Translations under genes and position numbers: made by a program | Part shown: positions 1 through 64,000 of the stretch, piece after piece | Position numbering within the stretch: position 1 is the stretch's first letter | Layout: each line of letters opens with the position of its first letter | The notes under the pieces: generated by a model | What the model saw: the letters and a program-made list of their open reading frames with translations, nothing else | What the model was told of the DNA's origin: nothing | The model's database searches: none | Virus record (IMG/VR): IMGVR_UViG_3300028920_000057 | Location: 24,897-88,896 of that record | Source: a virus | Length of the DNA stretch: 64,000 bases | Direction: 5' to 3' (one strand)

Positions 1-3000
1 TCGTCCTGTCTTGTTCGTCCCAAAAGCTCAGGTCGTCAGATAATGCAGACGTGACGTCTCTATACTTGCCCTTATAATGAGTATATAATTTGAATACTAT
101 TTTATTATCAAAATCAAGATCCAATCCAGTCTTGAAATTAAGTGCTTCAAGTCCGAAATCAAAACTTACTGTGTTAGTAATGTTTGAGTCTCCGTAAATA
201 TAAGGAGTAGGAACAGGCTGATCGTAAGTGACCGTTACGTTATAATTAGGAATAGCCTCAATCGTATGTAGTCTCTGGTAGAATGAGCCGGTTGTGATCT
301 TATTATCTGCGATAGTAAAATATGGTTGTTTTGTCTCGTCAGTATATTCCTCCACGGTAGGAGTAAGTGCAAGCTCCGTGTTTTTAACAGTTGGGATGAT
401 GTTGTACTTAACGGCGAGCTTTCCTGTAGATGCGAGATTGCTGTAAGATTGTCCCAACGTAGGTGCTTCTCGAGTAATTTTCACGCTCTGAGGATTAACC
501 TTAATCATCGGACCTATCAATCTAACTGTCCAGAACTCGCTATTATATGCATCAATAAGCGTATTTATATTGCCTGCGGCTTTTGGAATAATATCGTAGT
601 ATGCATTTTTAATGACCCCATGTGGACTATCGAGCGTAATTGGCGATAGATCTGGATCTGGATCTGCGAAGTTGTTTTCTAGAGTGCTGGTTTCAGGGCC
701 GGCACTTGAAGAAGATCCTTCATTAACATTCAAAATGTCAGAAATGGATACGAGCGAACTTTCAGACAATTCGACTTCTTCCGCAATCCGTTCTTCAAAT
801 CCCGCAAAAGCGCGTTCCATATTGGTTTCAATTTCTCCAAGAGCTTCTTCCATTCTTTGAACGATATCAAAGTATCCAGTATTTCCATATCTGACAATAG
901 TCTCTGTTTGTTGGAGGCGTTTATCTTCTTCATATTGCAGGGCTCTATTAACGGTATCTATCATTAAAGCTGTGCCGTTATACAGGTCGCCGGCAAAAGT
1001 ATATGGAGCATTCAACTTGATGGTATCAGCGTCTTCATCAAAAGTCTCTGGAGTATAATCTGTGTCAATTATAATGGCCGTCGCACTAACGGCAGTAATA
1101 GTGTGTTTGCCGTCGTAAGAATCTGTATTCTCAATTGTAACGATATCATCCACTCTAAAGGAATGTTGTACCGTATTCTCAAGCTTAATTTCCAAACGGG
1201 TCAAACCATCTCCGGCACTTTGAGCAGATCCCGTTAGATAGCCATCTATCCTGCGTATTATAGACTCGGGAATCGTTACGTCACGATGTCCAAAATAGTC
1301 TGCATAATAATCCAGCTGTTCATCCAGCCTGATCCAGCTATCTGTAAAGTATCGATCATATCCGCCAAATTCAGCAAGATCAAGCATAGTGGCATTCTTA
1401 AACAGATTGATCTGACGATATGTCGGGAATCCTTCAAGCTGCGAAATAGCATAAACACATCCCGAACTACTTGAAGATGAAGATCCTTCTTCTGAATCTG
1501 TGGGGCATGTAAATTCCCTGATTACTTCGTCGATATAAATCTTATAATAATAATTGCCAAAGACATTCAGTCCAGGACAGAACTCGTATGGCCCCGCTGA
1601 ACTCGAAGGAATCTCGCAGCTTGACGACAAGGCGCTACTTGAAGAAGACAGAGATGATGAGGAAACCTCTTCTGCAGAAGAAGATGAGGCCGCTCTATTG
1701 TCGATACCACAGACATCCAAGGTGATATCTTCAAAAGCGGTGCGGAATATCGTGTACTTCTTGGGGTTGCTATATAGCCAGGCTGTTGCGTCCAACAAAG
1801 TTAACATTGCATCTGTGCCGAATGTTTCGCTCACAAACGTACGTCTAAGTATAATCATATTTGCACTTGGTGCGTCTGATACGACGTATGTGCCATTGTA
1901 ATTATCTGTCCCGCGAATAGTAACAGATGAGCCTAAAGTAATTCTGTGATCAGGTATATAGAGGCCGAATTTTGTAGAATCTCCGACACTTATTGCGTGT
2001 CCGCCGCTAAGAGAAAACTCTAATTGAGGAAGAGGATATATCGTATAAAAGGATTGCCCGCTCCTATTGTCGTAGCCGCTTCCTCCTCCGCCAAAGATTG
2101 TATTCCACAAATCATCAAAATCCACTGCTGCCAACCCCAATCCCTCTTCTTCGATAATTGAGCTGGAACATGAAGATGACGAAAGCAGTGCTTGCTCTTG
2201 TGAGCTGCTGCAACTGCTGCTGCCACCGCTACTGCAACTGCTGCTGCTTGCTGCCTCTTCCTCAATTTCTGAGAAAGGATCATAATTAATTACGAACTCC
2301 GGCGCCATAATAAGCCATTGATGCTTTGTTCTACCGTACAAGTCCTGCGGAGCCCACCTTGGAGAATAGCCATATGTAAGCTGGTATGGCACATATTGCG
2401 GTACAATAAATCTGTCTTCACCAGGAGTTTTATATTTACAATAATCGGTTCCCGTAGAGAAATTGCAGGTAGGAGAATTGGGATCCAGATCTCTCAAGTA
2501 TCTATAGGATTTCACGTTCTTAAAGAAATCAAAGCCCTCGTTTTGTACTTTAGAGAACTTAGGCTGATTCAGATTTAATTCAGACTGACTGCTTCCCTCA
2601 TACCAGAATACGTTGATATGGTAGTCAAGCAATTCCTGTTCATCTTCTACATCAAGAGGATCTTTTACATGTTGAAGCGCGTACTTCGCAAGTCCGATAA
2701 AAGACAGCGGCAAATCGGTTCTGTACTCTGTGTCCGTCAGATTCTTGGGAGGATATACGTTGACCATCACCCATGCATTAAACAGGGCCAGGTTGTCGAT
2801 GAAGTTTTCTGCCGGATCACTACAATATAAATCTTGCGATATAGAGCTATACTCAATTAATGTAGCCGTGCTTAATCCGATAGAATCCCAAGGAATACTC
2901 AAAAGAGATGCAGGTATATTGAAATCATCCGCGCCTATCCCGGCCCAATTTGCTTCACCACCAAGCAGGTTTGATTCAAAATCATACTTGATGGCGTCGG

Positions 3001-3034
3001 CCATCTGGAAATCTTTATTGATTGCTAATGGCAT
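1..3034 (-). CDS. Large serine-tract tail fibre/baseplate-associated protein, 3' end outside window
   Basis: An open reading frame of about 1010 codons starts with ATG at 3034 behind a GGAGA ribosome binding site and runs off the left edge with no stop. I checked several stretches by codon and found none. It is not a recognised family. It carries at least four serine-rich tracts, some with Cys and Glu (about nt 2150-2250, 1580-1700, 1460-1490, 690-720). Two roughly 40-residue beta-type repeats share the pattern VTI..TD.Y.G and end in ETF (about nt 1800-1930 and 1030-1170). A charged helical stretch (about nt 760-950) looks like a coiled coil. It is last in the tail operon of this window, after the 246-residue fibre-like protein, which fits a tail fibre or baseplate appendage. 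That role is inferred from position and composition. Confidence 0.8.
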   Translation of the reverse strand, partial: MPLAINKDFQMADAIKYDFESNLLGGEANWAGIGADDFNIPASLLSIPWDSIGLSTATLIEYSSISQDLYCSDPAENFIDNLALFNAWVMVNVYPPKNLTDTEYRTDLPLSFIGLAKYALQHVKDPLDVEDEQELLDYHINVFWYEGSSQSELNLNQPKFSKVQNEGFDFFKNVKSYRYLRDLDPNSPTCNFSTGTDYCKYKTPGEDRFIVPQYVPYQLTYGYSPRWAPQDLYGRTKHQWLIMAPEFVINYDPFSEIEEEAASSSSCSSGGSSSCSSSQEQALLSSSSCSSSIIEEEGLGLAAVDFDDLWNTIFGGGGSGYDNRSGQSFYTIYPLPQLEFSLSGGHAISVGDSTKFGLYIPDHRITLGSSVTIRGTDNYNGTYVVSDAPSANMIILRRTFVSETFGTDAMLTLLDATAWLYSNPKKYTIFRTAFEDITLDVCGIDNRAASSSSAEEVSSSSLSSSSSALSSSCEIPSSSAGPYEFCPGLNVFGNYYYKIYIDEVIREFTCPTDSEEGSSSSSSSGCVYAISQLEGFPTYRQINLFKNATMLDLAEFGGYDRYFTDSWIRLDEQLDYYADYFGHRDVTIPESIIRRIDGYLTGSAQSAGDGLTRLEIKLENTVQHSFRVDDIVTIENTDSYDGKHTITAVSATAIIIDTDYTPETFDEDADTIKLNAPYTFAGDLYNGTALMIDTVNRALQYEEDKRLQQTETIVRYGNTGYFDIVQRMEEALGEIETNMERAFAGFEERIAEEVELSESSLVSISDILNVNEGSSSSAGPETSTLENNFADPDPDLSPITLDSPHGVIKNAYYDIIPKAAGNINTLIDAYNSEFWTVRLIGPMIKVNPQSVKITREAPTLGQSYSNLASTGKLAVKYNIIPTVKNTELALTPTVEEYTDETKQPYFTIADNKITTGSFYQRLHTIEAIPNYNVTVTYDQPVPTPYIYGDSNITNTVSFDFGLEALNFKTGLDLDFDNKIVFKLYTHYKGKYRDVTSALSDDLSFWDEQDRT

Positions 3035-3047
3035 TTATCTCTCCGTA

Positions 3048-3788
3048 TTAAGCGCCAGAAGAATCGGAAGAAGAATCAGAAGACGATGAAGATTCTTCTT
3101 CAGAACTACTGGACTCTGATGATGATGAAGACGATTCGCCGGAAATCGGCGCTGTCGCATCTAAGCCCCTTGGATCTGGCTGATAAACAACATTTCTATC
3201 CGTAAGCTGCGAAGCTGTAACTTTATGTGGATTGTTATAGTCCGCTATATGTTCGTCCAAAGTTTGCTGCGATACCTGGAGTCTGTTTAAGATATCGCTT
3301 TTTGCTGCCGCAGTAGTATTGGCTGCATTATCTATTTGGGTTTCAAGCCTGTCGGTATTTGTTTCCAGCTTGTTCGTAAGTGTTTCAAACTTGGTTTGAA
3401 CCGTAGTGAGCAAACTTGAAAGAGTCGTATTGATAGTCTGAATAGACGTAAGCTCGTCTTTGGTGGTCTCAATAAACTGTTCGATTGCTGTATCTAATTT
3501 GGCGTCGATATAGCTTTTCAATTCCCCGATAGACTCCTCTCTGGCAGTGGAAAGGGCCTGGGTATATTCCTGTACGACTTCGTTCATCTTCTCCCGAAGC
3601 TGAACAAATCTGCGAGCTACTGCAAGTTCAACTTCCTTTGCCGCATCCTCGACCTCATATTTAAATGCGTCGATGGATTCTGCCAGGACCTGCATATTTT
3701 TATTGATAGCATGCCCCCAGTTGTTGTCTCCTGGATTGAAATAAACTATCTGTTGGCCTGTTAAGCCAGGTAAACTTGTTATTGACAT
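3048..3788 (-). CDS. Coiled-coil tail fibre-like protein with polyserine/acidic C-terminus
   Basis: The 246-residue protein starts at ATG 3788 after an AGGAGT site. Residues about 30-170 are heptad-rich and predicted to be a long coiled coil. A segment near residue 185 reads HIADYNNPHKVT, which resembles the H..D.NNPHKVT motif common in phage tail fibre and tail collar proteins. The last about 30 residues are nearly all Ser, Glu and Asp. The gene lies between two larger tail proteins with short spacers (13 bp each side), so it is probably co-transcribed and part of the same appendage. The coiled coil and the fibre motif are seen directly; fibre function is inferred. The Ser/Glu tail may be a disordered, modified tip or a linker. 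Confidence 0.75.
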   Translation of the reverse strand: MSITSLPGLTGQQIVYFNPGDNNWGHAINKNMQVLAESIDAFKYEVEDAAKEVELAVARRFVQLREKMNEVVQEYTQALSTAREESIGELKSYIDAKLDTAIEQFIETTKDELTSIQTINTTLSSLLTTVQTKFETLTNKLETNTDRLETQIDNAANTTAAAKSDILNRLQVSQQTLDEHIADYNNPHKVTASQLTDRNVVYQPDPRGLDATAPISGESSSSSSESSSSEEESSSSSDSSSDSSGA

Positions 3789-3801
3789 TTATAGACTCCT
3801 A

Positions 3802-6800
3802 TTAATTACCAAAGTCTTCATCCCACTGATATCCCCATCCATCTTTATCTCCATCATAATAATTATCATTACTCGTATATGCCGGAGCAGATGGCGCGCT
3901 GAATACAGTAAAATCGGTTTCTATCTTAATGGGCGGATTATAATTAATGCCTTGGCTCGATGTTTCGTCTGGGTCATAGATTATTCTATGTCTACCCTTG
4001 CCTTGACCGTTATAAAGAGCGAAGTCTGTATCGACTATTAAAGCTTCGCTGAATTCTCCGGTTAATTTGATATAGAAAAATCCCCGCTTATAGCGAATAT
4101 CATAATCGATCTCGGTATATTCGCTCGTCAGATCTGTTTCGTATTCAATATATAGTTCTGCCGTATAGACATCGTCGCTTAGCAGTGTAAGCTTATCGTT
4201 TTCATCTATAGAGAACTGAACCTCTTGAAGTTCAACGCTATGATCTGTCATAATAATAGGAGCTTGAGGATTATGCTCTTGAGATAGAAAATAATGCTCG
4301 TCCGGCAAAACTGTAACGTAGTGATTTTCATCTACAATTGTTCCATCTATATCTACGATCTTCAAAGATAGATTATATATAGACGCAGAGCTCGACAGAG
4401 AAGAAGATGAGCTGGTAGGAGATTGTTCTTTGATGTAGAGTTCTTGATCGGCTCTGCAATATACTATATTGTTAATATCTCTCAGCTCTCTACCATCAAG
4501 CGCTTCCGATAAAGAATCTGGATCAAGCTTATAGTAAACAAGATCGGTTAACAGCTCTCGTCTTTTATCTATGTATAGATAGAACTGCATCTCTCCGATA
4601 TAGAAGAATCCCGGCTTGACCTGTGGATTATAATTGTCTGCGACACCAACAACCTCTAAGTCTTTAAAGATCTCGAAGTCCTCCAATGTTGCATTGACGC
4701 CACTCTGTATATCAGTAAGCTTTGTCCCATTTACATGATATGTTTCCGATTCTTCCGCGTCAACCCTCCCAAGCAATTGGCCGTTTGCATCAAGAAGCCA
4801 AGAGAAAAATCCGTCGTTATATGCCCTTAGAGTTCCTCCTCCGACCAGGTTTTGGGATATCATGTCCCATCTATCTCGGCCTGCAATTTGTCTGTCCCAG
4901 GTATCGTGAATCAAATTGCGAAGCTCTATAGCTCTATTGTGAGTTCTGTTCAGTTCTTGTGCCGTAATACTTAAGTCTTGAAAAGCCGCAAACGCATCTT
5001 CATCAAAAGTATCTATCCTTACAGGAAGATAATCCATTGAAATATTAACCGTATCGCCATCCACGTCTCTCAGATTGATTGCCCTCAAAGTATCCATCGT
5101 CGTCAAGCCTATTTCACTATCTATCGTGAAGCCTTCGGCCTGTAATTGACGAACCAGATCTCCTATTGATAAACTCGTTAAATCAATCTCGTATTCATAA
5201 TATCGATACTGCACTTCTACGCTTGTCGTTTTAGCTGGATCAGCATAATGATTAAACTGCAAGATAGTAGAGAATTCGTCGTGAGAATATAATGCAGCAG
5301 GATATATTTTGTCGTCAACCTTTACGCTTATGATATTACGGATAGGATATGATAATGTAACATAAGCATAATTTGTGTCAGGCTGAACTGTCTCGGTTAT
5401 TACGGCATCTGGCTGAGAAATATAAAGCATTTCCTTGCGTTTTATCAGAGCCATATTATCTCTGATAGATATGATGCTGGAGATTATTTCTCTGCCGAGC
5501 CTTAGAGTAATGGCATTCAAGATGTCTCGATTGTTACAGCCCGTAGCATAATTTGTACTATAATCGATCATCCTGTTTTTATATCTGTAATTTGATTCTC
5601 CTTCAAGACGAGGAAAATCCCGTATCAAACCATGTTCATCAAGCAGATTAAAATACGGAGCATAAGCAATATCATAGCTAGACAATCCTGTAAGCGTTGC
5701 ATATTCTTCTCTAAAGACAATATCGTTTGTGTCGTCGTCTATAAAATAATAGTCATATTTTAATTCGATCTCCCGCGTAACAACGACGTCCGTAGTTGAA
5801 GAAACAAAGATCTTGTATGGATCTTCAAAAGTCCCGATAAGAGATATGGTGCCGGTTTCCAGGAAGTCAGAGTTAGACAAAGCAACACGTTTTGTAACCG
5901 TCAGGATGTTATCTTCTTCTTCCGGGGCGTCAGGCGTAATCCATAATAGACTATATGTATATTCTGAAGCCCCACTTGAGCTCGACGAGGAAGACGAGGA
6001 TGACGCTTCCTCACCATCTCGAACAAGAGCTACTATGTTTTCATCTTGTAAATATATGTCGATTATTTCTGATGTCGCTTCATCCAGAACACCATTTGGC
6101 ATTAATTCTTCAAGAGTATATCTGTATACAACCGAGCCATCAATAGTTTTAATAATCTGTCCATTATCAACAGAGAACTCTTGAGGATATAGAGTACCAA
6201 AGAATTCTACTTTGAAATCAAAGAACGATTTACCAGTTGTAAACGGTTCGTCAATCGCCGCTTCTGTATCGGAAATACGAGCATACGTCGCAGGAGTTCT
6301 GCGATACATGTCGTTTATACTATTCGTATAGTAAACTCTTCTACCATCGCCCATCAAATAATAAGGATCTGTTTCATTGGTAAGTAACCAATATGGAGTT
6401 TCGTCTGCCTTTCTTGACCATCCGTGATGCTCATAGTCGAGCCATAAGGCGATCTTTGCTCCGGCCGGATCTCCCTCTATAGTTATTTGTGTCAACTCTC
6501 TGGCGTCGGAATCCTTTAAATCAATCACAGAGCTAAAATCCGAGACCTCATAGCTATAATCGGCTCCAGTAGTAATGTTGGCGCCCTCGAGTGTAATTTT
6601 GCTTATAGAGCCTCCTGAGACGCTTAGATAGAATGGTCGATTCCTTGCTATTTGTACGGATAGATATTGGGTGTATCCATCCGCCGTTTCTATCCAGTTA
6701 AGATAGCCGTCTTTAACGTCCATAGAAAAGTCGGAATTACTAATTAGATTAACTGGATCATTGAGATAATCGTCATCAGAAACATGCGGCGTGACATAAA

Positions 6801-7020
6801 GTGCGCTTGGCATGTTGAGGATCGTAGTAGATAAATGCTGGCCGGTAGATATGGCAGATTGATATTCCAGAACATCGGTCAAGATTTCCCCCATAACAGG
6901 GCTCATCAATCTACGCCAATTAGAATTTACCTTCCCACGAAAAGGATGCCATTCAGGAAAACGATTCGCAAACCGCGTAGTTTGCTCATTGTAACCTTCA
7001 AGTCTTATTTTTGTCTGCAT
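3802..7020 (-). CDS. Large baseplate/tail protein with two polyserine tracts
   Basis: This 1072-residue protein starts at ATG 7020 with an AGGA site seven bases upstream. It directly follows the J-like baseplate gene in transcription order, the usual place for baseplate wedge or fibre-attachment proteins. The N-terminal region (FRGKVNSNWRRLMSPVMGE) resembles nothing I can name. The rest is rich in beta-strand patterns. Two serine tracts occur: ten consecutive serines at 5974-6003, using all six serine codons, and a second tract near nt 4380-4420. Both sit between predicted folded domains, suggesting linkers. No catalytic motif is visible. A baseplate or receptor-binding role is inferred from gene order only. 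Confidence 0.75.
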   Translation of the reverse strand: MQTKIRLEGYNEQTTRFANRFPEWHPFRGKVNSNWRRLMSPVMGEILTDVLEYQSAISTGQHLSTTILNMPSALYVTPHVSDDDYLNDPVNLISNSDFSMDVKDGYLNWIETADGYTQYLSVQIARNRPFYLSVSGGSISKITLEGANITTGADYSYEVSDFSSVIDLKDSDARELTQITIEGDPAGAKIALWLDYEHHGWSRKADETPYWLLTNETDPYYLMGDGRRVYYTNSINDMYRRTPATYARISDTEAAIDEPFTTGKSFFDFKVEFFGTLYPQEFSVDNGQIIKTIDGSVVYRYTLEELMPNGVLDEATSEIIDIYLQDENIVALVRDGEEASSSSSSSSSSGASEYTYSLLWITPDAPEEEDNILTVTKRVALSNSDFLETGTISLIGTFEDPYKIFVSSTTDVVVTREIELKYDYYFIDDDTNDIVFREEYATLTGLSSYDIAYAPYFNLLDEHGLIRDFPRLEGESNYRYKNRMIDYSTNYATGCNNRDILNAITLRLGREIISSIISIRDNMALIKRKEMLYISQPDAVITETVQPDTNYAYVTLSYPIRNIISVKVDDKIYPAALYSHDEFSTILQFNHYADPAKTTSVEVQYRYYEYEIDLTSLSIGDLVRQLQAEGFTIDSEIGLTTMDTLRAINLRDVDGDTVNISMDYLPVRIDTFDEDAFAAFQDLSITAQELNRTHNRAIELRNLIHDTWDRQIAGRDRWDMISQNLVGGGTLRAYNDGFFSWLLDANGQLLGRVDAEESETYHVNGTKLTDIQSGVNATLEDFEIFKDLEVVGVADNYNPQVKPGFFYIGEMQFYLYIDKRRELLTDLVYYKLDPDSLSEALDGRELRDINNIVYCRADQELYIKEQSPTSSSSSLSSSASIYNLSLKIVDIDGTIVDENHYVTVLPDEHYFLSQEHNPQAPIIMTDHSVELQEVQFSIDENDKLTLLSDDVYTAELYIEYETDLTSEYTEIDYDIRYKRGFFYIKLTGEFSEALIVDTDFALYNGQGKGRHRIIYDPDETSSQGINYNPPIKIETDFTVFSAPSAPAYTSNDNYYDGDKDGWGYQWDEDFGN

Positions 7021-7083
7021 AATTATATCCTAAATGGTGTACTTCCGATTGGTTTACTAAAAAGTATATCCTATCTAGTATAA

Positions 7084-8229
7084 TTAGAAATAAACCCGGA
7101 CAGGCTCAGTTACAGTAATGTCAAAGAGAGCCAATTCGTCATCCTTGAGTGTATATGTCTTATCCTGCTGAACGATCCCGTCAATACACAGCTTCAATAC
7201 TCTGCCAGTTACACCAGGATTCGCGGCAAATACGGGGTCTAAAGCCTCTGATGGATTTATTAAATCTCCAACACTGGCTGTCGATAAGACCGTACCAAAT
7301 TCTCTCTTAAGATTATTTTGAATTGTAAGCTGTTGTGTTTCAGAGAGTTGAAGTCCACTGAATTGATATTCAACGTAGACAGAAACATATTTTGGACCTT
7401 CAACAATAACCGTAGAACCAGCAGGTGCAACCGCTAAGACATTACCTCTAACACGATCGACCGTAGATGGGCTAACGGTATTGCCCTCGGGAATAACAAG
7501 AATATAGATAACGCCGGGACCGAACTGGTCTGTATTAATGATAATGTCGCTAACTCCCGTCACAGATAATGCCGCGAGCCTTACTGCGGTTTCATTGCCT
7601 GTTTCTGACGCAAGATGTGCCTGAGAGATTCTATATCGGTAATTGTTATCTGTCTCAACTTCCTGTCCATTCGCTATTGCTCCCAAGTTTGTAACGCTTA
7701 ATCCTTCAATATCAATACTTGTCAACGCTCCAGCAGAAACATTATAGACCTCACCTACTTCAAGTCCTATTACGGGGACAAAAACAGAAGATGCAAAATC
7801 GTCTTCAAGATAAGTATCGGCCGAGACCTGATATGAAATCTCTCCAGTAGTGTCCGTAATGACTGTGCCTTCCGGGACTTTATAGCCGATACCATTATCA
7901 AATGGTAAATAATCTGCGAGAACTCCTGTTGTCGTACTGATAAGAACGTTTTGATCTTGAGCAGAAACATTGGCTGGGACCGCTTCTAATCGGCTAAGAC
8001 CAAACAGATCTTCTCCAATCAAATCCAGATATCCAGCTTCAGCAGATCGTAAAAATGCAGAAGAAGTTACAAATCTAATGTCCCTCAGAATATCTATTCT
8101 TTCATCCAAAAAGGCGTCTACAATGGCCCTAACTACACTCCCTGTAGAGAAAGCATTTAAGCCCTGAACGCTTAATCTGGAAAAAACACGGTCTGCAATT
8201 GTGGAGGGTGCGGTTTGTTCTATAAACAT
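7084..8229 (-). CDS. Baseplate J-like protein
   Basis: The 381-residue protein matches the J-like family of baseplate wedge proteins (P2 gpJ, T4 gp6 core). The N-terminus has the family's start pattern with ALVRA-like helices (STGSVVRAIVDAFLDERI, residues about 28-45). The middle has GTVITDTTGEISYQ, the typical beta-rich segment for this family. The C-terminal half has D.YRYRISQAHLA, then LSVTGVSDI and an IYILVIPEGN strand. The length is usual for the family. It lies 11 bp from the gp25-like gene, the standard gp25/gpJ pairing of contractile tails. It forms part of the wedge that links the tube hub to the sheath and fibres. Confidence 0.9.
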   Translation of the reverse strand: MFIEQTAPSTIADRVFSRLSVQGLNAFSTGSVVRAIVDAFLDERIDILRDIRFVTSSAFLRSAEAGYLDLIGEDLFGLSRLEAVPANVSAQDQNVLISTTTGVLADYLPFDNGIGYKVPEGTVITDTTGEISYQVSADTYLEDDFASSVFVPVIGLEVGEVYNVSAGALTSIDIEGLSVTNLGAIANGQEVETDNNYRYRISQAHLASETGNETAVRLAALSVTGVSDIIINTDQFGPGVIYILVIPEGNTVSPSTVDRVRGNVLAVAPAGSTVIVEGPKYVSVYVEYQFSGLQLSETQQLTIQNNLKREFGTVLSTASVGDLINPSEALDPVFAANPGVTGRVLKLCIDGIVQQDKTYTLKDDELALFDITVTEPVRVYF

Positions 8230-8240
8230 CTGTTATCTCC

Positions 8241-8693
8241 CTATTGGCTATCTATATATGATAACTTACCTGTGCTAAGATGCAACCTGAAGGATATCGT
8301 CGCCTCTTCGCCTGTATGATATTCTTCGTTTTGATCTACATATTCTATGTTCTTTATTCTCAAGGTTATAGAAATCTGATCAGGAAATTCAGTATGAGGA
8401 TATATTATAACATCATAATCCGCAGGCGCCAGCAAGAATTCTTTGGCCAGTGCCCGCTGGATGTCGTTCTTGATTCGGTTATATGTTTCCTCGTTATTTG
8501 GAGACCCCGCATGCCGTTCAAGGCCCGCCATGGCCCCGGAATCTGGACGCCATTCCAGAGGGCTGGTAAGAACTCTGAAAATAGCAGACTGGACGAGAGC
8601 CAAAGGTTCATCTGCTATCTTTAAGTCCCCATTTTCTATAACGAGGTCCATGTCCTCGTCTAACAAGATGTCTTTTATATTAAATACGGCCAT
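8241..8693 (-). CDS. gp25-like baseplate wedge protein (lysozyme-fold family)
   Basis: The 150-residue protein has the family pattern of T4 gp25/P2 gpW: an N-terminal strand with DMDLVIENGDLKIAD, an A..RVLTSPLEWR segment, the glycine-rich turn with GLERHAGSPNN, and a C-terminal YHTGEEATISFRL strand. This component nucleates sheath assembly at the baseplate. It ends in TAG (8241-8243) and its ATG overlaps the stop of the upstream 486-residue gene, so translation is likely coupled. It is next to the J-like gene. Identification rests on sequence pattern and context. Confidence 0.88.
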   Translation of the reverse strand: MAVFNIKDILLDEDMDLVIENGDLKIADEPLALVQSAIFRVLTSPLEWRPDSGAMAGLERHAGSPNNEETYNRIKNDIQRALAKEFLLAPADYDVIIYPHTEFPDQISITLRIKNIEYVDQNEEYHTGEEATISFRLHLSTGKLSYIDSQ

Positions 8694-10153
8694 TAGTTTC
8701 TCCGAATAAATTCATCTATATCAGATTTTGTGTTTTGTCCCGTAGATTTATCAAAGATATTTACTGCACTATCGATGACGTTGTTAGAATCTAATCCGCC
8801 CCGAGCTATCTGAGATTTTGGTAATCCCTTTTCATTGTTTTGCTCTCTGGCTTCTTTCGCATATTCTTCTAATCTTTCCTCTATACCAGATTTCTCTAGT
8901 GTATATTCAAACCCTTTAAGCAGCGCCGCCATGCCCGCAACCATAATAGCCTTATCCCCTAATTGGCCCAAGGCTCTGTTCCACGTTTTTACGCCAGTAA
9001 CATTATTACTATCAAACCATTTACCTAGAATATTCGGTTTCCATCCTTTGAATTCGAATGAGAACGGCTGAGGTTTGTACCATACTTTCTGACTAAGGTT
9101 CTTGTAAAACTTGTTCATCTTTAATGCGGCCAGCCCTACCTTGGTTTCGAGAAACTGACTGCCGGCCTTCTTCTTTTTGTTCTTATTCTTATTAGAACTT
9201 TCCCCTCTGGTTTTATCTCCGAGCTCGAGAGATGCCTCTCCTGCAAAGATTCCTTTTGCCTTATTCTTCATCAAGCTCTCTACCTTTTTATAGGCCTTAG
9301 ACTTCTTTATTTTAGACTTAAAGGTATTCTTGATTTCATCAATGGTCTTATTTATAACTTGCTCGTCAGAGAAATCTTTCTCATCTTTCGTGACTCCTTT
9401 ATTGCCCACTGCGGCGGCTTCTGTATCCAAGATGGTTTTTCTAAAGTTCTCATCATAGTTAACCAGTTTGGGATTAGCACTTTCAGGAGGGACTCCAACG
9501 GTTACTTCAAGCGCTGTTTTCTCTGGATCAATATAAAAATCATAAACCTCAGCTCCGTTATAATTGATTGTGAATGTCTCAACTTTATCTCGTATAACAA
9601 GTTCAGCTTTCTTTTCTATCTCTTTAGTGAAAATAGAATCTCCGAATATTCTACGGGCAACACGACGTCCTTTTGCAGACCCGCCAGCGGCTCGCGCCTT
9701 TGATAAAACCGTAGTTACTCTCTGGATCGCACCTCTATAAACTTCAAAAGGAACGGCTCGAACTTCCAGTGTTATAATAGCGCTGGTAGGGGGAATACAA
9801 TTCTTGTATTCATTTTGAAAATCGTGAGCATCCTTTTTGACGCCTTCCACGTCCCGAAAGGCCTGCTGAGTTACGCTAGTTGCAACTACATTTTTCTGCC
9901 CCAAAGTAACGTCTTTTCTATTCACCGCCTCTATTCCTGCTACTGCTTGTGTTTTTATCTCATTTGCAGTATCAAGCGCTTGCTGTTTAATCTCTTCGGA
10001 AGCGGCTTCATATGTATCGTAGTTCTTTTTAATCTCTACCTTTTTGGGCTTCCAGCTCATAATGCGATAAAGAGTCCTCTTATTACGCGCAACCTGGTTA
10101 AAGGTTTTTGAACTATCAAGCGTCTGAGTAGTTTGCACATTAGGCGGAGGCAT
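8693..10153 (-). CDS. Virion protein of unknown function between hub and gp25-like genes
   Basis: This 486-residue basic protein was not recognised. The N-terminal 130 residues are helical and polar. Residues about 125-240 contain beta strands (AIITLEVRAVPFEVYRG; VETFTINYNGAEVYDFYID). A Lys-rich low-complexity stretch with NKNKNKKKK lies near residue 330. A short hydrophobic helix (KAIMVAGMAALLKGF) lies near residue 405. The position, directly after the giant hub protein and before gp25, is where contractile phages often encode the spike, a LysM/hub accessory or a wedge component. There is no lysozyme or LysM motif I can defend. The stop overlaps the ATG of the gp25-like gene. Confidence 0.7.
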   Translation of the reverse strand: MPPPNVQTTQTLDSSKTFNQVARNKRTLYRIMSWKPKKVEIKKNYDTYEAASEEIKQQALDTANEIKTQAVAGIEAVNRKDVTLGQKNVVATSVTQQAFRDVEGVKKDAHDFQNEYKNCIPPTSAIITLEVRAVPFEVYRGAIQRVTTVLSKARAAGGSAKGRRVARRIFGDSIFTKEIEKKAELVIRDKVETFTINYNGAEVYDFYIDPEKTALEVTVGVPPESANPKLVNYDENFRKTILDTEAAAVGNKGVTKDEKDFSDEQVINKTIDEIKNTFKSKIKKSKAYKKVESLMKNKAKGIFAGEASLELGDKTRGESSNKNKNKKKKAGSQFLETKVGLAALKMNKFYKNLSQKVWYKPQPFSFEFKGWKPNILGKWFDSNNVTGVKTWNRALGQLGDKAIMVAGMAALLKGFEYTLEKSGIEERLEEYAKEAREQNNEKGLPKSQIARGGLDSNNVIDSAVNIFDKSTGQNTKSDIDEFIRRN

Positions 10154-10162
10154 TTTGATCTC

Positions 10163-13100
10163 CTATAAGTTTGTTGTTATTTGTTCTCTTGCTTCTTCAA
10201 TTGCACGGGCAGTCTCTTCGGTACGCTTAATGAATCTAACGGTACCACGCCGCAGTGATAGCCAGAAATTACTAAAACCGAGCTTAAAGTCACGCTTTAA
10301 TATATCGTCAGCCTGTTGATTTGTCCAGTCGTTCTTTTCCCAGCCATCCAATCCGGCAACAAGAGGCTCTCCTTTATATCTCATAGGATGAATCCTGCAA
10401 GGATTTCGTCGAGACAGCCCCTTGCTATCAATCCCGGCCCATCCAAACGCAGTCGACGTATGCCCCACGGCCGATATTGTAGGAAATGGGATTCCCAAAA
10501 ACGAAGAGGTCGTACCCCCACGAGCCTTGGCGGACGCATATTGTGTCGCAGAAATCGTGGCTCCCGCAGCGATCATGGCAAAACCTAGTCCATACAGCGT
10601 AAATAAACCTGGGGATGCCAATACCGCAATAGCTCCGACGCCCCACCATGCAAGTTCTGCTACCGATTGCTCAATCACCCTTTGCGATTCCATATCTTCA
10701 TTGGCAAAAGATATTAAGTGAGGAGTGATCGTTGTCGTAAACCCTGTCTGATTATTATATAAATGGACAACCCTCTTTACCTCAAAGTTTCCTCTAAGGT
10801 CCCGCACGCTATCTTCTAAAGTCACAATATCATAGGGATTTACCTCGGGCTTACCCAGGGTAGTAACGTTGCCCTGATACATCTCTCTGAGATAATCTGC
10901 TAGATATCCATGTCCAACCTGTGCAACCTTAGCTTCAAACCATGCTGATTCAGCCGCATTTCTGTCAAAAGCCGTAACAGGGATATCGTCTTGCAGTAAA
11001 GGAGAAAACGCAACAACGTGACGAACCATGTCTCCTGCACCCAGAGAGCTTTCTGGGCTTGCGGCCGCACTCCCAGTATTGGGAGTCCATAGAGTAACAC
11101 TGTTTGCCATATGGGCCTTACTCGCTATGATATCGTCGGATATAATATCCATGTCCGTTATAATGTGAGTGTCTCTGAATGGCTTGCGGTTTGGAGGAAT
11201 TCTTAAAACAGATTTGTCGATACCGACACTCATCTGCTCTCCTCTTGTAGGCATGTTTTTATTACGTATCTTTGTAGCACTCCTGGCTAAGACAGAAAGG
11301 TAGGTCTTTATAAAATCGTCCCCCAAAGCTATTTTTCTTGGTGCATAGATCGGCTGACTTGCCATAGGGTCTGAATCGTCATAGCCCACCTGTTCGCTTA
11401 GAAAACTAAACGCATAAAACTTCTTTGCTGTTTCCTGAAGTTTTGCCTTTATTCCGCCCCTGCCGAGACCAACTATTAAAGACCTAAGACTTATATAGCC
11501 TACATATTCAATTTTATCTGTTGCAAGAAATGCAAAATATAAGATTGGAAAATCTAAGCCCGCAGGAACAAGTTTTTCTACATGCGGTAATGTAGAAACT
11601 TTACTGATAAGGCTTTCGAATATCTGTGAAACAAGGAATCCTGTACCTGCAGTTACTTTTAATACTTTAGATATATTTACACCTATTTCTTCTGCCGTAT
11701 AATTAAATCTGCCTCCAGGGATCTTCACGTTCTCAGGTTTAGACAGAAAGTTTATAAGCGCGGAACTGAATGGAAGATTTCTTTCCTGTATGCTTTGTAC
11801 AAAATCGTTGTAGTCAACCGATGAGATTATCTGAACCCCTGTTGCTTCGGAGTTCGGGATGTCTATCCAATTACCGCTAGAAGGTTTTTTGAGTTTGACA
11901 AAAGCCCTTAGTGCTTCCAGATAATCGGCATTCCATATGTTTTTATGTTTTTGAAGCTTGTCTAATGCTGTAAAAATAGTTTGCCCATACTCTGACTCTC
12001 GGTCAACATCTTTTAGATCTACGTTAATTAGCTCAACCAAATTCGAGTTTCGAATCTCTTTCATGTCTGCAGAGATGGCGGCTTCTCTATAGAATACATC
12101 GTTAAACACTTTATGTACACCTGTATTTTTAAGTACGGTTATAATTTCATCTGTATTTCTTATATCGCTGTATTCCAGAAAACCTCCTGGCAAATAACTT
12201 GGGTAGTCACCATACTCATCGTCGCTAATCGTATGTACATACCGTGTCTTAAAACTAATAAGGTCTCCACGGGCAAACATGCGCCATAAACGAAGGAAGC
12301 AACGAGAGATATCTATCGGACTAAGATCTGTGGCTCCATTATAAACTAAATCGTTAGAACGGGCGATTTTTTCTCTTGTTGTATATGCGAATTTTATCTC
12401 TGTCTTTGTGCCGCTGATATCGTTATCTTCCGGCTTGCCGTCAAACGCAGGCAATCCTCGTCCCGGATAATAGTAGGTATCTCGTGCAATAATATTGCTT
12501 TCGCTAGGATTGTATTGTATATTATTGAGCCGATTATACATAACCATGTCTTGCGTCACATTGGATGTACAGATATAAACACCATCTTTAGGACCGAAAT
12601 ATAGAGTAGCCCTCTCATCATAGGGCTTAATCGCGATGGCATAGCCTGGAATATATCTTCTCATACTATAGATATTATCAAGGATAGGGCCGTTACAATA
12701 CCATTTTGATCCTTGTACAAGATTGAATGGATTCAATAGATTAGGAGAAGTGCCATGGTTTGGAAGGTTGTATAAATTATCGTTACATGTATCATTCATA
12801 CCAAGCCATTCTTCAGCTCGGAACCACCCCTTGGCAGTCACGTAATCGGGAGATTTACTTTTGGACTTCTCATGAGCATCAGCTGTTGTCCAATTTGCAG
12901 AATATTGATAGGGCTCCCACTTACCAAGATGTTCGGCATAATGAAGCATGTCCGTAATAATTGTGGGAAATGCGTTAAATGCGCCAGTCCAACTTTCTTC
13001 AAGATGACGCATAAGCTGATAATCATAGCCCTGAGCAACAAGTCGAATTATCTTACCAGGCTGAACTTCCGCTACTTGCCCCGTAAATATAATCGGGTTC

Positions 13101-16100
13101 TCATCATCAACAGAAGAATACCCCGCACGAATTTGAATCCTTACTCCCGGCTTCAATCTAAAGGAAACGATATCTCCAATAGCGGTTTCGGATAATTCTC
13201 CAGATTCTATCACCCGCCCTTTTTGGCCAAGCCTGTACTTGCCTTTGGAAACTAGGGTTGTCGTAACCTCTTCTCCTTCAATAACGTCTCTTGGATCTAT
13301 CTTTAATTTGCGATAATCTGGCTGATTCGTTAAAACGCCAGAGAAGTTAGTCAGTTCAACCGTGGCCCCAGAAACAGATTCTTTCTCGTGCATAACTGCT
13401 ACAGAGATGATTGAATCATAATTATAAAGCTTGGACCAGTTTTGGAATACAGCCTGATTTTCCTGCAGGAAGTATAATTGAACAGTAGGAAAAGCCTTGC
13501 GTATATCGTATACACGATTACTTTTATTCATCTGTCTTAGACGAACTATGTCTGGCGTATATGTGCTGTTAAACACATCTACTAAATTTCTTCCTTTGTC
13601 CTTTTTAGGGTTAATAATTTTCTCTACTTCTTTTTGTCCTTTGTCTTTATCTTCTTTAGACTTAATTCCGATACTATGGTTTTGTAAATCGGGATCTTCC
13701 TTTATTAAATTGCGAACTTCCTTTTGCCTTTTCTTTCTATATTCCGCTATTGTCTCTGCAGATTTAACAGCTTGCTTTTTAGTTATCTTGTCTACCTTAA
13801 TAGATCTTTCCTTATTAGCATCTCTCTTTGTGCTTATAAAAATGCCATGTTGCGGGATTTCTTTTGCATCATGCCTTGAGTTTTCGTAGTTCTCCCGAAA
13901 AAGTTGCACTGGCATAACCGGCTTATTATGATTGACTTTTTTACTCGGCTTTATAGATATATCGGGCTTCTGTTTCCCCGCCACGCCATACGGGACATAG
14001 TATTGCCAGCCCGGTTCAACAAGATTGTTGCCACTACGTGCTACCCCCTCTTTGTTTCTAACACCAAATTTGTTTATAGGAGGCATAACTCCAAGCTGTG
14101 CATATGTAGGTAAATTCTCAATCTCTGTAAAGATATTCTTACGATTAATGCGGGGTATTTCCCCAAATTCTTCTAGAGAAGAGGCAAGCGCTTCGCTGGC
14201 TGCAGTTATATTGTCAAGCCTTTTCTGAGCCCTGGTTCTTTTATCTCCTGTAAAAACCTTATTGTTCGCAAGCTCATCATTGAGAACCTCTACTCTCTTA
14301 TCTATATTGTTGATTGAACTTTTGATATTCCGTATAATGTCATCTCTATTTTTATGGATGAGGCTAATAAAGGCTGCAGATTCATCTCCCAACCTTAAAA
14401 CAGAACGCAGTTTATTTGATTCGGATGTTAATATAGAATCTCCAATCCTTAACGAAGCAGTATATAACGCCTGTGCTTCAGTCAGCATATTCAGAACATT
14501 AACTCCTGGATGCCCCAATTGGCCATAAACATCGTTATAAGTCGGAAGATTAAGATCTGCATGAGCAGTTTGACGCAACTTGACTTTCTTATACAGCTCT
14601 TGGATAATAGGATCGTCCGGGGCTGTTACGGCAAATATCGCAGATAAAAGCTCTTTATATGCATCTATCCTCAACGCGCTTTCGATCATAGTACGCACGG
14701 CCTTCTGCACATTTGCGTCTTCCCTATTCTTATACAGTAAACCAGAAAGCTCATAAATACAATATGCGAGGAAATTACCAGAGGTGAAGCGCTGGCGAGA
14801 TCTTGCCTGCTTAATTTGTGCGGCTCGGAATAGAGATCCGAAGACTCTTGTGACTAACCATCCTGTCGGAAACGATACGTCTTCTTCATTATAAAACGCT
14901 ATGCGATCATTAATGAACAGCGACTCCAATCCTTCTGTTCGATATCTTCCCATAAGCCCCATCTGTTTACGAGATATGTTCGGATTTAGATCGGTTTTCT
15001 TAATAAGGTCATTTAAAGAATCTTGAGTAAGAGAAATGAAGTTGATACCTTGGGCAACCCACAAAGAACCTTTTTTTTCTATAATTCTGAATATAGTAGC
15101 ATAACCATGAGGGTCTACGCTAAACCATTTCTTTGCATTGGAAGGGACAGAACTCGGTGAGACCTGAATAATCCCGGCGAATTGCATCGCCCTCATATAT
15201 GCATTCCATGCAACACGATCTTCATTCGATGAAAAAACATTGAATTCATTAATTATCTTGAATATAGGACAGTTCTCTTTAATAGCAAATTTATACGGAT
15301 ATCTTCTTCGATTAGTGTCGGTTAAACTTGGATCATCCAAATTGTCAAACTTGGCCAGAATATCATGCCCTTTACCCACTGCGACATTAGTACTCTTCTT
15401 ATATGCTCTTTCAAAGAACGGAGTATATGCAATTTTATCTGGTACGTTCCTATTGGCTATCAGAAACTCATCGTCTTCATCCGGGTTTGTATATTGCAAT
15501 AGAATAGGAATTTCTTTAATCTTGTCTGCGTCTTCTGCTTCTGTGAAGAATTTGTTGGGGCCTATCAACATACGCCATATACGAGTAGACACTGCCGTAT
15601 GTTGTATTTTCCTATTAAACAAAACCTCCATTAGAGTATCTACTATATCATCTTGTTCCTGTTCGCTTGCCTCAAATACATTGGGTAGTGCAACCAAATC
15701 AAGATTTTCATTATGAGAATCCATATAACCAGATTCTATCATGTCAAATGTAACAAGAAACCATCCTGGACTACCTTGCTTGTCTGCTATTTTGATAGAC
15801 TGCAAAATAAATTGTTTGTTCCCAAAGATATTCGTAACGGGACTTATAACCTGGACCTTTGTAGGAAATATTTCATGAAAGGTAGATCTTGCAACCTCTT
15901 GCATAAGCTTGTCTACTTTACGAATCTCTGTTATTGAATCCAGATTGTTTGTACTTAAAGTGATAGATGCAAATGAGTTTCCCTTGCCCGCATATTGACA
16001 AGTTGGTATCTCGGACGCTTGCAGAGGTATTGTTTGTATATTGTTTGCTATGCTATAATTAATTGATTCGACATGTACGTTATATATGTTATCGAGATTT

Positions 16101-18568
16101 GTGTCGTTGCCCCTTGAATAAGGATACATTTTCAGCTGTATATTTTGTGTTGTTTTAGTATAAGAAAGGTTTTCTATATCCTTTTGTGTCAGATAAGCAA
16201 GGATCGGATAGGTATACGAGAATATGAGAGGCGCGTCCTTTTCTCCCAAGGCATTGTATGGTGCAATCCTCTCTCTGATGTTCGCAGATTCATCTAAATA
16301 CGTTTTGTCTATCCAATCTGTTACAACGGGAGTTCTGGCTAAATCTGATTCATATATATCATATTGTTTGTTAAGACCCGCAACTCCATAGCCCTCCTGA
16401 AATGCTCCCTCTATGGTTGCGATATACCCAAAGTTCGGAGCATACGGCATATAGTTGAAGAAAGAGAATCTCATTGTGGCATGTAAAGCTTCGGGGGCAT
16501 TGGGAACTGTAGATATACTTAATCCCTTAAATACCATCGGGACCCAGTTATCTATAAACTTTTTAGCAAGAACTTCAGTATGAGCTTTTGAAGTATATTT
16601 GAATGAATCCTGAAAATCAGCTTCATCCTTACGATCCTTTTCTGTCCTGTAAGATGCGAGGATGCTACGAATCTTTTCGAATTGTTGATCGTCATGAAAT
16701 CCCTTGGGGCTTGAAAGTCCTATTGTGGTTTCAATCGTTTCTAATCTACGCTTCATCTCTGCGAGAGTGACAGCGGATGCATGTACTGACTGAGAAGGGA
16801 CGGCGTCTATTCCTCGTACTACAGGAGACCACGAATCAGAACCTCCAAAATCGTTGAACTCAATAATGTTACGCCCTTTTGGGATCGTACTGAATGGGGC
16901 ATATATATAAATTGTATCATGGGGTTCTGTCCCGAACTTGGTAAAATCACTTGGACCCATCATGGCATTGAATTCATGTGCATATCCTGTCGTTTTACTT
17001 CTCGTAAGAGTATCAAAAGAAGCAAAACTGCTTGCAGATATATGTCGGGTCATAAAATAAAAGTGCTTGTTTACCATCTCATTAAAGCTTGCAGGCCTTA
17101 CAATCCTTAACTTTATAGTAAATATGTCGTCCTGATTTGCTATGCGGAATTTGTTTTCCAATTCGTAATACGGATACTGATTGGCTAACGCAGGATTGTG
17201 AGAAGTTTTACCTGCCCATCCCGCTAGACTTGCAGCATCCATTTTGTAGATTTCAAATGCCGACGTCTTTTTGATAGATCTAAATGCATTAGGGGGTAGA
17301 ACAAGATTGTCATCTCCTTGAGGGGTCGTTAACGCAACGCCGGTTTTGGGGTTAAAACCATTTGCATAAATATCGGGAAGAGCTTTGGCTGAGTTCCAAA
17401 CACCCGTTCCTGAAGCACTTGACGTTTTACCCGCTTCCAGATAAGGTTTATCTTTAATCCCCGCATTACCTGCGTTTGCAAGAGACATGGGAAACGCGAG
17501 GCCTTGCTGTGCCAATACTGCGTTTTGATTCTTTCCGTTAGCATATATCTCTGTCAAGGTTCGACCATATACTCCTTCGTCTCCCTTTTTAAGAGTGACA
17601 GCATCGTAGGGATCCCAGAAGTTTTTAGCCTGTATAGCATGGGTTTCCTCATAGGTAGTCGCACTCCTGTCGTACCATTCCTGTCCTGGCAAATTGTCGT
17701 GAGCAGTTTCGTAACAATCAATACCTACGATCCTTAGTTCTTCTCGGTTAGGAAGCCGGATGCTGTCTCCGTCTTTTATATCTGTTCCCGCAGCTTTGAG
17801 ACTTATCCCCTCTATTGCTGTCAAGCCTTTTCGAGACGCATCAAGTACCGTATCCGATATCCCATCACCATAAGATCCAATATCGTTGACGGCACATTTA
17901 ACAAACTGATCTACAAGCTTATCAACGGTAGGAGCTTCGTTTGGGCAATGCTTACCTGATAAGAAATTATATTTGTCTATAGCGATTTTATAGTATCTTT
18001 TGACTTCACTTATAACTTGTCTTGCGGCATATACGGGGTCCTTATCAATAAGCTCGTCTATGTATTGCCTTCCTGTCTTATCGACAGTCTTAGTAATAAC
18101 TTCGAGAACCGCTTGTAAACAAATATCTCTTGTTGCGGCATATACAAATTCTGGATAGAACAATTTGTCAACAATAGTCGATGTTAATAACAGGCCTGTC
18201 TGCCCCCTATTGACACCCAGGGCTTCCTTCCTTGTCTTTTCATATTGATCTTGTTCTGCCTGAAGTTGTGCGAGTTGTTCTTTGTTAAATAATGATTCAA
18301 TATAGATAGATGCGAGAAGATCGCTTTGAACATTAATAAATGGCATAGAATTATGTAGAGCAATAAGCGGCCTGAGTTTTGTGTTGATATCCCTTTCGTT
18401 AGGAAACACTACGCTGAATTGAATCTCAAACGCAGAAGATCCAGAAGGAATGGCCTGTGGCATTCCTCCCCGTATAGCCGGAATGATTGCATTCTTTTTA
18501 ATATCCGCAATTACCAGTGAATCTGGATCGACCGTAAGCTCTACATGCCCTATTCTTATATTTGCCAT
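10163..18568 (-). CDS. Giant baseplate hub-like protein with internal staphylococcal-nuclease-type domain
   Basis: This is the largest gene here, at 2801 residues. Residues about 260-395 form a thermonuclease (SNase) domain. Aligned to staphylococcal nuclease, D268 is D21, R279 is R35, D284 is D40, E287 is E43 and R336 (in VYGRTL) is R87, with the same spacing; the GVW segment near residue 390 matches the C-terminal helix. Residues about 1690-1900 contain a beta-rich segment with LKPGVRIQIRAGYSS, FTGQVAEVQPG and LVAQGYDYQLMRHL, resembling the gp27/gpD-type hub barrels of contractile tails. A hydrophobic helix pair (AVLASPGLFTLYGLGFAMIA) lies near residue 2650, with a basic C-terminus. The gene starts 1 bp within the stop of the 1857-residue gene's frame and ends in TAG. 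The hub role is inferred; the SNase assignment is strong. Confidence 0.88.
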   Translation of the reverse strand: MANIRIGHVELTVDPDSLVIADIKKNAIIPAIRGGMPQAIPSGSSAFEIQFSVVFPNERDINTKLRPLIALHNSMPFINVQSDLLASIYIESLFNKEQLAQLQAEQDQYEKTRKEALGVNRGQTGLLLTSTIVDKLFYPEFVYAATRDICLQAVLEVITKTVDKTGRQYIDELIDKDPVYAARQVISEVKRYYKIAIDKYNFLSGKHCPNEAPTVDKLVDQFVKCAVNDIGSYGDGISDTVLDASRKGLTAIEGISLKAAGTDIKDGDSIRLPNREELRIVGIDCYETAHDNLPGQEWYDRSATTYEETHAIQAKNFWDPYDAVTLKKGDEGVYGRTLTEIYANGKNQNAVLAQQGLAFPMSLANAGNAGIKDKPYLEAGKTSSASGTGVWNSAKALPDIYANGFNPKTGVALTTPQGDDNLVLPPNAFRSIKKTSAFEIYKMDAASLAGWAGKTSHNPALANQYPYYELENKFRIANQDDIFTIKLRIVRPASFNEMVNKHFYFMTRHISASSFASFDTLTRSKTTGYAHEFNAMMGPSDFTKFGTEPHDTIYIYAPFSTIPKGRNIIEFNDFGGSDSWSPVVRGIDAVPSQSVHASAVTLAEMKRRLETIETTIGLSSPKGFHDDQQFEKIRSILASYRTEKDRKDEADFQDSFKYTSKAHTEVLAKKFIDNWVPMVFKGLSISTVPNAPEALHATMRFSFFNYMPYAPNFGYIATIEGAFQEGYGVAGLNKQYDIYESDLARTPVVTDWIDKTYLDESANIRERIAPYNALGEKDAPLIFSYTYPILAYLTQKDIENLSYTKTTQNIQLKMYPYSRGNDTNLDNIYNVHVESINYSIANNIQTIPLQASEIPTCQYAGKGNSFASITLSTNNLDSITEIRKVDKLMQEVARSTFHEIFPTKVQVISPVTNIFGNKQFILQSIKIADKQGSPGWFLVTFDMIESGYMDSHNENLDLVALPNVFEASEQEQDDIVDTLMEVLFNRKIQHTAVSTRIWRMLIGPNKFFTEAEDADKIKEIPILLQYTNPDEDDEFLIANRNVPDKIAYTPFFERAYKKSTNVAVGKGHDILAKFDNLDDPSLTDTNRRRYPYKFAIKENCPIFKIINEFNVFSSNEDRVAWNAYMRAMQFAGIIQVSPSSVPSNAKKWFSVDPHGYATIFRIIEKKGSLWVAQGINFISLTQDSLNDLIKKTDLNPNISRKQMGLMGRYRTEGLESLFINDRIAFYNEEDVSFPTGWLVTRVFGSLFRAAQIKQARSRQRFTSGNFLAYCIYELSGLLYKNREDANVQKAVRTMIESALRIDAYKELLSAIFAVTAPDDPIIQELYKKVKLRQTAHADLNLPTYNDVYGQLGHPGVNVLNMLTEAQALYTASLRIGDSILTSESNKLRSVLRLGDESAAFISLIHKNRDDIIRNIKSSINNIDKRVEVLNDELANNKVFTGDKRTRAQKRLDNITAASEALASSLEEFGEIPRINRKNIFTEIENLPTYAQLGVMPPINKFGVRNKEGVARSGNNLVEPGWQYYVPYGVAGKQKPDISIKPSKKVNHNKPVMPVQLFRENYENSRHDAKEIPQHGIFISTKRDANKERSIKVDKITKKQAVKSAETIAEYRKKRQKEVRNLIKEDPDLQNHSIGIKSKEDKDKGQKEVEKIINPKKDKGRNLVDVFNSTYTPDIVRLRQMNKSNRVYDIRKAFPTVQLYFLQENQAVFQNWSKLYNYDSIISVAVMHEKESVSGATVELTNFSGVLTNQPDYRKLKIDPRDVIEGEEVTTTLVSKGKYRLGQKGRVIESGELSETAIGDIVSFRLKPGVRIQIRAGYSSVDDENPIIFTGQVAEVQPGKIIRLVAQGYDYQLMRHLEESWTGAFNAFPTIITDMLHYAEHLGKWEPYQYSANWTTADAHEKSKSKSPDYVTAKGWFRAEEWLGMNDTCNDNLYNLPNHGTSPNLLNPFNLVQGSKWYCNGPILDNIYSMRRYIPGYAIAIKPYDERATLYFGPKDGVYICTSNVTQDMVMYNRLNNIQYNPSESNIIARDTYYYPGRGLPAFDGKPEDNDISGTKTEIKFAYTTREKIARSNDLVYNGATDLSPIDISRCFLRLWRMFARGDLISFKTRYVHTISDDEYGDYPSYLPGGFLEYSDIRNTDEIITVLKNTGVHKVFNDVFYREAAISADMKEIRNSNLVELINVDLKDVDRESEYGQTIFTALDKLQKHKNIWNADYLEALRAFVKLKKPSSGNWIDIPNSEATGVQIISSVDYNDFVQSIQERNLPFSSALINFLSKPENVKIPGGRFNYTAEEIGVNISKVLKVTAGTGFLVSQIFESLISKVSTLPHVEKLVPAGLDFPILYFAFLATDKIEYVGYISLRSLIVGLGRGGIKAKLQETAKKFYAFSFLSEQVGYDDSDPMASQPIYAPRKIALGDDFIKTYLSVLARSATKIRNKNMPTRGEQMSVGIDKSVLRIPPNRKPFRDTHIITDMDIISDDIIASKAHMANSVTLWTPNTGSAAASPESSLGAGDMVRHVVAFSPLLQDDIPVTAFDRNAAESAWFEAKVAQVGHGYLADYLREMYQGNVTTLGKPEVNPYDIVTLEDSVRDLRGNFEVKRVVHLYNNQTGFTTTITPHLISFANEDMESQRVIEQSVAELAWWGVGAIAVLASPGLFTLYGLGFAMIAAGATISATQYASAKARGGTTSSFLGIPFPTISAVGHTSTAFGWAGIDSKGLSRRNPCRIHPMRYKGEPLVAGLDGWEKNDWTNQQADDILKRDFKLGFSNFWLSLRRGTVRFIKRTEETARAIEEAREQITTNL

Positions 18569-21500
18569 TAGAATCTTCCTGTATTCCTTTGATGATGACT
18601 ATACATAAAGTTAATATCGTTTGTCATATTGTCGTTGACGTTAACGCTTCCTGTCATGCCTGCCGTGTTCATCATATTTACTACGCCAGGAACATCCGAC
18701 GAGTAGCCATTAGCCACCATTCTGCTTCCTATTGCGCTCTGCTGATGCAGATAAGCGGGAGGAGCGGTTATGGCTCGCTGGGTCACTGAGGGATCTACTT
18801 CTTGGACGGGAGTTGGAGGCAGTAGTTCTCCTGTGTCTCCAAACATTCCTGCCATAGCAACCCCTCCAGCAAAAGCAACCAGTCCTGCAATAGCCCCCCG
18901 GCCTTCAGGGATTAGAGACCTAGATAGGATTGTGTTGATCAATTTACCTTCTTTTGCCTTACCGGCAGCTCTTGTTGTTGCCTCTAGAATCTTCTCTTGA
19001 GCATCTTTAGACGCTCTTCCCGACTCAACAGCCTTCTTCATAGAATCTCTGAACGCACTACGAGCCATATCGGGATCGGCCACTCCCACTCCTACGGCGG
19101 CCTGAACCGCATGCAATAGAGGAATACCTGCTTCTGGAGCTAAGTCGTCAAGCTTATGCTTAGCCAAATATTCTTGGGTTCTGTAGAATAATTCCGATAC
19201 ATACTCAGCACTTTCGCCTTTGGCCTGTTTGCTTGTAAGAACTCGCATGGTTTTAGCAAGAAGATCGGCACCAGATTCTATTTCTTTTAACTTGCCAGGA
19301 GTGTCTGCAGTTCTCTTTGCCAACACCTCTCTCAGTATATCGGCCATACCTCCAAAACGCTCGTCGTCCAGAAGGTACATATGTTCTTTACCTTTTGAGA
19401 CCTTTTCGGTTAATGACAAGAAAGCTTCGTTTGGCAAAGCCTGGTCTCCAATATCGAGCATAAACTTACCTTTATGCTCACTAAGAAGTTTTCCTAAATG
19501 AGTATTGACTCCTGCTAATTTAATGTCTTCATCAGTAATTCGACGCCCCAAAGAAGCTTTAAAGCTATCAATAAAATCTGTACGCTCTTGAGCTCCTAGA
19601 GTATGTCCTCTTTCCATCTTTTGCAGCAAAGCATACATACCCTTGGCACGCAAAGCGTTGTTTATAGCTTTGGTGTCCTTGAACTCACGAATCCTTGCCT
19701 CACTAAGCGTAAAGCTTAGAGCGTCATACAGACCGGGTAGCAATTCCTTCTTTTTTATACCGGTTTCAGTAACCCATCCGGCCGCTTCTCCGAAGAGAGC
19801 TCCTTGCTCCAGCGCTTCTCCGCTAACTGCGGCTAGGACTCTGGCTGATAAGTTGGACACCTTTCCGGTTTCCAGCCCATACTCCAGCTGTCCTTTAATA
19901 ATGCGCTCCCACTTATTATCTAAAGCGCCGAACTGTCTTCTATATGCCTGTTTGATTTTATGTAGTTGAGCATCTACTTTGGTCTTTGCCTTAATATTCT
20001 CTGGCCGCATTGGTTCGCCAGACTGTCTCATCTGCGCTCGAATCCTGTCTTCTTCAGCACTAACTCTATTTATGATTCTGGCCAGCTCATCTCTTTCAAC
20101 ATCGGCGCTCAGTTCTCTTACTGCTTTCAATGTCTGATAGCCTGTTGCATAATACTGAAGTTCTCCCAGCATCTCTTGCTGAGTGGCCTGAAACCCCTTG
20201 TCTACCAACCTTCTCATCGCGTTAGAAGCTGTGCGGCCTGTTGGGAGAAATGTCAAAGAGCCCATATCAAAGTCGAAGTCCCCTTTTGCCAGCTCGATAA
20301 GTAGTCCGCCTACAGCCGCCTTGCCCCTAGCTACTTGTGGATCCGATATAAGTCGTACTACCTGTTGGTTGGTTGTGCTTAGATCGGGCCACCTGCGATA
20401 GATACCAAAGGCTTTGTCGGTATCTTTCATGCCGGTACCACGCATGAACTCCTTCATGTCGTCAGGATTAATAAAGACGGTTGCCAAGTCTTCTGCAATT
20501 TGCCTCGCGCCCTTACTGCTCTTAAGCAGCTGTCGTAAATCTCCAGTATATTGTCCTGTTCTAAATTCATGAGCGATTTTATTAGCCAGCCTAAAAGCTC
20601 GAGTTCCCTTTTTGTGAACCGCTCCTATCTGCATAGGATGAACTATCGCGCCTTCCTCTTCAATCCAGAATGCCTTGGCGATTGATCCTCCTTTACCTCG
20701 CATGGCGTTTCCCATGGTGGATTTGAATTCGTTTTCAATAGTCTCAGTAAGAACCTGGGCATGGGCGATTCTCTCATCAAGAGACAAAGACTTGTCGGCC
20801 AGGCTTTCTGCAAACTCGACTGCCGCATTATATATCTTAGCTCTTGTCTTTAGAGCTGGCATACCAAAAGCTTTCTCATCAAGATTTCTCATAAGCTCTT
20901 CGTTGCTCGCAAAACCTATTCCTCTTTCAAACACCTGCTTTAATATCATCGCCCGTCGACCTGTCCAGAATTCGCTTCGGGTCATGATTGTGTCAAGAAA
21001 CTCATCAGTGAAATCAGCTCTATTTGAGAACTTCATTCTAAAGCCCATTGTTGCTGCATCTGTATCTTTAGGACGTCTGTGCCCTAATCTTTTGGAGGCG
21101 TCTTTGAACAACTCTCTCAGTGTTTCTGGAGAATCTTGATCTAAGGGATTTGACTTGACCTCGAAGAATTTAGATAACATGCGCGCCCCTCGCATCGTTT
21201 CATCCGAGGCCGCACCGACATCTATGTCTATAACTCTCCCCGCCTTTCTCATCACGTCTAAGTAGTCTCCCTGGAAGAACGGTAGCGCAGTATCAACCTG
21301 CATCATTGCACCACGTAGATACTTAGCGTTTGACCCTTTAATAATAGCCTCTCTAAGCTGGCTTTGGCGATAAACATATGCGGCCATACCACCTTCGCTG
21401 CCAAAAGCTCTCCCGGTAATCATAAGCTGATCTCGAAAGGTGGTTTTCATTGGACTAAAGGTTCCCATTGTAGCCTGTTCGCTCATCTCTGTCTGCCATA

Positions 21501-24141
21501 AATTAAATGCAGTCAGCAATTCTCGTTTTACTTTCCTGGGTATGTTTCTTTGGCGAGCCATTCTTAATATAGCCCTCTCGGGAGATTTGCCTTTATACGT
21601 CTCTAAGAATTGTTCTGCCGTTTTAGGAAATTCACCTTTAAGTTTATCTCCTCCGAAATGCCTCCCGTACAACTCAACAAAAGCATCTCGGCCTGTCTTG
21701 TATCTTCCTCGGACCTTTAATTTTCTAGTCTGAGTTTGAGCAACAGAACGAGCATGTATCCGAGCATCTCTTCGGGGAGTACTTGCGCGATACAAAGGAG
21801 CGCCTCCAACTCCGCCAGCCTGCTCGGCAGTAGCTCTTGTCTTAGTCAATACAATGCCTTCTGCTTCGTTTATCAGCTTTTCGTCTACCGCATGAACTGC
21901 TGCGACGGGAATCCTTCTCCTCCCCTTTATATCTCTTTGAGCATAGAAACCTTCTGGATCACCATAGATTTCTTCGAAAAAGCCTACATTACCTTTCAAC
22001 TTTTCTTTGGGGCCTACTCTGTTCTGTTCAGCAGTAGCCTTGATTTCATCAATGACGACTGCGGGAGACTCTGTCAAGTCTTCACCATAGGTCCATGTCG
22101 CCCTAACTTCCTCAGACAAAGATCCCTGTGTATGCTTTAGTGAAACAAGTCCAGTATGAAGGGCTCGAATTTCTTTTGCTACATACTCTTCTGTTTCACC
22201 TGCTACTTGTCTGGTCTCAATAATCTGAGCTAACAAAGCCCCTTTCTTGGCAAAGACGTCTCGATCAAGAGCTTCTTTTCTTAGAACTCTAAGGGTCTGC
22301 GTCTGAGGATCGATACCCCAACGATTAAAAGTCTCTGTTGTCTTTGTTAGTATTGAAGGATCTAAATAAGGGTTGACCTGAAACATTCCTGACGCTTTAT
22401 TGGCTACAGTCGGAGACCCAATAGCTCCTAAAGAAAACTCTGGTACCAACAGGGGGAAATCAGCAGCTTGAGCTCGAGCCCATTTATTGTACTGACTCGT
22501 ATACTCTGCTACAGACATCTTCCCAAAAACAATGTCGCGACCCATCTCTTTGAAGCCCCAAGCGCGTCCTTGTTCTGTAATTGTTTTTCCTTTTCTTGCC
22601 AAGCCAACTAAATAGTCAACAAACTCCTCTTGATAAGCACCGTGTACAAAGGCAACACCAGCTTGCATGTGAGGAGTCGCTTTGTAACCAACGTTACGAG
22701 ACAATGCGCTAACCAATTTTCCGTACAAACCTCCCGCTTTCTTTGGAGAGGCTACAGATATATCTATTCCCATCTTTCTGGCCGCACGCAGTTTAAGTCC
22801 TGCTTGACCCGTTAGATTCCATGATGTCGTGTTAGCCAGGGCTTTGGCTGGGCCTTCTCGCTGATAAGTCCTCTCTGATAGACCGAAAAACTCATGAATG
22901 GACATCTGATTCTCAAATAGAATAGAAGATGTAGTTCCGCTAAACAGTTTTTGCATCCTGCTACCAACCGCTCGATTCCACATATCTATCGCTTCACTAG
23001 TCGCTCCGACCATAGTCTTATCTTTTAAAATATAACCACTCTTGCTTTTTTGTAAAACCTGACCATATGTACTGATTTCATCTCTTGTAAACGCAGGCAG
23101 TATCCGATGGATGTCTGAAGTCGGGTCAGACATCTGCTCGCCAAGCACATTAAATGCCTTCTCTGCGTTTAGAACAACCTCGCCTTTTTTGTTCACGTCT
23201 TGAAGATCTTCGAACACGATTCGAGCGGAATGCAAGACCTGTTCTATAGCTCCCAGCTTATCGCTGACTTGTCTCTGTCGTGGTCTGGATGGCTCGTAGA
23301 ACTTCTGAAATCTATCTACTAGCGATCCTTTTAATCGCTTAAACTTCCCTGCGGCTGAAGAAGCATCTCTCCATTCATCAGAATTGATCGCCTTAAATAC
23401 CTGAGCCAAGACGGCTTCATTGTATGGCATCAGCACAGCACTTTTACCAGCCTGGGTGGCAGACAATCCAAACCCCTCAAGGCCTTCGGTAGCCACAAAG
23501 CCCGCAATCGGAGCCACGTTCATACCCCTACCATAAGAGCCGAAAACTCCTGTAATAAACGGTAAGCGAGTTTCGCCAATAGTTCTATCTCCTATAGAGG
23601 CTCGTAGCGACATAGAGAAAGTAGCGCCAGCTAAAGCATCTTCTTTCCCAGATCTTGCTAAGGTATTAATGGCTCTTTTGCTTAGGCTTGAATCAAGAAC
23701 AAACTCAAATTGTACACCAGTGTCTTTTTGTATCTGGGCAAATTGTTTCTGCACATTCTCCAGCTGTCTTACGTAGTTCTTGGCATGTTCAGACCCCGTT
23801 CTGAGTCCTTTGACATCTATGAAATCGATAAGATCTTTATTTTGATCGACCGTATATTCTGCTATCTGCTGTTGGATCCTGGCAATTTCTTTAACGTCTG
23901 TAATAGAGACTCCTCCGACGGGTCTGGCTTCTATATCTGGACGCAACTCGATGTCTCGAGTATATTTACTGGGTTGCCTGACAACACTAGTTACACCTTT
24001 GATAGGCCTGGACGCGGCTCGAGATGCAAGCATAGACTTCTGCTCCCGACCAATGGCTTTACCAGTGATCAGAGTGTCGGCCTCCTTTGCTGCTTGGACC
24101 ATCTCTTCAAACATATCTATCTTAAAACGCGCTTTGGCCAT
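18568..24141 (-). CDS. Giant virion protein, tape-measure candidate
   Basis: The 1857-residue protein lies between the other two giants downstream of the tail assembly chaperones, where a tape measure protein is expected. It is mostly helical, basic and repeat-poor. A Gly/Ala hydrophobic segment (AIAGLVAFAGGVAMAGMFG) lies close to the C-terminus, near residue 1745. The final about 65 residues resemble the C-terminus of the neighbouring 1372-residue protein: IT.P, then IG..M.A..YS, then N.DI..MY, ending in TGRF. Its ATG overlaps the stop of that gene (TAATG), so translation is coupled. It could instead be an internal or ejected virion protein. The tape-measure label is inferred from position and size. 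Confidence 0.75.
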   Translation of the reverse strand: MAKARFKIDMFEEMVQAAKEADTLITGKAIGREQKSMLASRAASRPIKGVTSVVRQPSKYTRDIELRPDIEARPVGGVSITDVKEIARIQQQIAEYTVDQNKDLIDFIDVKGLRTGSEHAKNYVRQLENVQKQFAQIQKDTGVQFEFVLDSSLSKRAINTLARSGKEDALAGATFSMSLRASIGDRTIGETRLPFITGVFGSYGRGMNVAPIAGFVATEGLEGFGLSATQAGKSAVLMPYNEAVLAQVFKAINSDEWRDASSAAGKFKRLKGSLVDRFQKFYEPSRPRQRQVSDKLGAIEQVLHSARIVFEDLQDVNKKGEVVLNAEKAFNVLGEQMSDPTSDIHRILPAFTRDEISTYGQVLQKSKSGYILKDKTMVGATSEAIDMWNRAVGSRMQKLFSGTTSSILFENQMSIHEFFGLSERTYQREGPAKALANTTSWNLTGQAGLKLRAARKMGIDISVASPKKAGGLYGKLVSALSRNVGYKATPHMQAGVAFVHGAYQEEFVDYLVGLARKGKTITEQGRAWGFKEMGRDIVFGKMSVAEYTSQYNKWARAQAADFPLLVPEFSLGAIGSPTVANKASGMFQVNPYLDPSILTKTTETFNRWGIDPQTQTLRVLRKEALDRDVFAKKGALLAQIIETRQVAGETEEYVAKEIRALHTGLVSLKHTQGSLSEEVRATWTYGEDLTESPAVVIDEIKATAEQNRVGPKEKLKGNVGFFEEIYGDPEGFYAQRDIKGRRRIPVAAVHAVDEKLINEAEGIVLTKTRATAEQAGGVGGAPLYRASTPRRDARIHARSVAQTQTRKLKVRGRYKTGRDAFVELYGRHFGGDKLKGEFPKTAEQFLETYKGKSPERAILRMARQRNIPRKVKRELLTAFNLWQTEMSEQATMGTFSPMKTTFRDQLMITGRAFGSEGGMAAYVYRQSQLREAIIKGSNAKYLRGAMMQVDTALPFFQGDYLDVMRKAGRVIDIDVGAASDETMRGARMLSKFFEVKSNPLDQDSPETLRELFKDASKRLGHRRPKDTDAATMGFRMKFSNRADFTDEFLDTIMTRSEFWTGRRAMILKQVFERGIGFASNEELMRNLDEKAFGMPALKTRAKIYNAAVEFAESLADKSLSLDERIAHAQVLTETIENEFKSTMGNAMRGKGGSIAKAFWIEEEGAIVHPMQIGAVHKKGTRAFRLANKIAHEFRTGQYTGDLRQLLKSSKGARQIAEDLATVFINPDDMKEFMRGTGMKDTDKAFGIYRRWPDLSTTNQQVVRLISDPQVARGKAAVGGLLIELAKGDFDFDMGSLTFLPTGRTASNAMRRLVDKGFQATQQEMLGELQYYATGYQTLKAVRELSADVERDELARIINRVSAEEDRIRAQMRQSGEPMRPENIKAKTKVDAQLHKIKQAYRRQFGALDNKWERIIKGQLEYGLETGKVSNLSARVLAAVSGEALEQGALFGEAAGWVTETGIKKKELLPGLYDALSFTLSEARIREFKDTKAINNALRAKGMYALLQKMERGHTLGAQERTDFIDSFKASLGRRITDEDIKLAGVNTHLGKLLSEHKGKFMLDIGDQALPNEAFLSLTEKVSKGKEHMYLLDDERFGGMADILREVLAKRTADTPGKLKEIESGADLLAKTMRVLTSKQAKGESAEYVSELFYRTQEYLAKHKLDDLAPEAGIPLLHAVQAAVGVGVADPDMARSAFRDSMKKAVESGRASKDAQEKILEATTRAAGKAKEGKLINTILSRSLIPEGRGAIAGLVAFAGGVAMAGMFGDTGELLPPTPVQEVDPSVTQRAITAPPAYLHQQSAIGSRMVANGYSSDVPGVVNMMNTAGMTGSVNVNDNMTNDINFMYSHHQRNTGRF

Positions 24142-27100
24142 TAAAATCTCCCTGAGTACCTATACTTATAAGCGTCAAAAGTTGACCTGCGATCATACAT
24201 TATATCAATATTGGCGTGATTGTCACCTACGGCTCCCACGGTTGGCATGGAGCTTATTTGCATATTGTTAATAGGCATGGAATATGATGCTGCAATCATT
24301 TCGTCACCAATCGTAGCCATATTTGGCAATGTGATTAGGTTTTTTATGTAAGGTCGCGATCTATCTAAGTCTCGCTCGTCGGCTCCCCAGAATCCATAAT
24401 CATGGACATCTCTGCCGTCGAACTGGACAGACGCCAGTTTAATATCATCAAGAGAGACATCTGGTCTCCATCCGGCCCAGCCTGGCCCAGGCATAGGAGT
24501 TCCCGCAACAGACGCCTGCGATTGCTGAAGAGCCTGCATATTTGCTCCCAGACTGCCACCCCTGGCTTGCCATATCTTTTGAAGCATTGGAGCCATATAA
24601 TCTGGAACTTCCCTTAGAATGTCCTCGTGATACTCAGAGGGAGCGTGAGAGAAGTCCAGAAGAAAACGGCGATCCGCCTTCGGTAAAGCGAGATATGCAT
24701 TTTCTATAAATTCTTGATTTGCACTTCCGTAATCCAGTCCTCTCATGGTTCGACCATGTATTTTGTCCAAACGAGCCACAACATCATTCCTGCCCGCTCT
24801 CTGAGCTATATCAGATAGAACTTCGACCTTTTGAGCCTTCATGCTGTCAAAATATGTTTCTATTTCACGACGGCGCTGTTCTTTCTCCCAGTGGTCTCCG
24901 GTGTTAAGTAGATTAGAAACGACGCCTGCTCCCATACCTCCTATTCCTAAAACCATTGCGCTATACGGGTCTCGACCCAAAACAGCAAAAGCAGCACCAG
25001 AAGTAGCTGAATCAATCACATCTCGAGAAGCCATCTGTCTCATATATGGAATCAGCATGGAATCTATCGGCTGAGTCCAATCGTAGAAATCATCACCCAC
25101 AGTTATTCTGTCTCTATAGAGGTCTAGAGGAGTCTGTCTCTGATAGAGTTTAGAAAAAGCATAAGGAATATGAGGTAAGGATGGCTTGAGTCCCATCGTC
25201 CAGCTGGTCGAGGGATTTACAGAGAAGGCCGCAGAATGGTCTGTCTTAATTAATGTGCTGGGCTGCCCTTGGCCTCCCATAAATGGAGATCCCGGAAATA
25301 CCTGAAAGCCACCTGAAGCGTTGTATCCGTTATGAAAGTTAGATACCATTGGGTTTATTTCATCGCGAGTTCTCATTCCAGGTAGAAAACGGCGAAGCAA
25401 CTCTGTTGAACCTATAGCTCCTCCCAGATCCATATCATAATAAGCCCTACTTGTAGAATAAAGGTCTGTCGCATTTTGCCAACGCCGACCTTCAGCAAAA
25501 AAGTCCGACGTACCCGTTAGCTGCTTCTTAGCAAAGCCAATAATAAACCCGCGCATCCCCCAAAAGGTCTTAATTCGATCAAGAGTCTGTCCTGCAGCAT
25601 CTAAAAGGCTGGGAACTCTAGGTACTGTAAAACCAGGATTGATAGTCTCATATCCAAGCTCGCTCGCTATTTGCTGAAGTTCGTCTTTTTTACCTCTCTT
25701 CTGAATAAAGTCTCGAATAGCATGACCATGCATTATCTTTGTAGGTTTTAGTCCCTCACCTATAGTCGCCCCAAGTAGAGGACCAATTATAGGTACGTCC
25801 GTAAAGAGCTGGCCCGTAAGAGGGTACGGCTGATTATAATAATTTCTGCGCTCTGTATAGTACGGATCGGTTCCCGGAAGTCCTGTCCAAGAGGTTAGAG
25901 GAGTTCTCAAAGGAAGGGTTAAGGGAGATACATTGAGAAAATATGCGCCTTTGCCCCCATAGATATCATATGGCTGATCTTCCATCTGCCTGGCAATGTA
26001 ATGCTTACGCATTCTAGTTATATCACCACCAGCATAATCTTGAGGGCCAAGACCCCACCACCTGTTCTCTCGTATGGGAACCAGCTTCTCTCCCATATAC
26101 TCAGCCCGCAGATCTCTCCAATCCTTCATTGTAGCAGAGGTTCCTAAAGCCAAACCTCCTACAACGGCACCAACCATCCCACCTCGAGTTTTAGCTGTAG
26201 CTTGCCCGATATCGCTTAGAATTCCTCTGTTTGCGGCGCGCTTTGAAGCCAGCCTCTTACCTATGGCGCCTCCAACAGCAATGCCGGCAAGGCCTCTAAA
26301 CGCATATCCAAGGAATGAATCTGGCAAACCTGGGAAAACAGCGTCTACGCCTTCGGCTACTGGCGTCATAGTATAGTTGGTAATTGCTTGCTGGCCGACC
26401 TTAAGAGTCCCGTAGGTGGCTAATGCAGATTTCTTCAGTCCTACATCACCAAATGGATTCGCTTTTTCTACCAGATAATCAAAGAAGTGAAGACCTTCCC
26501 ATGCGAGATATGCCCCAACTCCTGTTAACGCTGCCGCTCCCAAGAATTGCATTGGCCCCATAGGCTTAACACCTAAGCCGGTAAGAGCTTCGATTAACCT
26601 TACTGTGGTTTGAGATCCTTGTGCAGCCTTAATCTTCAGGCTGTTCATAAAGCCGCCTTCGTAGGCCATGTACTGAGCTGAAACAGGACTACTCGGCTTC
26701 AGTCCTCGGAACGCATTTTGTCTACGCTGCTTAGGGCTCGGGTCTACCTTTCCAAAAGGACTGGCTTCACGCCCAGACTGCACTCTCCTGAGCCTGCGCA
26801 GTCTTTCCATACTAATTCTACCCTTCTGAGTCCGGGCAAGAATTAGCTCTTCTTCCGTTAAGTGCGCGTATTGGCTTGTCTCAATCCCAAGCTTATTCGC
26901 AATTCTTTCGAATAAGTCTAGCTGGTCTTCTCCTTTTACAAAGCCTCGCTTGGGATGCCAGACTATTCCTTCCGCACCAGAGTATTTTGGATGTGGCGTG
27001 GTTTTCCCGAAGCGTTTGAACCAGTCAAATATTTTACCGTATACAGTCTTAGGTTCTACTGCGTGTCTTGAGGAATAGACATCTAATCCCTTGCTGGTCA

Positions 27101-28259
27101 GCCATTCGTCAACAGAGGCGGTAAGAGGAGTAGCTCCGGTGTCTGCATTATATACAAAATTTAGTCTACGCCCTGTCGCTCCCTCGATCAACTCATTTAA
27201 AGAGGGTCCTCCTCCTATTTTTTTATTAAAGATAGCTTCGAGTATTGGGTGGTCATAGAACCCTTTTTCAATAAGACCTTTTCTAGTCCTGCCGGTTGCA
27301 GCGTCTTTATATCCTCTTAAAGGCTTTGTGGAAGCATACCGCTCGTCCATAGAAGCGATGCCGCGTGCAGCAGAAGAATCTGTAGCATATATCTTATAGC
27401 CACTGCCGAGCTTCTGTAGCTCACCCTCTCTAATAGAGAACAGTTCGTCGTCAATAATAAAGCCTTGCTCTGGCTCAAACCCGAGCATCGCCATATTCTT
27501 CGCACTAAGACGTGCAGTAAGAGGTCCTTCTCCTGAAAAGATAAAATCTAAAGGATTGCCAACAAAGGGATAGCGGAGTCTTTCAGTTAAAGCCTTTTGA
27601 ATACTTCCCGCAGTAAAGGCTTCCGTTATAACTCCTTCTTTTCTATTAAGAAATACTCCTCGGTCTATGATCTCTTCGCCAGTCAGCAGAGGATCTGCTT
27701 TGCGACGCATTTGCTTCATTGCTATAAGATCTAGCTCGTCCATCTCCCTGCCAAAGATGGTAACGGTCTCCCTGCCGCCTCCGATAGGCTTGGCTGCTCC
27801 TGCTCCGACTCTCTCGTATTCCGATACAACGTGCTCTACGTTTAGGTACTCATATCCCTCTGGCAAGTTCGTATGTAAGCCCTCGGGTCTGGAGAATCTT
27901 CTCTTGATGGCTTTTTTGAGATTCCTCTGAAGCTGTTGTCTTACAGAGTCTGGAGTAGACATAAATTGTGTGTATTGCCTACTTATCTCTGGTAGTAAGC
28001 CCCGAGAAAATGTCCTAGTAGAACTAAGAGAGGAAAGAGATTCACGAAAGTTGTGACCCAGTCGGCCCAGCTTCATAGACAGAGGCTCTAACATATACCT
28101 TGCATCGGCAAATGCTCCTGCCGTAGACTGTCTTAGAGCTCTGTAAGCTCCAATACCCAGGCCTACCCCAATCAGAGTGGCTCCAATCTTTAATGCCGCA
28201 CCCACCCCATCGGGCTGTTGAGGTCTTTCAGGATATGCTGTTGGATCATAAGGAGGCAT
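24141..28259 (-). CDS. Giant virion protein with hydrophobic glycine-rich segments, tape-measure or ejection candidate
   Basis: The 1372-residue protein follows the two chaperone-like genes. It begins after 20 residues with a Gly-rich hydrophobic stretch (ATLIGVGLGIGAYRAL). Further hydrophobic segments lie near residues 560-580, 685-700 and 730-745 (GGMVGAVVGGLALG). Such segments are typical of tape measure and ejection proteins that insert into host membranes. The C-terminus ends in SGRF and is similar to that of the downstream 1857-residue protein, suggesting a shared docking or sorting signal. No enzyme motif was found. I cannot say which of the two is the tape measure; both may be. Confidence 0.75.
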   Translation of the reverse strand: MPPYDPTAYPERPQQPDGVGAALKIGATLIGVGLGIGAYRALRQSTAGAFADARYMLEPLSMKLGRLGHNFRESLSSLSSTRTFSRGLLPEISRQYTQFMSTPDSVRQQLQRNLKKAIKRRFSRPEGLHTNLPEGYEYLNVEHVVSEYERVGAGAAKPIGGGRETVTIFGREMDELDLIAMKQMRRKADPLLTGEEIIDRGVFLNRKEGVITEAFTAGSIQKALTERLRYPFVGNPLDFIFSGEGPLTARLSAKNMAMLGFEPEQGFIIDDELFSIREGELQKLGSGYKIYATDSSAARGIASMDERYASTKPLRGYKDAATGRTRKGLIEKGFYDHPILEAIFNKKIGGGPSLNELIEGATGRRLNFVYNADTGATPLTASVDEWLTSKGLDVYSSRHAVEPKTVYGKIFDWFKRFGKTTPHPKYSGAEGIVWHPKRGFVKGEDQLDLFERIANKLGIETSQYAHLTEEELILARTQKGRISMERLRRLRRVQSGREASPFGKVDPSPKQRRQNAFRGLKPSSPVSAQYMAYEGGFMNSLKIKAAQGSQTTVRLIEALTGLGVKPMGPMQFLGAAALTGVGAYLAWEGLHFFDYLVEKANPFGDVGLKKSALATYGTLKVGQQAITNYTMTPVAEGVDAVFPGLPDSFLGYAFRGLAGIAVGGAIGKRLASKRAANRGILSDIGQATAKTRGGMVGAVVGGLALGTSATMKDWRDLRAEYMGEKLVPIRENRWWGLGPQDYAGGDITRMRKHYIARQMEDQPYDIYGGKGAYFLNVSPLTLPLRTPLTSWTGLPGTDPYYTERRNYYNQPYPLTGQLFTDVPIIGPLLGATIGEGLKPTKIMHGHAIRDFIQKRGKKDELQQIASELGYETINPGFTVPRVPSLLDAAGQTLDRIKTFWGMRGFIIGFAKKQLTGTSDFFAEGRRWQNATDLYSTSRAYYDMDLGGAIGSTELLRRFLPGMRTRDEINPMVSNFHNGYNASGGFQVFPGSPFMGGQGQPSTLIKTDHSAAFSVNPSTSWTMGLKPSLPHIPYAFSKLYQRQTPLDLYRDRITVGDDFYDWTQPIDSMLIPYMRQMASRDVIDSATSGAAFAVLGRDPYSAMVLGIGGMGAGVVSNLLNTGDHWEKEQRRREIETYFDSMKAQKVEVLSDIAQRAGRNDVVARLDKIHGRTMRGLDYGSANQEFIENAYLALPKADRRFLLDFSHAPSEYHEDILREVPDYMAPMLQKIWQARGGSLGANMQALQQSQASVAGTPMPGPGWAGWRPDVSLDDIKLASVQFDGRDVHDYGFWGADERDLDRSRPYIKNLITLPNMATIGDEMIAASYSMPINNMQISSMPTVGAVGDNHANIDIMYDRRSTFDAYKYRYSGRF

Positions 28260-28270
28260 AGATATTCTCC

Positions 28271-28912
28271 CTATTTAGTCTTCGAGGGATCGGCTGTCTT
28301 AATGTCAAAGGAGGCTTGTGACTCTCGGTTGATAAACTCTATACCAGAGATCAGCTCCATGATCTCAAAACAATTGAGATCATCAAGACTCGAAAGAGAT
28401 AGGGCTGGCAGCCATTTACGTATAAACCAGTCCATACCCTTTTCAACGTCCCCTCTCTCGAGAGTCTCGCGAGCCATATTCTTAACTTCGCAGATAGCCT
28501 CGATAGAGTGGAAGCCACTGCTTTCAAGAAGGATTTGTTTAATTTTACTGTCTATCCCCGCCTTGAGATTATTTGAAAACTCCGGGTCGTCAAATATTTC
28601 TCTGGTAGGATAGAAGATGTTGTCGCTGAATACATCGTAGATATCATATGCCGGGCCGACCATTCTTTCTACTGTCTCATAGATTTTAAATTGTCTTCTT
28701 GTTAGAGGACTGTAAATTAAATCTATATCATTGACCTTACAGTAAAAAACATAGCTATGTTTCTTTCTGGCTTCTACGATATATTTTGTGAGATAAGAAG
28801 GGACAGTTCCATTGTTCGACTGTCCCATAATGTCGACTATAGAATGAGAGAGAGCGTCGTCAGTTGCGTCGCCCCCCGTCATGAATTCTTGTATCAAAGA
28901 TTCTTGATTCAC
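28271..28912 (-). CDS. Tail assembly chaperone-like protein (second copy), GTG start
   Basis: The 213-residue protein starts with GTG (28910-28912), 2 bp after the TAG stop of the preceding chaperone-like gene and without a visible ribosome binding site, so it probably relies on reinitiation. Its centre has the tail-chaperone layout: a YSPLTRRQFK strand/helix, a conserved FYP, then KQILLESSGF, matching the L.R.EYK, YP and IL..SGF landmarks of tail assembly chaperones. The upstream protein has the same landmarks. I looked for a frameshift fusing the two. The -1 frame has a stop at 28922-28924 and there is no slippery heptamer between it and the TAG, so a G/GT-type fusion looks unlikely. Confidence 0.7.
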   Translation of the reverse strand: MNQESLIQEFMTGGDATDDALSHSIVDIMGQSNNGTVPSYLTKYIVEARKKHSYVFYCKVNDIDLIYSPLTRRQFKIYETVERMVGPAYDIYDVFSDNIFYPTREIFDDPEFSNNLKAGIDSKIKQILLESSGFHSIEAICEVKNMARETLERGDVEKGMDWFIRKWLPALSLSSLDDLNCFEIMELISGIEFINRESQASFDIKTADPSKTK

Positions 28913-28914
28913 GT

Positions 28915-29514
28915 CTACAGCTTAATAGGTTGAACATCCACATGACCAAAATCACTAGAACTTAGGATAGTGTTACATAACGTAGAGCTTGTACCAGCTC
29001 GCGTCCCTCGGCCACCGTCGCGGAGATCAAATGGCGTAAGTCTTGGAAATAGAGTGCACGAGCAGACAATCTTCTCTTCAATTTGCTCACGATTGATACC
29101 TTCTGTGTTCACGATCTTTCTATGCTCTGGCCTCATAATGGGGCGATAGATATATATACCGCTTGGCAGCTCTACAAAATAGATATCTTGATATTGCTCT
29201 TTCAGCTGCAGAATTAGCTCTGGAGGACAATCATCTGGCAGATAAGGTAAAAGCTCTAAGAGCCATTGGGGATACTCGATTCTACTGTCTTCTTGAGGTG
29301 CAAGAGGATCGATGGGTTCCTGTTGTTGCATCTGGGCTGAAGGTTGGGGAGTCTGAAGAAGAACATTCTCTCCCGATCCCATTTCTGAGGATAGTGCCTG
29401 CATATCTGCATTAAGATCTGCTTTTCCGTGATCCGCAGTCAAATCAACCGGGGGTGCTTCCGGTACTACCGGAGTTTCGCTCTTCTGAGCTCTTTTTGGT
29501 GGGTTAAGTTTCAT
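28915..29514 (-). CDS. Tail assembly chaperone-like protein
   Basis: The 199-residue protein starts at ATG 29514 behind GGGAG. The first 85 residues are Pro/Gln-rich and disordered. The rest has the landmarks of phage tail assembly chaperones: IYIYRPIMRPEHRKI, then EEKIVCSCTLFP, then RAGTSSTLCNTILSSSDFG. This corresponds to the usual pattern of an RP....EY region, a C.LYP region and AG....L...IL..SGF. Such proteins bind the tape measure during tail assembly. It lies between the tube-like genes and the giant tail proteins, exactly where a chaperone is expected. Confidence 0.72.
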   Translation of the reverse strand: MKLNPPKRAQKSETPVVPEAPPVDLTADHGKADLNADMQALSSEMGSGENVLLQTPQPSAQMQQQEPIDPLAPQEDSRIEYPQWLLELLPYLPDDCPPELILQLKEQYQDIYFVELPSGIYIYRPIMRPEHRKIVNTEGINREQIEEKIVCSCTLFPRLTPFDLRDGGRGTRAGTSSTLCNTILSSSDFGHVDVQPIKL

Positions 29515-29526
29515 GCTGTGTCTCCC

Positions 29527-30528
29527 TTAAACAATAGTTTTAGCAAAAAATGAGTAGGCTTCTTTAATGTTTTCTCGGTCGCCTACATGAACCGATGTCG
29601 CCTCTGTATTGAAGTAACAATCCCTAAGTACCTTACGGTGCTTTCCGTCTGCACCGAATTCAATTTCGATATCTATTTTATGACCATTATTATACATGTC
29701 ATCAAAAAACGAGCTCCCTACTAAAGATTTCTTGTATTTTTCAATCGTGACAGGCGATTCGGGAGGCTTAACGGCTTTCTCGTTAATTCCATTATTGATA
29801 ATATTGGAATTAGTTTTATTCTCTTCAATCCGATATTCTATATCGTTTGCGATACTGGCGAGGTTATTGTAATTATCTTTTAGATCCTGATCTGCCGGAG
29901 TCGAATCGGTATTCTCCAGGATGTCGATTCTGTCGCTAATCTCGTTGATCGCATTACTAAAATCCTCTCGCAAATAGTTGACGATCCGAACGGAAGAATC
30001 ATACTCATTGCCTCCTTGCTCTGAATCTAGATAGGCTTGAGTATTCGAGAGATACAGAGTATTCTCTTGCTGAAGAGACGTCAACACAACCCTCAACGTA
30101 GGCACGCTCCAGAGAGGACCAATCAATCTGCTACTCCCTCTGCCTAACACTTTTTGTAGGGCAGACAAAAAGACTAAGCCACTTCTGTGGTTTGCGCTAT
30201 TTGCACCGTAAGTGTCTTCCAGTAACGCCTGCTCTTCTCTAGACAGGCCTTCTTCTAGAACTTCGGGTGCTCCGAGACTATACAATAGAACGGCGGCTAT
30301 AGAATCCTTATAATTCTTATTGACCATCAGCATTCCGCTAACCAATTCTCTTCCAGAAGTAACTGCGGCGAATTGCTTATCTCTATACCCATAGAGGGGG
30401 ATCTTCTGGTTTGATGCCTCATAAGTTATGCCGCAAGCATCGTCCATTAATATCGAAGGACGGCCCTGTACGCGGATATAGATAGCTATATCTGGCACCA
30501 TAAAATAAGGAGTTTTAGCTTTACTCAT
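29527..30528 (-). CDS. Tail tube-like paralogue with long helical insertion
   Basis: The 333-residue protein shares with the two neighbouring tube-like genes the segment in which an IPLYGYRDK strand is followed by TSGRELVSGMLMVN; compare KVPIYTMGY with SRGKRGIAGALVF in the 215-residue tube protein. A helical coiled-coil insertion of roughly 100 residues (about 160-260, DFSNAINEISDRIDILEN) splits the fold before the C-terminal IDIEIEFG strand. It overlaps the preceding 208-residue gene by 8 bp (ATGAGTAA). A tube initiator, tube terminator or tube-baseplate connector is plausible. The relationship is by pattern, not by search. Confidence 0.68.
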   Translation of the reverse strand: MSKAKTPYFMVPDIAIYIRVQGRPSILMDDACGITYEASNQKIPLYGYRDKQFAAVTSGRELVSGMLMVNKNYKDSIAAVLLYSLGAPEVLEEGLSREEQALLEDTYGANSANHRSGLVFLSALQKVLGRGSSRLIGPLWSVPTLRVVLTSLQQENTLYLSNTQAYLDSEQGGNEYDSSVRIVNYLREDFSNAINEISDRIDILENTDSTPADQDLKDNYNNLASIANDIEYRIEENKTNSNIINNGINEKAVKPPESPVTIEKYKKSLVGSSFFDDMYNNGHKIDIEIEFGADGKHRKVLRDCYFNTEATSVHVGDRENIKEAYSFFAKTIV

Positions 30529-31147
30529 TGGTTATTTTCTCGTATAGCCCATTAACAGTATTCACGCCTATGCGTACGTCATTTATAAGCTGTGTCGCAT
30601 CCATTCCGAAGTCCAGATATTCTCTTGCAACATAGCTGTAGGTCTGTTCTGTGTATATATCATTTATAGATACGACAGTTCCGCTATCCATTAGGCTCAC
30701 ACCTATCAGATATGCGGACGAAGTATCTACTCCGTACTCGTTAGATTGTGATAATTGAACATTAAACGGCAGGGTTCTATCGAACGATCTGAAGCCGCGA
30801 ACATCCAAATGTGCAGATTCAACATAGTTCTTAAAAAGATCCTGAATCTTATCTTTATGTATCTTTACAAAAACTATTGTTCCGCTGACAGTACGTGTTC
30901 CTTTTTTGTATGTCTTCGGAGAGTCGTATCCAATAGCTCTTACAGGAGCCAAATCTCTATGTGCAGAGATAGATATAGTCTGCAGATTTCCTATTGTATA
31001 GTACGCACCGAGGACTGCATTCTCGCCATCAGCAGGGATTACATCTAGGGGGTTGACAGAAATTGAGGCAACAATGTCGGTACCGGAAAAGGAGTTGTAG
31101 TGGGCTGCTTTATTGATATTATTATCATCTGTAGTATTAACCGTCAT
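30521..31147 (-). CDS. Tail tube-like protein (second copy)
   Basis: The 208-residue protein is similar in plan to the 215-residue tube protein just upstream: an N-terminal YNSFSGTDIVASI compared with YNGFSGVDMVVTF, then IGYDSPKTYKKGTRTVSGTIVF, then LPFNVQLSQSNEYGV, and a C-terminal SYVAREYLDFG. A GTG lies one codon further upstream, but ATG 31147 is better spaced from the GGGAG site. A terminator separates it from the first tube gene, implying lower expression, which suits a minor tube-cap or connector protein rather than the main tube. Confidence 0.8.
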   Translation of the reverse strand: MTVNTTDDNNINKAAHYNSFSGTDIVASISVNPLDVIPADGENAVLGAYYTIGNLQTISISAHRDLAPVRAIGYDSPKTYKKGTRTVSGTIVFVKIHKDKIQDLFKNYVESAHLDVRGFRSFDRTLPFNVQLSQSNEYGVDTSSAYLIGVSLMDSGTVVSINDIYTEQTYSYVAREYLDFGMDATQLINDVRIGVNTVNGLYEKITNE

Positions 31148-31162
31148 CACTACTCCCTAAGT

Positions 31163-31198
31163 AAAAAAAACAGCCGGCCTATAAGAGACCGGCTGTTC
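31163..31198 (-). terminator. Intrinsic terminator after tail tube gene
   Basis: On the minus strand an 11-bp GC-rich stem (AACAGCCGGTC with a matching arm) is followed by a run of eight T. It sits 8 bp after the tube gene stop and would cap a highly expressed tube transcript with partial read-through into the rest of the tail operon. Confidence 0.85.
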
Positions 31199-31205
31199 GT
31201 ATCTG

Positions 31206-31853
31206 TTATTGAGGAAGATTCGCGTTTCCTGCAGAACTTGCCGAAGAATACTCGTCGGCAGTTTTGCCTTGAGGATTCCAATGGACAATTTCACGAGCCA
31301 GGAAGCTACACGTTTCATCCGTCGTGATGTCGTCAATTGAGATACCCGCACCATTATTCATCAGTTCAACGCCACGGATTTCCATCCCTGTCCTGACGCC
31401 ATATTCATTGGCGGCAGAAATTACGACGTTAAACGGCAGAATCTGATCGAAATACCAGTTAGGAACCTGTCTAGTTACAAGCCGCTGATCAAAGCTGCCT
31501 GAATTTAACTGACCCGGATCTTTCTTCCAGTATTTATATCCAACAGTGCTAGCATTGAGCTCGCCAGTTTGAGCAAGCGGATTTACGTTGCCGCCAGTCA
31601 AAGTATTGAGTTCATGCAACAGGGCGGATCTATCGAACACAGCGAACACAAGTGCGCCTGCGATCCCTCGCTTGCCGCGAGAGAATGTCCGGGGATTAGC
31701 ATATCCCATTGTGTAAATGGGGACCTTTTCCCTTGTCACAGAGTATGACAATCCCTGAAGTTCGCCAACCCATTTGCCGGCGAACGTCACGACCATGTCT
31801 ACACCCGAGAACCCGTTATAGGTCCTGTTGAAGTTTACATTATTATCAGCCAT
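31206..31853 (-). CDS. Tail tube protein
   Basis: The 215-residue protein directly follows the sheath gene, the usual sheath-tube order in contractile phages. It contains the tube-family core: GFSGVDMVVTFAGKWVGEL, then SVTREKVPIYTMGYANP, then FSRGKRGIAGALVFAVFD, and near the C-terminus LPFNVVISAANEYGV. Hexamers stack to form the inner tail channel. A strong terminator immediately downstream and a GGAGG-type ribosome binding site suggest high expression, as expected for the major tube. It is the best candidate for the main tube among three related genes. Confidence 0.88.
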   Translation of the reverse strand: MADNNVNFNRTYNGFSGVDMVVTFAGKWVGELQGLSYSVTREKVPIYTMGYANPRTFSRGKRGIAGALVFAVFDRSALLHELNTLTGGNVNPLAQTGELNASTVGYKYWKKDPGQLNSGSFDQRLVTRQVPNWYFDQILPFNVVISAANEYGVRTGMEIRGVELMNNGAGISIDDITTDETCSFLAREIVHWNPQGKTADEYSSASSAGNANLPQ

Positions 31854-31864
31854 GGTTCACCTCC

Positions 31865-33712
31865 TTATGATTTACTTAAATCAAGTTCAACTAGAACCTT
31901 GACGATTTCGAAAGCAGGTACGATGACTGCTTTTACGCTGACTTGGCCAAGCACGGCCTGATCCTCGGTTTGTTCAAGCGAGAATTCATACCGATTAATA
32001 AAGCCATTGCCATCATCAACCAACTGTCTAAACATGTCGTCCAGATCGGCTCGCATACCATTGAGGCGGGCAGAATTGCCAGCTTCGCCAATATACGGAT
32101 CGGCAACGCGCCGTATCAAATCCATAACCTTGGCCGTAATACGGACGGTGGTTAGGTTTGTATAGTCGCTCCGACGATACTGATCGATATTGTAGGCGGA
32201 CGTAATCCCTCTTGCCACAACGTATCCCCGACCAGGCTTTCTGATGGTGATAACGTAGCGTGCTGCAACAAGGTCGTCTGCGTCTGAACGCTTAATGTCT
32301 CTGATTGACTGGAAGCCATCAATAGACTTATTGGTTGTAGAGCTGTTTTCAGGCAGCCTTAGAACCAGCGCCAGGTACTCACCCACGCCATTAGACACGT
32401 ACGTGCGTTCACTCGGAGCCCCAATCAGGCGCAACGTCTGATCGCCATATGTGTTGCTGGAAACACCTTCCATGGCGCCAAGGCTAACCCATCGACCGAG
32501 GTCGACTTTGTTGCCATGAGCATCCACGATGTCGCCAGTAGAACCTCCGGGATTTGCACTTGCACCCCCGGTGGCCTTCCACATACGATAAGTCGTAGGA
32601 ACCAGATCGGATTCGCCAGCCGTATGGCCATCGAGTCCAGAGCTATTAGTGAAGTCCTTCGCATCGTCAATAAAATCGTTCCATTCGGCAAGAGTAATGC
32701 CGAAGGAATCCGTAGTTGAGGGATTATAACCTCTGAACGCTCGCCGGAAAGCGGTTTGCATCAGTCCTCTAACGGTATTGAATTCTGTTTCAGTACCATC
32801 AAAGACTTCTACAGCGCCCAAAAGCTCAGTTCCCTCTATAGGCGTTTCTGTCACAGTTATGATGGCGGCATCGTCATCATAGCTTGCGACATAATAATCT
32901 CTACTACCTGTGGAGTAATAGACGGTTATTTTAGCGCCTACATATGGAATACCCTCGCCCTCGAAATCTCCCGAAGATGAAGATGAGTTCGCAAGCAACG
33001 TAGAATCAATTACGATCTGCTTGGTAGCAGCGTCAATAGAATCAATGTTGACCTGAGCAATGCTAAGCTTATTAAAATAAGACGTAGCAAATGCGTCACG
33101 GAATTGCTTGAATCTGATAGGAAGTCGGCCAATGGCTGAAATGACAGCGTCATTTTCCAGGCTGGCATCTTCACAGAAGTTAGCAAGCTGATATGCGAAA
33201 TCACCCGAATCACCATCGTAGGTGCGAGTGGTATTATCTGAATCGTATACCTGAGTCAGGTCTGCCCGAAGATCAGCATAAACACCTGGGATATAAACAA
33301 TATCCAAGGTATGATTAAGCAGATTCTCAAACGTTTCCTGAAGAGCAGTGTATCTTTCAGTTTCGGTCACAATGTGACCGTTGAAATTGGAGTTGCCGCA
33401 GTAAAGAAAACCTTCCTCACCCCAACCATGAGCGATCTTGACAAACTCTACCGTAACACCCTTTGAGACCTCCGCAATAGCTTTTGTAAGCTCGCTCGGC
33501 TTAGTGCCGAAGTCGTCGTTGATCGCAGGGTGAAACGTGGAATATCTGTCAGCGCTCGAATCCGTTAGGAGCACTGGGTCATTAAGGGGTATGTCTGCAG
33601 TCGTTACGCCCAATACCGTAATTTTGGTACCGGGAGCAGGACGTTCAACACGAAGATTCCCGTCATTCAGCGACACCACAGTTCCTGGTAAATTAGGGAA
33701 TTGTGAAGTCAT
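31865..33712 (-). CDS. Contractile tail sheath protein with serine tract
   Basis: The 615-residue protein has the sheath plan: an N-terminal segment with PGTKITVLGVTTADIPLN, a domain reporting a 'virtual' SEL..A strand set, and a C-terminal domain with GYVVARGITSAYN, RRSDYTNLTTVRIT, DLIRRVADPYIGE, and the C-terminal arm FEIVKVLVELDLS that links subunits. It lies just upstream of the tube gene. An insertion near residue 240 contains NSSSSSGDFEG followed by a small beta unit (about nt 32830-33000), probably a surface-exposed decoration. This gene identifies the phage as having a contractile tail. Confidence 0.93.
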   Translation of the reverse strand: MTSQFPNLPGTVVSLNDGNLRVERPAPGTKITVLGVTTADIPLNDPVLLTDSSADRYSTFHPAINDDFGTKPSELTKAIAEVSKGVTVEFVKIAHGWGEEGFLYCGNSNFNGHIVTETERYTALQETFENLLNHTLDIVYIPGVYADLRADLTQVYDSDNTTRTYDGDSGDFAYQLANFCEDASLENDAVISAIGRLPIRFKQFRDAFATSYFNKLSIAQVNIDSIDAATKQIVIDSTLLANSSSSSGDFEGEGIPYVGAKITVYYSTGSRDYYVASYDDDAAIITVTETPIEGTELLGAVEVFDGTETEFNTVRGLMQTAFRRAFRGYNPSTTDSFGITLAEWNDFIDDAKDFTNSSGLDGHTAGESDLVPTTYRMWKATGGASANPGGSTGDIVDAHGNKVDLGRWVSLGAMEGVSSNTYGDQTLRLIGAPSERTYVSNGVGEYLALVLRLPENSSTTNKSIDGFQSIRDIKRSDADDLVAARYVITIRKPGRGYVVARGITSAYNIDQYRRSDYTNLTTVRITAKVMDLIRRVADPYIGEAGNSARLNGMRADLDDMFRQLVDDGNGFINRYEFSLEQTEDQAVLGQVSVKAVIVPAFEIVKVLVELDLSKS

Positions 33713-33723
33713 TTATTTTCTCC

Positions 33724-34758
33724 TTACTGAATATCCACTTTTTTGTTGTTATGGGCAAAGAGCACTTGCTCGTAATTCCCATTTCCTTGCATAAATGCAA
33801 TCTTCAGTTCTTTTAGTAGAACATCTTCAGTCGAGTATAACTCTTCTGTTCTTACGCCATAAACACAGGTAGTTCCAACAATGTCATTGCGCCAGCGAGT
33901 GACATTATATTCTGGTCCCTGCTGTAGAAACAATACGTCAACAACGCCATTCTCTTTGAAGATATTTCTATAACGCCTCATGAACGTGCGGAACCAGCGT
34001 GCCAGCCGTGATGTCGCCTCGTTCGTAGGTGTCCAGCATTGAAAATATACTTCAGAATCAAAATGTTGACCAAATACTGTTTCCATCTTATTTGTTAACG
34101 GATTCGCTCTTTCTTCTCTTCTCTGGGGCACGAGTTGTTTAACGCCACTTCTAAAAAACTCTCGGCCTCCAGGCGAGTAATCGTGAACCTTATAACAAAT
34201 ATGATCCATAAAAGCTTCGGTAGCGTTCCGCTGTATTTCTTCTTCAGTATAATATCTATTGATATCATCAGAAGCCGGATATGCATGTAAAAACTTTACA
34301 TGCTTCGCATTATCGAAGTCTAAGCGTAATACATCTGTTCCATGTACCGGCGCCGTCGCACCACTGTGAGCCTCGAGTGTCACAGAATGCTCATCTACAT
34401 CGGAATGAACCTGGCCAATAGTATAAACCGCATTGGTTGTCAGATTCAATACTTTATCTCCCTCTTCCAGATAGCGAGCAAAGGGAAATCTAATCATAAA
34501 GCGATTTGATTCGCTTATTGATTGCCAGTAAGATTGATATCCCTTTAATCCCAAGTCTACCATATCGAGGAAATCCTCGATTACGCAGTCCCGTCGTGCC
34601 AGCGATCGCTCTTCTGCGCTGGGAGGTAACATTTCCAAGTCTGGATGGAGCAAATAAGCACTATTCTCATAGTTGTTCCGGTGTTGAACAGGCTTAAGTC
34701 CCGGAAGTTTTTCCTTATGCTCTCCAAACGTTCTTTTATCTACTTTCGCTTTACTCAT
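33724..34758 (-). CDS. Neck/tail completion protein candidate
   Basis: The 344-residue protein was not recognised. It lies between the 93-residue gene and the tail sheath, where head-tail joining, tail terminator or neck proteins are normally encoded. A beta-rich centre is visible (FMIRFPFARYLEEGDKVL, AVYTIGQVHSDVDEHSVTL), followed by a helical, aromatic segment (RLARWFRTFMRRYRNIF). The ATG overlaps the stop of the upstream 93-residue gene by 8 bp. A tail terminator or sheath-terminator is a reasonable guess; there is no direct evidence. Confidence 0.65.
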   Translation of the reverse strand: MSKAKVDKRTFGEHKEKLPGLKPVQHRNNYENSAYLLHPDLEMLPPSAEERSLARRDCVIEDFLDMVDLGLKGYQSYWQSISESNRFMIRFPFARYLEEGDKVLNLTTNAVYTIGQVHSDVDEHSVTLEAHSGATAPVHGTDVLRLDFDNAKHVKFLHAYPASDDINRYYTEEEIQRNATEAFMDHICYKVHDYSPGGREFFRSGVKQLVPQRREERANPLTNKMETVFGQHFDSEVYFQCWTPTNEATSRLARWFRTFMRRYRNIFKENGVVDVLFLQQGPEYNVTRWRNDIVGTTCVYGVRTEELYSTEDVLLKELKIAFMQGNGNYEQVLFAHNNKKVDIQ

Positions 34759-35032
34759 TTAGCAAATTCTTAGTAGCGTTTGTTATGATTGACCTAATAT
34801 CCTTAATTGTATCCGCATAGTGTCTAGCGTCAACCTTGAGGTTATTGGCCAGGTATTTGAGCTCTATTTCTCTATAGTCTTTATAGGAAAAGACAAAAAC
34901 GACGCGAACTCCTCTTGGATTAGCATCCTTCGGAGGCGTCTTTTCTATTCTGAGAGGCTCAAGTCCGCTCGTGATACATGCGGCGACTTTTTCAATATCG
35001 CCAACCCTGATTTCTCCCTTGTTCTTGGCCAT
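34751..35032 (-). CDS. Small head-tail joining candidate
   Basis: The 93-residue basic protein has one central strand segment (VRVVFVFSYKDYREIELKYL) followed by two helices. It overlaps both neighbours: the upstream gene ends within its ATG region and its 3' end overlaps the 344-residue gene by 8 bp. Position between the connector-like and sheath genes suggests a small neck protein. No family was recognised. Confidence 0.62.
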   Translation of the reverse strand: MAKNKGEIRVGDIEKVAACITSGLEPLRIEKTPPKDANPRGVRVVFVFSYKDYREIELKYLANNLKVDARHYADTIKDIRSIITNATKNLLNE

Positions 35033-37059
35033 TAGCTAAAATATTCCGTATATTGTGGTAATTGATAATATCGGCTGGCTCCCTTAATTGTCGGGAACTG
35101 CCATCCCTGTTTTGTTGATAGATATGTATAGGTACGAGTCCTGAAATTGGGCTTTGTCGTTCTGTGCATACTTCCTTTGATTGCAACCACAAATTGTACC
35201 CCTGTACCGCATAGTACCTTAAGTGCCCGTCGTGCACTTGCGACTTCATCGACAATGCCGTCTTCTTTAGGATTGCGCTTAGTGTTCGAGGCCCTGGCTC
35301 CTACTCTGACGTTATAATCTCCAAGTCGTTTCGAAACCCCTCTCGAGACCGCCGTATCAATATAGGTCAAATCATAGAAATCAAGCAAGGTTTTCTTATA
35401 TGCATATGTGATAGCATCTTCCGGCGGTTCACATAGGTCATATGACATACAGGCTAATTTCCAGGCTTCTATAGAATTCTTCAGAATCATCCTGAGAATC
35501 TTCTCGTCAGAATGTTTATAATTCAGCCCTTCAAGTTCAAGGCGGATAAGATCAATATCAGAATAGATAGGGAACAAACCGGTCATAAACCATTTATGAA
35601 GTTCATTATCCGTAGTCCAGACCATAACGGCGCCATTATCGTCCGCCTGTGACCTCAAGCCAGATTTGATGTAGATGTTAACATCTGTATTCAACGTAGG
35701 ACCTTCATATGTGACAGTAATGCTCGACGAACTCGACACTTCTGGTTCTGAAGATTCACTATCGCTCGAACTTGAAGACTCAGGAGTAGGAGTCTCTCCG
35801 TCTTCTGCGGAGGAAGAAGTATCTTCAGTAGACGAAGTAGATATAGACGACGTTGACTCAGAGCTGGAGGAAGATTCTTCTTCAGCCTCTTCTTCTCTTG
35901 GATCTGTGTTGGAAATATAATATCCCCATGCCGTGCCTTGAACCTCTTGTGTGTCATCGCACCCAGCGATAATGGTTACAGAAAAGTTCTGGTTTGGCGT
36001 AATGGCTATTTCTTCGACTACATAATTGTCATTCGTACTAATACAACCACTATCAAATAAGGTTTGGCCAAGTTGATGAACGATAAATTGATCTTTCACC
36101 TTGAACGAACGATACTTCAAATAGGCAGTTTCAGAAGCTCCAAAGTTGTATTCTCTTGTTTCTTCTCCTACAACGCCTTCTCTGTAGATGTTGTATTCAG
36201 TAACTGTCGTAGTTTCGGTAGGGCCAGAAGGTAAAGAGGATGAAGATGAAGACGAACTGGATGCCTCTTCATATTGCTGGGCCTCCCAGTCTGCGAGCGT
36301 CCCCGGATAAGTAATAAGGACGTCATTCCCTTGAATATAATAATTAACATCAGGAAATAACTTGTCGTTTCTATTATCCAGACAAAATGCCGACGTTCCT
36401 TCTGCTGCATAAGAATCTTCAAAGTCTTCTACATCATAGACCATTGCCCTGATATCTACCATAGGCTTATGCTCTAATATGATATATTCTCTGGCAGAAG
36501 CCAGATCTACTGGACGATTGAAGGTTAATCGAATACCATTCTCGGCTATAAACGCAGGAGAAACAAGCATCTCGCCATGCGCAGGTTCCATATCTACAAA
36601 TTCTAAAGGAATCGTCTCTACTGCGATAGGTTGGTCGTCAATGACAACATAGACAGTCTCTGTCTCTTGAGGCGCATTTTCTCTAGGACTTGACGCAACA
36701 ACCGCAGAAGGAGCCCTGACACCAGTAGTAAATAAAATAGTTTGTGTTTGTAGAACGGAATTGCCGTCTGTGTCTTTAACCTCTCCTACAAACTGGCTGA
36801 GATCTTTACCTGAAATAATGATCTTATAACCTGTTTGTTCATTGAGAGATAATGCAGGAAGAACCTTTACCACGTTGCCAGAAGTAACATAGCTTGCACG
36901 AACTGGTGTAGAAGTATCACGATTCAATAGCGCTATAGTGCCGCTATTAACAGAGGCTGAATCAATATCCTTATTAAAAGTTAGCGTAATAGTGTTTTCT
37001 ATCTGAAAGTTGTTGTCTCCACTCGTAGGGGAACTTCTAACAAGAATAGGAGTTGACAT
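35032..37059 (-). CDS. Ig-like/serine-rich protein with connector-like C-terminal region
   Basis: The 675-residue protein begins with a bacterial Ig-like domain of the SbsA/Big_5 type, with SGDNNFQIENTITLTFNKDI, ASYVTSGNVVKVLPAL and GYKIIISGKDL (residues about 8-115). A second similar unit with NGIRLTFNRPVDLASA follows near residue 165. Serine tracts lie near residue 270 and, much longer and mixed with Glu, Asp and Thr, at about residues 395-445. The last about 220 residues are helical and charged, with ATT-adaptor-like spacing, and follow the MCP region, as head-tail adaptors do. A combined connector and surface decoration is inferred. ATG 37059 overlaps the stop of the upstream gene. Confidence 0.72.
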   Translation of the reverse strand: MSTPILVRSSPTSGDNNFQIENTITLTFNKDIDSASVNSGTIALLNRDTSTPVRASYVTSGNVVKVLPALSLNEQTGYKIIISGKDLSQFVGEVKDTDGNSVLQTQTILFTTGVRAPSAVVASSPRENAPQETETVYVVIDDQPIAVETIPLEFVDMEPAHGEMLVSPAFIAENGIRLTFNRPVDLASAREYIILEHKPMVDIRAMVYDVEDFEDSYAAEGTSAFCLDNRNDKLFPDVNYYIQGNDVLITYPGTLADWEAQQYEEASSSSSSSSSLPSGPTETTTVTEYNIYREGVVGEETREYNFGASETAYLKYRSFKVKDQFIVHQLGQTLFDSGCISTNDNYVVEEIAITPNQNFSVTIIAGCDDTQEVQGTAWGYYISNTDPREEEAEEESSSSSESTSSISTSSTEDTSSSAEDGETPTPESSSSSDSESSEPEVSSSSSITVTYEGPTLNTDVNIYIKSGLRSQADDNGAVMVWTTDNELHKWFMTGLFPIYSDIDLIRLELEGLNYKHSDEKILRMILKNSIEAWKLACMSYDLCEPPEDAITYAYKKTLLDFYDLTYIDTAVSRGVSKRLGDYNVRVGARASNTKRNPKEDGIVDEVASARRALKVLCGTGVQFVVAIKGSMHRTTKPNFRTRTYTYLSTKQGWQFPTIKGASRYYQLPQYTEYFS

Positions 37060-37325
37060 TAAAGTGCCTCCATAATTTCTTTCTTCTCTGCTTCTGTTCT
37101 GTTGTCTCGTTCTTCCATCGCCCTTTGACGCCTTGCTACCTCTTCTTCATCTGTTATCTCGATCTTTACAATGCCATCTTTATTGGTGACTTCAACATGA
37201 GCTTCTTCAGATTCTGTGATAGGCGAGATTGAGCCCCAATTGCGTCTCGGGTCATTCTTTGGCACTTCTTCTTGAGGTTGTGGGCTGCGGTGGTCACTAA
37301 GATTAATAACATTTGTCGGTTGCAT
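37059..37325 (-). CDS. Small acidic/charged protein downstream of major capsid
   Basis: The 88-residue protein starts after an AGAGGGG site. It is Pro/Glu/Arg-rich at the N-terminus, contains one possible strand (VEVTNKDGIVKIEIT) and ends in a charged helix. It lies just after the MCP terminator and overlaps the next gene by one base. No family was recognised. Confidence 0.6.
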   Translation of the reverse strand: MQPTNVINLSDHRSPQPQEEVPKNDPRRNWGSISPITESEEAHVEVTNKDGIVKIEITDEEEVARRQRAMEERDNRTEAEKKEIMEAL

Positions 37326-37343
37326 AATATGCCCCTCTTTATA

Positions 37344-37376
37344 TGAAAAAACCCCTGGCCGAAACCAGGGGTTCTT
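37344..37376 (-). terminator. Intrinsic terminator after major capsid gene
   Basis: On the minus strand the stem AACCCCTGG pairs with CCAGGGGTT around a six-base loop and is followed by a T run. It lies about 20 bp beyond the MCP stop. With the one after the tube gene, it sits behind the two most abundant virion proteins. Confidence 0.9.
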
Positions 37377-37397
37377 AATATCGCACTACATAGTGGA

Positions 37398-38792
37398 TTA
37401 GGTAGCGCTGGAACTGGAGCTGTCTTCAATTCCCGCAGAAATTGTCGGCAGTTCACCGTTTGAGATGTCCCAGGTAACCTTATCTTCCATGAAGTAGGCT
37501 TGGTCGATTGCGATGTTCTTAAGAACACGCGCAGCTTTACCCTGGTTAACGTTAATCATGGAGTACCGTTCCCGGAACTTCATTTTATAAACGTCAACCC
37601 GAGGATCGTTCCAGTCTTCAGTGTAGAGGTCTTCGTCGACGACGAGCAAACCTGCCTGATCGGCCTGAAGCAGAACGATGTCGGTGACCCACTTGCTCAG
37701 AGTGGTGTTCCAGGTTACAGGAGCATAAGGCGTAACAACAATGTTGAAGCCTAAGCCACCATAGCCAGGTACCTGGAATGCGAACGTTGCATTGGCGGCT
37801 CCGCCAACTGAAGTACCGGAAGTGGCACCCAGTGCGACAGATTGACCAACGTTCTGTCCGTAAGGTACGTTAACACCAAGCTGAGGAGCATAGACGGATC
37901 CACCCGTAGGAGGAGTCCAGAATGCGCCACCTTGACCACGGAAGAACTGTTCCCGAAGGATCGGATCTTTCGCGAAGATTGTCCATGCAAGCGGATGACA
38001 GACAAGCGTGTTGAGGTGCCAGCCTTCTTGCAGGGCGTCAATGTAAGCGTCAACCAGATCGTCAACGATAAGGGTCCAGTTACCATTACCATTGATATCA
38101 CGACCTTTGGACCGGCGAGCGCCGGAGGCAATGTTGTCGATATAGGTAGAACCCAGGTTGAAGATAAGGTCGGAAGCTTTCTTTTCTTTATGACGAATCA
38201 GAGCCTGACGCGCCTGACGGGCATGCAGGTTAACGACGTCAAATGCGGAATAACGGATAGCTTCTTCAGTGAAGTTTACCGCGATACCGACTTTCCCGAT
38301 CGTGGCGGTTACTGAACCGCTGTAATCGAGAGCCAGTTCGGGGTATTCTTCGCCTTCTGCCATATCGAGCTCGAGGTTACCGGCTGCGCCTACGGCGGGG
38401 AAGGTGATTGAAGTACCGTTTTGGAATCTTACTTGCGTAAGCATCCGAGTAAGCGGGTTGTCCTGCGGAAGAGGTTCCCGAACCACGTTGGCGACAACGT
38501 GAGGAATCAGGTTCCGGTATTCAGCAGATGTGACAGCATCGCTCGTTTTGCTGGCTAATTCGACTGATTTGTCAATCAGATCTGGAAGCTCAACATGCTT
38601 GTCAAGCTCACGGTGGTAACCGTTATCTTTCCAGATTTGAGTCCACAGAGCAAGGCGGTCCCGAACTTCCTGTTTTTCAGTCTTCGGTTTAGCTTTGTCG
38701 TCTGCTTTTTCGATCTGGCCTTTGACAACAGCGTGCAGTTCTTCCATAACCTTATCAACTACAGCCATAGCATCTTTTTTTACATTATCCAT
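37398..38792 (-). CDS. Major capsid protein (HK97-fold)
   Basis: The 464-residue protein has an N-terminal charged helical region, then an HK97-type core with LIPHVVANVVREPLPQDNP, the glycine-bearing E-loop region (FPAVGAAGNLELDMAEGEEYPE), IGKVGIAVNFTEEAI, the spine helix VVNLHARQARQALIRHKEK, and later LVCHPLAWTIFAKD, typical of A-domain strands in large-phage capsids. It ends in a serine run (DSSSSSAT). Gene order protease/scaffold, decoration, MCP, terminator supports it. It forms the icosahedral shell after proteolytic maturation. The serine tail would be on or near the capsid surface if not cleaved. Confidence 0.92.
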   Translation of the reverse strand: MDNVKKDAMAVVDKVMEELHAVVKGQIEKADDKAKPKTEKQEVRDRLALWTQIWKDNGYHRELDKHVELPDLIDKSVELASKTSDAVTSAEYRNLIPHVVANVVREPLPQDNPLTRMLTQVRFQNGTSITFPAVGAAGNLELDMAEGEEYPELALDYSGSVTATIGKVGIAVNFTEEAIRYSAFDVVNLHARQARQALIRHKEKKASDLIFNLGSTYIDNIASGARRSKGRDINGNGNWTLIVDDLVDAYIDALQEGWHLNTLVCHPLAWTIFAKDPILREQFFRGQGGAFWTPPTGGSVYAPQLGVNVPYGQNVGQSVALGATSGTSVGGAANATFAFQVPGYGGLGFNIVVTPYAPVTWNTTLSKWVTDIVLLQADQAGLLVVDEDLYTEDWNDPRVDVYKMKFRERYSMINVNQGKAARVLKNIAIDQAYFMEDKVTWDISNGELPTISAGIEDSSSSSAT

Positions 38793-38806
38793 GTTTAGAC
38801 CTCCGT

Positions 38807-39640
38807 TTACACGTTAACGTTGATAAGGACTCGCCATTTCGAAGACTCATTACCCGCAGCGGTATTAGACGCATGCGTTTGGGTAGTGGCGCCAAGGAAA
38901 TGGGCCGGCAGACCTGCGCCTGCTGGAGAGTCGATTGTGCCATACAGATTCAGACCAGGGGCTCCCTGAATCCGATCCATACCATCAAGACCGTCGGTAA
39001 TCTTGCCAACTTTGTAGCATTTACCGAAAGTGTTTTCCATGGTGATTTTGATTGACGCAACGTCAGCAAAGTCGGCAGCTACGGCCGGTCTCCAATAACC
39101 AGGAGCGGCATTGTCAGGAAGAATCAAATCGCCCTGAGCAACATCAATCTGCGTGGTATTGATGATCGGATACTCAACGAGCCAGTTTGTAGAAACGGTT
39201 TTATGATCCGTTTGAACCTGGTAGTTGAGGTAGCCTGAATTGCTTGTGTTTGCGACAAAATCAAAGAACGCATAGCCAACCAGTTTATTGGCAGGCTGCG
39301 TAGCGGTATCGCCATCAGCAGCAGCATCGCCTGCACCAAGTGCAGCACTTGCGCTGTAAGCCGGCGTACCCCAGGTAACGTCATTGGCACCATAGGTCAG
39401 GGTATTGCTTGCGCCGCAGTTAGCAAGCACAAACTGATTCCACTGATCCAGTGCAATGAGTTGCCCAGCCTTAATTACGACTGGGAATGCTTGACCGCCT
39501 TGATACTTGATCTCCTGGACTGGAAGATAAGGAGCAACCTTGTTGGAACAACGAGGATGATTACCTTCGGAAATTTCCTTGAAGATACGAGTCTCTTGGC
39601 CATAGCCATAAGCAGTTCTCATACTATTAGTATCAGACAT
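38807..39640 (-). CDS. Capsid decoration/stabilisation protein candidate
   Basis: The 277-residue protein sits between the protease/scaffold gene and the MCP, where phages often encode a capsid decoration protein. Near the N-terminus it contains YLPVQEIKYQGGQAFPVV and AGQLIALDQWNQF, a beta-rich pattern of the kind seen in capsid decoration proteins. The composition is Ala/Gly/Asn-rich with few Lys, as in surface beta-sandwich proteins. No catalytic motif is visible. The function is inferred from context. Confidence 0.68.
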   Translation of the reverse strand: MSDTNSMRTAYGYGQETRIFKEISEGNHPRCSNKVAPYLPVQEIKYQGGQAFPVVIKAGQLIALDQWNQFVLANCGASNTLTYGANDVTWGTPAYSASAALGAGDAAADGDTATQPANKLVGYAFFDFVANTSNSGYLNYQVQTDHKTVSTNWLVEYPIINTTQIDVAQGDLILPDNAAPGYWRPAVAADFADVASIKITMENTFGKCYKVGKITDGLDGMDRIQGAPGLNLYGTIDSPAGAGLPAHFLGATTQTHASNTAAGNESSKWRVLINVNV

Positions 39641-39655
39641 TTTGAAACCTCCTTA

Positions 39656-40171
39656 TTAGAGAACGTCTTTTACGTCTTTGTTTTCACTGTCGGCTTTGTC
39701 TTCCTTGCGTTCCGACTTGTCATCTTTCGATGTGTCGGACAGCGTAGGATCGTCAACAGTGCTCTTGTCCACATTGCTTTCACTGAATTTCTCCAGATCG
39801 GCAATCTTCTGTTCGAAGTCAGCCTTCTCGTCTTCTACGGCGTCTCTGAGAGAGTCCATAGTGCGAGTGGCGAGCTTCTGCTTATAGGCATCGATATTGG
39901 CCTTTGTTTCAGCTTCGTCTTTGCCTTCAAGCTCAGAAATACTTGCATGACCGGTGATTTTCCTCATGAGATAGAGCTGATCGGCGATCAAGCCAATAAC
40001 TTCGGCTTTGCTGTCATCAAGCTTTTTCTGAAGAGATTCTTTTTCTTCATCAGCTTTATCAAGCTTAACCTGAAGTTCTGCCTTTTCATCGACAAGCTTC
40101 TTGTTCTCACGATTCACGATCTCGAGAGCAGTATCCTGGGCGTTGTCTTGGGTTTTAGTTTGTTCACCCAT
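39656..40171 (-). CDS. Nested in-frame scaffold protein (internal start)
   Basis: Within the protease gene a consensus AGGAG site lies about six bases before an in-frame ATG at 40171 (codon 348, start MGEQTKTQ). It would produce a separate 171-residue coiled-coil protein identical to the C-terminus of the fusion, analogous to lambda C/Nu3. The spacing and quality of the site are better than for many real starts in this window. Expression as a separate product is inferred, not shown. Confidence 0.65.
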   Translation of the reverse strand: MGEQTKTQDNAQDTALEIVNRENKKLVDEKAELQVKLDKADEEKESLQKKLDDSKAEVIGLIADQLYLMRKITGHASISELEGKDEAETKANIDAYKQKLATRTMDSLRDAVEDEKADFEQKIADLEKFSESNVDKSTVDDPTLSDTSKDDKSERKEDKADSENKDVKDVL

Positions 40172-41212
40172 GGATTTCTCCTGTGAAACGTTGTTAATGT
40201 TTTCCTTCGCATCCTGTGCTTTTTCTTCTGGGGTAGATTCATTAGAGTCATTGTCCCCGGTAGCCTCGTCCTCTTCGACTGCTGGCATGTCGATCTGAAC
40301 TGTGGTCTTCCCCGTTGTCGTCTGATTAACTTCATCTTCGACGTCGTCAATCAGCAGGCTCTCCTGAACCTTTAATGAATCGCTCATTACCATTCCCCGT
40401 ATGGCGTTGACCGGCGATACGTAATGACGCGAAATCATTATATCTTTAAGAGCATCAAAACTTGCGTTTTTAACGCCAAGTTCGTCTGCTATCTTTTTAA
40501 AGTTTAATACTTTAGCTTTTTCCTGGGCAGGTACTGGTACGAATGATACTTCAAAATAATCAATAACATCCGTTATCAGAAACATATCCAGAGCCTTGCC
40601 CTTCTTATGAGTTCCAATTTTAACAAGCGGTGAATCATCTGTCAACTCCGCCTTTCTTCCAGGCCAATGTTCACATTCCTGAGAAAGAGACCAATCCCTG
40701 CCACAATGGGAACAAATAGGAAATGCAAGCTGCTGAGAAGTTGATACCGTAGCATATCTGCCATCAATAACTCTTTGCTGAGCATCCTCGTCCGTAATAT
40801 CGGTAGTCAGAATGACGCGGCCTGAACCTTCACCTTTCTTGGTAGCATATGCGAAATCATATTTAAACTTCTTGGCATCTTTTTCGAACTTTTCAAAGCG
40901 CGATTTAACGACCCTACCGATGGTAGCGTCGGGATTCTCCTGATCATGTCCTTTCAAGACTGGCTTATCGTAGGGCTCGGTGAAGCGAAGGTAATTCTTC
41001 TGCACGCTTGGTCCCCGATACATTCGTCGATTAACTATGCTACCGGATCTCGTTGCATCCAGGTCGATCCTCAAGGCTGTAGAAACCTCATCACTCGATA
41101 CGCCGTCTGTGGTTGCCCGTCTCTTTGAGATATCATAGAACTTATCCAGCTTGTTCAGGTCAACAATCCCTGAGCCAATACTGAAATGATCTAAACTAAA
41201 TAAATCTGCCAT
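39656..41212 (-). CDS. Prohead protease-scaffold fusion
   Basis: The 518-residue protein has an N-terminal prohead protease (residues about 60-235) and a coiled-coil scaffold region (about 340-518). Protease features are H89 in LKGHDQENP, the candidate nucleophile serines S157/S159 in TVSTSQQL, a probable zinc site C167, C170, C180, H182, and the EVSFVPVPAQ motif (221-230), which is common in phage prohead proteases. The second half is Glu/Lys/Asp-rich and heptad-patterned. It lies between portal and capsid genes, as expected. The fused scaffold implies cleavage on maturation. An internal start (see the nested entry) can make scaffold alone. Confidence 0.9.
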   Translation of the reverse strand: MADLFSLDHFSIGSGIVDLNKLDKFYDISKRRATTDGVSSDEVSTALRIDLDATRSGSIVNRRMYRGPSVQKNYLRFTEPYDKPVLKGHDQENPDATIGRVVKSRFEKFEKDAKKFKYDFAYATKKGEGSGRVILTTDITDEDAQQRVIDGRYATVSTSQQLAFPICSHCGRDWSLSQECEHWPGRKAELTDDSPLVKIGTHKKGKALDMFLITDVIDYFEVSFVPVPAQEKAKVLNFKKIADELGVKNASFDALKDIMISRHYVSPVNAIRGMVMSDSLKVQESLLIDDVEDEVNQTTTGKTTVQIDMPAVEEDEATGDNDSNESTPEEKAQDAKENINNVSQEKSMGEQTKTQDNAQDTALEIVNRENKKLVDEKAELQVKLDKADEEKESLQKKLDDSKAEVIGLIADQLYLMRKITGHASISELEGKDEAETKANIDAYKQKLATRTMDSLRDAVEDEKADFEQKIADLEKFSESNVDKSTVDDPTLSDTSKDDKSERKEDKADSENKDVKDVL

Positions 41213-41215
41213 TTT

Positions 41216-43090
41216 CTACTCCGTTTCAAAGGTTGCACAATACGTGTTTATATCTTCGGTTATATTTGGTAATTCATCAGAAATCTGGTCAATTACCGCC
41301 GCAATATGATGCTTTTGATTGTCTCGGCAATACTGCAGCAACCTGAGAGTATGGCTCTGTAACCTATTTTTTAATACATCAGGAATTATAGTACAATCCT
41401 GCGGCACGTCAACCCCCGCTTCTTTGAAGCGTTCCAGCATATAGCTAGTGGCTATCGAGCCGACTCTCTCAAGTATCGTTCCGGTCATGGCTTTTGTAAA
41501 GTATTCATTGAAGCCATCTTCTGGCATTTCTGTGAATATATTTCGTATAACTTTAATCTCATTTCCGGCATCATGTTCAAACACATTCTTAACCAATTTG
41601 GTCTTTGTAGCCTTGGTTCCGTGCTGATTTGTTGGCTGGTTCTTGGATGTCGTGCTATTCTGAGAGGCGGTAGATGCGGCAAGCGCGGCCTTTGCTTCTG
41701 CCTCAGCCTTCATCTTGGGAATATCGATGCGCTCAAGCGCTCGCTCTCCTGAAACCCCAGCTTTTGGCATAGGCTTAAGCCCCATACGTTTACGAGCTTC
41801 TTCTTCTGTAATTGTGTTGCCCTGAAACAATCCCTGCTGATGATTTTCATTAGCCCTAACCGCTTCTCTATCAAGGGTCCCAAATCCAAATTCTGGCAGA
41901 GTCTCATAAGATAAAGGAAAGCCGCCGTCTAGAACGAAATGGATAAATAGATGATAGGTAATACTATCTGCAATAATATCGTTGATTTCACTACAGCGAT
42001 CCAACATGGCCTTGTCTATAGACTCTGCCGTGTTTCTATTACTGGAGTCGCCTCGACCTAGGGCGATTTCGGATAGACCCAATGTGGCAAGAGATCTTTT
42101 CTCGAAATACTGAAGATATGGCTGAACTTCAAGGGCCTTTCCTTCTGCGCCTACTACTGCGATTTTGTGGCGGTGAGAGGTTACAACCGAGCCTTCTGTG
42201 GGCATTTCTTGTATCTCGTCCTTAACTTTCTGTATCTCAAGATCATCAGAAGGATAATCGTCGGTTCCGACTATATACTGGAAAAGAGGAAAGATGTGAC
42301 TGGAAATAAGCATTTCCACCATTTCCTCTATTCTCCTCAAAGATCGAATATCCTCTAGAGCAGGAACGACAAAAGGCGTCCCATAGGCATGGCCTTCTTT
42401 TCGGCGCCAATCGAGATGAATTATATCTTCAGGTTTGAAGTTGCGATGCTCACCGATATTATAAATATACTGGCGATAACGGACAGGCTTGCCCCATTTA
42501 TTCCGCTTAACCGTCATAGAAGGAGGGTCTGCGAAGAAAATGCCGGCAATCGGCTCCATAGGCTTGCCATGATAATTGTAAATTTTCCCAGTTGTCCTAG
42601 TTTCATCCCTGACAAGAACTATATAAACATTAGAGTATTTGATCGTGTCACGAATGATCTTTCTTACCATCTGTTTTGTTGTAAGCCCTGTATTGACAAA
42701 GATTTCGAACAACCTTCTTTTAATATGCCTAACTATTCTTGGATCATCACCACCAATTTTGAAACCTTCTTTCATACATATTTCAATGTGCTTGTCGAAA
42801 GATCTTGAGACAAATCCCTCTGTGTCCTCAGCCTGAACAATCTCGGCCATATTATATTCATATTCCTCAAAGCCTTGCGTACCTCCGTTCCATCTTGATC
42901 TATAGATTGCGTTTTTATAAGCTAAAGCTTTGCTGTTAAGCATCTTTTGGATTTTGATACGTTGAGGGACAGAACCCCCGGTAGGCTGAACTGGATCGTC
43001 CTCGGGAATACCTTGCGTCAAATCCCTTTGTCCTTCTGGTTCGACCGGCTTTCTTGACACAAGATTCTTAAAATAGGAGAATACACCCAT
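41216..43090 (-). CDS. Portal protein
   Basis: The 624-residue protein forms the dodecameric portal at the packaging vertex. It has the portal pattern DTIKYSNVYIVLVRDE, then FKPEDIIHLDWRRKEGHAYG, ALEDIRSLRRIEEMVEML, and AGF-type crown helix LGLSEIALGRGDSSNRNTAESIDKA. The C-terminus carries an Ala/Gln/Thr-rich linker and helical region. It lies between a large membrane-spanning virion protein and the protease/scaffold, downstream of TerL. ATG 43090 abuts the stop of the upstream gene. Confidence 0.9.
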   Translation of the reverse strand: MGVFSYFKNLVSRKPVEPEGQRDLTQGIPEDDPVQPTGGSVPQRIKIQKMLNSKALAYKNAIYRSRWNGGTQGFEEYEYNMAEIVQAEDTEGFVSRSFDKHIEICMKEGFKIGGDDPRIVRHIKRRLFEIFVNTGLTTKQMVRKIIRDTIKYSNVYIVLVRDETRTTGKIYNYHGKPMEPIAGIFFADPPSMTVKRNKWGKPVRYRQYIYNIGEHRNFKPEDIIHLDWRRKEGHAYGTPFVVPALEDIRSLRRIEEMVEMLISSHIFPLFQYIVGTDDYPSDDLEIQKVKDEIQEMPTEGSVVTSHRHKIAVVGAEGKALEVQPYLQYFEKRSLATLGLSEIALGRGDSSNRNTAESIDKAMLDRCSEINDIIADSITYHLFIHFVLDGGFPLSYETLPEFGFGTLDREAVRANENHQQGLFQGNTITEEEARKRMGLKPMPKAGVSGERALERIDIPKMKAEAEAKAALAASTASQNSTTSKNQPTNQHGTKATKTKLVKNVFEHDAGNEIKVIRNIFTEMPEDGFNEYFTKAMTGTILERVGSIATSYMLERFKEAGVDVPQDCTIIPDVLKNRLQSHTLRLLQYCRDNQKHHIAAVIDQISDELPNITEDINTYCATFETE

Positions 43091-45633
43091 TATACTGTCC
43101 TCATAACTCGTTTAAGTAATTCTGACTGGTTAATGTCCTCAAAGCAGGACTCGATATTTTCTATACTCAGAGATCCGCTCGCAGCCCCTTCTCCTACACT
43201 CTTGATAAATAAATCTCTATTTCTAAGATTCGCCCCAACAGGATTGATCGGGATATCATTATCTGTGTAAAATGCTTCTGTATCGCTAAATGTATTAAAG
43301 ATAGAGGGTTGCAGAATCAAATCCTTTAAATTCTTTGTTTGAATCCGTTTCAGTTTCCGGCTGTTTTTACTACCAGTTCCGTCTCCAGATATAACGTCGA
43401 GATCGGTGATAACCTGATTTTCAAAATCATCTTGTGCTATTCCAGAAAGATTATTATAAAATATGTAATCATTTTGTCTACCCGACTCCTTCAGGGCGGC
43501 ATCAAGCAGGCGTCTTGTGTCTGGATCTTCAAACGGATCACCAGTCAAAGCACAATTATTCCCTCTTTCAACCGCTTCTATTATAGCGTCTATCAAGATA
43601 AATAAACTGCGGGCCCATTTCTGTTCTTTAAGAATGGAAATCTTATAATCCAGAGTCATTGTAGATAGATCTATCTTTTCCAAAATATCGTCTATCAACT
43701 CGTCCAAAGTTACCTTCATTTCTTCTATAGTATTCAACATAAATCTAATTACTACGTTTAACGGCAAACAGTTCATTAGAAATTGCATCGCTTCTGAATC
43801 AAGCCATTTGAATACATAATTAAAGATTTTATCAAAAGTCTTATTGATAATAGCAACAAGAGACGCTCGCGCCTTGGCAAGCATGTCGTCATAAATATCC
43901 GACATCATTTTATTTAAAAAGGCTCCAAGATCAAACGTAAGACCCTTAGCAAATAGCTGAAGTATAGACCGGATAGAATGTAACAAAGATACGTCGACTG
44001 CCCCAAAATATCTTACAAAACAGCAGATTGCGGCTGCAACCCACGGGTCATCAGTTAAAAATGCGGCGAGCCTATTTGTCTTTTCGTTATACGCACATGC
44101 CTGTTGGTGAAATGCATCTTTAACATTATCAAGCATTTTAGACGGACTGAATATATCTTTTGCAGCATCACTGATCGCTTCGCGGCTTGCTTTCCCAGAA
44201 GGCCTGTTCTTTCCGAACAAAGGATTGTCATATTCAACTACTTCCTGGGTTGGCTTAATTTTAACAGAACCTTTATCTGCTACTCCCGAGCTCACACTTC
44301 CTCCGGCTCTAACTGCTCGATTAAATGCTTGGCGCTCGGTATCGATACTAGTACTTACCGGATCTGTACGAACGGGCTCCTGGTTGGTTGCTTTAGCTTC
44401 TTCGGCAAACATGGGAGAGAAATTAGGAGCTTGTTCAAGACTGTTTTGTACGTCATAAATCATGGATTCCAATTCAGGAAGCACGAACCAATGAGAAAAG
44501 TCTTCTTTTCTCGCAGGAGTAACGGCATTTATAGTAAGCCATGAAATACCGTATTCATAAATTATATCATAATCTCCTCTTCTGAAATAAGACTTGATAA
44601 CATCAAGAACATCTTCAGAAAAACCTATTGCTTCTGAAAAGTCTGCCAGTGTCTTTCCCTGGAATCGGCCATAAGGAATGGGCTCGTTATTGGCAAGCGC
44701 CTTGGCGGCATCAACAATTTCCGCCTTATCTATATCTCCAGCATCTTCGGGCAGCACGACAAGGTCTAGTACTGTCTCGACTTCTTCTGCGAGAAGACCC
44801 TCAATAAGAAAATGCATAGCTAAACCTATGATGATCTGCATTATCATGATAAAAACGCCCGCAGGATTAGGCATAAGAGTTGAAGCTTTAGACTGCAAAT
44901 ACGTCTGTGGTGCTTTCCACATGGCAAGTTTATGGTTGAGAAAATATAAGACAACAAGCGCAGCGCCATATACAAGCAATTCCGCAAGAGCACTCGGCCC
45001 ACTTGCAATAACTCTTTCCCTCCATCCAAATGCCGGCTCGCTGAAATTGGGAGTATTGAATTCACCGTTCTTGGCGGCTTTGTCTCTCATTTGATTTTGA
45101 TATAACTCCCATGCCTTAATTGAATCTTGCAAGATTTGACTATCCTGCATATCGTTGCCAGTAAGCTGTTCGAGAAAAGTGGAACCTATAAACTCTGCCT
45201 GTTTAACTTTGCGATCTACGACCTCTTGCCACATCGGAAAATATATCTTATCATGATTAGGGGTTGATCCTGGGAAAACCCGACTGATAGCCTTGCGTAC
45301 TGTATCCATCCCTTCAACAGGTATATAAAGCTTTTCTCTGGCATTCTGTGCATTTTCTATCATACTTCTCAGGAGTATTGCCTTGCCTGCAACAGAATAA
45401 AGATTTGCGAATATCTGATCTTCATCTGTTATAAGAGACTTCTCTGTTTGCACGCGACTCATATTCTGGCTAAGAGGAGCTTTAAGATCTCCATAGGCTG
45501 GGATACCTGCCGCTTTTAATTCCCTAATTGCATCTTCAAGACTTCCGGCTTTATCCATTATAGTCCTGATTTCATCAGTAACTTCACGACGTACGTCCGG
45601 TTCTATCGTTGGTTTTTTTCTTCTAATGGCCAT
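43090..45633 (-). CDS. Large membrane-segment protein between terminase and portal
   Basis: The 847-residue protein was not recognised. Two hydrophobic segments long enough to span a membrane occur at residues about 215-232 and 259-277. Its C-terminal half is strongly helical, including amphipathic helices such as IRSILQLFAKGLTFDLGAFL. It overlaps TerL (TAATG) and portal, so it is translated as part of the head block. A virion protein delivered into the host, or a portal-associated core protein, is plausible; there is no diagnostic motif. Confidence 0.7.
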   Translation of the reverse strand: MAIRRKKPTIEPDVRREVTDEIRTIMDKAGSLEDAIRELKAAGIPAYGDLKAPLSQNMSRVQTEKSLITDEDQIFANLYSVAGKAILLRSMIENAQNAREKLYIPVEGMDTVRKAISRVFPGSTPNHDKIYFPMWQEVVDRKVKQAEFIGSTFLEQLTGNDMQDSQILQDSIKAWELYQNQMRDKAAKNGEFNTPNFSEPAFGWRERVIASGPSALAELLVYGAALVVLYFLNHKLAMWKAPQTYLQSKASTLMPNPAGVFIMIMQIIIGLAMHFLIEGLLAEEVETVLDLVVLPEDAGDIDKAEIVDAAKALANNEPIPYGRFQGKTLADFSEAIGFSEDVLDVIKSYFRRGDYDIIYEYGISWLTINAVTPARKEDFSHWFVLPELESMIYDVQNSLEQAPNFSPMFAEEAKATNQEPVRTDPVSTSIDTERQAFNRAVRAGGSVSSGVADKGSVKIKPTQEVVEYDNPLFGKNRPSGKASREAISDAAKDIFSPSKMLDNVKDAFHQQACAYNEKTNRLAAFLTDDPWVAAAICCFVRYFGAVDVSLLHSIRSILQLFAKGLTFDLGAFLNKMMSDIYDDMLAKARASLVAIINKTFDKIFNYVFKWLDSEAMQFLMNCLPLNVVIRFMLNTIEEMKVTLDELIDDILEKIDLSTMTLDYKISILKEQKWARSLFILIDAIIEAVERGNNCALTGDPFEDPDTRRLLDAALKESGRQNDYIFYNNLSGIAQDDFENQVITDLDVISGDGTGSKNSRKLKRIQTKNLKDLILQPSIFNTFSDTEAFYTDNDIPINPVGANLRNRDLFIKSVGEGAASGSLSIENIESCFEDINQSELLKRVMRTV

Positions 45634-47606
45634 TAAAAGGATCTCCCTTTACGTCCTGATGACATAAGTTTCATAAATTTAGAACGGCCGCCAAATGTGA
45701 CACCTCTCTTATCTTGAGACTCTTTAGTTCTACTCATGACATGAAAGGATTTGCCCCCCTTGACAAAATCTTTACTGGGGTCATCCGGCTCCTTGCGTGG
45801 CGCTTGTATTAAAGTGTCTTTGGCAATTTGTGATTCAAACGTTTCTTCTTTCAGTACCTTAAATGGCATAAAAGCGATATGGCCGCCAGATGCGACTTTG
45901 GCTATATCGGAGAATTCCATAGTAATAGCAAAGACAGACAAAAGCCAAGCTACCGCCTCGTGATCTTTACCTTGGGAATAGACAGGAATGCCAGTGGGCG
46001 TATAGCGCTCGATCTCAAGGTTTCGAAGTTGATCTACAAGTCCCCCTTCTTCGTTCTCGAAGTGGGGGAATGCGCACATATCGTTCTCGACTCGACGTAC
46101 CGCAAGATCTATCATCAGAGATTTATTCTGCTTCTCTATTTTCTTCTTTGAAACAGGATCTCGAATTATTGTCTTCCCATGCATATGTATCGCTTTAGCC
46201 GCTTTTAACAGCTTATCGTTATGAGCCTCTTTTGCATAAGCTCTCAACATTTCAAACTGAGCATTACCATATCCGGCATCCAGATAAATATAGTTCGCAT
46301 TCCATTTCTCGAACATCGTAATAATATCTCTGATAGCCGTTAATTGGGTAAATTCGTCCGACATACTTGTTTTCTTATCTACCACAACATAACGGTTGGA
46401 TACTCTGTCAAACTCAGTAACGATAATAGGAATGCCGTTGGCAGCTCCATTCCAGTCTACTCCGATGCAATATATGTTATTCGGATTGTATCGATCAATG
46501 CCATACTTATAAGTATAAAGCGAATCAATAAGTTTGTTAGTAGGAAATACGCCTCCTTCTACAGTCCCGAATTCTGCTTCTATTTCATGTTCCCATGCTG
46601 CTCTGGAATATTGCGCCCTCAGAAGGCGCTCTGTCTTGTCTGTCCATTCTGGAGATTCCTTTGCAGATACGTGGAAATGTTTGAAGCCCTGACGCTTATC
46701 TGTGCAGAACCCATAGAATTTACCGCGCTTACCAGACGGAGTAGAAGTTACCCATAATTCAGTATCTTTAGAATCTGTAATAATCGCTATAGTAGATTCG
46801 ATATCAGAGTCTGGGATATAATCAACTTCATCCATATATATAATCGTAGCACCCTGACCACGGGTCTTATCTGATTTAGATCCCGTCTTAGATCCCGTAC
46901 AAAACCCTTTTGCCTGAGAATTATTTCCCATCTTATAGATTTGATTGGGAGATTTTGTTCTGCGGTTTTCAGATTCGCAAAGGGTATTAGAATTGACAAT
47001 AAGTTCGTCTATCTTCTCAAATATTTCGTCTACCTGTGGCTGATAAGGAGCAAGAACAAGAACGCGCTCTGCGGCCTGTTTTTCATCTTCGTTGAGACGA
47101 GCGAGTTGCATCCTATGAAGAATGCGCCCAACCTGAGAGTGCGTTTTCCCACTCCTTCTTCCCCACCTAAGAGCCTTCATACGAGCCGTGCAACAAACAG
47201 CATCTTCCTGATACCACCGAAGATTAATTCCCAATTCTTGTTTAAACCACACTACAGGATTAAACATACCCGCTACGGCGAATTCCTCGTCGGACATCCC
47301 TCCTTCTATTCGTCCAAGCCCACATCTTAAATCTCCATGACATTCTACGGGGAACATGTCTGTTTCGGGCTCTGGTTTGCCAGCAATCTGTCTGTTAATC
47401 TTTTGTTCTTCTGTCTCTTTTACATCAAGCTCACCGTTGATATATGCTTCTCTATATTCTTGGATGCAAGCTCGGCACATAGGACTGTCACTATAGGCAC
47501 AGCCGGTTTTATTCTCACAAATCCATTTATCGAACTTTTCACCACGAGCTTTACGCTCGGCAAAGGTCTCCTCGGCATCTTGTTGGCTGAGCACTTTTTC
47601 AGACAT
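45633..47606 (-). CDS. Terminase large subunit
   Basis: The 657-residue protein combines the packaging ATPase and nuclease. Walker A is WGRRSGKT (residues 148-155), Walker B is TIIYMDE (254-260, with D259 and E260), and the coupling motif is VTSTPSG (286-292). RNase H-like nuclease acidic residues are at D384 (IGVDWNG), D443 (IYLDAG) and D548 (KDHEAVAW). The N-terminus, before the ATPase, has extra cysteines C30, C36, C44 and C47, plus C89 and C95, a possible metal site. It pumps DNA into the prohead through the portal. TAATG overlap with both neighbours. Confidence 0.93.
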   Translation of the reverse strand: MSEKVLSQQDAEETFAERKARGEKFDKWICENKTGCAYSDSPMCRACIQEYREAYINGELDVKETEEQKINRQIAGKPEPETDMFPVECHGDLRCGLGRIEGGMSDEEFAVAGMFNPVVWFKQELGINLRWYQEDAVCCTARMKALRWGRRSGKTHSQVGRILHRMQLARLNEDEKQAAERVLVLAPYQPQVDEIFEKIDELIVNSNTLCESENRRTKSPNQIYKMGNNSQAKGFCTGSKTGSKSDKTRGQGATIIYMDEVDYIPDSDIESTIAIITDSKDTELWVTSTPSGKRGKFYGFCTDKRQGFKHFHVSAKESPEWTDKTERLLRAQYSRAAWEHEIEAEFGTVEGGVFPTNKLIDSLYTYKYGIDRYNPNNIYCIGVDWNGAANGIPIIVTEFDRVSNRYVVVDKKTSMSDEFTQLTAIRDIITMFEKWNANYIYLDAGYGNAQFEMLRAYAKEAHNDKLLKAAKAIHMHGKTIIRDPVSKKKIEKQNKSLMIDLAVRRVENDMCAFPHFENEEGGLVDQLRNLEIERYTPTGIPVYSQGKDHEAVAWLLSVFAITMEFSDIAKVASGGHIAFMPFKVLKEETFESQIAKDTLIQAPRKEPDDPSKDFVKGGKSFHVMSRTKESQDKRGVTFGGRSKFMKLMSSGRKGRSF

Positions 47607-48331
47607 TAATACCCCATTCCCTGAATACGGTTGTGTTGAGGCTGTGTGTTACGCATCATCCCACTCATAGCGGCGCCAAAGCCCAGTGCGGCAATGCCTC
47701 GGACGGCTCTGTTCTTCATAATTCCTCCGATAGCACGTCCCGATGGAATCTTAGACGTAGAAAGAAAGCGCCCGGTTGCACCCAGACTGGCATACGCAAT
47801 ATAGCCGCTTATGGCTCCTTTCATAATTCCTGTAGAACCTCCCGCCGTACGAACCGAAGCTCCTTGAACATCAGAGGCCCCGGTCGCGTCTAGATAGTCG
47901 TGCTGAAGTCCTGCTGCGCCAACGTTAGATCTGGCGGCTGCTTCAGACAATAGAGCAACTCCGGCTCCGGCTCCGACCAAACCCCCTGCGATAGCGTGCG
48001 TCGTGCGCGTAAATCCTTCGCCTGGAAGTCGCGATACTGCCTTCGACATCTTGCGAAGACCTCCTTCTCGAAGAGCTTCGAGGGTTCGATACATAGTTCT
48101 ACTACCTCCAAGTGCCATCCCTGCAAGCCCACCAGCGATCGCGGCTCCGACTCCTACTCCGCTAAAAACAGTCTGAGCAGTTAATGCGGCCTCAATAGCC
48201 TGGTTCTCACGTTCGTTTACAGGACTCGCGCCCCTATCGGAGGAGAAAGGGCCGACAATGTTGGCTCCAGCAGCAGCGATCCCGGCGCTACCAATGCCTC
48301 CTGCCATTAAAAGCTTTCTTATAGTTGCCAT
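47606..48331 (-). CDS. Glycine-zipper hydrophobic virion protein
   Basis: The 241-residue protein is Gly/Ala-rich with repeated hydrophobic glycine-zipper segments (LLMAGGIGSAGIAAAGANIV near the start, VGVGAAIAGGLAGMALGG near residue 60, HAIAGGLVGAGAGVALL near residue 112). Such segments are typical of small channel-forming or membrane-inserted virion proteins. The C-terminus is polar (MMRNTQPQHNRIQGMGY). It is coupled to TerL by overlapping stop/start. The function is not known. Confidence 0.65.
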   Translation of the reverse strand: MATIRKLLMAGGIGSAGIAAAGANIVGPFSSDRGASPVNERENQAIEAALTAQTVFSGVGVGAAIAGGLAGMALGGSRTMYRTLEALREGGLRKMSKAVSRLPGEGFTRTTHAIAGGLVGAGAGVALLSEAAARSNVGAAGLQHDYLDATGASDVQGASVRTAGGSTGIMKGAISGYIAYASLGATGRFLSTSKIPSGRAIGGIMKNRAVRGIAALGFGAAMSGMMRNTQPQHNRIQGMGY

Positions 48332-48343
48332 TGTATTTTCCTG

Positions 48344-49219
48344 TTATTGGTGTACCACCGTGGCTTCTCTGCCAAACACTTGTCGCAACTGCGACTGCGT
48401 ATTATGTATAGCCGCAAGAGATCTCTGTCTCATGGTAGCGGCACCTCTGTTATCAAAGAATTGTCCTCCCATTTCAGTCATAGTGAATTCCTTTTGTTTC
48501 CGTAGTGAGCGGCCATAGGACGCTACCCCTTCGTAAATATCTCCGTACGCAGAAGTAAGACCCATTATCCCTTGAAAGGCAAAAAACTTGGCGGCACCAT
48601 GAAAAGCCAAGCCAGCCCATTCCATCCCCTTAGCCATACCGATACTTCCTTTTATTGGAATCTCTCCCAACAGAGGTAATCTCAATGTCGCCTTGTTAGA
48701 TACCGCCCTCTCAAGAGCTTCGGACATCACTTTGCTTTCACTAAACGCTTGTTCTAAAGCAGCCACTGGCCGGCTTTTGGCAAACATAACACCGCTTTTT
48801 CTAGCTCTCCGTTTGGCTATCTGCTCAAACTGCCCAAAGGTGCGCCTGTCAAATTCCTTGATGCCTGTGGGTCTCCATGCTGTATCGTCAAAAACTCGCC
48901 TAATAATACCACTATGTACACTCTGTCGGCCAATTGCCAGGCCCGGCTGAGTTGTACCAAATATCCTTTGAGCAAAGAACTGTTTCTTGCTTGCCATCTT
49001 GACTTCTGCTTCAAAGGCTTCGCTGGGAACTCCGGCAAACTGAGCCATAGCGCTTGCAGTAAATCCATACGCCCCCCTGGTGGCGAACTGTTCTATCGCA
49101 GTGTTGACGACTAGGTTCCCCGCGAATGATGCGATCCCTTCTTCGCCAAATGGGGTTGCCCATCCCGTTGCCATGAACGATGGGTCGTACTCGGAAAAAG
49201 CAGCTGGATTAATAGGCAT
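48344..49219 (-). CDS. Virion protein of unknown function in packaging block
   Basis: The 291-residue protein was not recognised. It is basic, with Phe/Ala-rich segments and one moderately hydrophobic region (GMEWAGLAFHGAAKFFAFQGI, about residues 205-225). It lies between the DEDDh/membrane fusion and the Gly-zipper protein, 12 bp and 8 bp from its neighbours. Internal virion protein is inferred from context. Confidence 0.62.
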   Translation of the reverse strand: MPINPAAFSEYDPSFMATGWATPFGEEGIASFAGNLVVNTAIEQFATRGAYGFTASAMAQFAGVPSEAFEAEVKMASKKQFFAQRIFGTTQPGLAIGRQSVHSGIIRRVFDDTAWRPTGIKEFDRRTFGQFEQIAKRRARKSGVMFAKSRPVAALEQAFSESKVMSEALERAVSNKATLRLPLLGEIPIKGSIGMAKGMEWAGLAFHGAAKFFAFQGIMGLTSAYGDIYEGVASYGRSLRKQKEFTMTEMGGQFFDNRGAATMRQRSLAAIHNTQSQLRQVFGREATVVHQ

Positions 49220-49227
49220 ATTAGCTC

Positions 49228-51363
49228 CTATACTAGAGCGAGACCGTGAGGCCTGCTGTTAAACTGTTCTGTATGCCGATAGGGGTGTCTATATACATGC
49301 CCCGGCTTATAGTTTACCATTGCACGAGATGTCTGTTGATTATACTTTATCATTTGCGGCTGTCTACTCGGCATTGCCGGACTTGGAGGAATGACTTTAT
49401 TGTTCTGGCTTCCACTCATAACATACGAACCTAGAGCAAGGCCAATACCTCCAATAATCGTTCCTTTAGCCATTTTGCTTTGTCTAATATTCTTTGCCAA
49501 GGCATTGAATGTCTCTGCAAAATAGCCTCCTCCCGACATAACTCCTTTCTCGACCTTTTGAGCAATCTTCTCGCCCGCCTCGTTATACAGCTCGCCGAAC
49601 TTCCTAGTACCAGGCATTAGTCTGTCTCGAATCCCGGTAAAAGCTCGACCAAAAGCCAAGTCTGCATCATAACCAGCGCTGCCGTAAATTCCGTAAGCAG
49701 TTACTCCCAACAAGCCTACGGCTGCGGCCATCGTCGGATGACGCATCTTTTCTCCTGGCCGACCTCTATCGTTCAGGATGTTATGTGTAGTAGATACTGC
49801 GGCATAGCCAAGGAGCCCTAGAGATCCAAATCGTGCAATCTTCCCTCCAAAAGATGAGACTCTGTCCCCCATCACGTGAGAAAGGGATGCTTTGAGATTC
49901 GGATAGCCTGGTACAATCTTGTTTGCATTCCATGTCGCGGCTCCAAGCCCTCCTGCAATCATTGCGTCGACAAATGGGTCACTCGGATCTCCTGCCCATC
50001 TGTCCAGAGTCTCTTGCGCAGGAGACTTACTCATGAAACGATAAGCAGTAAAGCCGCCAAGCATACCTATACCAACGCCCAGCCAGCCCATCTTTCTGCC
50101 AGTCTCGCCCAGAGTACCTTCAAAAAGCGCAACTGTTCTATTAATTTTTATCTTCTCTGAGATCTCCTCGGCCGTATCAGTCATAAACTCGAGCTTCTTG
50201 GTCCTCACGAACGGCTTTCCGTCGTCTCCCAGATAAAGGTTCTTTTCTACATTGGCCTTTTCTGCTCTGGCTCTTTTCTTTTTCTTAGCCTGATCTACCT
50301 GTCCTGCTCGAGTCTGTACTTGAGGAAATCCCGGAGCCACCTTTGTCCAGCTATCCTGCATACCTGCGACGACTTCCCCTTCGTCAGTCACTACGGCGAA
50401 TTGCGTCAGAATATCATTACCAAGGGTATCGGGCAGGGCTGAGTGAGCTGTCTCAACATGAATACGAACGCCATCGATTTCAAGCGTCTTACCAGGACGA
50501 CGTCCGGTATTCGGATTCGCAAGGATATCTTCCTGCTTAAGACTTGGAACAAATCCCTCCGGCACGTTCTCTCCAAAGGGGATCTCTTGAGTGTCGATCC
50601 ATCTCAGCTTGTCATTATGGATCGCATCCTTTAGTCTCGTAATAAGCTTGTATCGTTTGGAGCGTTTATCCTTTATTGTTCTTTGTACTGCGCGGAAATG
50701 ACCGTATAAACGTTGTGCATCGAAATCTCGCACATTGTGTCCAGTAACTGTTCCGGCATGTTCAAACAGATAGATCATCTGTTCCAGCTGTTCGTCTGAA
50801 AGAGCCTTGCCCGCTAAGTCTCCATATGTAATATTGCCCCTAAAAACCTTTTGGGCCCCTTTCTCAATAATTTCGTCAGGCTTTGCTTTCTTATGAGCAT
50901 CACTTATGAGTCGTGGATCTTGTAGCGCATCAAAGTTAAACAGGGTACTGATTTTTTCCCCTGTCTTGACATTGTGTTGAGTAACGTGCATGGAGATCTG
51001 AAACACCGCCTCGGCATTACCAAGGCCGGTAGTTTCAAGATCGAGGAAGATATTGAGAGATCTATTCTTGAAGGATTTAGATTTGACAGTGTCCTGCAGA
51101 TTAAGGAAAGCCTTGTTGTCGTCCAGCCAGCCGGATCTCCTGCCAAACTTATATTTGTAACGGTGGCCACCCTCGGTAATGACGGATAGCGCCTGGTCTT
51201 CTGCCTTGGTCAGTGGCCTCATTACGCCTTTGCGGCCAGAATGAACGTCTGTTGCCTCCGGGTCCCAGACGTAGGGGTAATCTTCACCATAAAGGTGATA
51301 GATAACACTCCCTTCGGTAAACTTCACTCCGCCTTGTTTGGCTGTTTTAGGCCTCTTCGCCAT
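49228..51363 (-). CDS. DEDDh 3'-5' exonuclease fused to a hydrophobic virion-like region
   Basis: The 711-residue protein contains a complete DnaQ-family exonuclease. Exo I is FLDLETTG (D108, E110), Exo II is TGHNVRDFDAQRL (D213 or D215), and Exo III is HSALPD (H307, D312). These give the four acidic residues and the general-base histidine of the DEDDh class. The next 380 residues contain Gly-rich hydrophobic segments (MGWLGVGIGMLGGFTAYR near 420, SLGLLGYAAVS near 525) and a polar C-terminus. It lies in the packaging block, not with replication genes. Its 3' end overlaps nothing, but its 5' end overlaps the 308-aa-class upstream gene by 17 bp. An injected or DNA-end-processing nuclease is inferred. 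Confidence 0.85.
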   Translation of the reverse strand: MAKRPKTAKQGGVKFTEGSVIYHLYGEDYPYVWDPEATDVHSGRKGVMRPLTKAEDQALSVITEGGHRYKYKFGRRSGWLDDNKAFLNLQDTVKSKSFKNRSLNIFLDLETTGLGNAEAVFQISMHVTQHNVKTGEKISTLFNFDALQDPRLISDAHKKAKPDEIIEKGAQKVFRGNITYGDLAGKALSDEQLEQMIYLFEHAGTVTGHNVRDFDAQRLYGHFRAVQRTIKDKRSKRYKLITRLKDAIHNDKLRWIDTQEIPFGENVPEGFVPSLKQEDILANPNTGRRPGKTLEIDGVRIHVETAHSALPDTLGNDILTQFAVVTDEGEVVAGMQDSWTKVAPGFPQVQTRAGQVDQAKKKKRARAEKANVEKNLYLGDDGKPFVRTKKLEFMTDTAEEISEKIKINRTVALFEGTLGETGRKMGWLGVGIGMLGGFTAYRFMSKSPAQETLDRWAGDPSDPFVDAMIAGGLGAATWNANKIVPGYPNLKASLSHVMGDRVSSFGGKIARFGSLGLLGYAAVSTTHNILNDRGRPGEKMRHPTMAAAVGLLGVTAYGIYGSAGYDADLAFGRAFTGIRDRLMPGTRKFGELYNEAGEKIAQKVEKGVMSGGGYFAETFNALAKNIRQSKMAKGTIIGGIGLALGSYVMSGSQNNKVIPPSPAMPSRQPQMIKYNQQTSRAMVNYKPGHVYRHPYRHTEQFNSRPHGLALV

Positions 51364-52195
51364 CGGTTACCTCTACTTCTATGACCTTTTCTTTGTCTTC
51401 TTGTGCTTTTTTATTAAGCTCACGTTTAGCGGCGTTGGCAAAGGCCGATACAATGGAACTTGCATCTTTCGTGTTGCCGGCACCAGCCTTTACTCTTGCC
51501 TTTCGTGTTGCCACGAGGTCGTCCAGTAAACGACCCTTTTCCTTCCCAAGCTTGGATATAACGTTGATTCTCGGATTTTCAATTTCTGTCATGATAGGAT
51601 CACCGTTGTCATCTACTCCGACGCATTTTTCTCTAACCGTCTGGGGATCCATCGCCATCTCCCAGTTGGCTCTAAGCTGAAGTATTTCGAGCTCTGCGAG
51701 TTCGTTGATCTGGTTTCGGTCTATAGCCATCATCTCATCATCTGAATCAACCTCGAGTTCCACCATCTTTTGTTTCTTCCAGTTGTCAAACAAATGGGTT
51801 TCAACAGGACATGGTTTTAAAAGAGGAGGGCTAAGCTCTGCCTTAACTACGGGACACATATTATAATATGGGCATTTCTGCCCTAGACAGATCATGGGTA
51901 CCGCAGCTTGATATCCGTCTACCATGCGTCTGGCAAATTGTGCCAGCGTTTTCATGGCAGCTTCTGTAACTACCAGTTCCTGCCCTTCGGGCATAAGCGC
52001 CAGTAAATTTTGTATAATAGGGTCTTTAACTGTCGAAGATCTTGTGAGAGTAAGGACGTTGTCCTGTCCCTTCAGCTGATGCTTCTGAGGACGTTTCTGG
52101 AGATAGGTAGCATTACACCCCGTCGAGGATTCTACGACTGTTGTATCTTCCTGTGGCTTTTCCAACTCGTCGTCTGGGCTGAACTTGTCACTCAT
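51347..52195 (-). CDS. Cys-cluster protein, small terminase candidate
   Basis: The 282-residue form starts at ATG 52195 behind GGGAG; a longer upstream start would extend 26 codons but lacks a good site. A cysteine cluster (CLGQKCPYYNMC, then PCPVE) about residues 100-135 could bind zinc or iron. Long helical segments rich in Glu follow, including ELAELEILQLRANWEMAM. It is the first gene of the packaging block and lies just after a hairpin-rich region, two features expected for a small terminase. There is no helix-turn-helix I can point to, so the assignment is only contextual. Confidence 0.6.
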   Translation of the reverse strand: MSDKFSPDDELEKPQEDTTVVESSTGCNATYLQKRPQKHQLKGQDNVLTLTRSSTVKDPIIQNLLALMPEGQELVVTEAAMKTLAQFARRMVDGYQAAVPMICLGQKCPYYNMCPVVKAELSPPLLKPCPVETHLFDNWKKQKMVELEVDSDDEMMAIDRNQINELAELEILQLRANWEMAMDPQTVREKCVGVDDNGDPIMTEIENPRINVISKLGKEKGRLLDDLVATRKARVKAGAGNTKDASSIVSAFANAAKRELNKKAQEDKEKVIEVEVTDGEEA

Positions 52196-52213
52196 TCTTA
52201 CTCCCATATAAGT

Positions 52214-52260
52214 AAGCCACCGTGGTTCGCGACACCCCGAAGGGTCTAAGCGTGGTGGCT
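52214..52260 (-). promoter_or_regulatory. Structured 5' leader (nested stem-loop) before the packaging genes
   Basis: Seven-base arms AGCCACC (52254-52260 complement) and GGTGGCT enclose an inner stem ACCC-UUCG-GGGT (read on the minus strand). The structure ends about 10 bases before the GGGAG site of the 282-residue gene. It could control translation, act in mRNA stability, or be a DNA-level terminase recognition site. Confidence 0.55.
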
Positions 52261-52285
52261 GTTGAAAAAACATACCATTATTTTC

Positions 52286-52312
52286 ATCAAAAAAGACTCC
52301 CCGAAGGGAGCC
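52286..52312 (-). terminator. Intrinsic terminator with UUCG tetraloop
   Basis: On the minus strand GGCTCCC-TTCG-GGGAGTC is followed by six T. It ends the transcript that begins with the nucleotide-sugar genes and separates it from the packaging genes, implying a distinct promoter or regulated read-through for late genes. Confidence 0.85.
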
Positions 52313-52404
52313 ATAAACAGTGCCATGACAAAGTCATAAGCAGGTTTTGATACGCAGTCCGTATTCGGACTGACGCTTGGGGCTCGAGTCGTATGAGCCT
52401 CAAC
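52312..52404 (-). other. Hairpin cluster, candidate structured RNA or packaging site
   Basis: Between the 50-residue ORF and the terminator are three further perfect hairpins: ATGAC/GTCAT (52324-52336), CAGTCC/GGACTG (52355-52372) and GGCTC/GAGCC (52381-52399). No convincing ORF occupies this stretch. With the terminator and the leader there are five hairpins in 190 bp. No known RNA family was recognised. Confidence 0.5.
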
Positions 52405-52557
52405 TTATTTGAACAAGCCCTTAGACTTGCTTCCTAGACCAGAACCAGGAGTCTGGTTATTGGGAGGAGGCGTGGGCTGTCCCGGAATCTTAACTGGTTT
52501 CGTTGCTGAAAGATTCGGCTGCGTAGCAGCAATCTGATTCGAACTTGTAACTGCCAT
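52405..52557 (-). CDS. Small 50-residue Pro/Gly-rich protein
   Basis: A 50-residue ORF starts at ATG 52557 with GTAGGAG upstream. It is Pro/Gln/Ser/Gly-rich (IPGQPTPPPNNQTPGSGLGS) and likely disordered, ending in a basic KSKGLFK. It lies 9 bp after the lipase gene stop in transcription order and is last before the terminator. Function unknown; good site and conserved spacing support translation. Confidence 0.6.
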   Translation of the reverse strand: MAVTSSNQIAATQPNLSATKPVKIPGQPTPPPNNQTPGSGLGSKSKGLFK

Positions 52558-52566
52558 TTTCAACTC

Positions 52567-53343
52567 CTACAAAAGTTTTTCCAATGCTTTTACATAACCT
52601 TCGACACTGTGATCTTTATAAGACCACGGACTGAATGTGCAGACCCAATCTGCGAGCTCGTCGAGTTTCTTCATGTAATAACCTTTACTATGGATTCTGA
52701 CTGGCTTGCCTGCATGCTTATAGATCTTAAACGGAGGTAACGCGGGGACTACGTCATTCTGCAGCCTAATGCGCCATGTTTCATCAATTTGTGAATGAGA
52801 CTTGGCAAACGTCTTATCTCCCGTCTTTGGGGACCCAAAAGTATAACACGCCGAGATATAGCCATAGGCCCTCATATCCATCGCACATTGTTGTGCAAGT
52901 GGTCCGCCCATACTGAAGCCGGCGCAGTAAACTTTTGCAACTTCCAATGACCTCATTGCTTTTTTAATTGTTTTTGCAACAGCATGGTAAGCCGCATGAT
53001 ATCCAAGATGAACCTTGCCTGCGAAGTTATCTCCAGGTTTACGGTTGATAAATTGCGCATTTGTTTTCCAGTCTTTAAGGTTCCATGGCTCTGTACCTCT
53101 GAAGACTATGGCGCATGCTGTCTTTGACAACTTGAAGATACCAACCTGAACATCGAGTTCTTTATTTTCGATCGATTGATACAGTCTTGGATTATTGGCA
53201 ACCTCAATCGACCTTATCTCCGAACAGAGCGTTGCAAGGTCATGTGCCATTTTTACGTCGAGTCCTTTTGGGGGAATCGTTTTATCTTTCCAGCGACCAA
53301 ACCAGCCCGATATTTTTTTCATGATTTTCTTTAAAGCTTGCAT
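52567..53343 (-). CDS. Class 3 lipase (alpha/beta hydrolase), possible lysis-related
   Basis: The 258-residue protein is a lipase_3-family hydrolase. The nucleophile elbow is GFSMGG with S144; the oxyanion strand motif VFRGTE precedes DWKTNAQF; D197 (NDVVPALPP) and H245 (DHSVEGY) complete the triad in the family's order. The N-terminal 22 residues are basic and amphipathic (KKIMKKISGWFGRWK) and may bind membrane. ATG 53343 shares one base with the stop of a 54-residue membrane peptide (TAATG), so the two are translated together. A role in host envelope breakdown is inferred; a virion or superinfection role is possible. No endolysin is seen in the window. Confidence 0.88.
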   Translation of the reverse strand: MQALKKIMKKISGWFGRWKDKTIPPKGLDVKMAHDLATLCSEIRSIEVANNPRLYQSIENKELDVQVGIFKLSKTACAIVFRGTEPWNLKDWKTNAQFINRKPGDNFAGKVHLGYHAAYHAVAKTIKKAMRSLEVAKVYCAGFSMGGPLAQQCAMDMRAYGYISACYTFGSPKTGDKTFAKSHSQIDETWRIRLQNDVVPALPPFKIYKHAGKPVRIHSKGYYMKKLDELADWVCTFSPWSYKDHSVEGYVKALEKLL

Positions 53344-53507
53344 TATTTACTCCAAAATAATGTTATAAGCCAGTATATTATACACGTAACAGGGGTAAAT
53401 ATCAAGACCGCCCCTGTCATCACTACATTTGTGAGCCTAAAGTGGTAGTCATCCGCATCTCTGGCTTCCTGTAAATACGAGCGAATACCATCGCAAATAG
53501 CTTTCAT
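53343..53507 (-). CDS. 54-residue single-pass membrane protein coupled to lipase
   Basis: Not long enough for most ORF calls, but it has a GAGG site nine bases before ATG 53507 and its TAA overlaps the lipase start by one base. Residues about 28-51 form one membrane segment (MTGAVLIFTPVTCIIYWLITLF); the N-terminus is charged (RSYLQEARDADDYH). Size and context suggest a holin-, pinholin- or spanin-like partner for the lipase. The topology is predicted by eye. Confidence 0.65.
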   Translation of the reverse strand: MKAICDGIRSYLQEARDADDYHFRLTNVVMTGAVLIFTPVTCIIYWLITLFWSK

Positions 53508-53531
53508 ACAAAATACCTCGTTAGGTTAGAA

Positions 53532-53696
53532 TTAGTTTGCTTGAATCAAGCGGATAAGAAAGATTGCGTCCCGATAGTTTGTCAGACCGTCGCGGACATA
53601 CTTTCTCCAAATGAGATGAGAATTGAGGTGGTCGTATTGGGTAAGGAACTGGGGTGTGCGTTGACGCAGTAAGGTCAACGCATCTTGTTTACTCAT
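53532..53696 (-). CDS. 54-residue basic protein of unknown function
   Basis: A 54-residue ORF starts at ATG 53696, overlapping the end of the epimerase gene by eight bases (ATGAGTAA). It is helical and basic (LRQRTPQFLTQYDHLNSHL, IWRKYVRDGL). No family was recognised. Weak ribosome binding site, so coupling to the epimerase is the main support. Confidence 0.5.
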   Translation of the reverse strand: MSKQDALTLLRQRTPQFLTQYDHLNSHLIWRKYVRDGLTNYRDAIFLIRLIQAN

Positions 53697-54648
53697 AGTA
53701 ATCTTTGTACCATTCAACAAAAGCTTCCACCCCGTTTTCTACCGACACAACCGGTTTATAGCCAATATGTTCGAATAAACTATCCGTACTGGCATACGTC
53801 ATCTTCACATCGCCAAGCTGCATAGGCATAAGGTCTAACAGGGCCTCTTTTCCGGTAGCTTTTTCTATAGCGGCTATGAAGTCCATCAGGCGAACCGGTT
53901 CACCCCGCCCGATGTTGAACACCTTCAGGCCCGACGGCTTGAAGGTCACTCCCTTGATCCCTGCAACGATATCGTCCACGTAGGTGAAATCGCGCATAAG
54001 ATCCCCATTATTATACACAGGAATGGGTTCTCCTGCAAGGATCTTCTTTGTAAAGATAAATAGAGCCATATCCGGCCTACCCCATGGCCCATATACTGTA
54101 TGAAAGCGCAGACCAGTACACTGCATATTGTATAGCTTATTATATGCATGAGCCATAAGTTCGTTGCATCGTTTTGTAACACCGTAAAGAGAAGACTGAG
54201 TGTCGCATTTATGCGACTCTTTAGATGGAAACTCTGTCGAGTCCCCATAAACTGAAGAACTTGACGCATAAACAATGTGTCTAACAGGCCAGTGCCTGCA
54301 GCACTCTAACACATTTAAGAATCCTGTAATATTTGAATCTATATAAGTCTGAGGAGATTCCAAGCTATGACGAACGCCAGCTTGAGCAGCTAAGTGAATT
54401 ACATAATCTATATTACATGCAAGAAAAATTTTCTCTAGCCCTGCTCGATTTTCGAGTGAATCCTGGGTAAACTTGAAGTTGTCATAGATAGTAAGGCGTT
54501 TTAATCTCGCTTCTTTAAGACTGACATCATAATAGTCATTCATATTGTCATATCCAATGACTGTATGCCCAACATCCAGCAGTTTCTTTGCGGTATGAAA
54601 ACCTATAAAGCCTGCTGCCCCGGTAAGTAATATCTTTAGAGTCGCCAT
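53689..54648 (-). CDS. NAD-dependent nucleotide-sugar 4-epimerase (UDP-uronate/UDP-HexNAcA type)
   Basis: The 319-residue form starts at ATG 54648. It is a short-chain dehydrogenase-fold epimerase: NAD site TGAAGFIG (G10, G13, G16), NDYYDVSLKEARL typical of UDP-glucuronate 4-epimerases and TviC/CapI relatives, LAAQAGVRHSLESP, an SSSSVYG segment with the catalytic Ser, and YGVTK with Y155 and K159. Length is normal. Its start overlaps the dehydrogenase by 13 bp. Together they would turn a UDP-hexose or UDP-HexNAc into its uronic acid and then epimerise C4 (Vi-antigen TviB/TviC logic). The exact substrate cannot be read from sequence. Confidence 0.9.
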   Translation of the reverse strand: MATLKILLTGAAGFIGFHTAKKLLDVGHTVIGYDNMNDYYDVSLKEARLKRLTIYDNFKFTQDSLENRAGLEKIFLACNIDYVIHLAAQAGVRHSLESPQTYIDSNITGFLNVLECCRHWPVRHIVYASSSSVYGDSTEFPSKESHKCDTQSSLYGVTKRCNELMAHAYNKLYNMQCTGLRFHTVYGPWGRPDMALFIFTKKILAGEPIPVYNNGDLMRDFTYVDDIVAGIKGVTFKPSGLKVFNIGRGEPVRLMDFIAAIEKATGKEALLDLMPMQLGDVKMTYASTDSLFEHIGYKPVVSVENGVEAFVEWYKDYYE

Positions 54649-55892
54649 ACGTATTGCCCCGATTTTGGTTCCACACAACCTTTGACGTCAATTATTACGT
54701 CATATTCATCAAAGAATCCCTTTTGTTTAAATTGCTTATGGTCAACAGCTACAATAGCTATTGCCATATCCTGCGGTTCGATAGGTTCAATACCAAATAC
54801 CCTTTTCATTGACAGACTGTCAACATACGGATCCATTCCTTCTACTATAACCCCATACTCCTTCAATTCTTTTATTATATCAACTACCTTTGAATTCCTT
54901 AAGTCAGGACAATTAGCCTTAAAAGTAAGACCATAGATATGAAATGCCGCTGAAGCCAAATTCCGGGCCATCATTAACTTTATTGCCTTAGACGCTACAA
55001 AGCGCCCCATCGAATCATTTATCCGTCTCCCGGCCAGGATTAGCTCTGGATTGTACCCTACAGCCCGAGCCTTGTATGTAAGATAATAAGGATCAACACC
55101 TATACAGTGACCTCCTACCAGACCCGGCTTAAAGTCAAGAAAATTCCACTTGGTACAAGCTGCCCTTAAAACCTCAAGAGTGTCAATTTGCAATTTGTCA
55201 AATAGTAAAGCCAGTTCATTCATAAGGGCTATATTCAAATCACGCTGGGTGTTCTCAATAACCTTGGCCGCCTCAGCAACCCTGATAGATGAACACCTGA
55301 ACGTACCAACCTTGACGATCGTATTGTAGACCGCCTCGACTACGTCGAGTGCGTCCTCATTAGAAGCGGATAGGAGTTTGGTAATTTTAGACAAAGTGCG
55401 CCGCTTATCACCAGGGTTGATCCTTTCAGGAGAATAACCAACAAAGAAGTCCTTGTTGTAAACAAGGCCCTCGCTCTCAAGAATAGGAATACAAACCTCC
55501 TCAGTAGTACCAGGATAGACGGTTGACTCATAGACAACTATATCTCCCTTAGATAAGACACTCGCGGCCAGACGAGATGCCTCGATCAAAGGAGTAAGGT
55601 CCGGCTTCTTGTGGTCGTCCACTGGTGTAGGTACTGCCACAATATAAAAATCACACTTGGCTATGTCTTTAGAATCAAAAGTGTATTTGACGTCCGTAGC
55701 AAGCAAGTCCTTAATGGCTACCTCGTAAGTGCGATCAACACCCTCCCTGAGCTCACCAATACGCTGTTTGTTGACATCAAAACCGATAACGCGTCCGAAT
55801 TTACCCAAAGCTACAGCAACCGGCAACCCAACGTAGCCCAAACCAATTACTGCAACCTTCCTGTTATGTCCATTTTTAGGTGTAATGCGCAT
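54636..55892 (-). CDS. UDP-sugar dehydrogenase (UDP-GlcNAc/GalNAc or UDP-Glc type)
   Basis: The 418-residue protein is a UDP-glucose/GDP-mannose dehydrogenase. The NAD fold is VAVIGLGYVGLP (G17, G19, G22). The catalytic cysteine is C263 in GGHCIGVDPYYLTYKA, a form characteristic of the WbpA/WbpO/TviB group acting on UDP-HexNAc. Also present are YSPERINPGD and GLTFKANCPDLRNSKV. It oxidises a UDP-sugar C6 to the uronic acid with two NAD+. It is the first gene after the promoter of the minus-strand operon and is coupled to the epimerase by a 13-bp overlap. Phage copies may alter host surface polysaccharide or feed glycosylation. Confidence 0.92.
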   Translation of the reverse strand: MRITPKNGHNRKVAVIGLGYVGLPVAVALGKFGRVIGFDVNKQRIGELREGVDRTYEVAIKDLLATDVKYTFDSKDIAKCDFYIVAVPTPVDDHKKPDLTPLIEASRLAASVLSKGDIVVYESTVYPGTTEEVCIPILESEGLVYNKDFFVGYSPERINPGDKRRTLSKITKLLSASNEDALDVVEAVYNTIVKVGTFRCSSIRVAEAAKVIENTQRDLNIALMNELALLFDKLQIDTLEVLRAACTKWNFLDFKPGLVGGHCIGVDPYYLTYKARAVGYNPELILAGRRINDSMGRFVASKAIKLMMARNLASAAFHIYGLTFKANCPDLRNSKVVDIIKELKEYGVIVEGMDPYVDSLSMKRVFGIEPIEPQDMAIAIVAVDHKQFKQKGFFDEYDVIIDVKGCVEPKSGQYVWRL

Positions 55893-55919
55893 TCGTGTAG
55901 TCTCCCAGAAGTTTTACAA

Positions 55920-55949
55920 CATTATACCCATATAGGGTAGAAAATGCAA
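55920..55949 (-). promoter_or_regulatory. Sigma70-like promoter for the minus-strand operon
   Basis: On the minus strand TTGCAT (55944-55949) and TATAAT (55921-55926) are separated by 17 bp, close to the ideal sigma70 consensus. Transcription would start near 55914, leaving a short leader with GGGAG before ATG 55892. Recognised by host RNA polymerase, so these genes are probably expressed early. Confidence 0.75.
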
Positions 55950-56025
55950 ATAATATATTTTAAGACAAAGACGCGCCCGGATCCGAAAAGCTGACATATA
56001 TGAGCCCCCCGGGGTTGTTTTCCGT

Positions 56026-56122
56026 GCGTGTGATCGAAGCGATATTTAAGCGTGCGCGTAACCTGAAGGACACTCGCTCCCGCGTGTGATCGAAGCGATA
56101 TTTAAGCGTGCGCGTAACCTGA
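56026..56122. repeat. Two perfect 41-bp direct repeats between divergent operons
   Basis: The segments 56026-56066 and 56082-56122 are identical over 41 bp, with a 15-bp spacer (56-bp period). Each contains GTGTGATCGAAGCG and GCGTGCGCGTAACCTGA. They lie in the 405-bp divergent gap (55893-56297), which otherwise contains the promoter, an ACGGAC-type motif at 56183-56204 and no gene I can support. They could bind a regulator or replication protein. Confidence 0.85.
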
Positions 56123-56182
56123 GCCTATAGGCGAAGGCAGGTGGAGTGTTTCCGTCCGCGTGACCATTTTCTCTCTTTCTCC

Positions 56183-56204
56183 TTTATACGGACTTTACTT
56201 TCAC
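56183..56204 (+). promoter_or_regulatory. ACGGAC-type motif, candidate phage promoter (no terminator attached)
   Basis: TTTATACGGACTTTACTTTC matches the motif that follows most terminators of the plus-strand region (e.g. TTTTAAACGGACCTTACTAT at 57047-57065). Here it occurs without a terminator, which argues that it is a signal in its own right. It lies 94 bp before the start of the first plus-strand gene. Confidence 0.45.
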
Positions 56205-56297
56205 CGTTTCGAGCCCCTGGGTTAGTTATTACTTCTTTACCGTACATGGGGAGTACCTTTAATTATCTTTTTAATCTTTTTACTATTAGGAGTTATT

Positions 56298-56525
56298 ATG
56301 ATTACTTCAGCTATTAACCTCAAATCTCTTCCCTTTATTAACTTTGATGAAATTGGTTTAAATTGTATGTTTGATGCTGATTATGCATTTATTAGAGAAT
56401 CTAAAAGAACAGGTAAACGTTTTATTCACACATACCATGATAAGAACGAATTCAAACAAGTAATAGTAGAAGAAATGTCAGTACCTAGTACTGCATTCCA
56501 TAAGAAGTTCTTCCGTGTTATCTAA
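56298..56525 (+). CDS. 75-residue hypothetical protein
   Basis: Starts at ATG 56298 after TAGGAG and is followed at once by a terminator. It is basic and aromatic-rich (HTYHDKNEFKQVIV). No family was recognised. First gene of the plus-strand side, AT-richer in codons than the late genes. Confidence 0.7.
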   Translation: MITSAINLKSLPFINFDEIGLNCMFDADYAFIRESKRTGKRFIHTYHDKNEFKQVIVEEMSVPSTAFHKKFFRVI

Positions 56526-56543
56526 TATACCTACTTGTATATA

Positions 56544-56577
56544 AAGGGTACTACTATGTAGTACCCTTTTTTTATTT
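56544..56577 (+). terminator. Intrinsic terminator
   Basis: GGGTACTAC pairs with GTAGTACCC around a three-base loop and is followed by seven T. It directly follows the 75-residue gene. Confidence 0.9.
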
Positions 56578-56658
56578 AGTATACCCTCAATAGCTATATA
56601 CCTGTAGTAGCGAACCCCTATATACCCTTATTAGCCACCCTTATTATGGAGCAGTATC

Positions 56659-56724
56659 ATGACTCGTTATATCCCCTTTATTATTATTGCCACTGTTACA
56701 GTATGTGCTATGTGTATACTGTAA
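56659..56724 (+). CDS. 21-residue membrane peptide
   Basis: ATG 56659 follows GGAGCAG and opens a 21-residue ORF that is almost wholly hydrophobic (YIPFIIIATVTVCAMCIL). The stretch has its own terminator just downstream. Possible toxic, regulatory or membrane micro-protein; too short to be called by length alone. Confidence 0.45.
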   Translation: MTRYIPFIIIATVTVCAMCIL

Positions 56725-56755
56725 GTACCTCTCTACTATAACCCCCCCCTACTAT

Positions 56756-56787
56756 AAAGGCCCTTCCTATAAGGGCCTTTTTTATTT
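56756..56787 (+). terminator. Intrinsic terminator
   Basis: AAGGCCCTT pairs with AAGGGCCTT around a five-base loop and is followed by a T run. It ends the 21-residue ORF's unit and is followed by the ACGAACC form of the recurring motif and TTTACTATCATTAA. Confidence 0.9.
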
Positions 56788-56812
56788 AGAACGAACCCTT
56801 TACTATCATTAA
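56778..56812 (+). promoter_or_regulatory. Recurring post-terminator motif (candidate phage promoter)
   Basis: Downstream of the terminator T run, TTTAGAACGAACC and TTTACTATCATTAA match the other copies at 57047-57066, 57767-57780, 61572-61600 and 62086-62096. The motif starts inside the T run of the terminator. The ACTATCATT part recurs before the 56-residue gene and the 134-residue gene. Confidence 0.4.
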
Positions 56813-56832
56813 CCTATATATGGAGCAGTGCT

Positions 56833-57003
56833 ATGAAAGACAGAAAGAACATGACCAATGAAGAAGTGATCGCCCACAACGTAGCAGTAACCAAGAAACT
56901 GGATCACCCTGACGACAGAAGGGCGATGATAGCAGGCGCTATTAAAAAGCAGCCCCACAAGAGGGCTCTGTGGGAGGAGGTCCTGAGAAGGGCTCTCTCA
57001 TAA
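56833..57003 (+). CDS. 56-residue hypothetical protein
   Basis: Starts at ATG 56833 with GGAGCAG upstream, 56 residues, basic and helical (MTNEEVIAHNVAVTKKL, KRALWEEVLRRALS). It has its own terminator right after the stop. No family was recognised. Confidence 0.62.
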   Translation: MKDRKNMTNEEVIAHNVAVTKKLDHPDDRRAMIAGAIKKQPHKRALWEEVLRRALS

Positions 57004-57016
57004 GACCCCCCTATAG

Positions 57017-57047
57017 AAGGGCCTCCTTATGGAGGTCCTTTTTTATT
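57017..57047 (+). terminator. Intrinsic terminator
   Basis: GGGCCTCC pairs (one wobble) with GGAGGTCC around a TTAT loop, followed by a T run. The recurring motif TTTTAAACGGACCTTACTAT follows directly (57047-57065). Confidence 0.88.
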
Positions 57048-57111
57048 TTAAACGGACCTTACTATTGGGAACTTGTCCATCCCTTACCATTTTTTTATGA
57101 AAGGAGCTACT

Positions 57112-57492
57112 ATGCTCGCAGTTGGTTTTACACTTTTTCTCATCGCTTTTGTAGGAGCTATGTTCCTGCAAACAAAACGGTACGCATCTATGGTGCGTAA
57201 AACGATCGAAATTAACAACAAACAGGCCAGAGACCGGGACCTGAAGAACGTCGAGCGATGCTATCAGAATCACTTGATTCGCTTAGTCCAAAAGCAGCAT
57301 CGTATGATGCGCCAGATGGACCGTCAAGACCGTGCTCTCATAAGAGAGATGGTTAAGAACGGAGAAAAAAGAAATCGCGCCAAAACACAGTGGATGATCG
57401 ATCACCTTGGCCCGAAGTCTGTGTTAGAGAAAAGGCACGACACAGAAGGAAAACGATTCGAAGCATATTCATTATGCGAAGGGAGGATGTAA
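57112..57492 (+). CDS. 126-residue protein with N-terminal membrane segment and charged helical body
   Basis: AAAGGAG lies six bases before ATG 57112; an upstream in-frame ATG at 57073 lacks a site and is rejected. Residues about 1-20 are hydrophobic (MLAVGFTLFLIAFVGAMFL), followed by a basic helical region (RLVQKQHRMMRQMDRQDRALI). Ends at TAA overlapping the next ATG. Membrane-anchored, function unknown. Confidence 0.72.
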   Translation: MLAVGFTLFLIAFVGAMFLQTKRYASMVRKTIEINNKQARDRDLKNVERCYQNHLIRLVQKQHRMMRQMDRQDRALIREMVKNGEKRNRAKTQWMIDHLGPKSVLEKRHDTEGKRFEAYSLCEGRM

Positions 57493-57725
57493 TGGACCAG
57501 ATACAAGACGCCCTGATCGATCTCGTCAAAGAGGTCGAATACGAACTAGAAGACAAAGGTCTGGCATCATGGGATGCAGACCAGGCTGAGGCCTTCGGGC
57601 CTTTGGTCGAATTCATGGCAACTCTGGAAGACGCTGTCTTCCACATCAACGTACTGGCTGAGTACTCCTTTGACAACACGCCTTCGGTCATTGCCTCTAT
57701 GGCCTTGACTGAATCCAAGGCATAA
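57492..57725 (+). CDS. 77-residue acidic hypothetical protein
   Basis: ATG 57492 overlaps the stop of the previous gene by one base and has GGGAGG upstream at a good distance. The protein is acidic and helical (DLVKEVEYELEDKGL). Translationally coupled pair with the 126-residue gene; a terminator follows. Function unknown. Confidence 0.65.
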   Translation: MDQIQDALIDLVKEVEYELEDKGLASWDADQAEAFGPLVEFMATLEDAVFHINVLAEYSFDNTPSVIASMALTESKA

Positions 57726-57737
57726 TCCCACCACACT

Positions 57738-57770
57738 AAGGGGCCCTTAATTGGGTCCCTTTTTTATTTT
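57738..57770 (+). terminator. Intrinsic terminator
   Basis: AAGGGGCCC pairs (one wobble) with GGGTCCCTT around a six-base loop and is followed by a T run, then TTTTAAACGGTC, another copy of the recurring motif. Confidence 0.88.
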
Positions 57771-57788
57771 AAACGGTCGTTATTGGCC

Positions 57789-57816
57789 CCTCATGGTTAT
57801 CGGTCGCGCCATGAGG
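57789..57816 (+). promoter_or_regulatory. Perfect inverted repeat before the 1044-residue gene
   Basis: CCTCATGG (57789-57796) and CCATGAGG (57809-57816) are perfect 8-bp arms around a 12-base loop with no T run. It lies in the 187-bp gap upstream of the 1044-residue gene, which shows no ORF. Candidate operator or RNA hairpin. Confidence 0.5.
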
Positions 57817-57912
57817 TATATGAGCGCGTAAGTCTCGTCAGTTGATTAAGTTCAACGTGAGCTGCTGCATAGGCCACTTTATTAACTCCCATTATCTTGG
57901 AAAGGATTAACC

Positions 57913-60900
57913 ATGGGAAAAGCAATTGTTAAAGCCCTGAATATGGGCATCAGCTTTGCACACCTGCTCGTGCTCACGCTGTTTGGTCTTTTTGAGAGCA
58001 GAAAGGAGAACTGGGTCGGCAGGGGCGTAGTTCTCGACAAAAACAACCTTCCTGCAGAAATAAAAAGGGCGCTTACGGGCGTCGGCAGAAAACCGCTTTA
58101 TCGCAAGATGAAGCGCAACATCGTTACTGCAGGAGCTGAACTCGTATACTTCTGCAGTAATCCTGACCAGTTCGCTGGTCAATACGGACTCACATGTGGA
58201 TTCTTTGAATGTGAAAACATTCTGGGGATCAATGTGTACAAAAGAGTTGTTGGTGCACGCAAAGTGTCTGGGGGTCCAGTGCCCTATCAACAACTAGAGT
58301 GCAAGGTGTCGCCCTGGTTTGATGAGAATGGTAAACGAAAAATAGTACTTATGTACAAAGCCTTTGTCAAGCTAAATGGCAAGGGCCGAATGAAACATCC
58401 CATTGAGGAAAGTCTTGGAGGGCGCTATGTCTACATGGTGTCTGAAAAGAACACCAGATACATGGACGTTAATGTTTACTCAATCACCTGGGAAGAAGCG
58501 GCCAAGGTCGGCTTCCGAAGAGATGAAGACGGTAAGATCAAAGGCGCGAAAAAGATCCTGCGTCGAATCTTCCGGCACACCGGAGTCCCAGAGGTCACCC
58601 GGAACATGATTGCTGCGGGAGGCTACGTGGATCCCGATCGTGTAGCGATTAACTGGGATGTCCATAAAGATGGTTGTGCCCTGATGACAACCAAGTTCGC
58701 CAATCGTATTGCCAGAACTCAAGGCAAGGTTGTCGAAATGAACAATGGCACTGTCACGCTCGATGGCAGAATTAAACAGGGAGATACTGCCATGGGGCAG
58801 ATGATGGGTGGCACGTTTAAGAAGATGATGTGGATCTTCGTGGATAAGATCCAAGGTCATCCCGAAGCCGACATCATGCTGTATGGACGTCACTTTGTGT
58901 CCAAAGCCCACGTACAGCCCATGTTCAAGGGTTGTCACGTCAGCTTCTGGAAACACCGCCACAACTTCAGGGCTACCGTGAATCTCGGTATGGCCTCAGT
59001 TCTGGAAGGGGTTGGCAAAGCCATCATCCAGGATCTCAAGGTTAGGATCGACGAACTCAAGGCTGATCCTGAGCAGGTCCTGGTAAATGATTCCAGGATG
59101 CCTCTGATAAGAATGCTGAAGAAATTCGGCGTCAAAGAAGAGTATGTAAAACTCATGACTCTTGTCAGGGCTCGTGGTGCCCTCATGTCTAAGTTCAAGA
59201 TGTTAGACGGTACTGAGAAGAAGTATCGTTGGCGTCTTCGCGGAACTGGCTCCGGCCATATCATGGGGTATCACCATGAGACCATGAAGGGTGTCATTCC
59301 TCAGAAACAGGCAAGGTGGCTTCAGAGTCTTGAAGGCAAGAGCTTCAAAGAACTGAATGGTGTATGTCCCGTTGTGATAAACAAAGACGGCACCCTGCTG
59401 TTCACCACCCTGAAGATGGCAGACACTGTGTTCCACCATCGATTTGATACTGCCGACTTTGATGACACAGCTCACGTTATCAAGGTTGGTGAAACGGAGC
59501 CCAAGCGGTTCAAGGCTGTGATGTATCGTTTCCCTGTAAGGAGAAATGGCGTTATCTATGCTGACGTATGGGACTCCAATTCTGATAGGGATTGGACGAA
59601 GTACGACCTGGAAATTATCTGGGGCAAGTACTCTAACACAGAAGATCCGTTCGAATGCGCTCCCAAGGATGGGAACGTTGTAGTAACTGATCCTGAAGAC
59701 ATAAAGGCGCTTGAAGCCAAGTATGTCAAGGCATGCGAAGAATATGCTGCCCAGGAGGCTGTTACGGCTGAAGAGCTGCGGAAGGAGATAACCAAAAAGG
59801 AAGAGGAGCTGATCAACTTTGGGGCCTGGTTCCTAATCCACCTCGCGTGCAGGTTTATCCTGAATTATCATAGAAAGTTTGGGATTCGGTTCTCAGTCGG
59901 GAGAGGGGCGCTCGTGATAACTATCGCAAGCATATCTCCTTCTGACGTGCTAGACTGGTCTTTAGGTCTGGCTAATCTCCCGGAAGACCTTACCAGAGAG
60001 GGTCTCCTCGAAGGTATGGAAACCTTTAAGGACGCCGTCAGAAACGGAGAGCTTCTGGCTCCCAGATCTATGGCTCGTGTCAACCCTCGTGCTCTTGGAG
60101 TCTGGTCTGCAGATGAAGAGCAGTATGCGGATTTTGAAGGTGAAGAGTATAAGGAAGCCCTAGCCTCCAGAACCTTTGAGGATGAGTATGAACAGGACAA
60201 TGTCCAGATTCAGGAGATACTCAAAGAGTTCAAAGCCACCATTGACAATCAGATTGATGTCGCGCTTGATGCGGCAGAAGAGCTGATCTGTCCCGGTGGT
60301 GGAGATTGGGACGACGTAAACTCCGGGGCCTGGCACCTTGGCAAACGCATTGGCGCCATCCATTGGCAAATGGGTGAACTGGCCAAGAACCTGAATAATC
60401 TCGGTCTGTCTAAGGCTGAGAAAAACGAGTTCTGGCGTAAGCGCCAAACAGCGTTAAATCATCTGACTCGACAAATGATAGACAACTGCCTTCCAAAGGC
60501 TGGTTCGTACAAATCTCGGCGTAGATATGTCGAGACTCTTGGATGGCATTTATTCGAATTCATGGTGATAGACCGGAAGTACCGGTATTTCACCCATGAT
60601 CGAGGCTTTGACCTGGCCTGTATGGGCCTGATCAGAGAACGTGCCGGTATGCTGGGGGCGTTCAAGTGTCAACGCCACCGTACTGGGCAAAAGTCGAGGT
60701 GGTATGACCAGGCCGTGAAAACGGTAGTAGGTCTCACCGATGTGGCATTCAGCATGATTGGCATTTCAGAACACAATGCCAAAAACACCCTGAAGCTCAC
60801 TCGGGAGATCAGGTGGTGCAACAGAATTGCTGGTCGTGATGCGGCTGGCAATTTCCTGGATGAAGATCAGATTGATGCTCTGAATGAAAAAGAGCTTAAA

Positions 60901-61047
60901 AGTCAGCGGGATTGGGATCAGCGTCCTGCGGACATCAACCCTGAACTCGTCAAAGAAGTGAACGAATTCATTAAGTCCTGGTACGAGAATGAGTTTGTTA
61001 AGCAGGACAAAACAGAAGAGGAGGATGAAAATGTCTCATCTATTTGA
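57913..61047 (+). CDS. Large 1044-residue protein of unknown function
   Basis: Starts at ATG 57913 after AAAGGA. It is the largest plus-strand gene and is not recognised. An N-terminal hydrophobic segment (NMGISFAHLLVLTLFGLF) and an internal one (GAWFLIHLACRFILNY, about residue 640) are present. A segment near residue 515 reads TADFDDTAHVI (D515, D517, D518), which recalls the DFDGD loop of RNA polymerases but lacks the third Asp at the usual position. The segment after it has YRFPVRRNG. The C-terminal third is helical and acidic-to-basic mixed. It overlaps the 151-residue gene by 17 bp. Enzyme or host-takeover protein; no defended function. Confidence 0.75.
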   Translation: MGKAIVKALNMGISFAHLLVLTLFGLFESRKENWVGRGVVLDKNNLPAEIKRALTGVGRKPLYRKMKRNIVTAGAELVYFCSNPDQFAGQYGLTCGFFECENILGINVYKRVVGARKVSGGPVPYQQLECKVSPWFDENGKRKIVLMYKAFVKLNGKGRMKHPIEESLGGRYVYMVSEKNTRYMDVNVYSITWEEAAKVGFRRDEDGKIKGAKKILRRIFRHTGVPEVTRNMIAAGGYVDPDRVAINWDVHKDGCALMTTKFANRIARTQGKVVEMNNGTVTLDGRIKQGDTAMGQMMGGTFKKMMWIFVDKIQGHPEADIMLYGRHFVSKAHVQPMFKGCHVSFWKHRHNFRATVNLGMASVLEGVGKAIIQDLKVRIDELKADPEQVLVNDSRMPLIRMLKKFGVKEEYVKLMTLVRARGALMSKFKMLDGTEKKYRWRLRGTGSGHIMGYHHETMKGVIPQKQARWLQSLEGKSFKELNGVCPVVINKDGTLLFTTLKMADTVFHHRFDTADFDDTAHVIKVGETEPKRFKAVMYRFPVRRNGVIYADVWDSNSDRDWTKYDLEIIWGKYSNTEDPFECAPKDGNVVVTDPEDIKALEAKYVKACEEYAAQEAVTAEELRKEITKKEEELINFGAWFLIHLACRFILNYHRKFGIRFSVGRGALVITIASISPSDVLDWSLGLANLPEDLTREGLLEGMETFKDAVRNGELLAPRSMARVNPRALGVWSADEEQYADFEGEEYKEALASRTFEDEYEQDNVQIQEILKEFKATIDNQIDVALDAAEELICPGGGDWDDVNSGAWHLGKRIGAIHWQMGELAKNLNNLGLSKAEKNEFWRKRQTALNHLTRQMIDNCLPKAGSYKSRRRYVETLGWHLFEFMVIDRKYRYFTHDRGFDLACMGLIRERAGMLGAFKCQRHRTGQKSRWYDQAVKTVVGLTDVAFSMIGISEHNAKNTLKLTREIRWCNRIAGRDAAGNFLDEDQIDALNEKELKSQRDWDQRPADINPELVKEVNEFIKSWYENEFVKQDKTEEEDENVSSI

Positions 61048-61486
61048 GGTTGAGTCAAAGAACAAAAGCGGCGTGGTGACTATCCGATCACTGCGCCGTG
61101 TCAAATTCGGTGATGGCGGTAGAGATATCGTCACCATCGATATTGGCTGCAAAGAAGGGTCCAAGACACCCTGGATCAGATATAACCGCAATAAGGGCAA
61201 AAGCCACAAAGGGTGTGAGCTCAAAGGGGCGAAGTGGTATGCTTCGTTCCAGCGGTTCTATCTGGAACAATTCACGGAAGACATGATCGACACGGAAGTC
61301 GAACTTGGACCCACGGTTAAAATTAAGAAGAGAGCAGATGCCGCCGATGTGGTACCTGTTGTAACCAAAATAAGAAAAGACGAGCTCGTTCCTGAACTCA
61401 CCATTCAGGAAGAGCCAGTCGCTGAAGTTGAACTCATGGAAGAGTTCGACGATGGAATCATGGAGGTCGATGATATTGGTATGTAA
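61031..61486 (+). CDS. 151-residue protein with acidic C-terminus, coupled to the 1044-residue gene
   Basis: The start is ATG 61031 with a GAAGAGGAGG site six bases upstream; an ATG at 61025 is too close to the site. The N-terminal half is beta-type with a basic patch (IRYNRNKGKSHKG); the last 40 residues are acidic (VAEVELMEEFDDGIMEVDD). It overlaps the large gene, so the two probably act together. A hairpin with a UUCG loop (61495-61514) and a terminator follow. Confidence 0.7.
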   Translation: MSHLFEVESKNKSGVVTIRSLRRVKFGDGGRDIVTIDIGCKEGSKTPWIRYNRNKGKSHKGCELKGAKWYASFQRFYLEQFTEDMIDTEVELGPTVKIKKRADAADVVPVVTKIRKDELVPELTIQEEPVAEVELMEEFDDGIMEVDDIGM

Positions 61487-61494
61487 TTTAAATC

Positions 61495-61575
61495 GGAGGT
61501 CCTTCGGGGCCTCCACATTAATAACAAAGATCTGACTGAAAGGCCTAGAGCTTATGCTCTGGGCCTTTTTTATTT
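61495..61575 (+). terminator. Double hairpin: UUCG hairpin plus intrinsic terminator
   Basis: First, GGAGGTCC-TTCG-GGGCCTCC (61495-61514), perfect but without a T run. Then AAGGCCTAGAGC pairing with GCTCTGGGCCTT (61540-61567), followed by a T run. The recurring motif TTTTAGACGGC...TTACTATCATTTAA begins in the T run (61572-61600). Confidence 0.85.
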
Positions 61576-61626
61576 TAGACGGCATTATGCCGTTACTATC
61601 ATTTAATCTTTTATAGGAGAATTGTT

Positions 61627-62031
61627 ATGAGAAAGATCAATGCAACCCCGCTGGAAGTCCACGAAAACATGAAAGCGCTGGCACTGAAGCATTGGGACGC
61701 TTTAACCCACACAAATGGTTATCAGATATCCAGTATCAAAGCAAAACTGGTCGCGTTGGAAGACAAGCTGAACGAGGGGTGGAAGAAGGTCAACTTTAAG
61801 AACGAGAACGTCTTCTCCCGCCTGATCAAAGAACTCGCAGTTGCGAAATCCTATCAGCTTGATGACGAGCCTCATGGAAAGGTCCTGAATGCGGGCAGTA
61901 AGTGGTATCGGATCTCCATCCTTGATGGAGACGTGACCTTCTACGAGTGGGACGGCCTGACAGATAAGGAGAGGGATCGCAGAAAAGGGATGTTCAATGT
62001 CCGTGGCTCCTTCGAAGGAGGTTGCCACTAA
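61627..62031 (+). CDS. 134-residue hypothetical protein
   Basis: Starts at ATG 61627 after TAGGAG. Basic helical N-terminal half (NMKALALKHWDAL, KLNEGWKKVNFK), then a WYRISILDGDVTFYEWDGL beta segment. No family was recognised. Own transcription unit with terminator. Confidence 0.7.
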   Translation: MRKINATPLEVHENMKALALKHWDALTHTNGYQISSIKAKLVALEDKLNEGWKKVNFKNENVFSRLIKELAVAKSYQLDDEPHGKVLNAGSKWYRISILDGDVTFYEWDGLTDKERDRRKGMFNVRGSFEGGCH

Positions 62032-62047
62032 TCAACCTGATCTAACT

Positions 62048-62088
62048 AAATGCCCTGGAGCATTATGCTCTGGGGCCTTTTTTATTTT
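62048..62088 (+). terminator. Intrinsic terminator
   Basis: GCCCTGGAGC pairs with GCTCTGGGGC (two wobbles) around a short loop, followed by a T run and TTTTCTACGGACC, the recurring motif. The rest of the 365-bp gap up to 62396 holds the iteron-like array and no gene. Confidence 0.85.
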
Positions 62089-62163
62089 CTACGGACCTCC
62101 AAGTGTTAACATTTGCAGCAGGAGGCTCTAAGCAGGAGGTCTTTTAAGGGGGGGGTATTTTTG

Positions 62164-62295
62164 CTCCGCTCGCGTCGCTCGCTACGTATTCGCTCGCGTC
62201 GCTCGCTCAAGTCCTCTCGCGTCGCTCGCGTCCTGTTGGTCGCGTCGCTCCCAACTAGGGTCGCGTCGCTCCCCTACGCTCGCGTCGCTCGCGTA
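62164..62295. repeat. Six-copy 11-bp iteron-like array (TCGCGTCGCTC)
   Basis: Exact TCGCGTCGCTC occurs at 62170, 62194, 62217, 62240, 62261 and 62280, spaced 24, 23, 23, 21 and 19 bp, about two helical turns. All are in the same orientation. An ORF that reads through it (62113-62364) is the repeat translated and is not credible. An origin, a partition site or a binding array for a phage protein are the options. The following gene starts about 100 bp downstream. Confidence 0.75.
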
Positions 62296-62396
62296 TCCCG
62301 AAATAACGGTGAAATCTTAATTCCAAACAGAAATAAAGGTGAATTAAGAAAAAAGAGTGTTTGAAGTTTTTTAAAACCTTAACAGAAGGAAGACCT

Positions 62397-63041
62397 ATGA
62401 TTAAAAGTAAAGTAACCGGAAATGTCGTGACGTCCGTTGACGTGTCCAAGATTGCAGTCCGCAATCAGGGCATTGCCGAAACCGCAGCAAAAGACGGTGC
62501 ACTTGCGTGTCGTCTGTGGATTTCGAATGGCCGTGAGGCTACTGACAAATCCGCCGGCTCCAAGGCAGGTATTCGTCTGCAGCTGTCTCTCGTAGACGCT
62601 GAAAAGAATGAGCTTCTGGACTTTGAGTCCAATGAAGACGCAAGCTTCGTCAACAAGATGGAGCAGTTCTTCTGCGGCACACGTCCCCAGGGAGCTCCCC
62701 GTTCCAAAATCAACTATCAGCATGCGGGTGTCCATACCAGGGCAGTCGTTGACGGTAAGCCGTACGAGATGCAGATTCCCCTGTATGAAGATGCCGGTGA
62801 AGGCCTGAAGCTGATGGGCAATATCGTTATTACCTTCGAAGCTAAAGCTGCCAAGACCAGCCTCGGCGAAAACATCCCCGTAACCTCCGGGTTCGGCGAT
62901 AACCTGGCGTCCTACTTCAAGCGGATAGAAGAAGAACAAGACGCAGAAGCGGAACGCCTCGAACAGGAACTCAAGCAGAAGCAGAGCACCGAAGTGGTTG
63001 ACCCTGATTCAGCAAAGAGCACCGTTGAATACGGTGCATAA
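62397..63041 (+). CDS. 214-residue protein after the iteron-like array
   Basis: ATG 62397 has AGAAGGA upstream; an in-frame ATG at 62361 has none and would begin inside the leader. The body is beta-rich (CRLWISNGREATDKSAG, RLQLSLVDAEKNELLDFE) and the C-terminus is a charged coiled coil (KRIEEEQDAEAERLEQELKQKQ). No family recognised. The acidic, flexible tail and position near the array would suit a DNA- or RNA-binding accessory protein, but this is not shown. Confidence 0.7.
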   Translation: MIKSKVTGNVVTSVDVSKIAVRNQGIAETAAKDGALACRLWISNGREATDKSAGSKAGIRLQLSLVDAEKNELLDFESNEDASFVNKMEQFFCGTRPQGAPRSKINYQHAGVHTRAVVDGKPYEMQIPLYEDAGEGLKLMGNIVITFEAKAAKTSLGENIPVTSGFGDNLASYFKRIEEEQDAEAERLEQELKQKQSTEVVDPDSAKSTVEYGA

Positions 63042-63049
63042 TCACCCTA

Positions 63050-63145
63050 GGGAGAGTAAGACTTGGACATAGCTACGCATCCGCTCATTGGAAGCTAGGT
63101 ATAAGGCTACGAGCTGTTAAGGCAAGTCTTGCTCCCCCTTTTTTT
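63050..63145 (+). ncRNA. Candidate structured RNA with long terminal stem and T run
   Basis: The arms 63050-63065 and 63123-63138 form a 16-bp stem with one mismatch and one wobble, enclosing 57 bases, and a run of seven T follows (63139-63145). No ORF covers it. The CATAGCTAC box at 63068-63076 recurs in the next intergenic region. It may be a small RNA, or a structured terminator/leader of the 189-residue gene. Confidence 0.5.
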
Positions 63146-63171
63146 CACACCAGTTATCAGAAAGAAATATC

Positions 63172-63741
63172 ATGAACCTCGAAGCCATCATCAAAAGTAC
63201 TTTCATGGCCAACCCGAAGCACGCTGCCACCCTCGTCGGCCAGCGTCCCTTTGGGTCGCAGTGGTCAGAAGAGTATACGCCCGAAACCGAAGATGACCTC
63301 GCTGCCATTTTTGCTGAAGCCCAGGAAATCCCCTTTGAAGGGATGCCCGCAGACACAGCTATCCCCATCTGCCGTTACTTCCGTCTTGAAGCGGGTGAGA
63401 TTTGTGGCAAAGAACGTTTTCTCCTGACAAATGACATCGCTCCCGACATGGAAGTCGTAGTGAGAGCCGGAGCCCATGGCCTCGAGCTTGCGCTGACCAA
63501 CCGCGATGACGACCTTGACCGCGAAGTTTCCAAGGCATGGCTCATTGTTGGGCCGGCTGAAGACGAAGAAGGCAACAGCCTTGCTGAAACCGAGAATCCT
63601 ATGATGGTCTGGACTGCCTATCCCGGCAGCATCACTGCCAGACTACCGAAGGATTTCTTTGAAAAACACAGCCTCGTTGAGGGCGACACAGTTCCTCACG
63701 AGATACTGTCCCAATACCCCAACTGTGCAGTTAAATACTGA
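63172..63741 (+). CDS. 189-residue hypothetical protein
   Basis: Starts at ATG 63172 after AGAAAGAAATATC. Acidic, beta-rich with a conserved-looking core (AIPICRYFRLEAGEICGKERF) and a LTNDIAPDMEVVVRAG strand. No family was recognised. The leader is related to that of the next gene. Confidence 0.68.
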   Translation: MNLEAIIKSTFMANPKHAATLVGQRPFGSQWSEEYTPETEDDLAAIFAEAQEIPFEGMPADTAIPICRYFRLEAGEICGKERFLLTNDIAPDMEVVVRAGAHGLELALTNRDDDLDREVSKAWLIVGPAEDEEGNSLAETENPMMVWTAYPGSITARLPKDFFEKHSLVEGDTVPHEILSQYPNCAVKY

Positions 63742-63892
63742 TTTTCCATAGCTACACTCTTAGTGCAGAGATAAAGAGCAGAGTGTCGCAGTAAGAGAAA
63801 AGACTCCAATCCTTTCAACCAGGTTACCTGTCCTGGATAAACCTGCTCAACAGGCTTTTTATTATCACACCATTTATTATTAAGGAAATATC
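63742..63892 (+). promoter_or_regulatory. Second related leader with stem-loops and weak terminator
   Basis: CATAGCTAC (63747-63755) repeats the box of the previous leader. Stem-loops CCAGG/CCTGG (63819-63836) and CCTG/CAGG (63842-63854) followed by CTTTTT could form alternative structures, as in attenuators. The final part, CACACCA..TTAT...GAAATATCATGAAC, matches the region just before the 189-residue gene. No gene is present. Confidence 0.45.
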
Positions 63893-64000
63893 ATGAACAA
63901 ATGGCTCACAATCTCAATCGTCAGCGGAGCAGCTACCGCTGGTTTTCTTGCTGGCAAATTCTCAGACCAGATTGTAAAAGGCTCCAAAGCAGCCGCTGGT
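63893..64000 (+). CDS. Partial CDS, N-terminal membrane/signal segment, 3' end outside window
   Basis: ATG 63893 after AAGGAAATATC opens a frame still open at the right edge. The visible 36 residues begin with a hydrophobic segment (WLTISIVSGAATAGFLAG), resembling a signal anchor. Function cannot be judged. Confidence 0.6.
   Translation, partial: MNKWLTISIVSGAATAGFLAGKFSDQIVKGSKAAAG

Follow-up and report, generated by a model that had tools for sequence, protein, structure and literature searches.

The BtI1 hub protein of B. thuringiensis israelensis (RBTH_07687) has an N-terminal domain related to staphylococcal nuclease (SNase), the purpose of which was called 'not obvious' by Hardies et al. 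in 2007 (PMC2147016). The same paper places gp147 of phage 0305phi8-36 in the T4 gp27 hub family, and exchangeable hub domains where T4 has its tail lysozyme. Its hub section contains no survey and no catalytic-residue analysis. It was also the only paper on SNases in phage tails, baseplates or hubs found in our search of a limited set of journals.

Further hubs of this family are on record. ME3_37 of Acinetobacter phage vB_AbaM_ME3 (AND75198.1) has a complete SNase (Pfam 53 bits) and is annotated as homologous to the baseplate hub of Bacillus phage 0305phi8-36. Gp35 of Bacillus phage KLEB27-3 and CDS0032 of Moorella phage MTATph1 are homologous hubs with an N-terminal SNase that lies ahead of the RIGDV domain and has the equivalents of D21, R35, E43 and R87 of staphylococcal nuclease. 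They are annotated as 'putative baseplate protein' and 'endolysin', respectively, and neither as a nuclease.

Staphylococcal nuclease or thermonuclease (PF00565; PDB 1ey0 and 1snc) is a free secreted enzyme, whereas the SNase described here, sharing its fold and all five catalytic positions, is predicted to be part of a virion protein. The T4 tail lysozyme gp5 on the hub gp27 is likewise an enzyme borne by the baseplate hub, at the tip of the tail. However, gp5 is a peptidoglycan hydrolase of unrelated fold on a separate chain, while our SNase lies in the hub chain itself. Virion entry enzymes are known for peptidoglycan and polysaccharides, and rarely for nucleic acids.

The giant hub protein and its locus

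We analysed a stretch of 64,000 nucleotides, called the window here, from an 88.9-kb uncultivated-virus record in IMG/VR, which is itself a fragment. The window encodes a giant protein in one uninterrupted frame (Table 1). By its sequence, this protein is a member of the hub family of 0305phi8-36 gp147, ME3_37 and KLEB27-3 gp35. Its two hub core blocks are matched by profile across 14 proteins including those of the window, KLEB27-3 and MTATph1, and the homology is also supported by tblastn and blastp. ME3_37 is tied to the window core through KLEB27-3 gp35 and MTATph1 CDS0032. Against the PDB sequences, the core profile found no hub structure and one irrelevant weak match, and the gp27 assignment of the hub rests on PMC2147016.

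The genes are ordered as sheath, weakly matched tube protein, giant tape-measure-like proteins, hub, gp25-like wedge and Baseplate_J. The hub is thereby located between the tail tube and tape-measure genes and the baseplate wedge genes. The relatives of the 1372-residue tape-measure-like protein have a catalytically dead SNase-like domain, which is absent from the window's copy.

The window phage belongs to the 0305phi8-36-like lineage and is very divergent within it. In the hub core tree, it occupies a very long branch of 8 changes per column, so its placement is unsure. A search with back-translated patterns found no close relatives of the window SNase domain or hub. The window core matches another record, L031, at E 1e-12. 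The L031 hub has NlpC/P60 and M23 domains above cut-off, a weak transglycosylase (SLT) match at E 0.018 and no SNase, and this domain set agrees with the gp147 description in PMC2147016.

Table 1. Features of the window hub gene and its neighbours, in window positions.
Feature	Position	Strand	Basis
2801-residue giant baseplate hub protein	10163..18568	-	two core blocks homologous to annotated hub proteins; one open frame
RIGxV copy 1, first part (residues 4-88)	18305..18559	-	domain profile i-E 1.3e-7 (profile positions 2-103); blastp
Insert of about 590 residues holding the SNase (residues 89-679)	16532..18304	-	profile match interrupted in RIGxV copy 1
SNase domain (residues 260-395)	17384..17791	-	Pfam; PDB sequence matches; AlphaFold2 model and Foldseek
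RIGxV copy 1, second part (residues 680-712)	16433..16531	-	domain profile i-E 1.8e-7 (profile positions 111-143)
RIGxV copy 2 (residues 830-945)	15734..16081	-	domain profile i-E 5.9e-11
Hub core block 1 (residues 1679-2002, 'AFPT...AQG...')	12563..13534	-	profile match and alignment
Hub core block 2 (residues 2450-2640, '...MYQG...TGF...')	10649..11221	-	profile match
Baseplate_J wedge protein, just downstream of the hub	7084..8229	-	Pfam PF04865 4.6e-26
1372-residue tape-measure-like protein, two genes upstream of the hub	24141..28259	-	C-terminal resemblance to relatives' proteins, by eye
Tail sheath, indicating a contractile tail	31865..33712	-	PHROG tail sheath 2.3e-42

The SNase domain and its place in the hub

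A complete and undecayed SNase-type domain had been claimed for this hub in a preliminary description, and the profile, the PDB matches and the model fold all bear the claim out. Pfam SNase (PF00565) matches the whole hub at E 6.5e-8 with 33.4 bits and the isolated domain with 39.1 bits, both above the curated cut-off of 21. The best phmmer matches in the PDB are staphylococcal nuclease (E 5.5e-6). An AlphaFold2 model of moderate confidence (pLDDT 66.6, pTM 0.62), built on an alignment including free-standing viral SNases, has the OB-fold of SNase, and all 50 top-listed PDB matches by Foldseek are SNases (E from 3.7e-5, prob 1.0, TM about 0.5). It supersedes a poor first model (pLDDT 47) from an alignment of 26 divergent hub SNases. 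The window domain is almost certainly a genuine SNase. It is the sole SNase match across the 88.9-kb record, with no standalone small ORF.

All five named residues are present, with D268, R279, D284, E287 and R336 equivalent to D21, R35, D40, E43 and R87 of staphylococcal nuclease. They had been said to keep both the order and the spacing of that enzyme. The order holds and the R35-D40-E43 spacing is identical (5 and 3), but the D21-R35 gap is 11 rather than 14 and the E43-R87 gap is 49 rather than 44 (-3 and +5). At the C-terminal end, the element 'GTGVW' corresponds to 'GIGLW' of free-standing SNases, so the domain looks complete.

The hub family has a duplicated 'RIGxV' domain. Copy 1 is split by the SNase-bearing insert in the window hub only, among the hubs surveyed. 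The BtI1 and window proteins are both 0305phi8-36-family hubs with an SNase-related domain, but the BtI1 SNase precedes the conserved hub domains and the window SNase is within the first of them. This position, in a very divergent phage, is what is new in the window.

SNases across the hub family

We scanned genomes of IMG/VR and GTDB and, with the window and two phage records added, obtained 94 hubs, of which 66 are non-redundant. Of these, 39 have the D21-R35-E43-R87 motif, whereas shuffling the residues gives it in 0.04 on average and in 2 at most. Outside the hubs, only 6 of 2,876 ORFs in these loci have it, and all six are hub gene pieces. Judged from these sequences, the SNase is a recurrent feature of this hub family.

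Four positions are used: N-terminal, C-terminal, mid-protein and inside RIGxV copy 1. The SNase is N-terminal to RIGxV copy 1 in KLEB27-3, MTATph1 and a series of other hubs (L004, L007, L009, L013, L032/L036, L039, L044, L048, L049, L053, L090, L093 and L103), and many hubs of this type come from Bacillota-associated contigs. In a large environmental clade whose hubs have 2600-4100 residues (a 35-row clade with support 100), it follows the core on the C-terminal side. The ME3 hub has it mid-protein at residues 1126-1241 (4.7e-14), adjoined by an M23 peptidase at 1301-1401 (4.5e-22), whereas no M23 is recognised in the window hub. The window and ME3 SNase domains, directly compared by blastp, give no significant match.

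Decayed copies are found at the N-terminal position in L030, L037, L038 and L063 and at the C-terminal position in L065, while no SNase is found in the hubs of L005, L006, L008, L014, L016, L017, L018, L031, L035 and L104. Hence, the SNase is not essential to the lineage. Loss of the catalytic residues in close homologues, which would have spoken against the claimed domain, is confined to these few decayed copies and is not general.

An SNase and a wall enzyme in one hub are seen in few members only. The L103 hub has M23 and Hydrolase_2 in addition to its SNase, and the MTATph1 hub has a weak VanY-like match below cut-off. Among the 16 full-length hubs scanned, those bearing an SNase have no recognisable peptidoglycan hydrolase.

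Standard annotation misses most hub SNases, because Pfam at E 0.01 recognises only 5 of 26 isolated hub SNase domains and none of the 16 full-length hubs gives an SNase match at E 0.001. In profile-profile comparison with free-standing viral SNases, the N-terminal type is matched along the whole domain (97.5%, E 8e-12) and the C-terminal type along the D21-E43 half (93.6%, E 2.2e-7). The C-terminal-type profile (A11) finds no SNase match in the PDB. Some weak Pfam matches in KLEB27-3 ORFs (L022, L023) are not SNases, as judged by eye.

In an alignment of 26 hub SNases (A7), where the window shares 11-22% identity with its relatives, seven columns are invariant: D19, G, D21, R35, G, E43 and R87. 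The rows were picked by the motif so this invariance is partly built in; it is more telling that R87 is kept and that columns elsewhere vary. As to the conservation of the five residues, D21, R35, E43 and R87 are kept in 26 of 26 and D40 is not, being mostly D or N. At the D40 position the hub SNases have N in 25, D in 14, Q in 3, T in 1 and R in 1, with Q in KLEB27-3 and N in MTATph1 against D284 in the window.

The D40 loss was ruled out as a sign of inactivation, since D-to-N is ordinary in free-standing SNases; those of Bacillota have about half D and half N. Among the SNase catalytic residues, D40 tolerates change best, and R35, R87, E43 and D21 do not. The hub conservation pattern fits this mutant-tolerance ranking. 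In close hub pairs the SNase has a dN/dS of 0.02-0.27, which is near that of the rest of the hub in most pairs. The conservation pattern and the dN/dS suggest selection for catalysis, and the window SNase is probably active as an enzyme.

The SNase gene tree, built on a short domain, does not separate a single acquisition from several, and one clade of all hub SNases is not rejected (p-AU 0.665). Either the domain was recruited repeatedly, or a single one moved about in the hub gene to give the four positions.

Possible sites and purposes of action

Our best explanation, for which we see an even balance of chances, is that the hub has, as an enzyme built into the tail, an SNase-type nuclease that is competent for catalysis and acts at the envelope. 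The virion would show several SNase copies at the tail tip. There, the SNase would fill the slot of the T4 tail lysozyme, where relatives appear to put transglycosylase, NlpC/P60 or M23. SNase activity requires millimolar Ca2+, far above cytosolic levels, and action is therefore expected outside the cytosol. Once the tail touches a cell, the SNase would then work at the envelope or within it, outside the cytoplasm, and we somewhat favour the envelope over the cytosol as the site of action.

Candidate substrates would be DNA or RNA at the envelope, such as extracellular DNA of a matrix and envelope-bound or debris nucleic acid. Extracellular DNA as the main substrate is a tentative proposal that we hold as rather less than probable. 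The cutting may clear the tail's path or free the particle.

Alternatively, the SNase may be a spare OB-fold that serves the hub as a structural or nucleic-acid-binding module and is enzymatically inactive. The fold can persist without catalysis, because in six relatives another giant tail protein keeps an SNase-like fold without the catalytic residues. The decayed hub copies also persist, and D40 is not strictly kept. However, the invariant columns of the 26 hub SNases are the catalytic ones and D40N is usual in free-standing SNases, so we regard an inactive module as unlikely, though the least unlikely of the alternatives. The preliminary description had instead offered cutting of host DNA on entry, damage to rival DNA and processing of the genome end, none of which gained specific support. 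A nuclease entering the cell with the genome to degrade nucleic acid of the host, of plasmids or of rival phages would suit a protein of the tail tip, and nucleases and inhibitors are numerous among the phage proteins that are injected. Yet no case is known of a hub protein passing into the cytosol, the Ca2+ need is far from satisfied there and the incoming phage genome would be endangered. Such delivery is improbable, and cell-surface action fits better because of the expected Ca2+ dependence, the protein's expected stay at the envelope and the filling of the slot by hydrolases in relatives.

Slightly less probable still is a role after lysis, in which the virion nuclease would release progeny caught in tangled host DNA and aggregates. 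Ca2+ is present outside the cell and 0305phi8-36 is reported to aggregate (PMC2222632), but this phage itself appears to have no hub SNase (L031), so there is no direct link. Trimming or processing of the phage genome end, or gating of the DNA release through the tail, is very improbable. SNase lacks sequence specificity, terminase normally makes the genome ends and, because four chain positions are tolerated, the enzyme most likely sits on the hub's outer face.

The survey turns one published oddity of 2007 into a lineage trait. The lineage may have repeatedly recruited or relocated a catalytic SNase in its hub, with a virion nuclease paralleling the tail lysozyme in infection and a dead SNase-like form spreading to a second giant tail protein, although we rate this whole course of events as somewhat doubtful. 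On that reading, tail nucleases would be a general entry tool. The wide spread, the kept catalytic residues and the four positions make the question of why a hub carries an SNase testable in the isolated phages KLEB27-3, MTATph1 and ME3. If active, the hub SNases would constitute a class of tail nucleases relevant to infection in DNA-rich biofilms, and would help name parts of the unannotated giant tail proteins.

Catalytically dead SNase-like domain in a second giant tail protein

Six relatives carry a staphylococcal-nuclease-type (SNase-like) fold without the catalytic residues in a second giant tail protein that is distinct from the hub. These are L021 (MTATph1 CDS0026), L026 from the record L007, L028 from L013, L025 from L016, L027 from L014 and L116 from L104. 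This protein is tape-measure-like and has hydrophobic segments, and its gene lies upstream of the hub gene. The SNase-like domain is absent from the window counterpart, a 1372-aa protein.

On the N-terminal side of the dead domain, L025 and L027 also hold a stretch that, by eye, is similar to the Cas4/RecB-type PD-(D/E)XK nucleases and follows the pattern Q...LY...T...GYIYYINRD. A further degenerate SNase-like domain is found at the N-terminus of L113, a 399-aa ORF on the same phage contig as L116 (the L104 record) and ~7 kb upstream of it.

Other genes in the window, and the ME3 hub gene

The genes are listed below with their neighborhoods and domain matches.

Coordinates of the features
Feature	Position	Remark
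1372-aa protein	window 24141-28259 (-)	tape-measure-like
675-aa protein	window 35032-37059	Big_5 Ig-like domain N-terminal; between sheath and capsid genes
711-aa protein	window 49228-51363	matches RNase_T exonuclease below the threshold (E 0.0054); lies upstream of terminase
UDP-glucose/GDP-mannose dehydrogenase	window 54636-55892	adjoins phage structural genes
ME3_37	L143 7330-14319	hub of Acinetobacter phage vB_AbaM_ME3

Broken and composite hub genes

The hub gene is interrupted and falls into overlapping ORFs in the related sequences L060-L062, L084, L091, L075 and L073, for which a frameshift, an intron or a split gene are the listed alternatives. The SNase is on a later piece in all of them except L073, in whose broken hub gene the motif was not found. 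ME3_37, annotated as 'baseplate hub protein' or 'peptidase' and nothing further, has SNase and M23 in tandem plus a possible SLT-like stretch.

Follow-up and report, generated by a model that had tools for sequence, protein, structure and literature searches.

Why would a virus encode an exonuclease beside its terminase? In the 64,000-nt stretch of viral DNA analysed here (the window), taken from a linear 88,896-base virus record that is itself a fragment, an open reading frame of 711 aa with an ATG start (49228-51363, minus strand) joins a DEDDh exonuclease domain to a Gly-rich, moderately hydrophobic region. The original prediction placed this fusion in the packaging block and took it for a nuclease that either processes DNA ends or is ejected with the genome, possibly as one of two nucleases in the virion.

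Gene integrity and genomic context

The exonuclease and its tail were found to belong to one gene, as predicted. Frame 0 gave the best codon-usage fit in all four segments tested, from end to end of 49228-51363, so that a frame error separating the two parts was ruled out. The proposed placement was also confirmed, as the gene adjoins those for terminase, portal and capsid. On the minus strand, the late block begins with gene A (51347-52273) and the 711-aa protein. These are followed by two small Gly-rich proteins, one flanking the slot described below and with homologs before terminase in relatives (48344-49219, identified by slot mapping), the other hydrophobic and without a Pfam or PHROGs family match (47606-48331). 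The terminase large subunit (45633-47606; phrog_2, E 4e-36), an 847-aa protein and the portal protein (41216-43090; phrog_9232, E 2e-41) come next, and then a protease-like protein, the capsid protein, sheath and tail genes. There is a 17-nt overlap between the exonuclease gene and gene A, which is itself preceded by a terminator-like hairpin (52312-52295). The exonuclease gene is thus probably the second gene of a terminase-portal-capsid operon.

Sequence comparison indicates that this large, uncultured phage is distantly related to Acinetobacter phage ME3, Moorella phage MTATph1 and Bacillus phage 0305phi8-36, the tie to the last going through the ME3 annotation rather than a direct comparison. 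Against their counterparts in MTATph1, Bacillus phage KLEB27-3 and ME3, its terminase, portal and capsid proteins show 26-33% identity. The homology of its terminase, portal, major capsid protein and hub, and the conserved order of their genes, assign it to the 0305phi8-36/ME3-like lineage. In this lineage the stretch between gene A and the large terminase is variable, and is referred to here as the slot. Gene A is Cys-rich and conserved across the lineage immediately upstream of the slot (alignment A4 and slot mapping). It had no family match. Four of its cysteines (C129, C134, C140 and C155) are invariant in A4, suggesting a metal or Fe-S site, and its conserved start is probably Met27. The 12-row gene A alignment was too divergent for scanning.

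Just upstream of the head operon, 52567-55892 encodes a lipase-like protein, an NAD-dependent epimerase and a UDP-glucose/GDP-mannose dehydrogenase. Region 55900-57900 contains mainly short open reading frames and two copies of the direct repeat CGTGTGATCGAAGCGATATTTAAGCGTGCGCGTAACCTGA, and its plus strand has at least four strong T-tailed hairpins. Across 45000-57900, 29 terminator-like sites were counted, versus 11 in shuffled sequences. The plus-strand gene at 57913-61047 encodes a 1044-aa protein with no significant Pfam match.

The exonuclease domain and the Gly-rich region

The DEDDh domain spans residues 105-327 (50383-51051, minus strand). Residues 105-258 matched phrog_192 (DNA polymerase exonuclease subunit) with E 4e-8, while the Pfam RNase_T match was weak (E 0.0054, below cutoff); this was the one enzyme domain that Pfam and PHROGs recognised in the 711-aa protein. 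All three predicted Exo motifs were located on the minus strand. ExoI, DLETTG (residues 108-113, 51025-51042), supplies the D-x-E pair D108/E110; ExoII, HNVRDFD (residues 209-215, 50719-50739), supplies an aspartate; and ExoIII, HSALPD (residues 307-312, 50428-50445), supplies the H-x4-D pair H307 and D312. The original prediction allowed either D213 or D215 in ExoII. Alignment A6 comprised ten highly diverged domains, of which nine belong to proteins encoded at this genomic position (the slot) in relatives, and D215 is invariant in it. The predicted catalytic aspartate is therefore D215 and not D213.

Exactly eight columns of A6 were invariant: D108, E110, T111, T112, G113, D215, H307 and D312. 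That the catalytic residues and the T-T-G are the sole invariant positions among ten diverged domains implies that selection for catalysis acts on the domain. The ME3 and L054 copies have E in place of D in ExoII, which may leave certain copies with weak activity or none. Among 1456 open reading frames, the ordered ExoI-ExoII-ExoIII pattern, whose motifs were picked after the family had been seen, was confined to slot proteins apart from a single tail-block protein of MTATph1, and it occurred in 0 of 7280 shuffles. Against the PDB, the A6 profile matched DEDDh chains (best E 1e-4), with PolC exonuclease at E 6e-3 and TREX1 at E 0.03. No match was returned by phmmer with the full 711-aa protein against the PDB, by tblastn with the same protein against phages, or by scans of viral contigs with a single exonuclease or terminase sequence. 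AF2 models had pLDDT values of 45 (domain) and 37 (full length), too low for use, and the best Foldseek match to these low-confidence models, RNase HI (E 0.04), was not significant.

Behind the nuclease, residues 426-649 (49417-50088, minus strand) contain four Gly-rich stretches, at about residues 426-444, 505-523, 545-563 and 631-649. They are hydrophobic, as predicted, but only moderately so: the best Kyte-Doolittle value was 1.35 over 19 residues, below the transmembrane cutoff, and they were not retained as transmembrane segments.

Nuclease modules in the slot and around the hub

Terminase- and portal-based scans yielded about 100 related loci, and gene A and bacterial genomes a few more. 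Relatives other than ME3, MTATph1 and KLEB27-3 come from metagenomes or bacterial assemblies, and many of the contigs are fragments. The 58 loci with a complete slot were grouped into 26 terminase clusters (70% identity, single linkage). A slot protein with checked DEDDh motifs was present in 10 of the 26 clusters, and the fusion, which the original prediction had proposed to seek in other large phages, is thus found beyond the window. The slot lacks DEDDh in the other 16 clusters, and the cultured KLEB27-3 is among the relatives without the domain. In the papers available for searching, this slot family was not described.

Several slot proteins carry further enzyme domains. DEDDh is combined with SNase in L059 (1784 aa), L054 (1521 aa) and L124 (1460 aa), with both a Bud32-like kinase and SNase in L042 (1457 aa), with a Cas4-like nuclease in L112 (596 aa) and L038 (609 aa), and with a DUF4406/deoxyribosyltransferase-like domain in L007 (929 aa). 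The L044 slot protein lacks DEDDh but carries SNase together with a short kinase-like match. In L114, a standalone 249-aa protein (11347-12096) with an RNase H-like 'FDIETAP' motif lies in the slot right before terminase, occupying the place of the fusion in others.

A linker with an FGSG signature was found in ten relatives' slot proteins and almost nowhere else, and is repeated in some. Its form is Y-N/D-T-I-x-G ... DFGSG-R/Y, and it lies after Gly-rich helices and between enzyme modules (L040, aa 258-299, 633-670 and 1340-1390; also L054, L042, L059, L044, L007, L038, L009, L011 and L012). A role as a signal for cleavage or loading is conceivable. The linker was absent from the 711-aa window protein.

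The SNase-bearing hub of the original prediction was borne out. The 2801-aa baseplate hub-like protein (10163-18568, minus strand) has an SNase domain at residues 278-392 (17393-17737; Pfam SNase, E 6.5e-8), and is related to MTATph1 CDS0032 and to ME3_37, which is annotated 'baseplate hub protein'. ME3 (Acinetobacter phage vB_AbaM_ME3) repeats this pair. Its ME3_11 (KU935715, 5895-7484) occupies the slot between the gene A homolog and terminase, and has N-terminal DEDDh-like motifs (phrog_192, E 3e-6) and a C-terminal Gly-rich helix, while SNase is found in the hub ME3_37 (E 8e-17). ME3_11, annotated as hypothetical, differs from the window protein in its length of 529 aa, its ExoII glutamate and its weakly similar sequence. 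BtI1 belongs to the same lineage and likewise carries SNase on its hub protein, the utility of which its authors called obscure (PMC2147016). The passages of that paper that were consulted make no mention of a terminase-slot protein with DEDDh.

The DEDDh module is not confined to the slot. In MTATph1 it lies in CDS0027, which belongs to the tail block and precedes CDS0032, the hub-like protein with SNase. An Alicyclobacillus element and L129 likewise carry it in the tail position next to the hub. The window protein at this position (1857 aa, 18568-24141, minus strand) has no DEDDh. In some relatives both nucleases are found in one slot protein, or on tail-block proteins. Slot and tail DEDDh appeared mutually exclusive in 16 records, too few to claim such a rule.

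Candidate nuclease cargo and its alternatives

On these comparisons, we lean towards the gene encoding a virion-associated nuclease cargo protein that is delivered at infection. The slot protein would be produced late, together with those of the head, and packed into the particle for delivery. Its N-terminal DEDDh domain, a presumed 3'-5' exonuclease, is followed by a Gly-rich region whose probable role is to hold the exonuclease in the head or aid membrane passage. Together with the hub-borne SNase, the protein would act on host nucleic acid, be it DNA, RNA or nucleotide signals. Catalysis, packaging, ejection and target of the slot exonuclease are what we infer from sequence. That distant relatives encode giant proteins with similar enzymes at this position suggests that nucleases enter the cell with the virus particle. 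Counted against cargo delivery were the single enzyme domain of the window protein, its missing FGSG linker, the sub-cutoff hydropathy, the patchy presence of the domain, and the ExoII glutamate in ME3 and L054.

The same operon position and 3'-5' exonuclease chemistry would also suit a packaging-linked enzyme that trims or matures genome ends beside its neighbour terminase, and either remains inside the head or exits it. We consider this distinctly improbable in view of the patchy occurrence of the gene, with DEDDh missing from the slot in 16 of the 26 clusters. The tail-block location of the domain in three relatives, and the kinase and deoxyribosyltransferase-like slot partners, which are ill-suited to packaging, also argue against it. 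The end-processing half of the original prediction was accordingly disfavoured. The best family match, phrog_192, would instead suggest a replicative or repair proofreader that happens to sit among head genes, and the protein resembles DnaQ/Pol III epsilon-type DEDDh exonucleases (phrog_192, PF00929) in family match and catalytic motifs. It differs from them in its fusion to a Gly-rich tail and in context, as 49228-51363 sits in the head operon rather than with replication genes. Moreover, the contigs of L038, L025 and the Alicyclobacillus element each encode a separate standalone DnaQ-like protein besides the virion-type DEDDh (the window contig itself is a fragment), so the slot DEDDh is probably not the replicative proofreader, and we rate this reading as quite improbable.

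It is also unlikely that the product is a structural or internal head protein whose DEDDh fold provides a scaffold, or is active only inside the producing cell, without ejection. The Gly-rich helices and the neighbouring small Gly-rich proteins do suggest an assembly role, and the E for D in ExoII of some relatives is consistent with it, but the restriction of invariance to the catalytic positions counts against this reading. Catalytic conservation, carriers in both the head operon and the tail block, enzyme partners and the separate DnaQ are better explained by a nuclease carried in the virion, and probably ejected, than by proofreading or end-trimming. The multi-enzyme slot proteins and the ME3 pair thus lend comparative support to the ejected-nuclease half of the original prediction and to its two virion nucleases.

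Polyvalent proteins are multi-enzyme proteins encoded among late virion genes and predicted to be injected (Iyer et al. 2017; PMC5512222). DEDD and SNase domains go unnamed in the text of that paper, and 'exonuclease' occurs only in its reference list (PMC5512222). The relatives' slot proteins resemble this class in combining unrelated enzyme domains in one polypeptide among late virion genes. The window protein shares the location near late virion genes, but it lacks the two or more disparate activities of the class, which are present in L042, L007 and L112. No zincin peptidase or MuF domain was found. Without the multi-activity architecture the window protein was not filed as a polyvalent protein, though by analogy it may work like one.

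More tentatively, and short of what we would call probable, the DEDDh, SNase and Cas4-like modules of this ancient lineage of large myoviruses may be interchangeable cargo, moving between the head-side slot protein beside terminase and the tail-block proteins around the hub, with the particle delivering the set at entry. If so, the long-noted, unexplained hub SNase of this lineage would be half of a recurring nuclease pair, and the polyvalent-protein idea would extend to DEDDh and SNase cargo. The cultured ME3 is a phage in which virion nuclease delivery is directly testable.

Many structural proteins of this phage also contain poly-serine tracts, 5-10 Ser long and frequently accompanied by Glu (window 3048-7020 and 31865-38792). 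Such tracts occur in L005 as well (1449-4079), and one poly-serine protein has about 20 SSSSS repeats.
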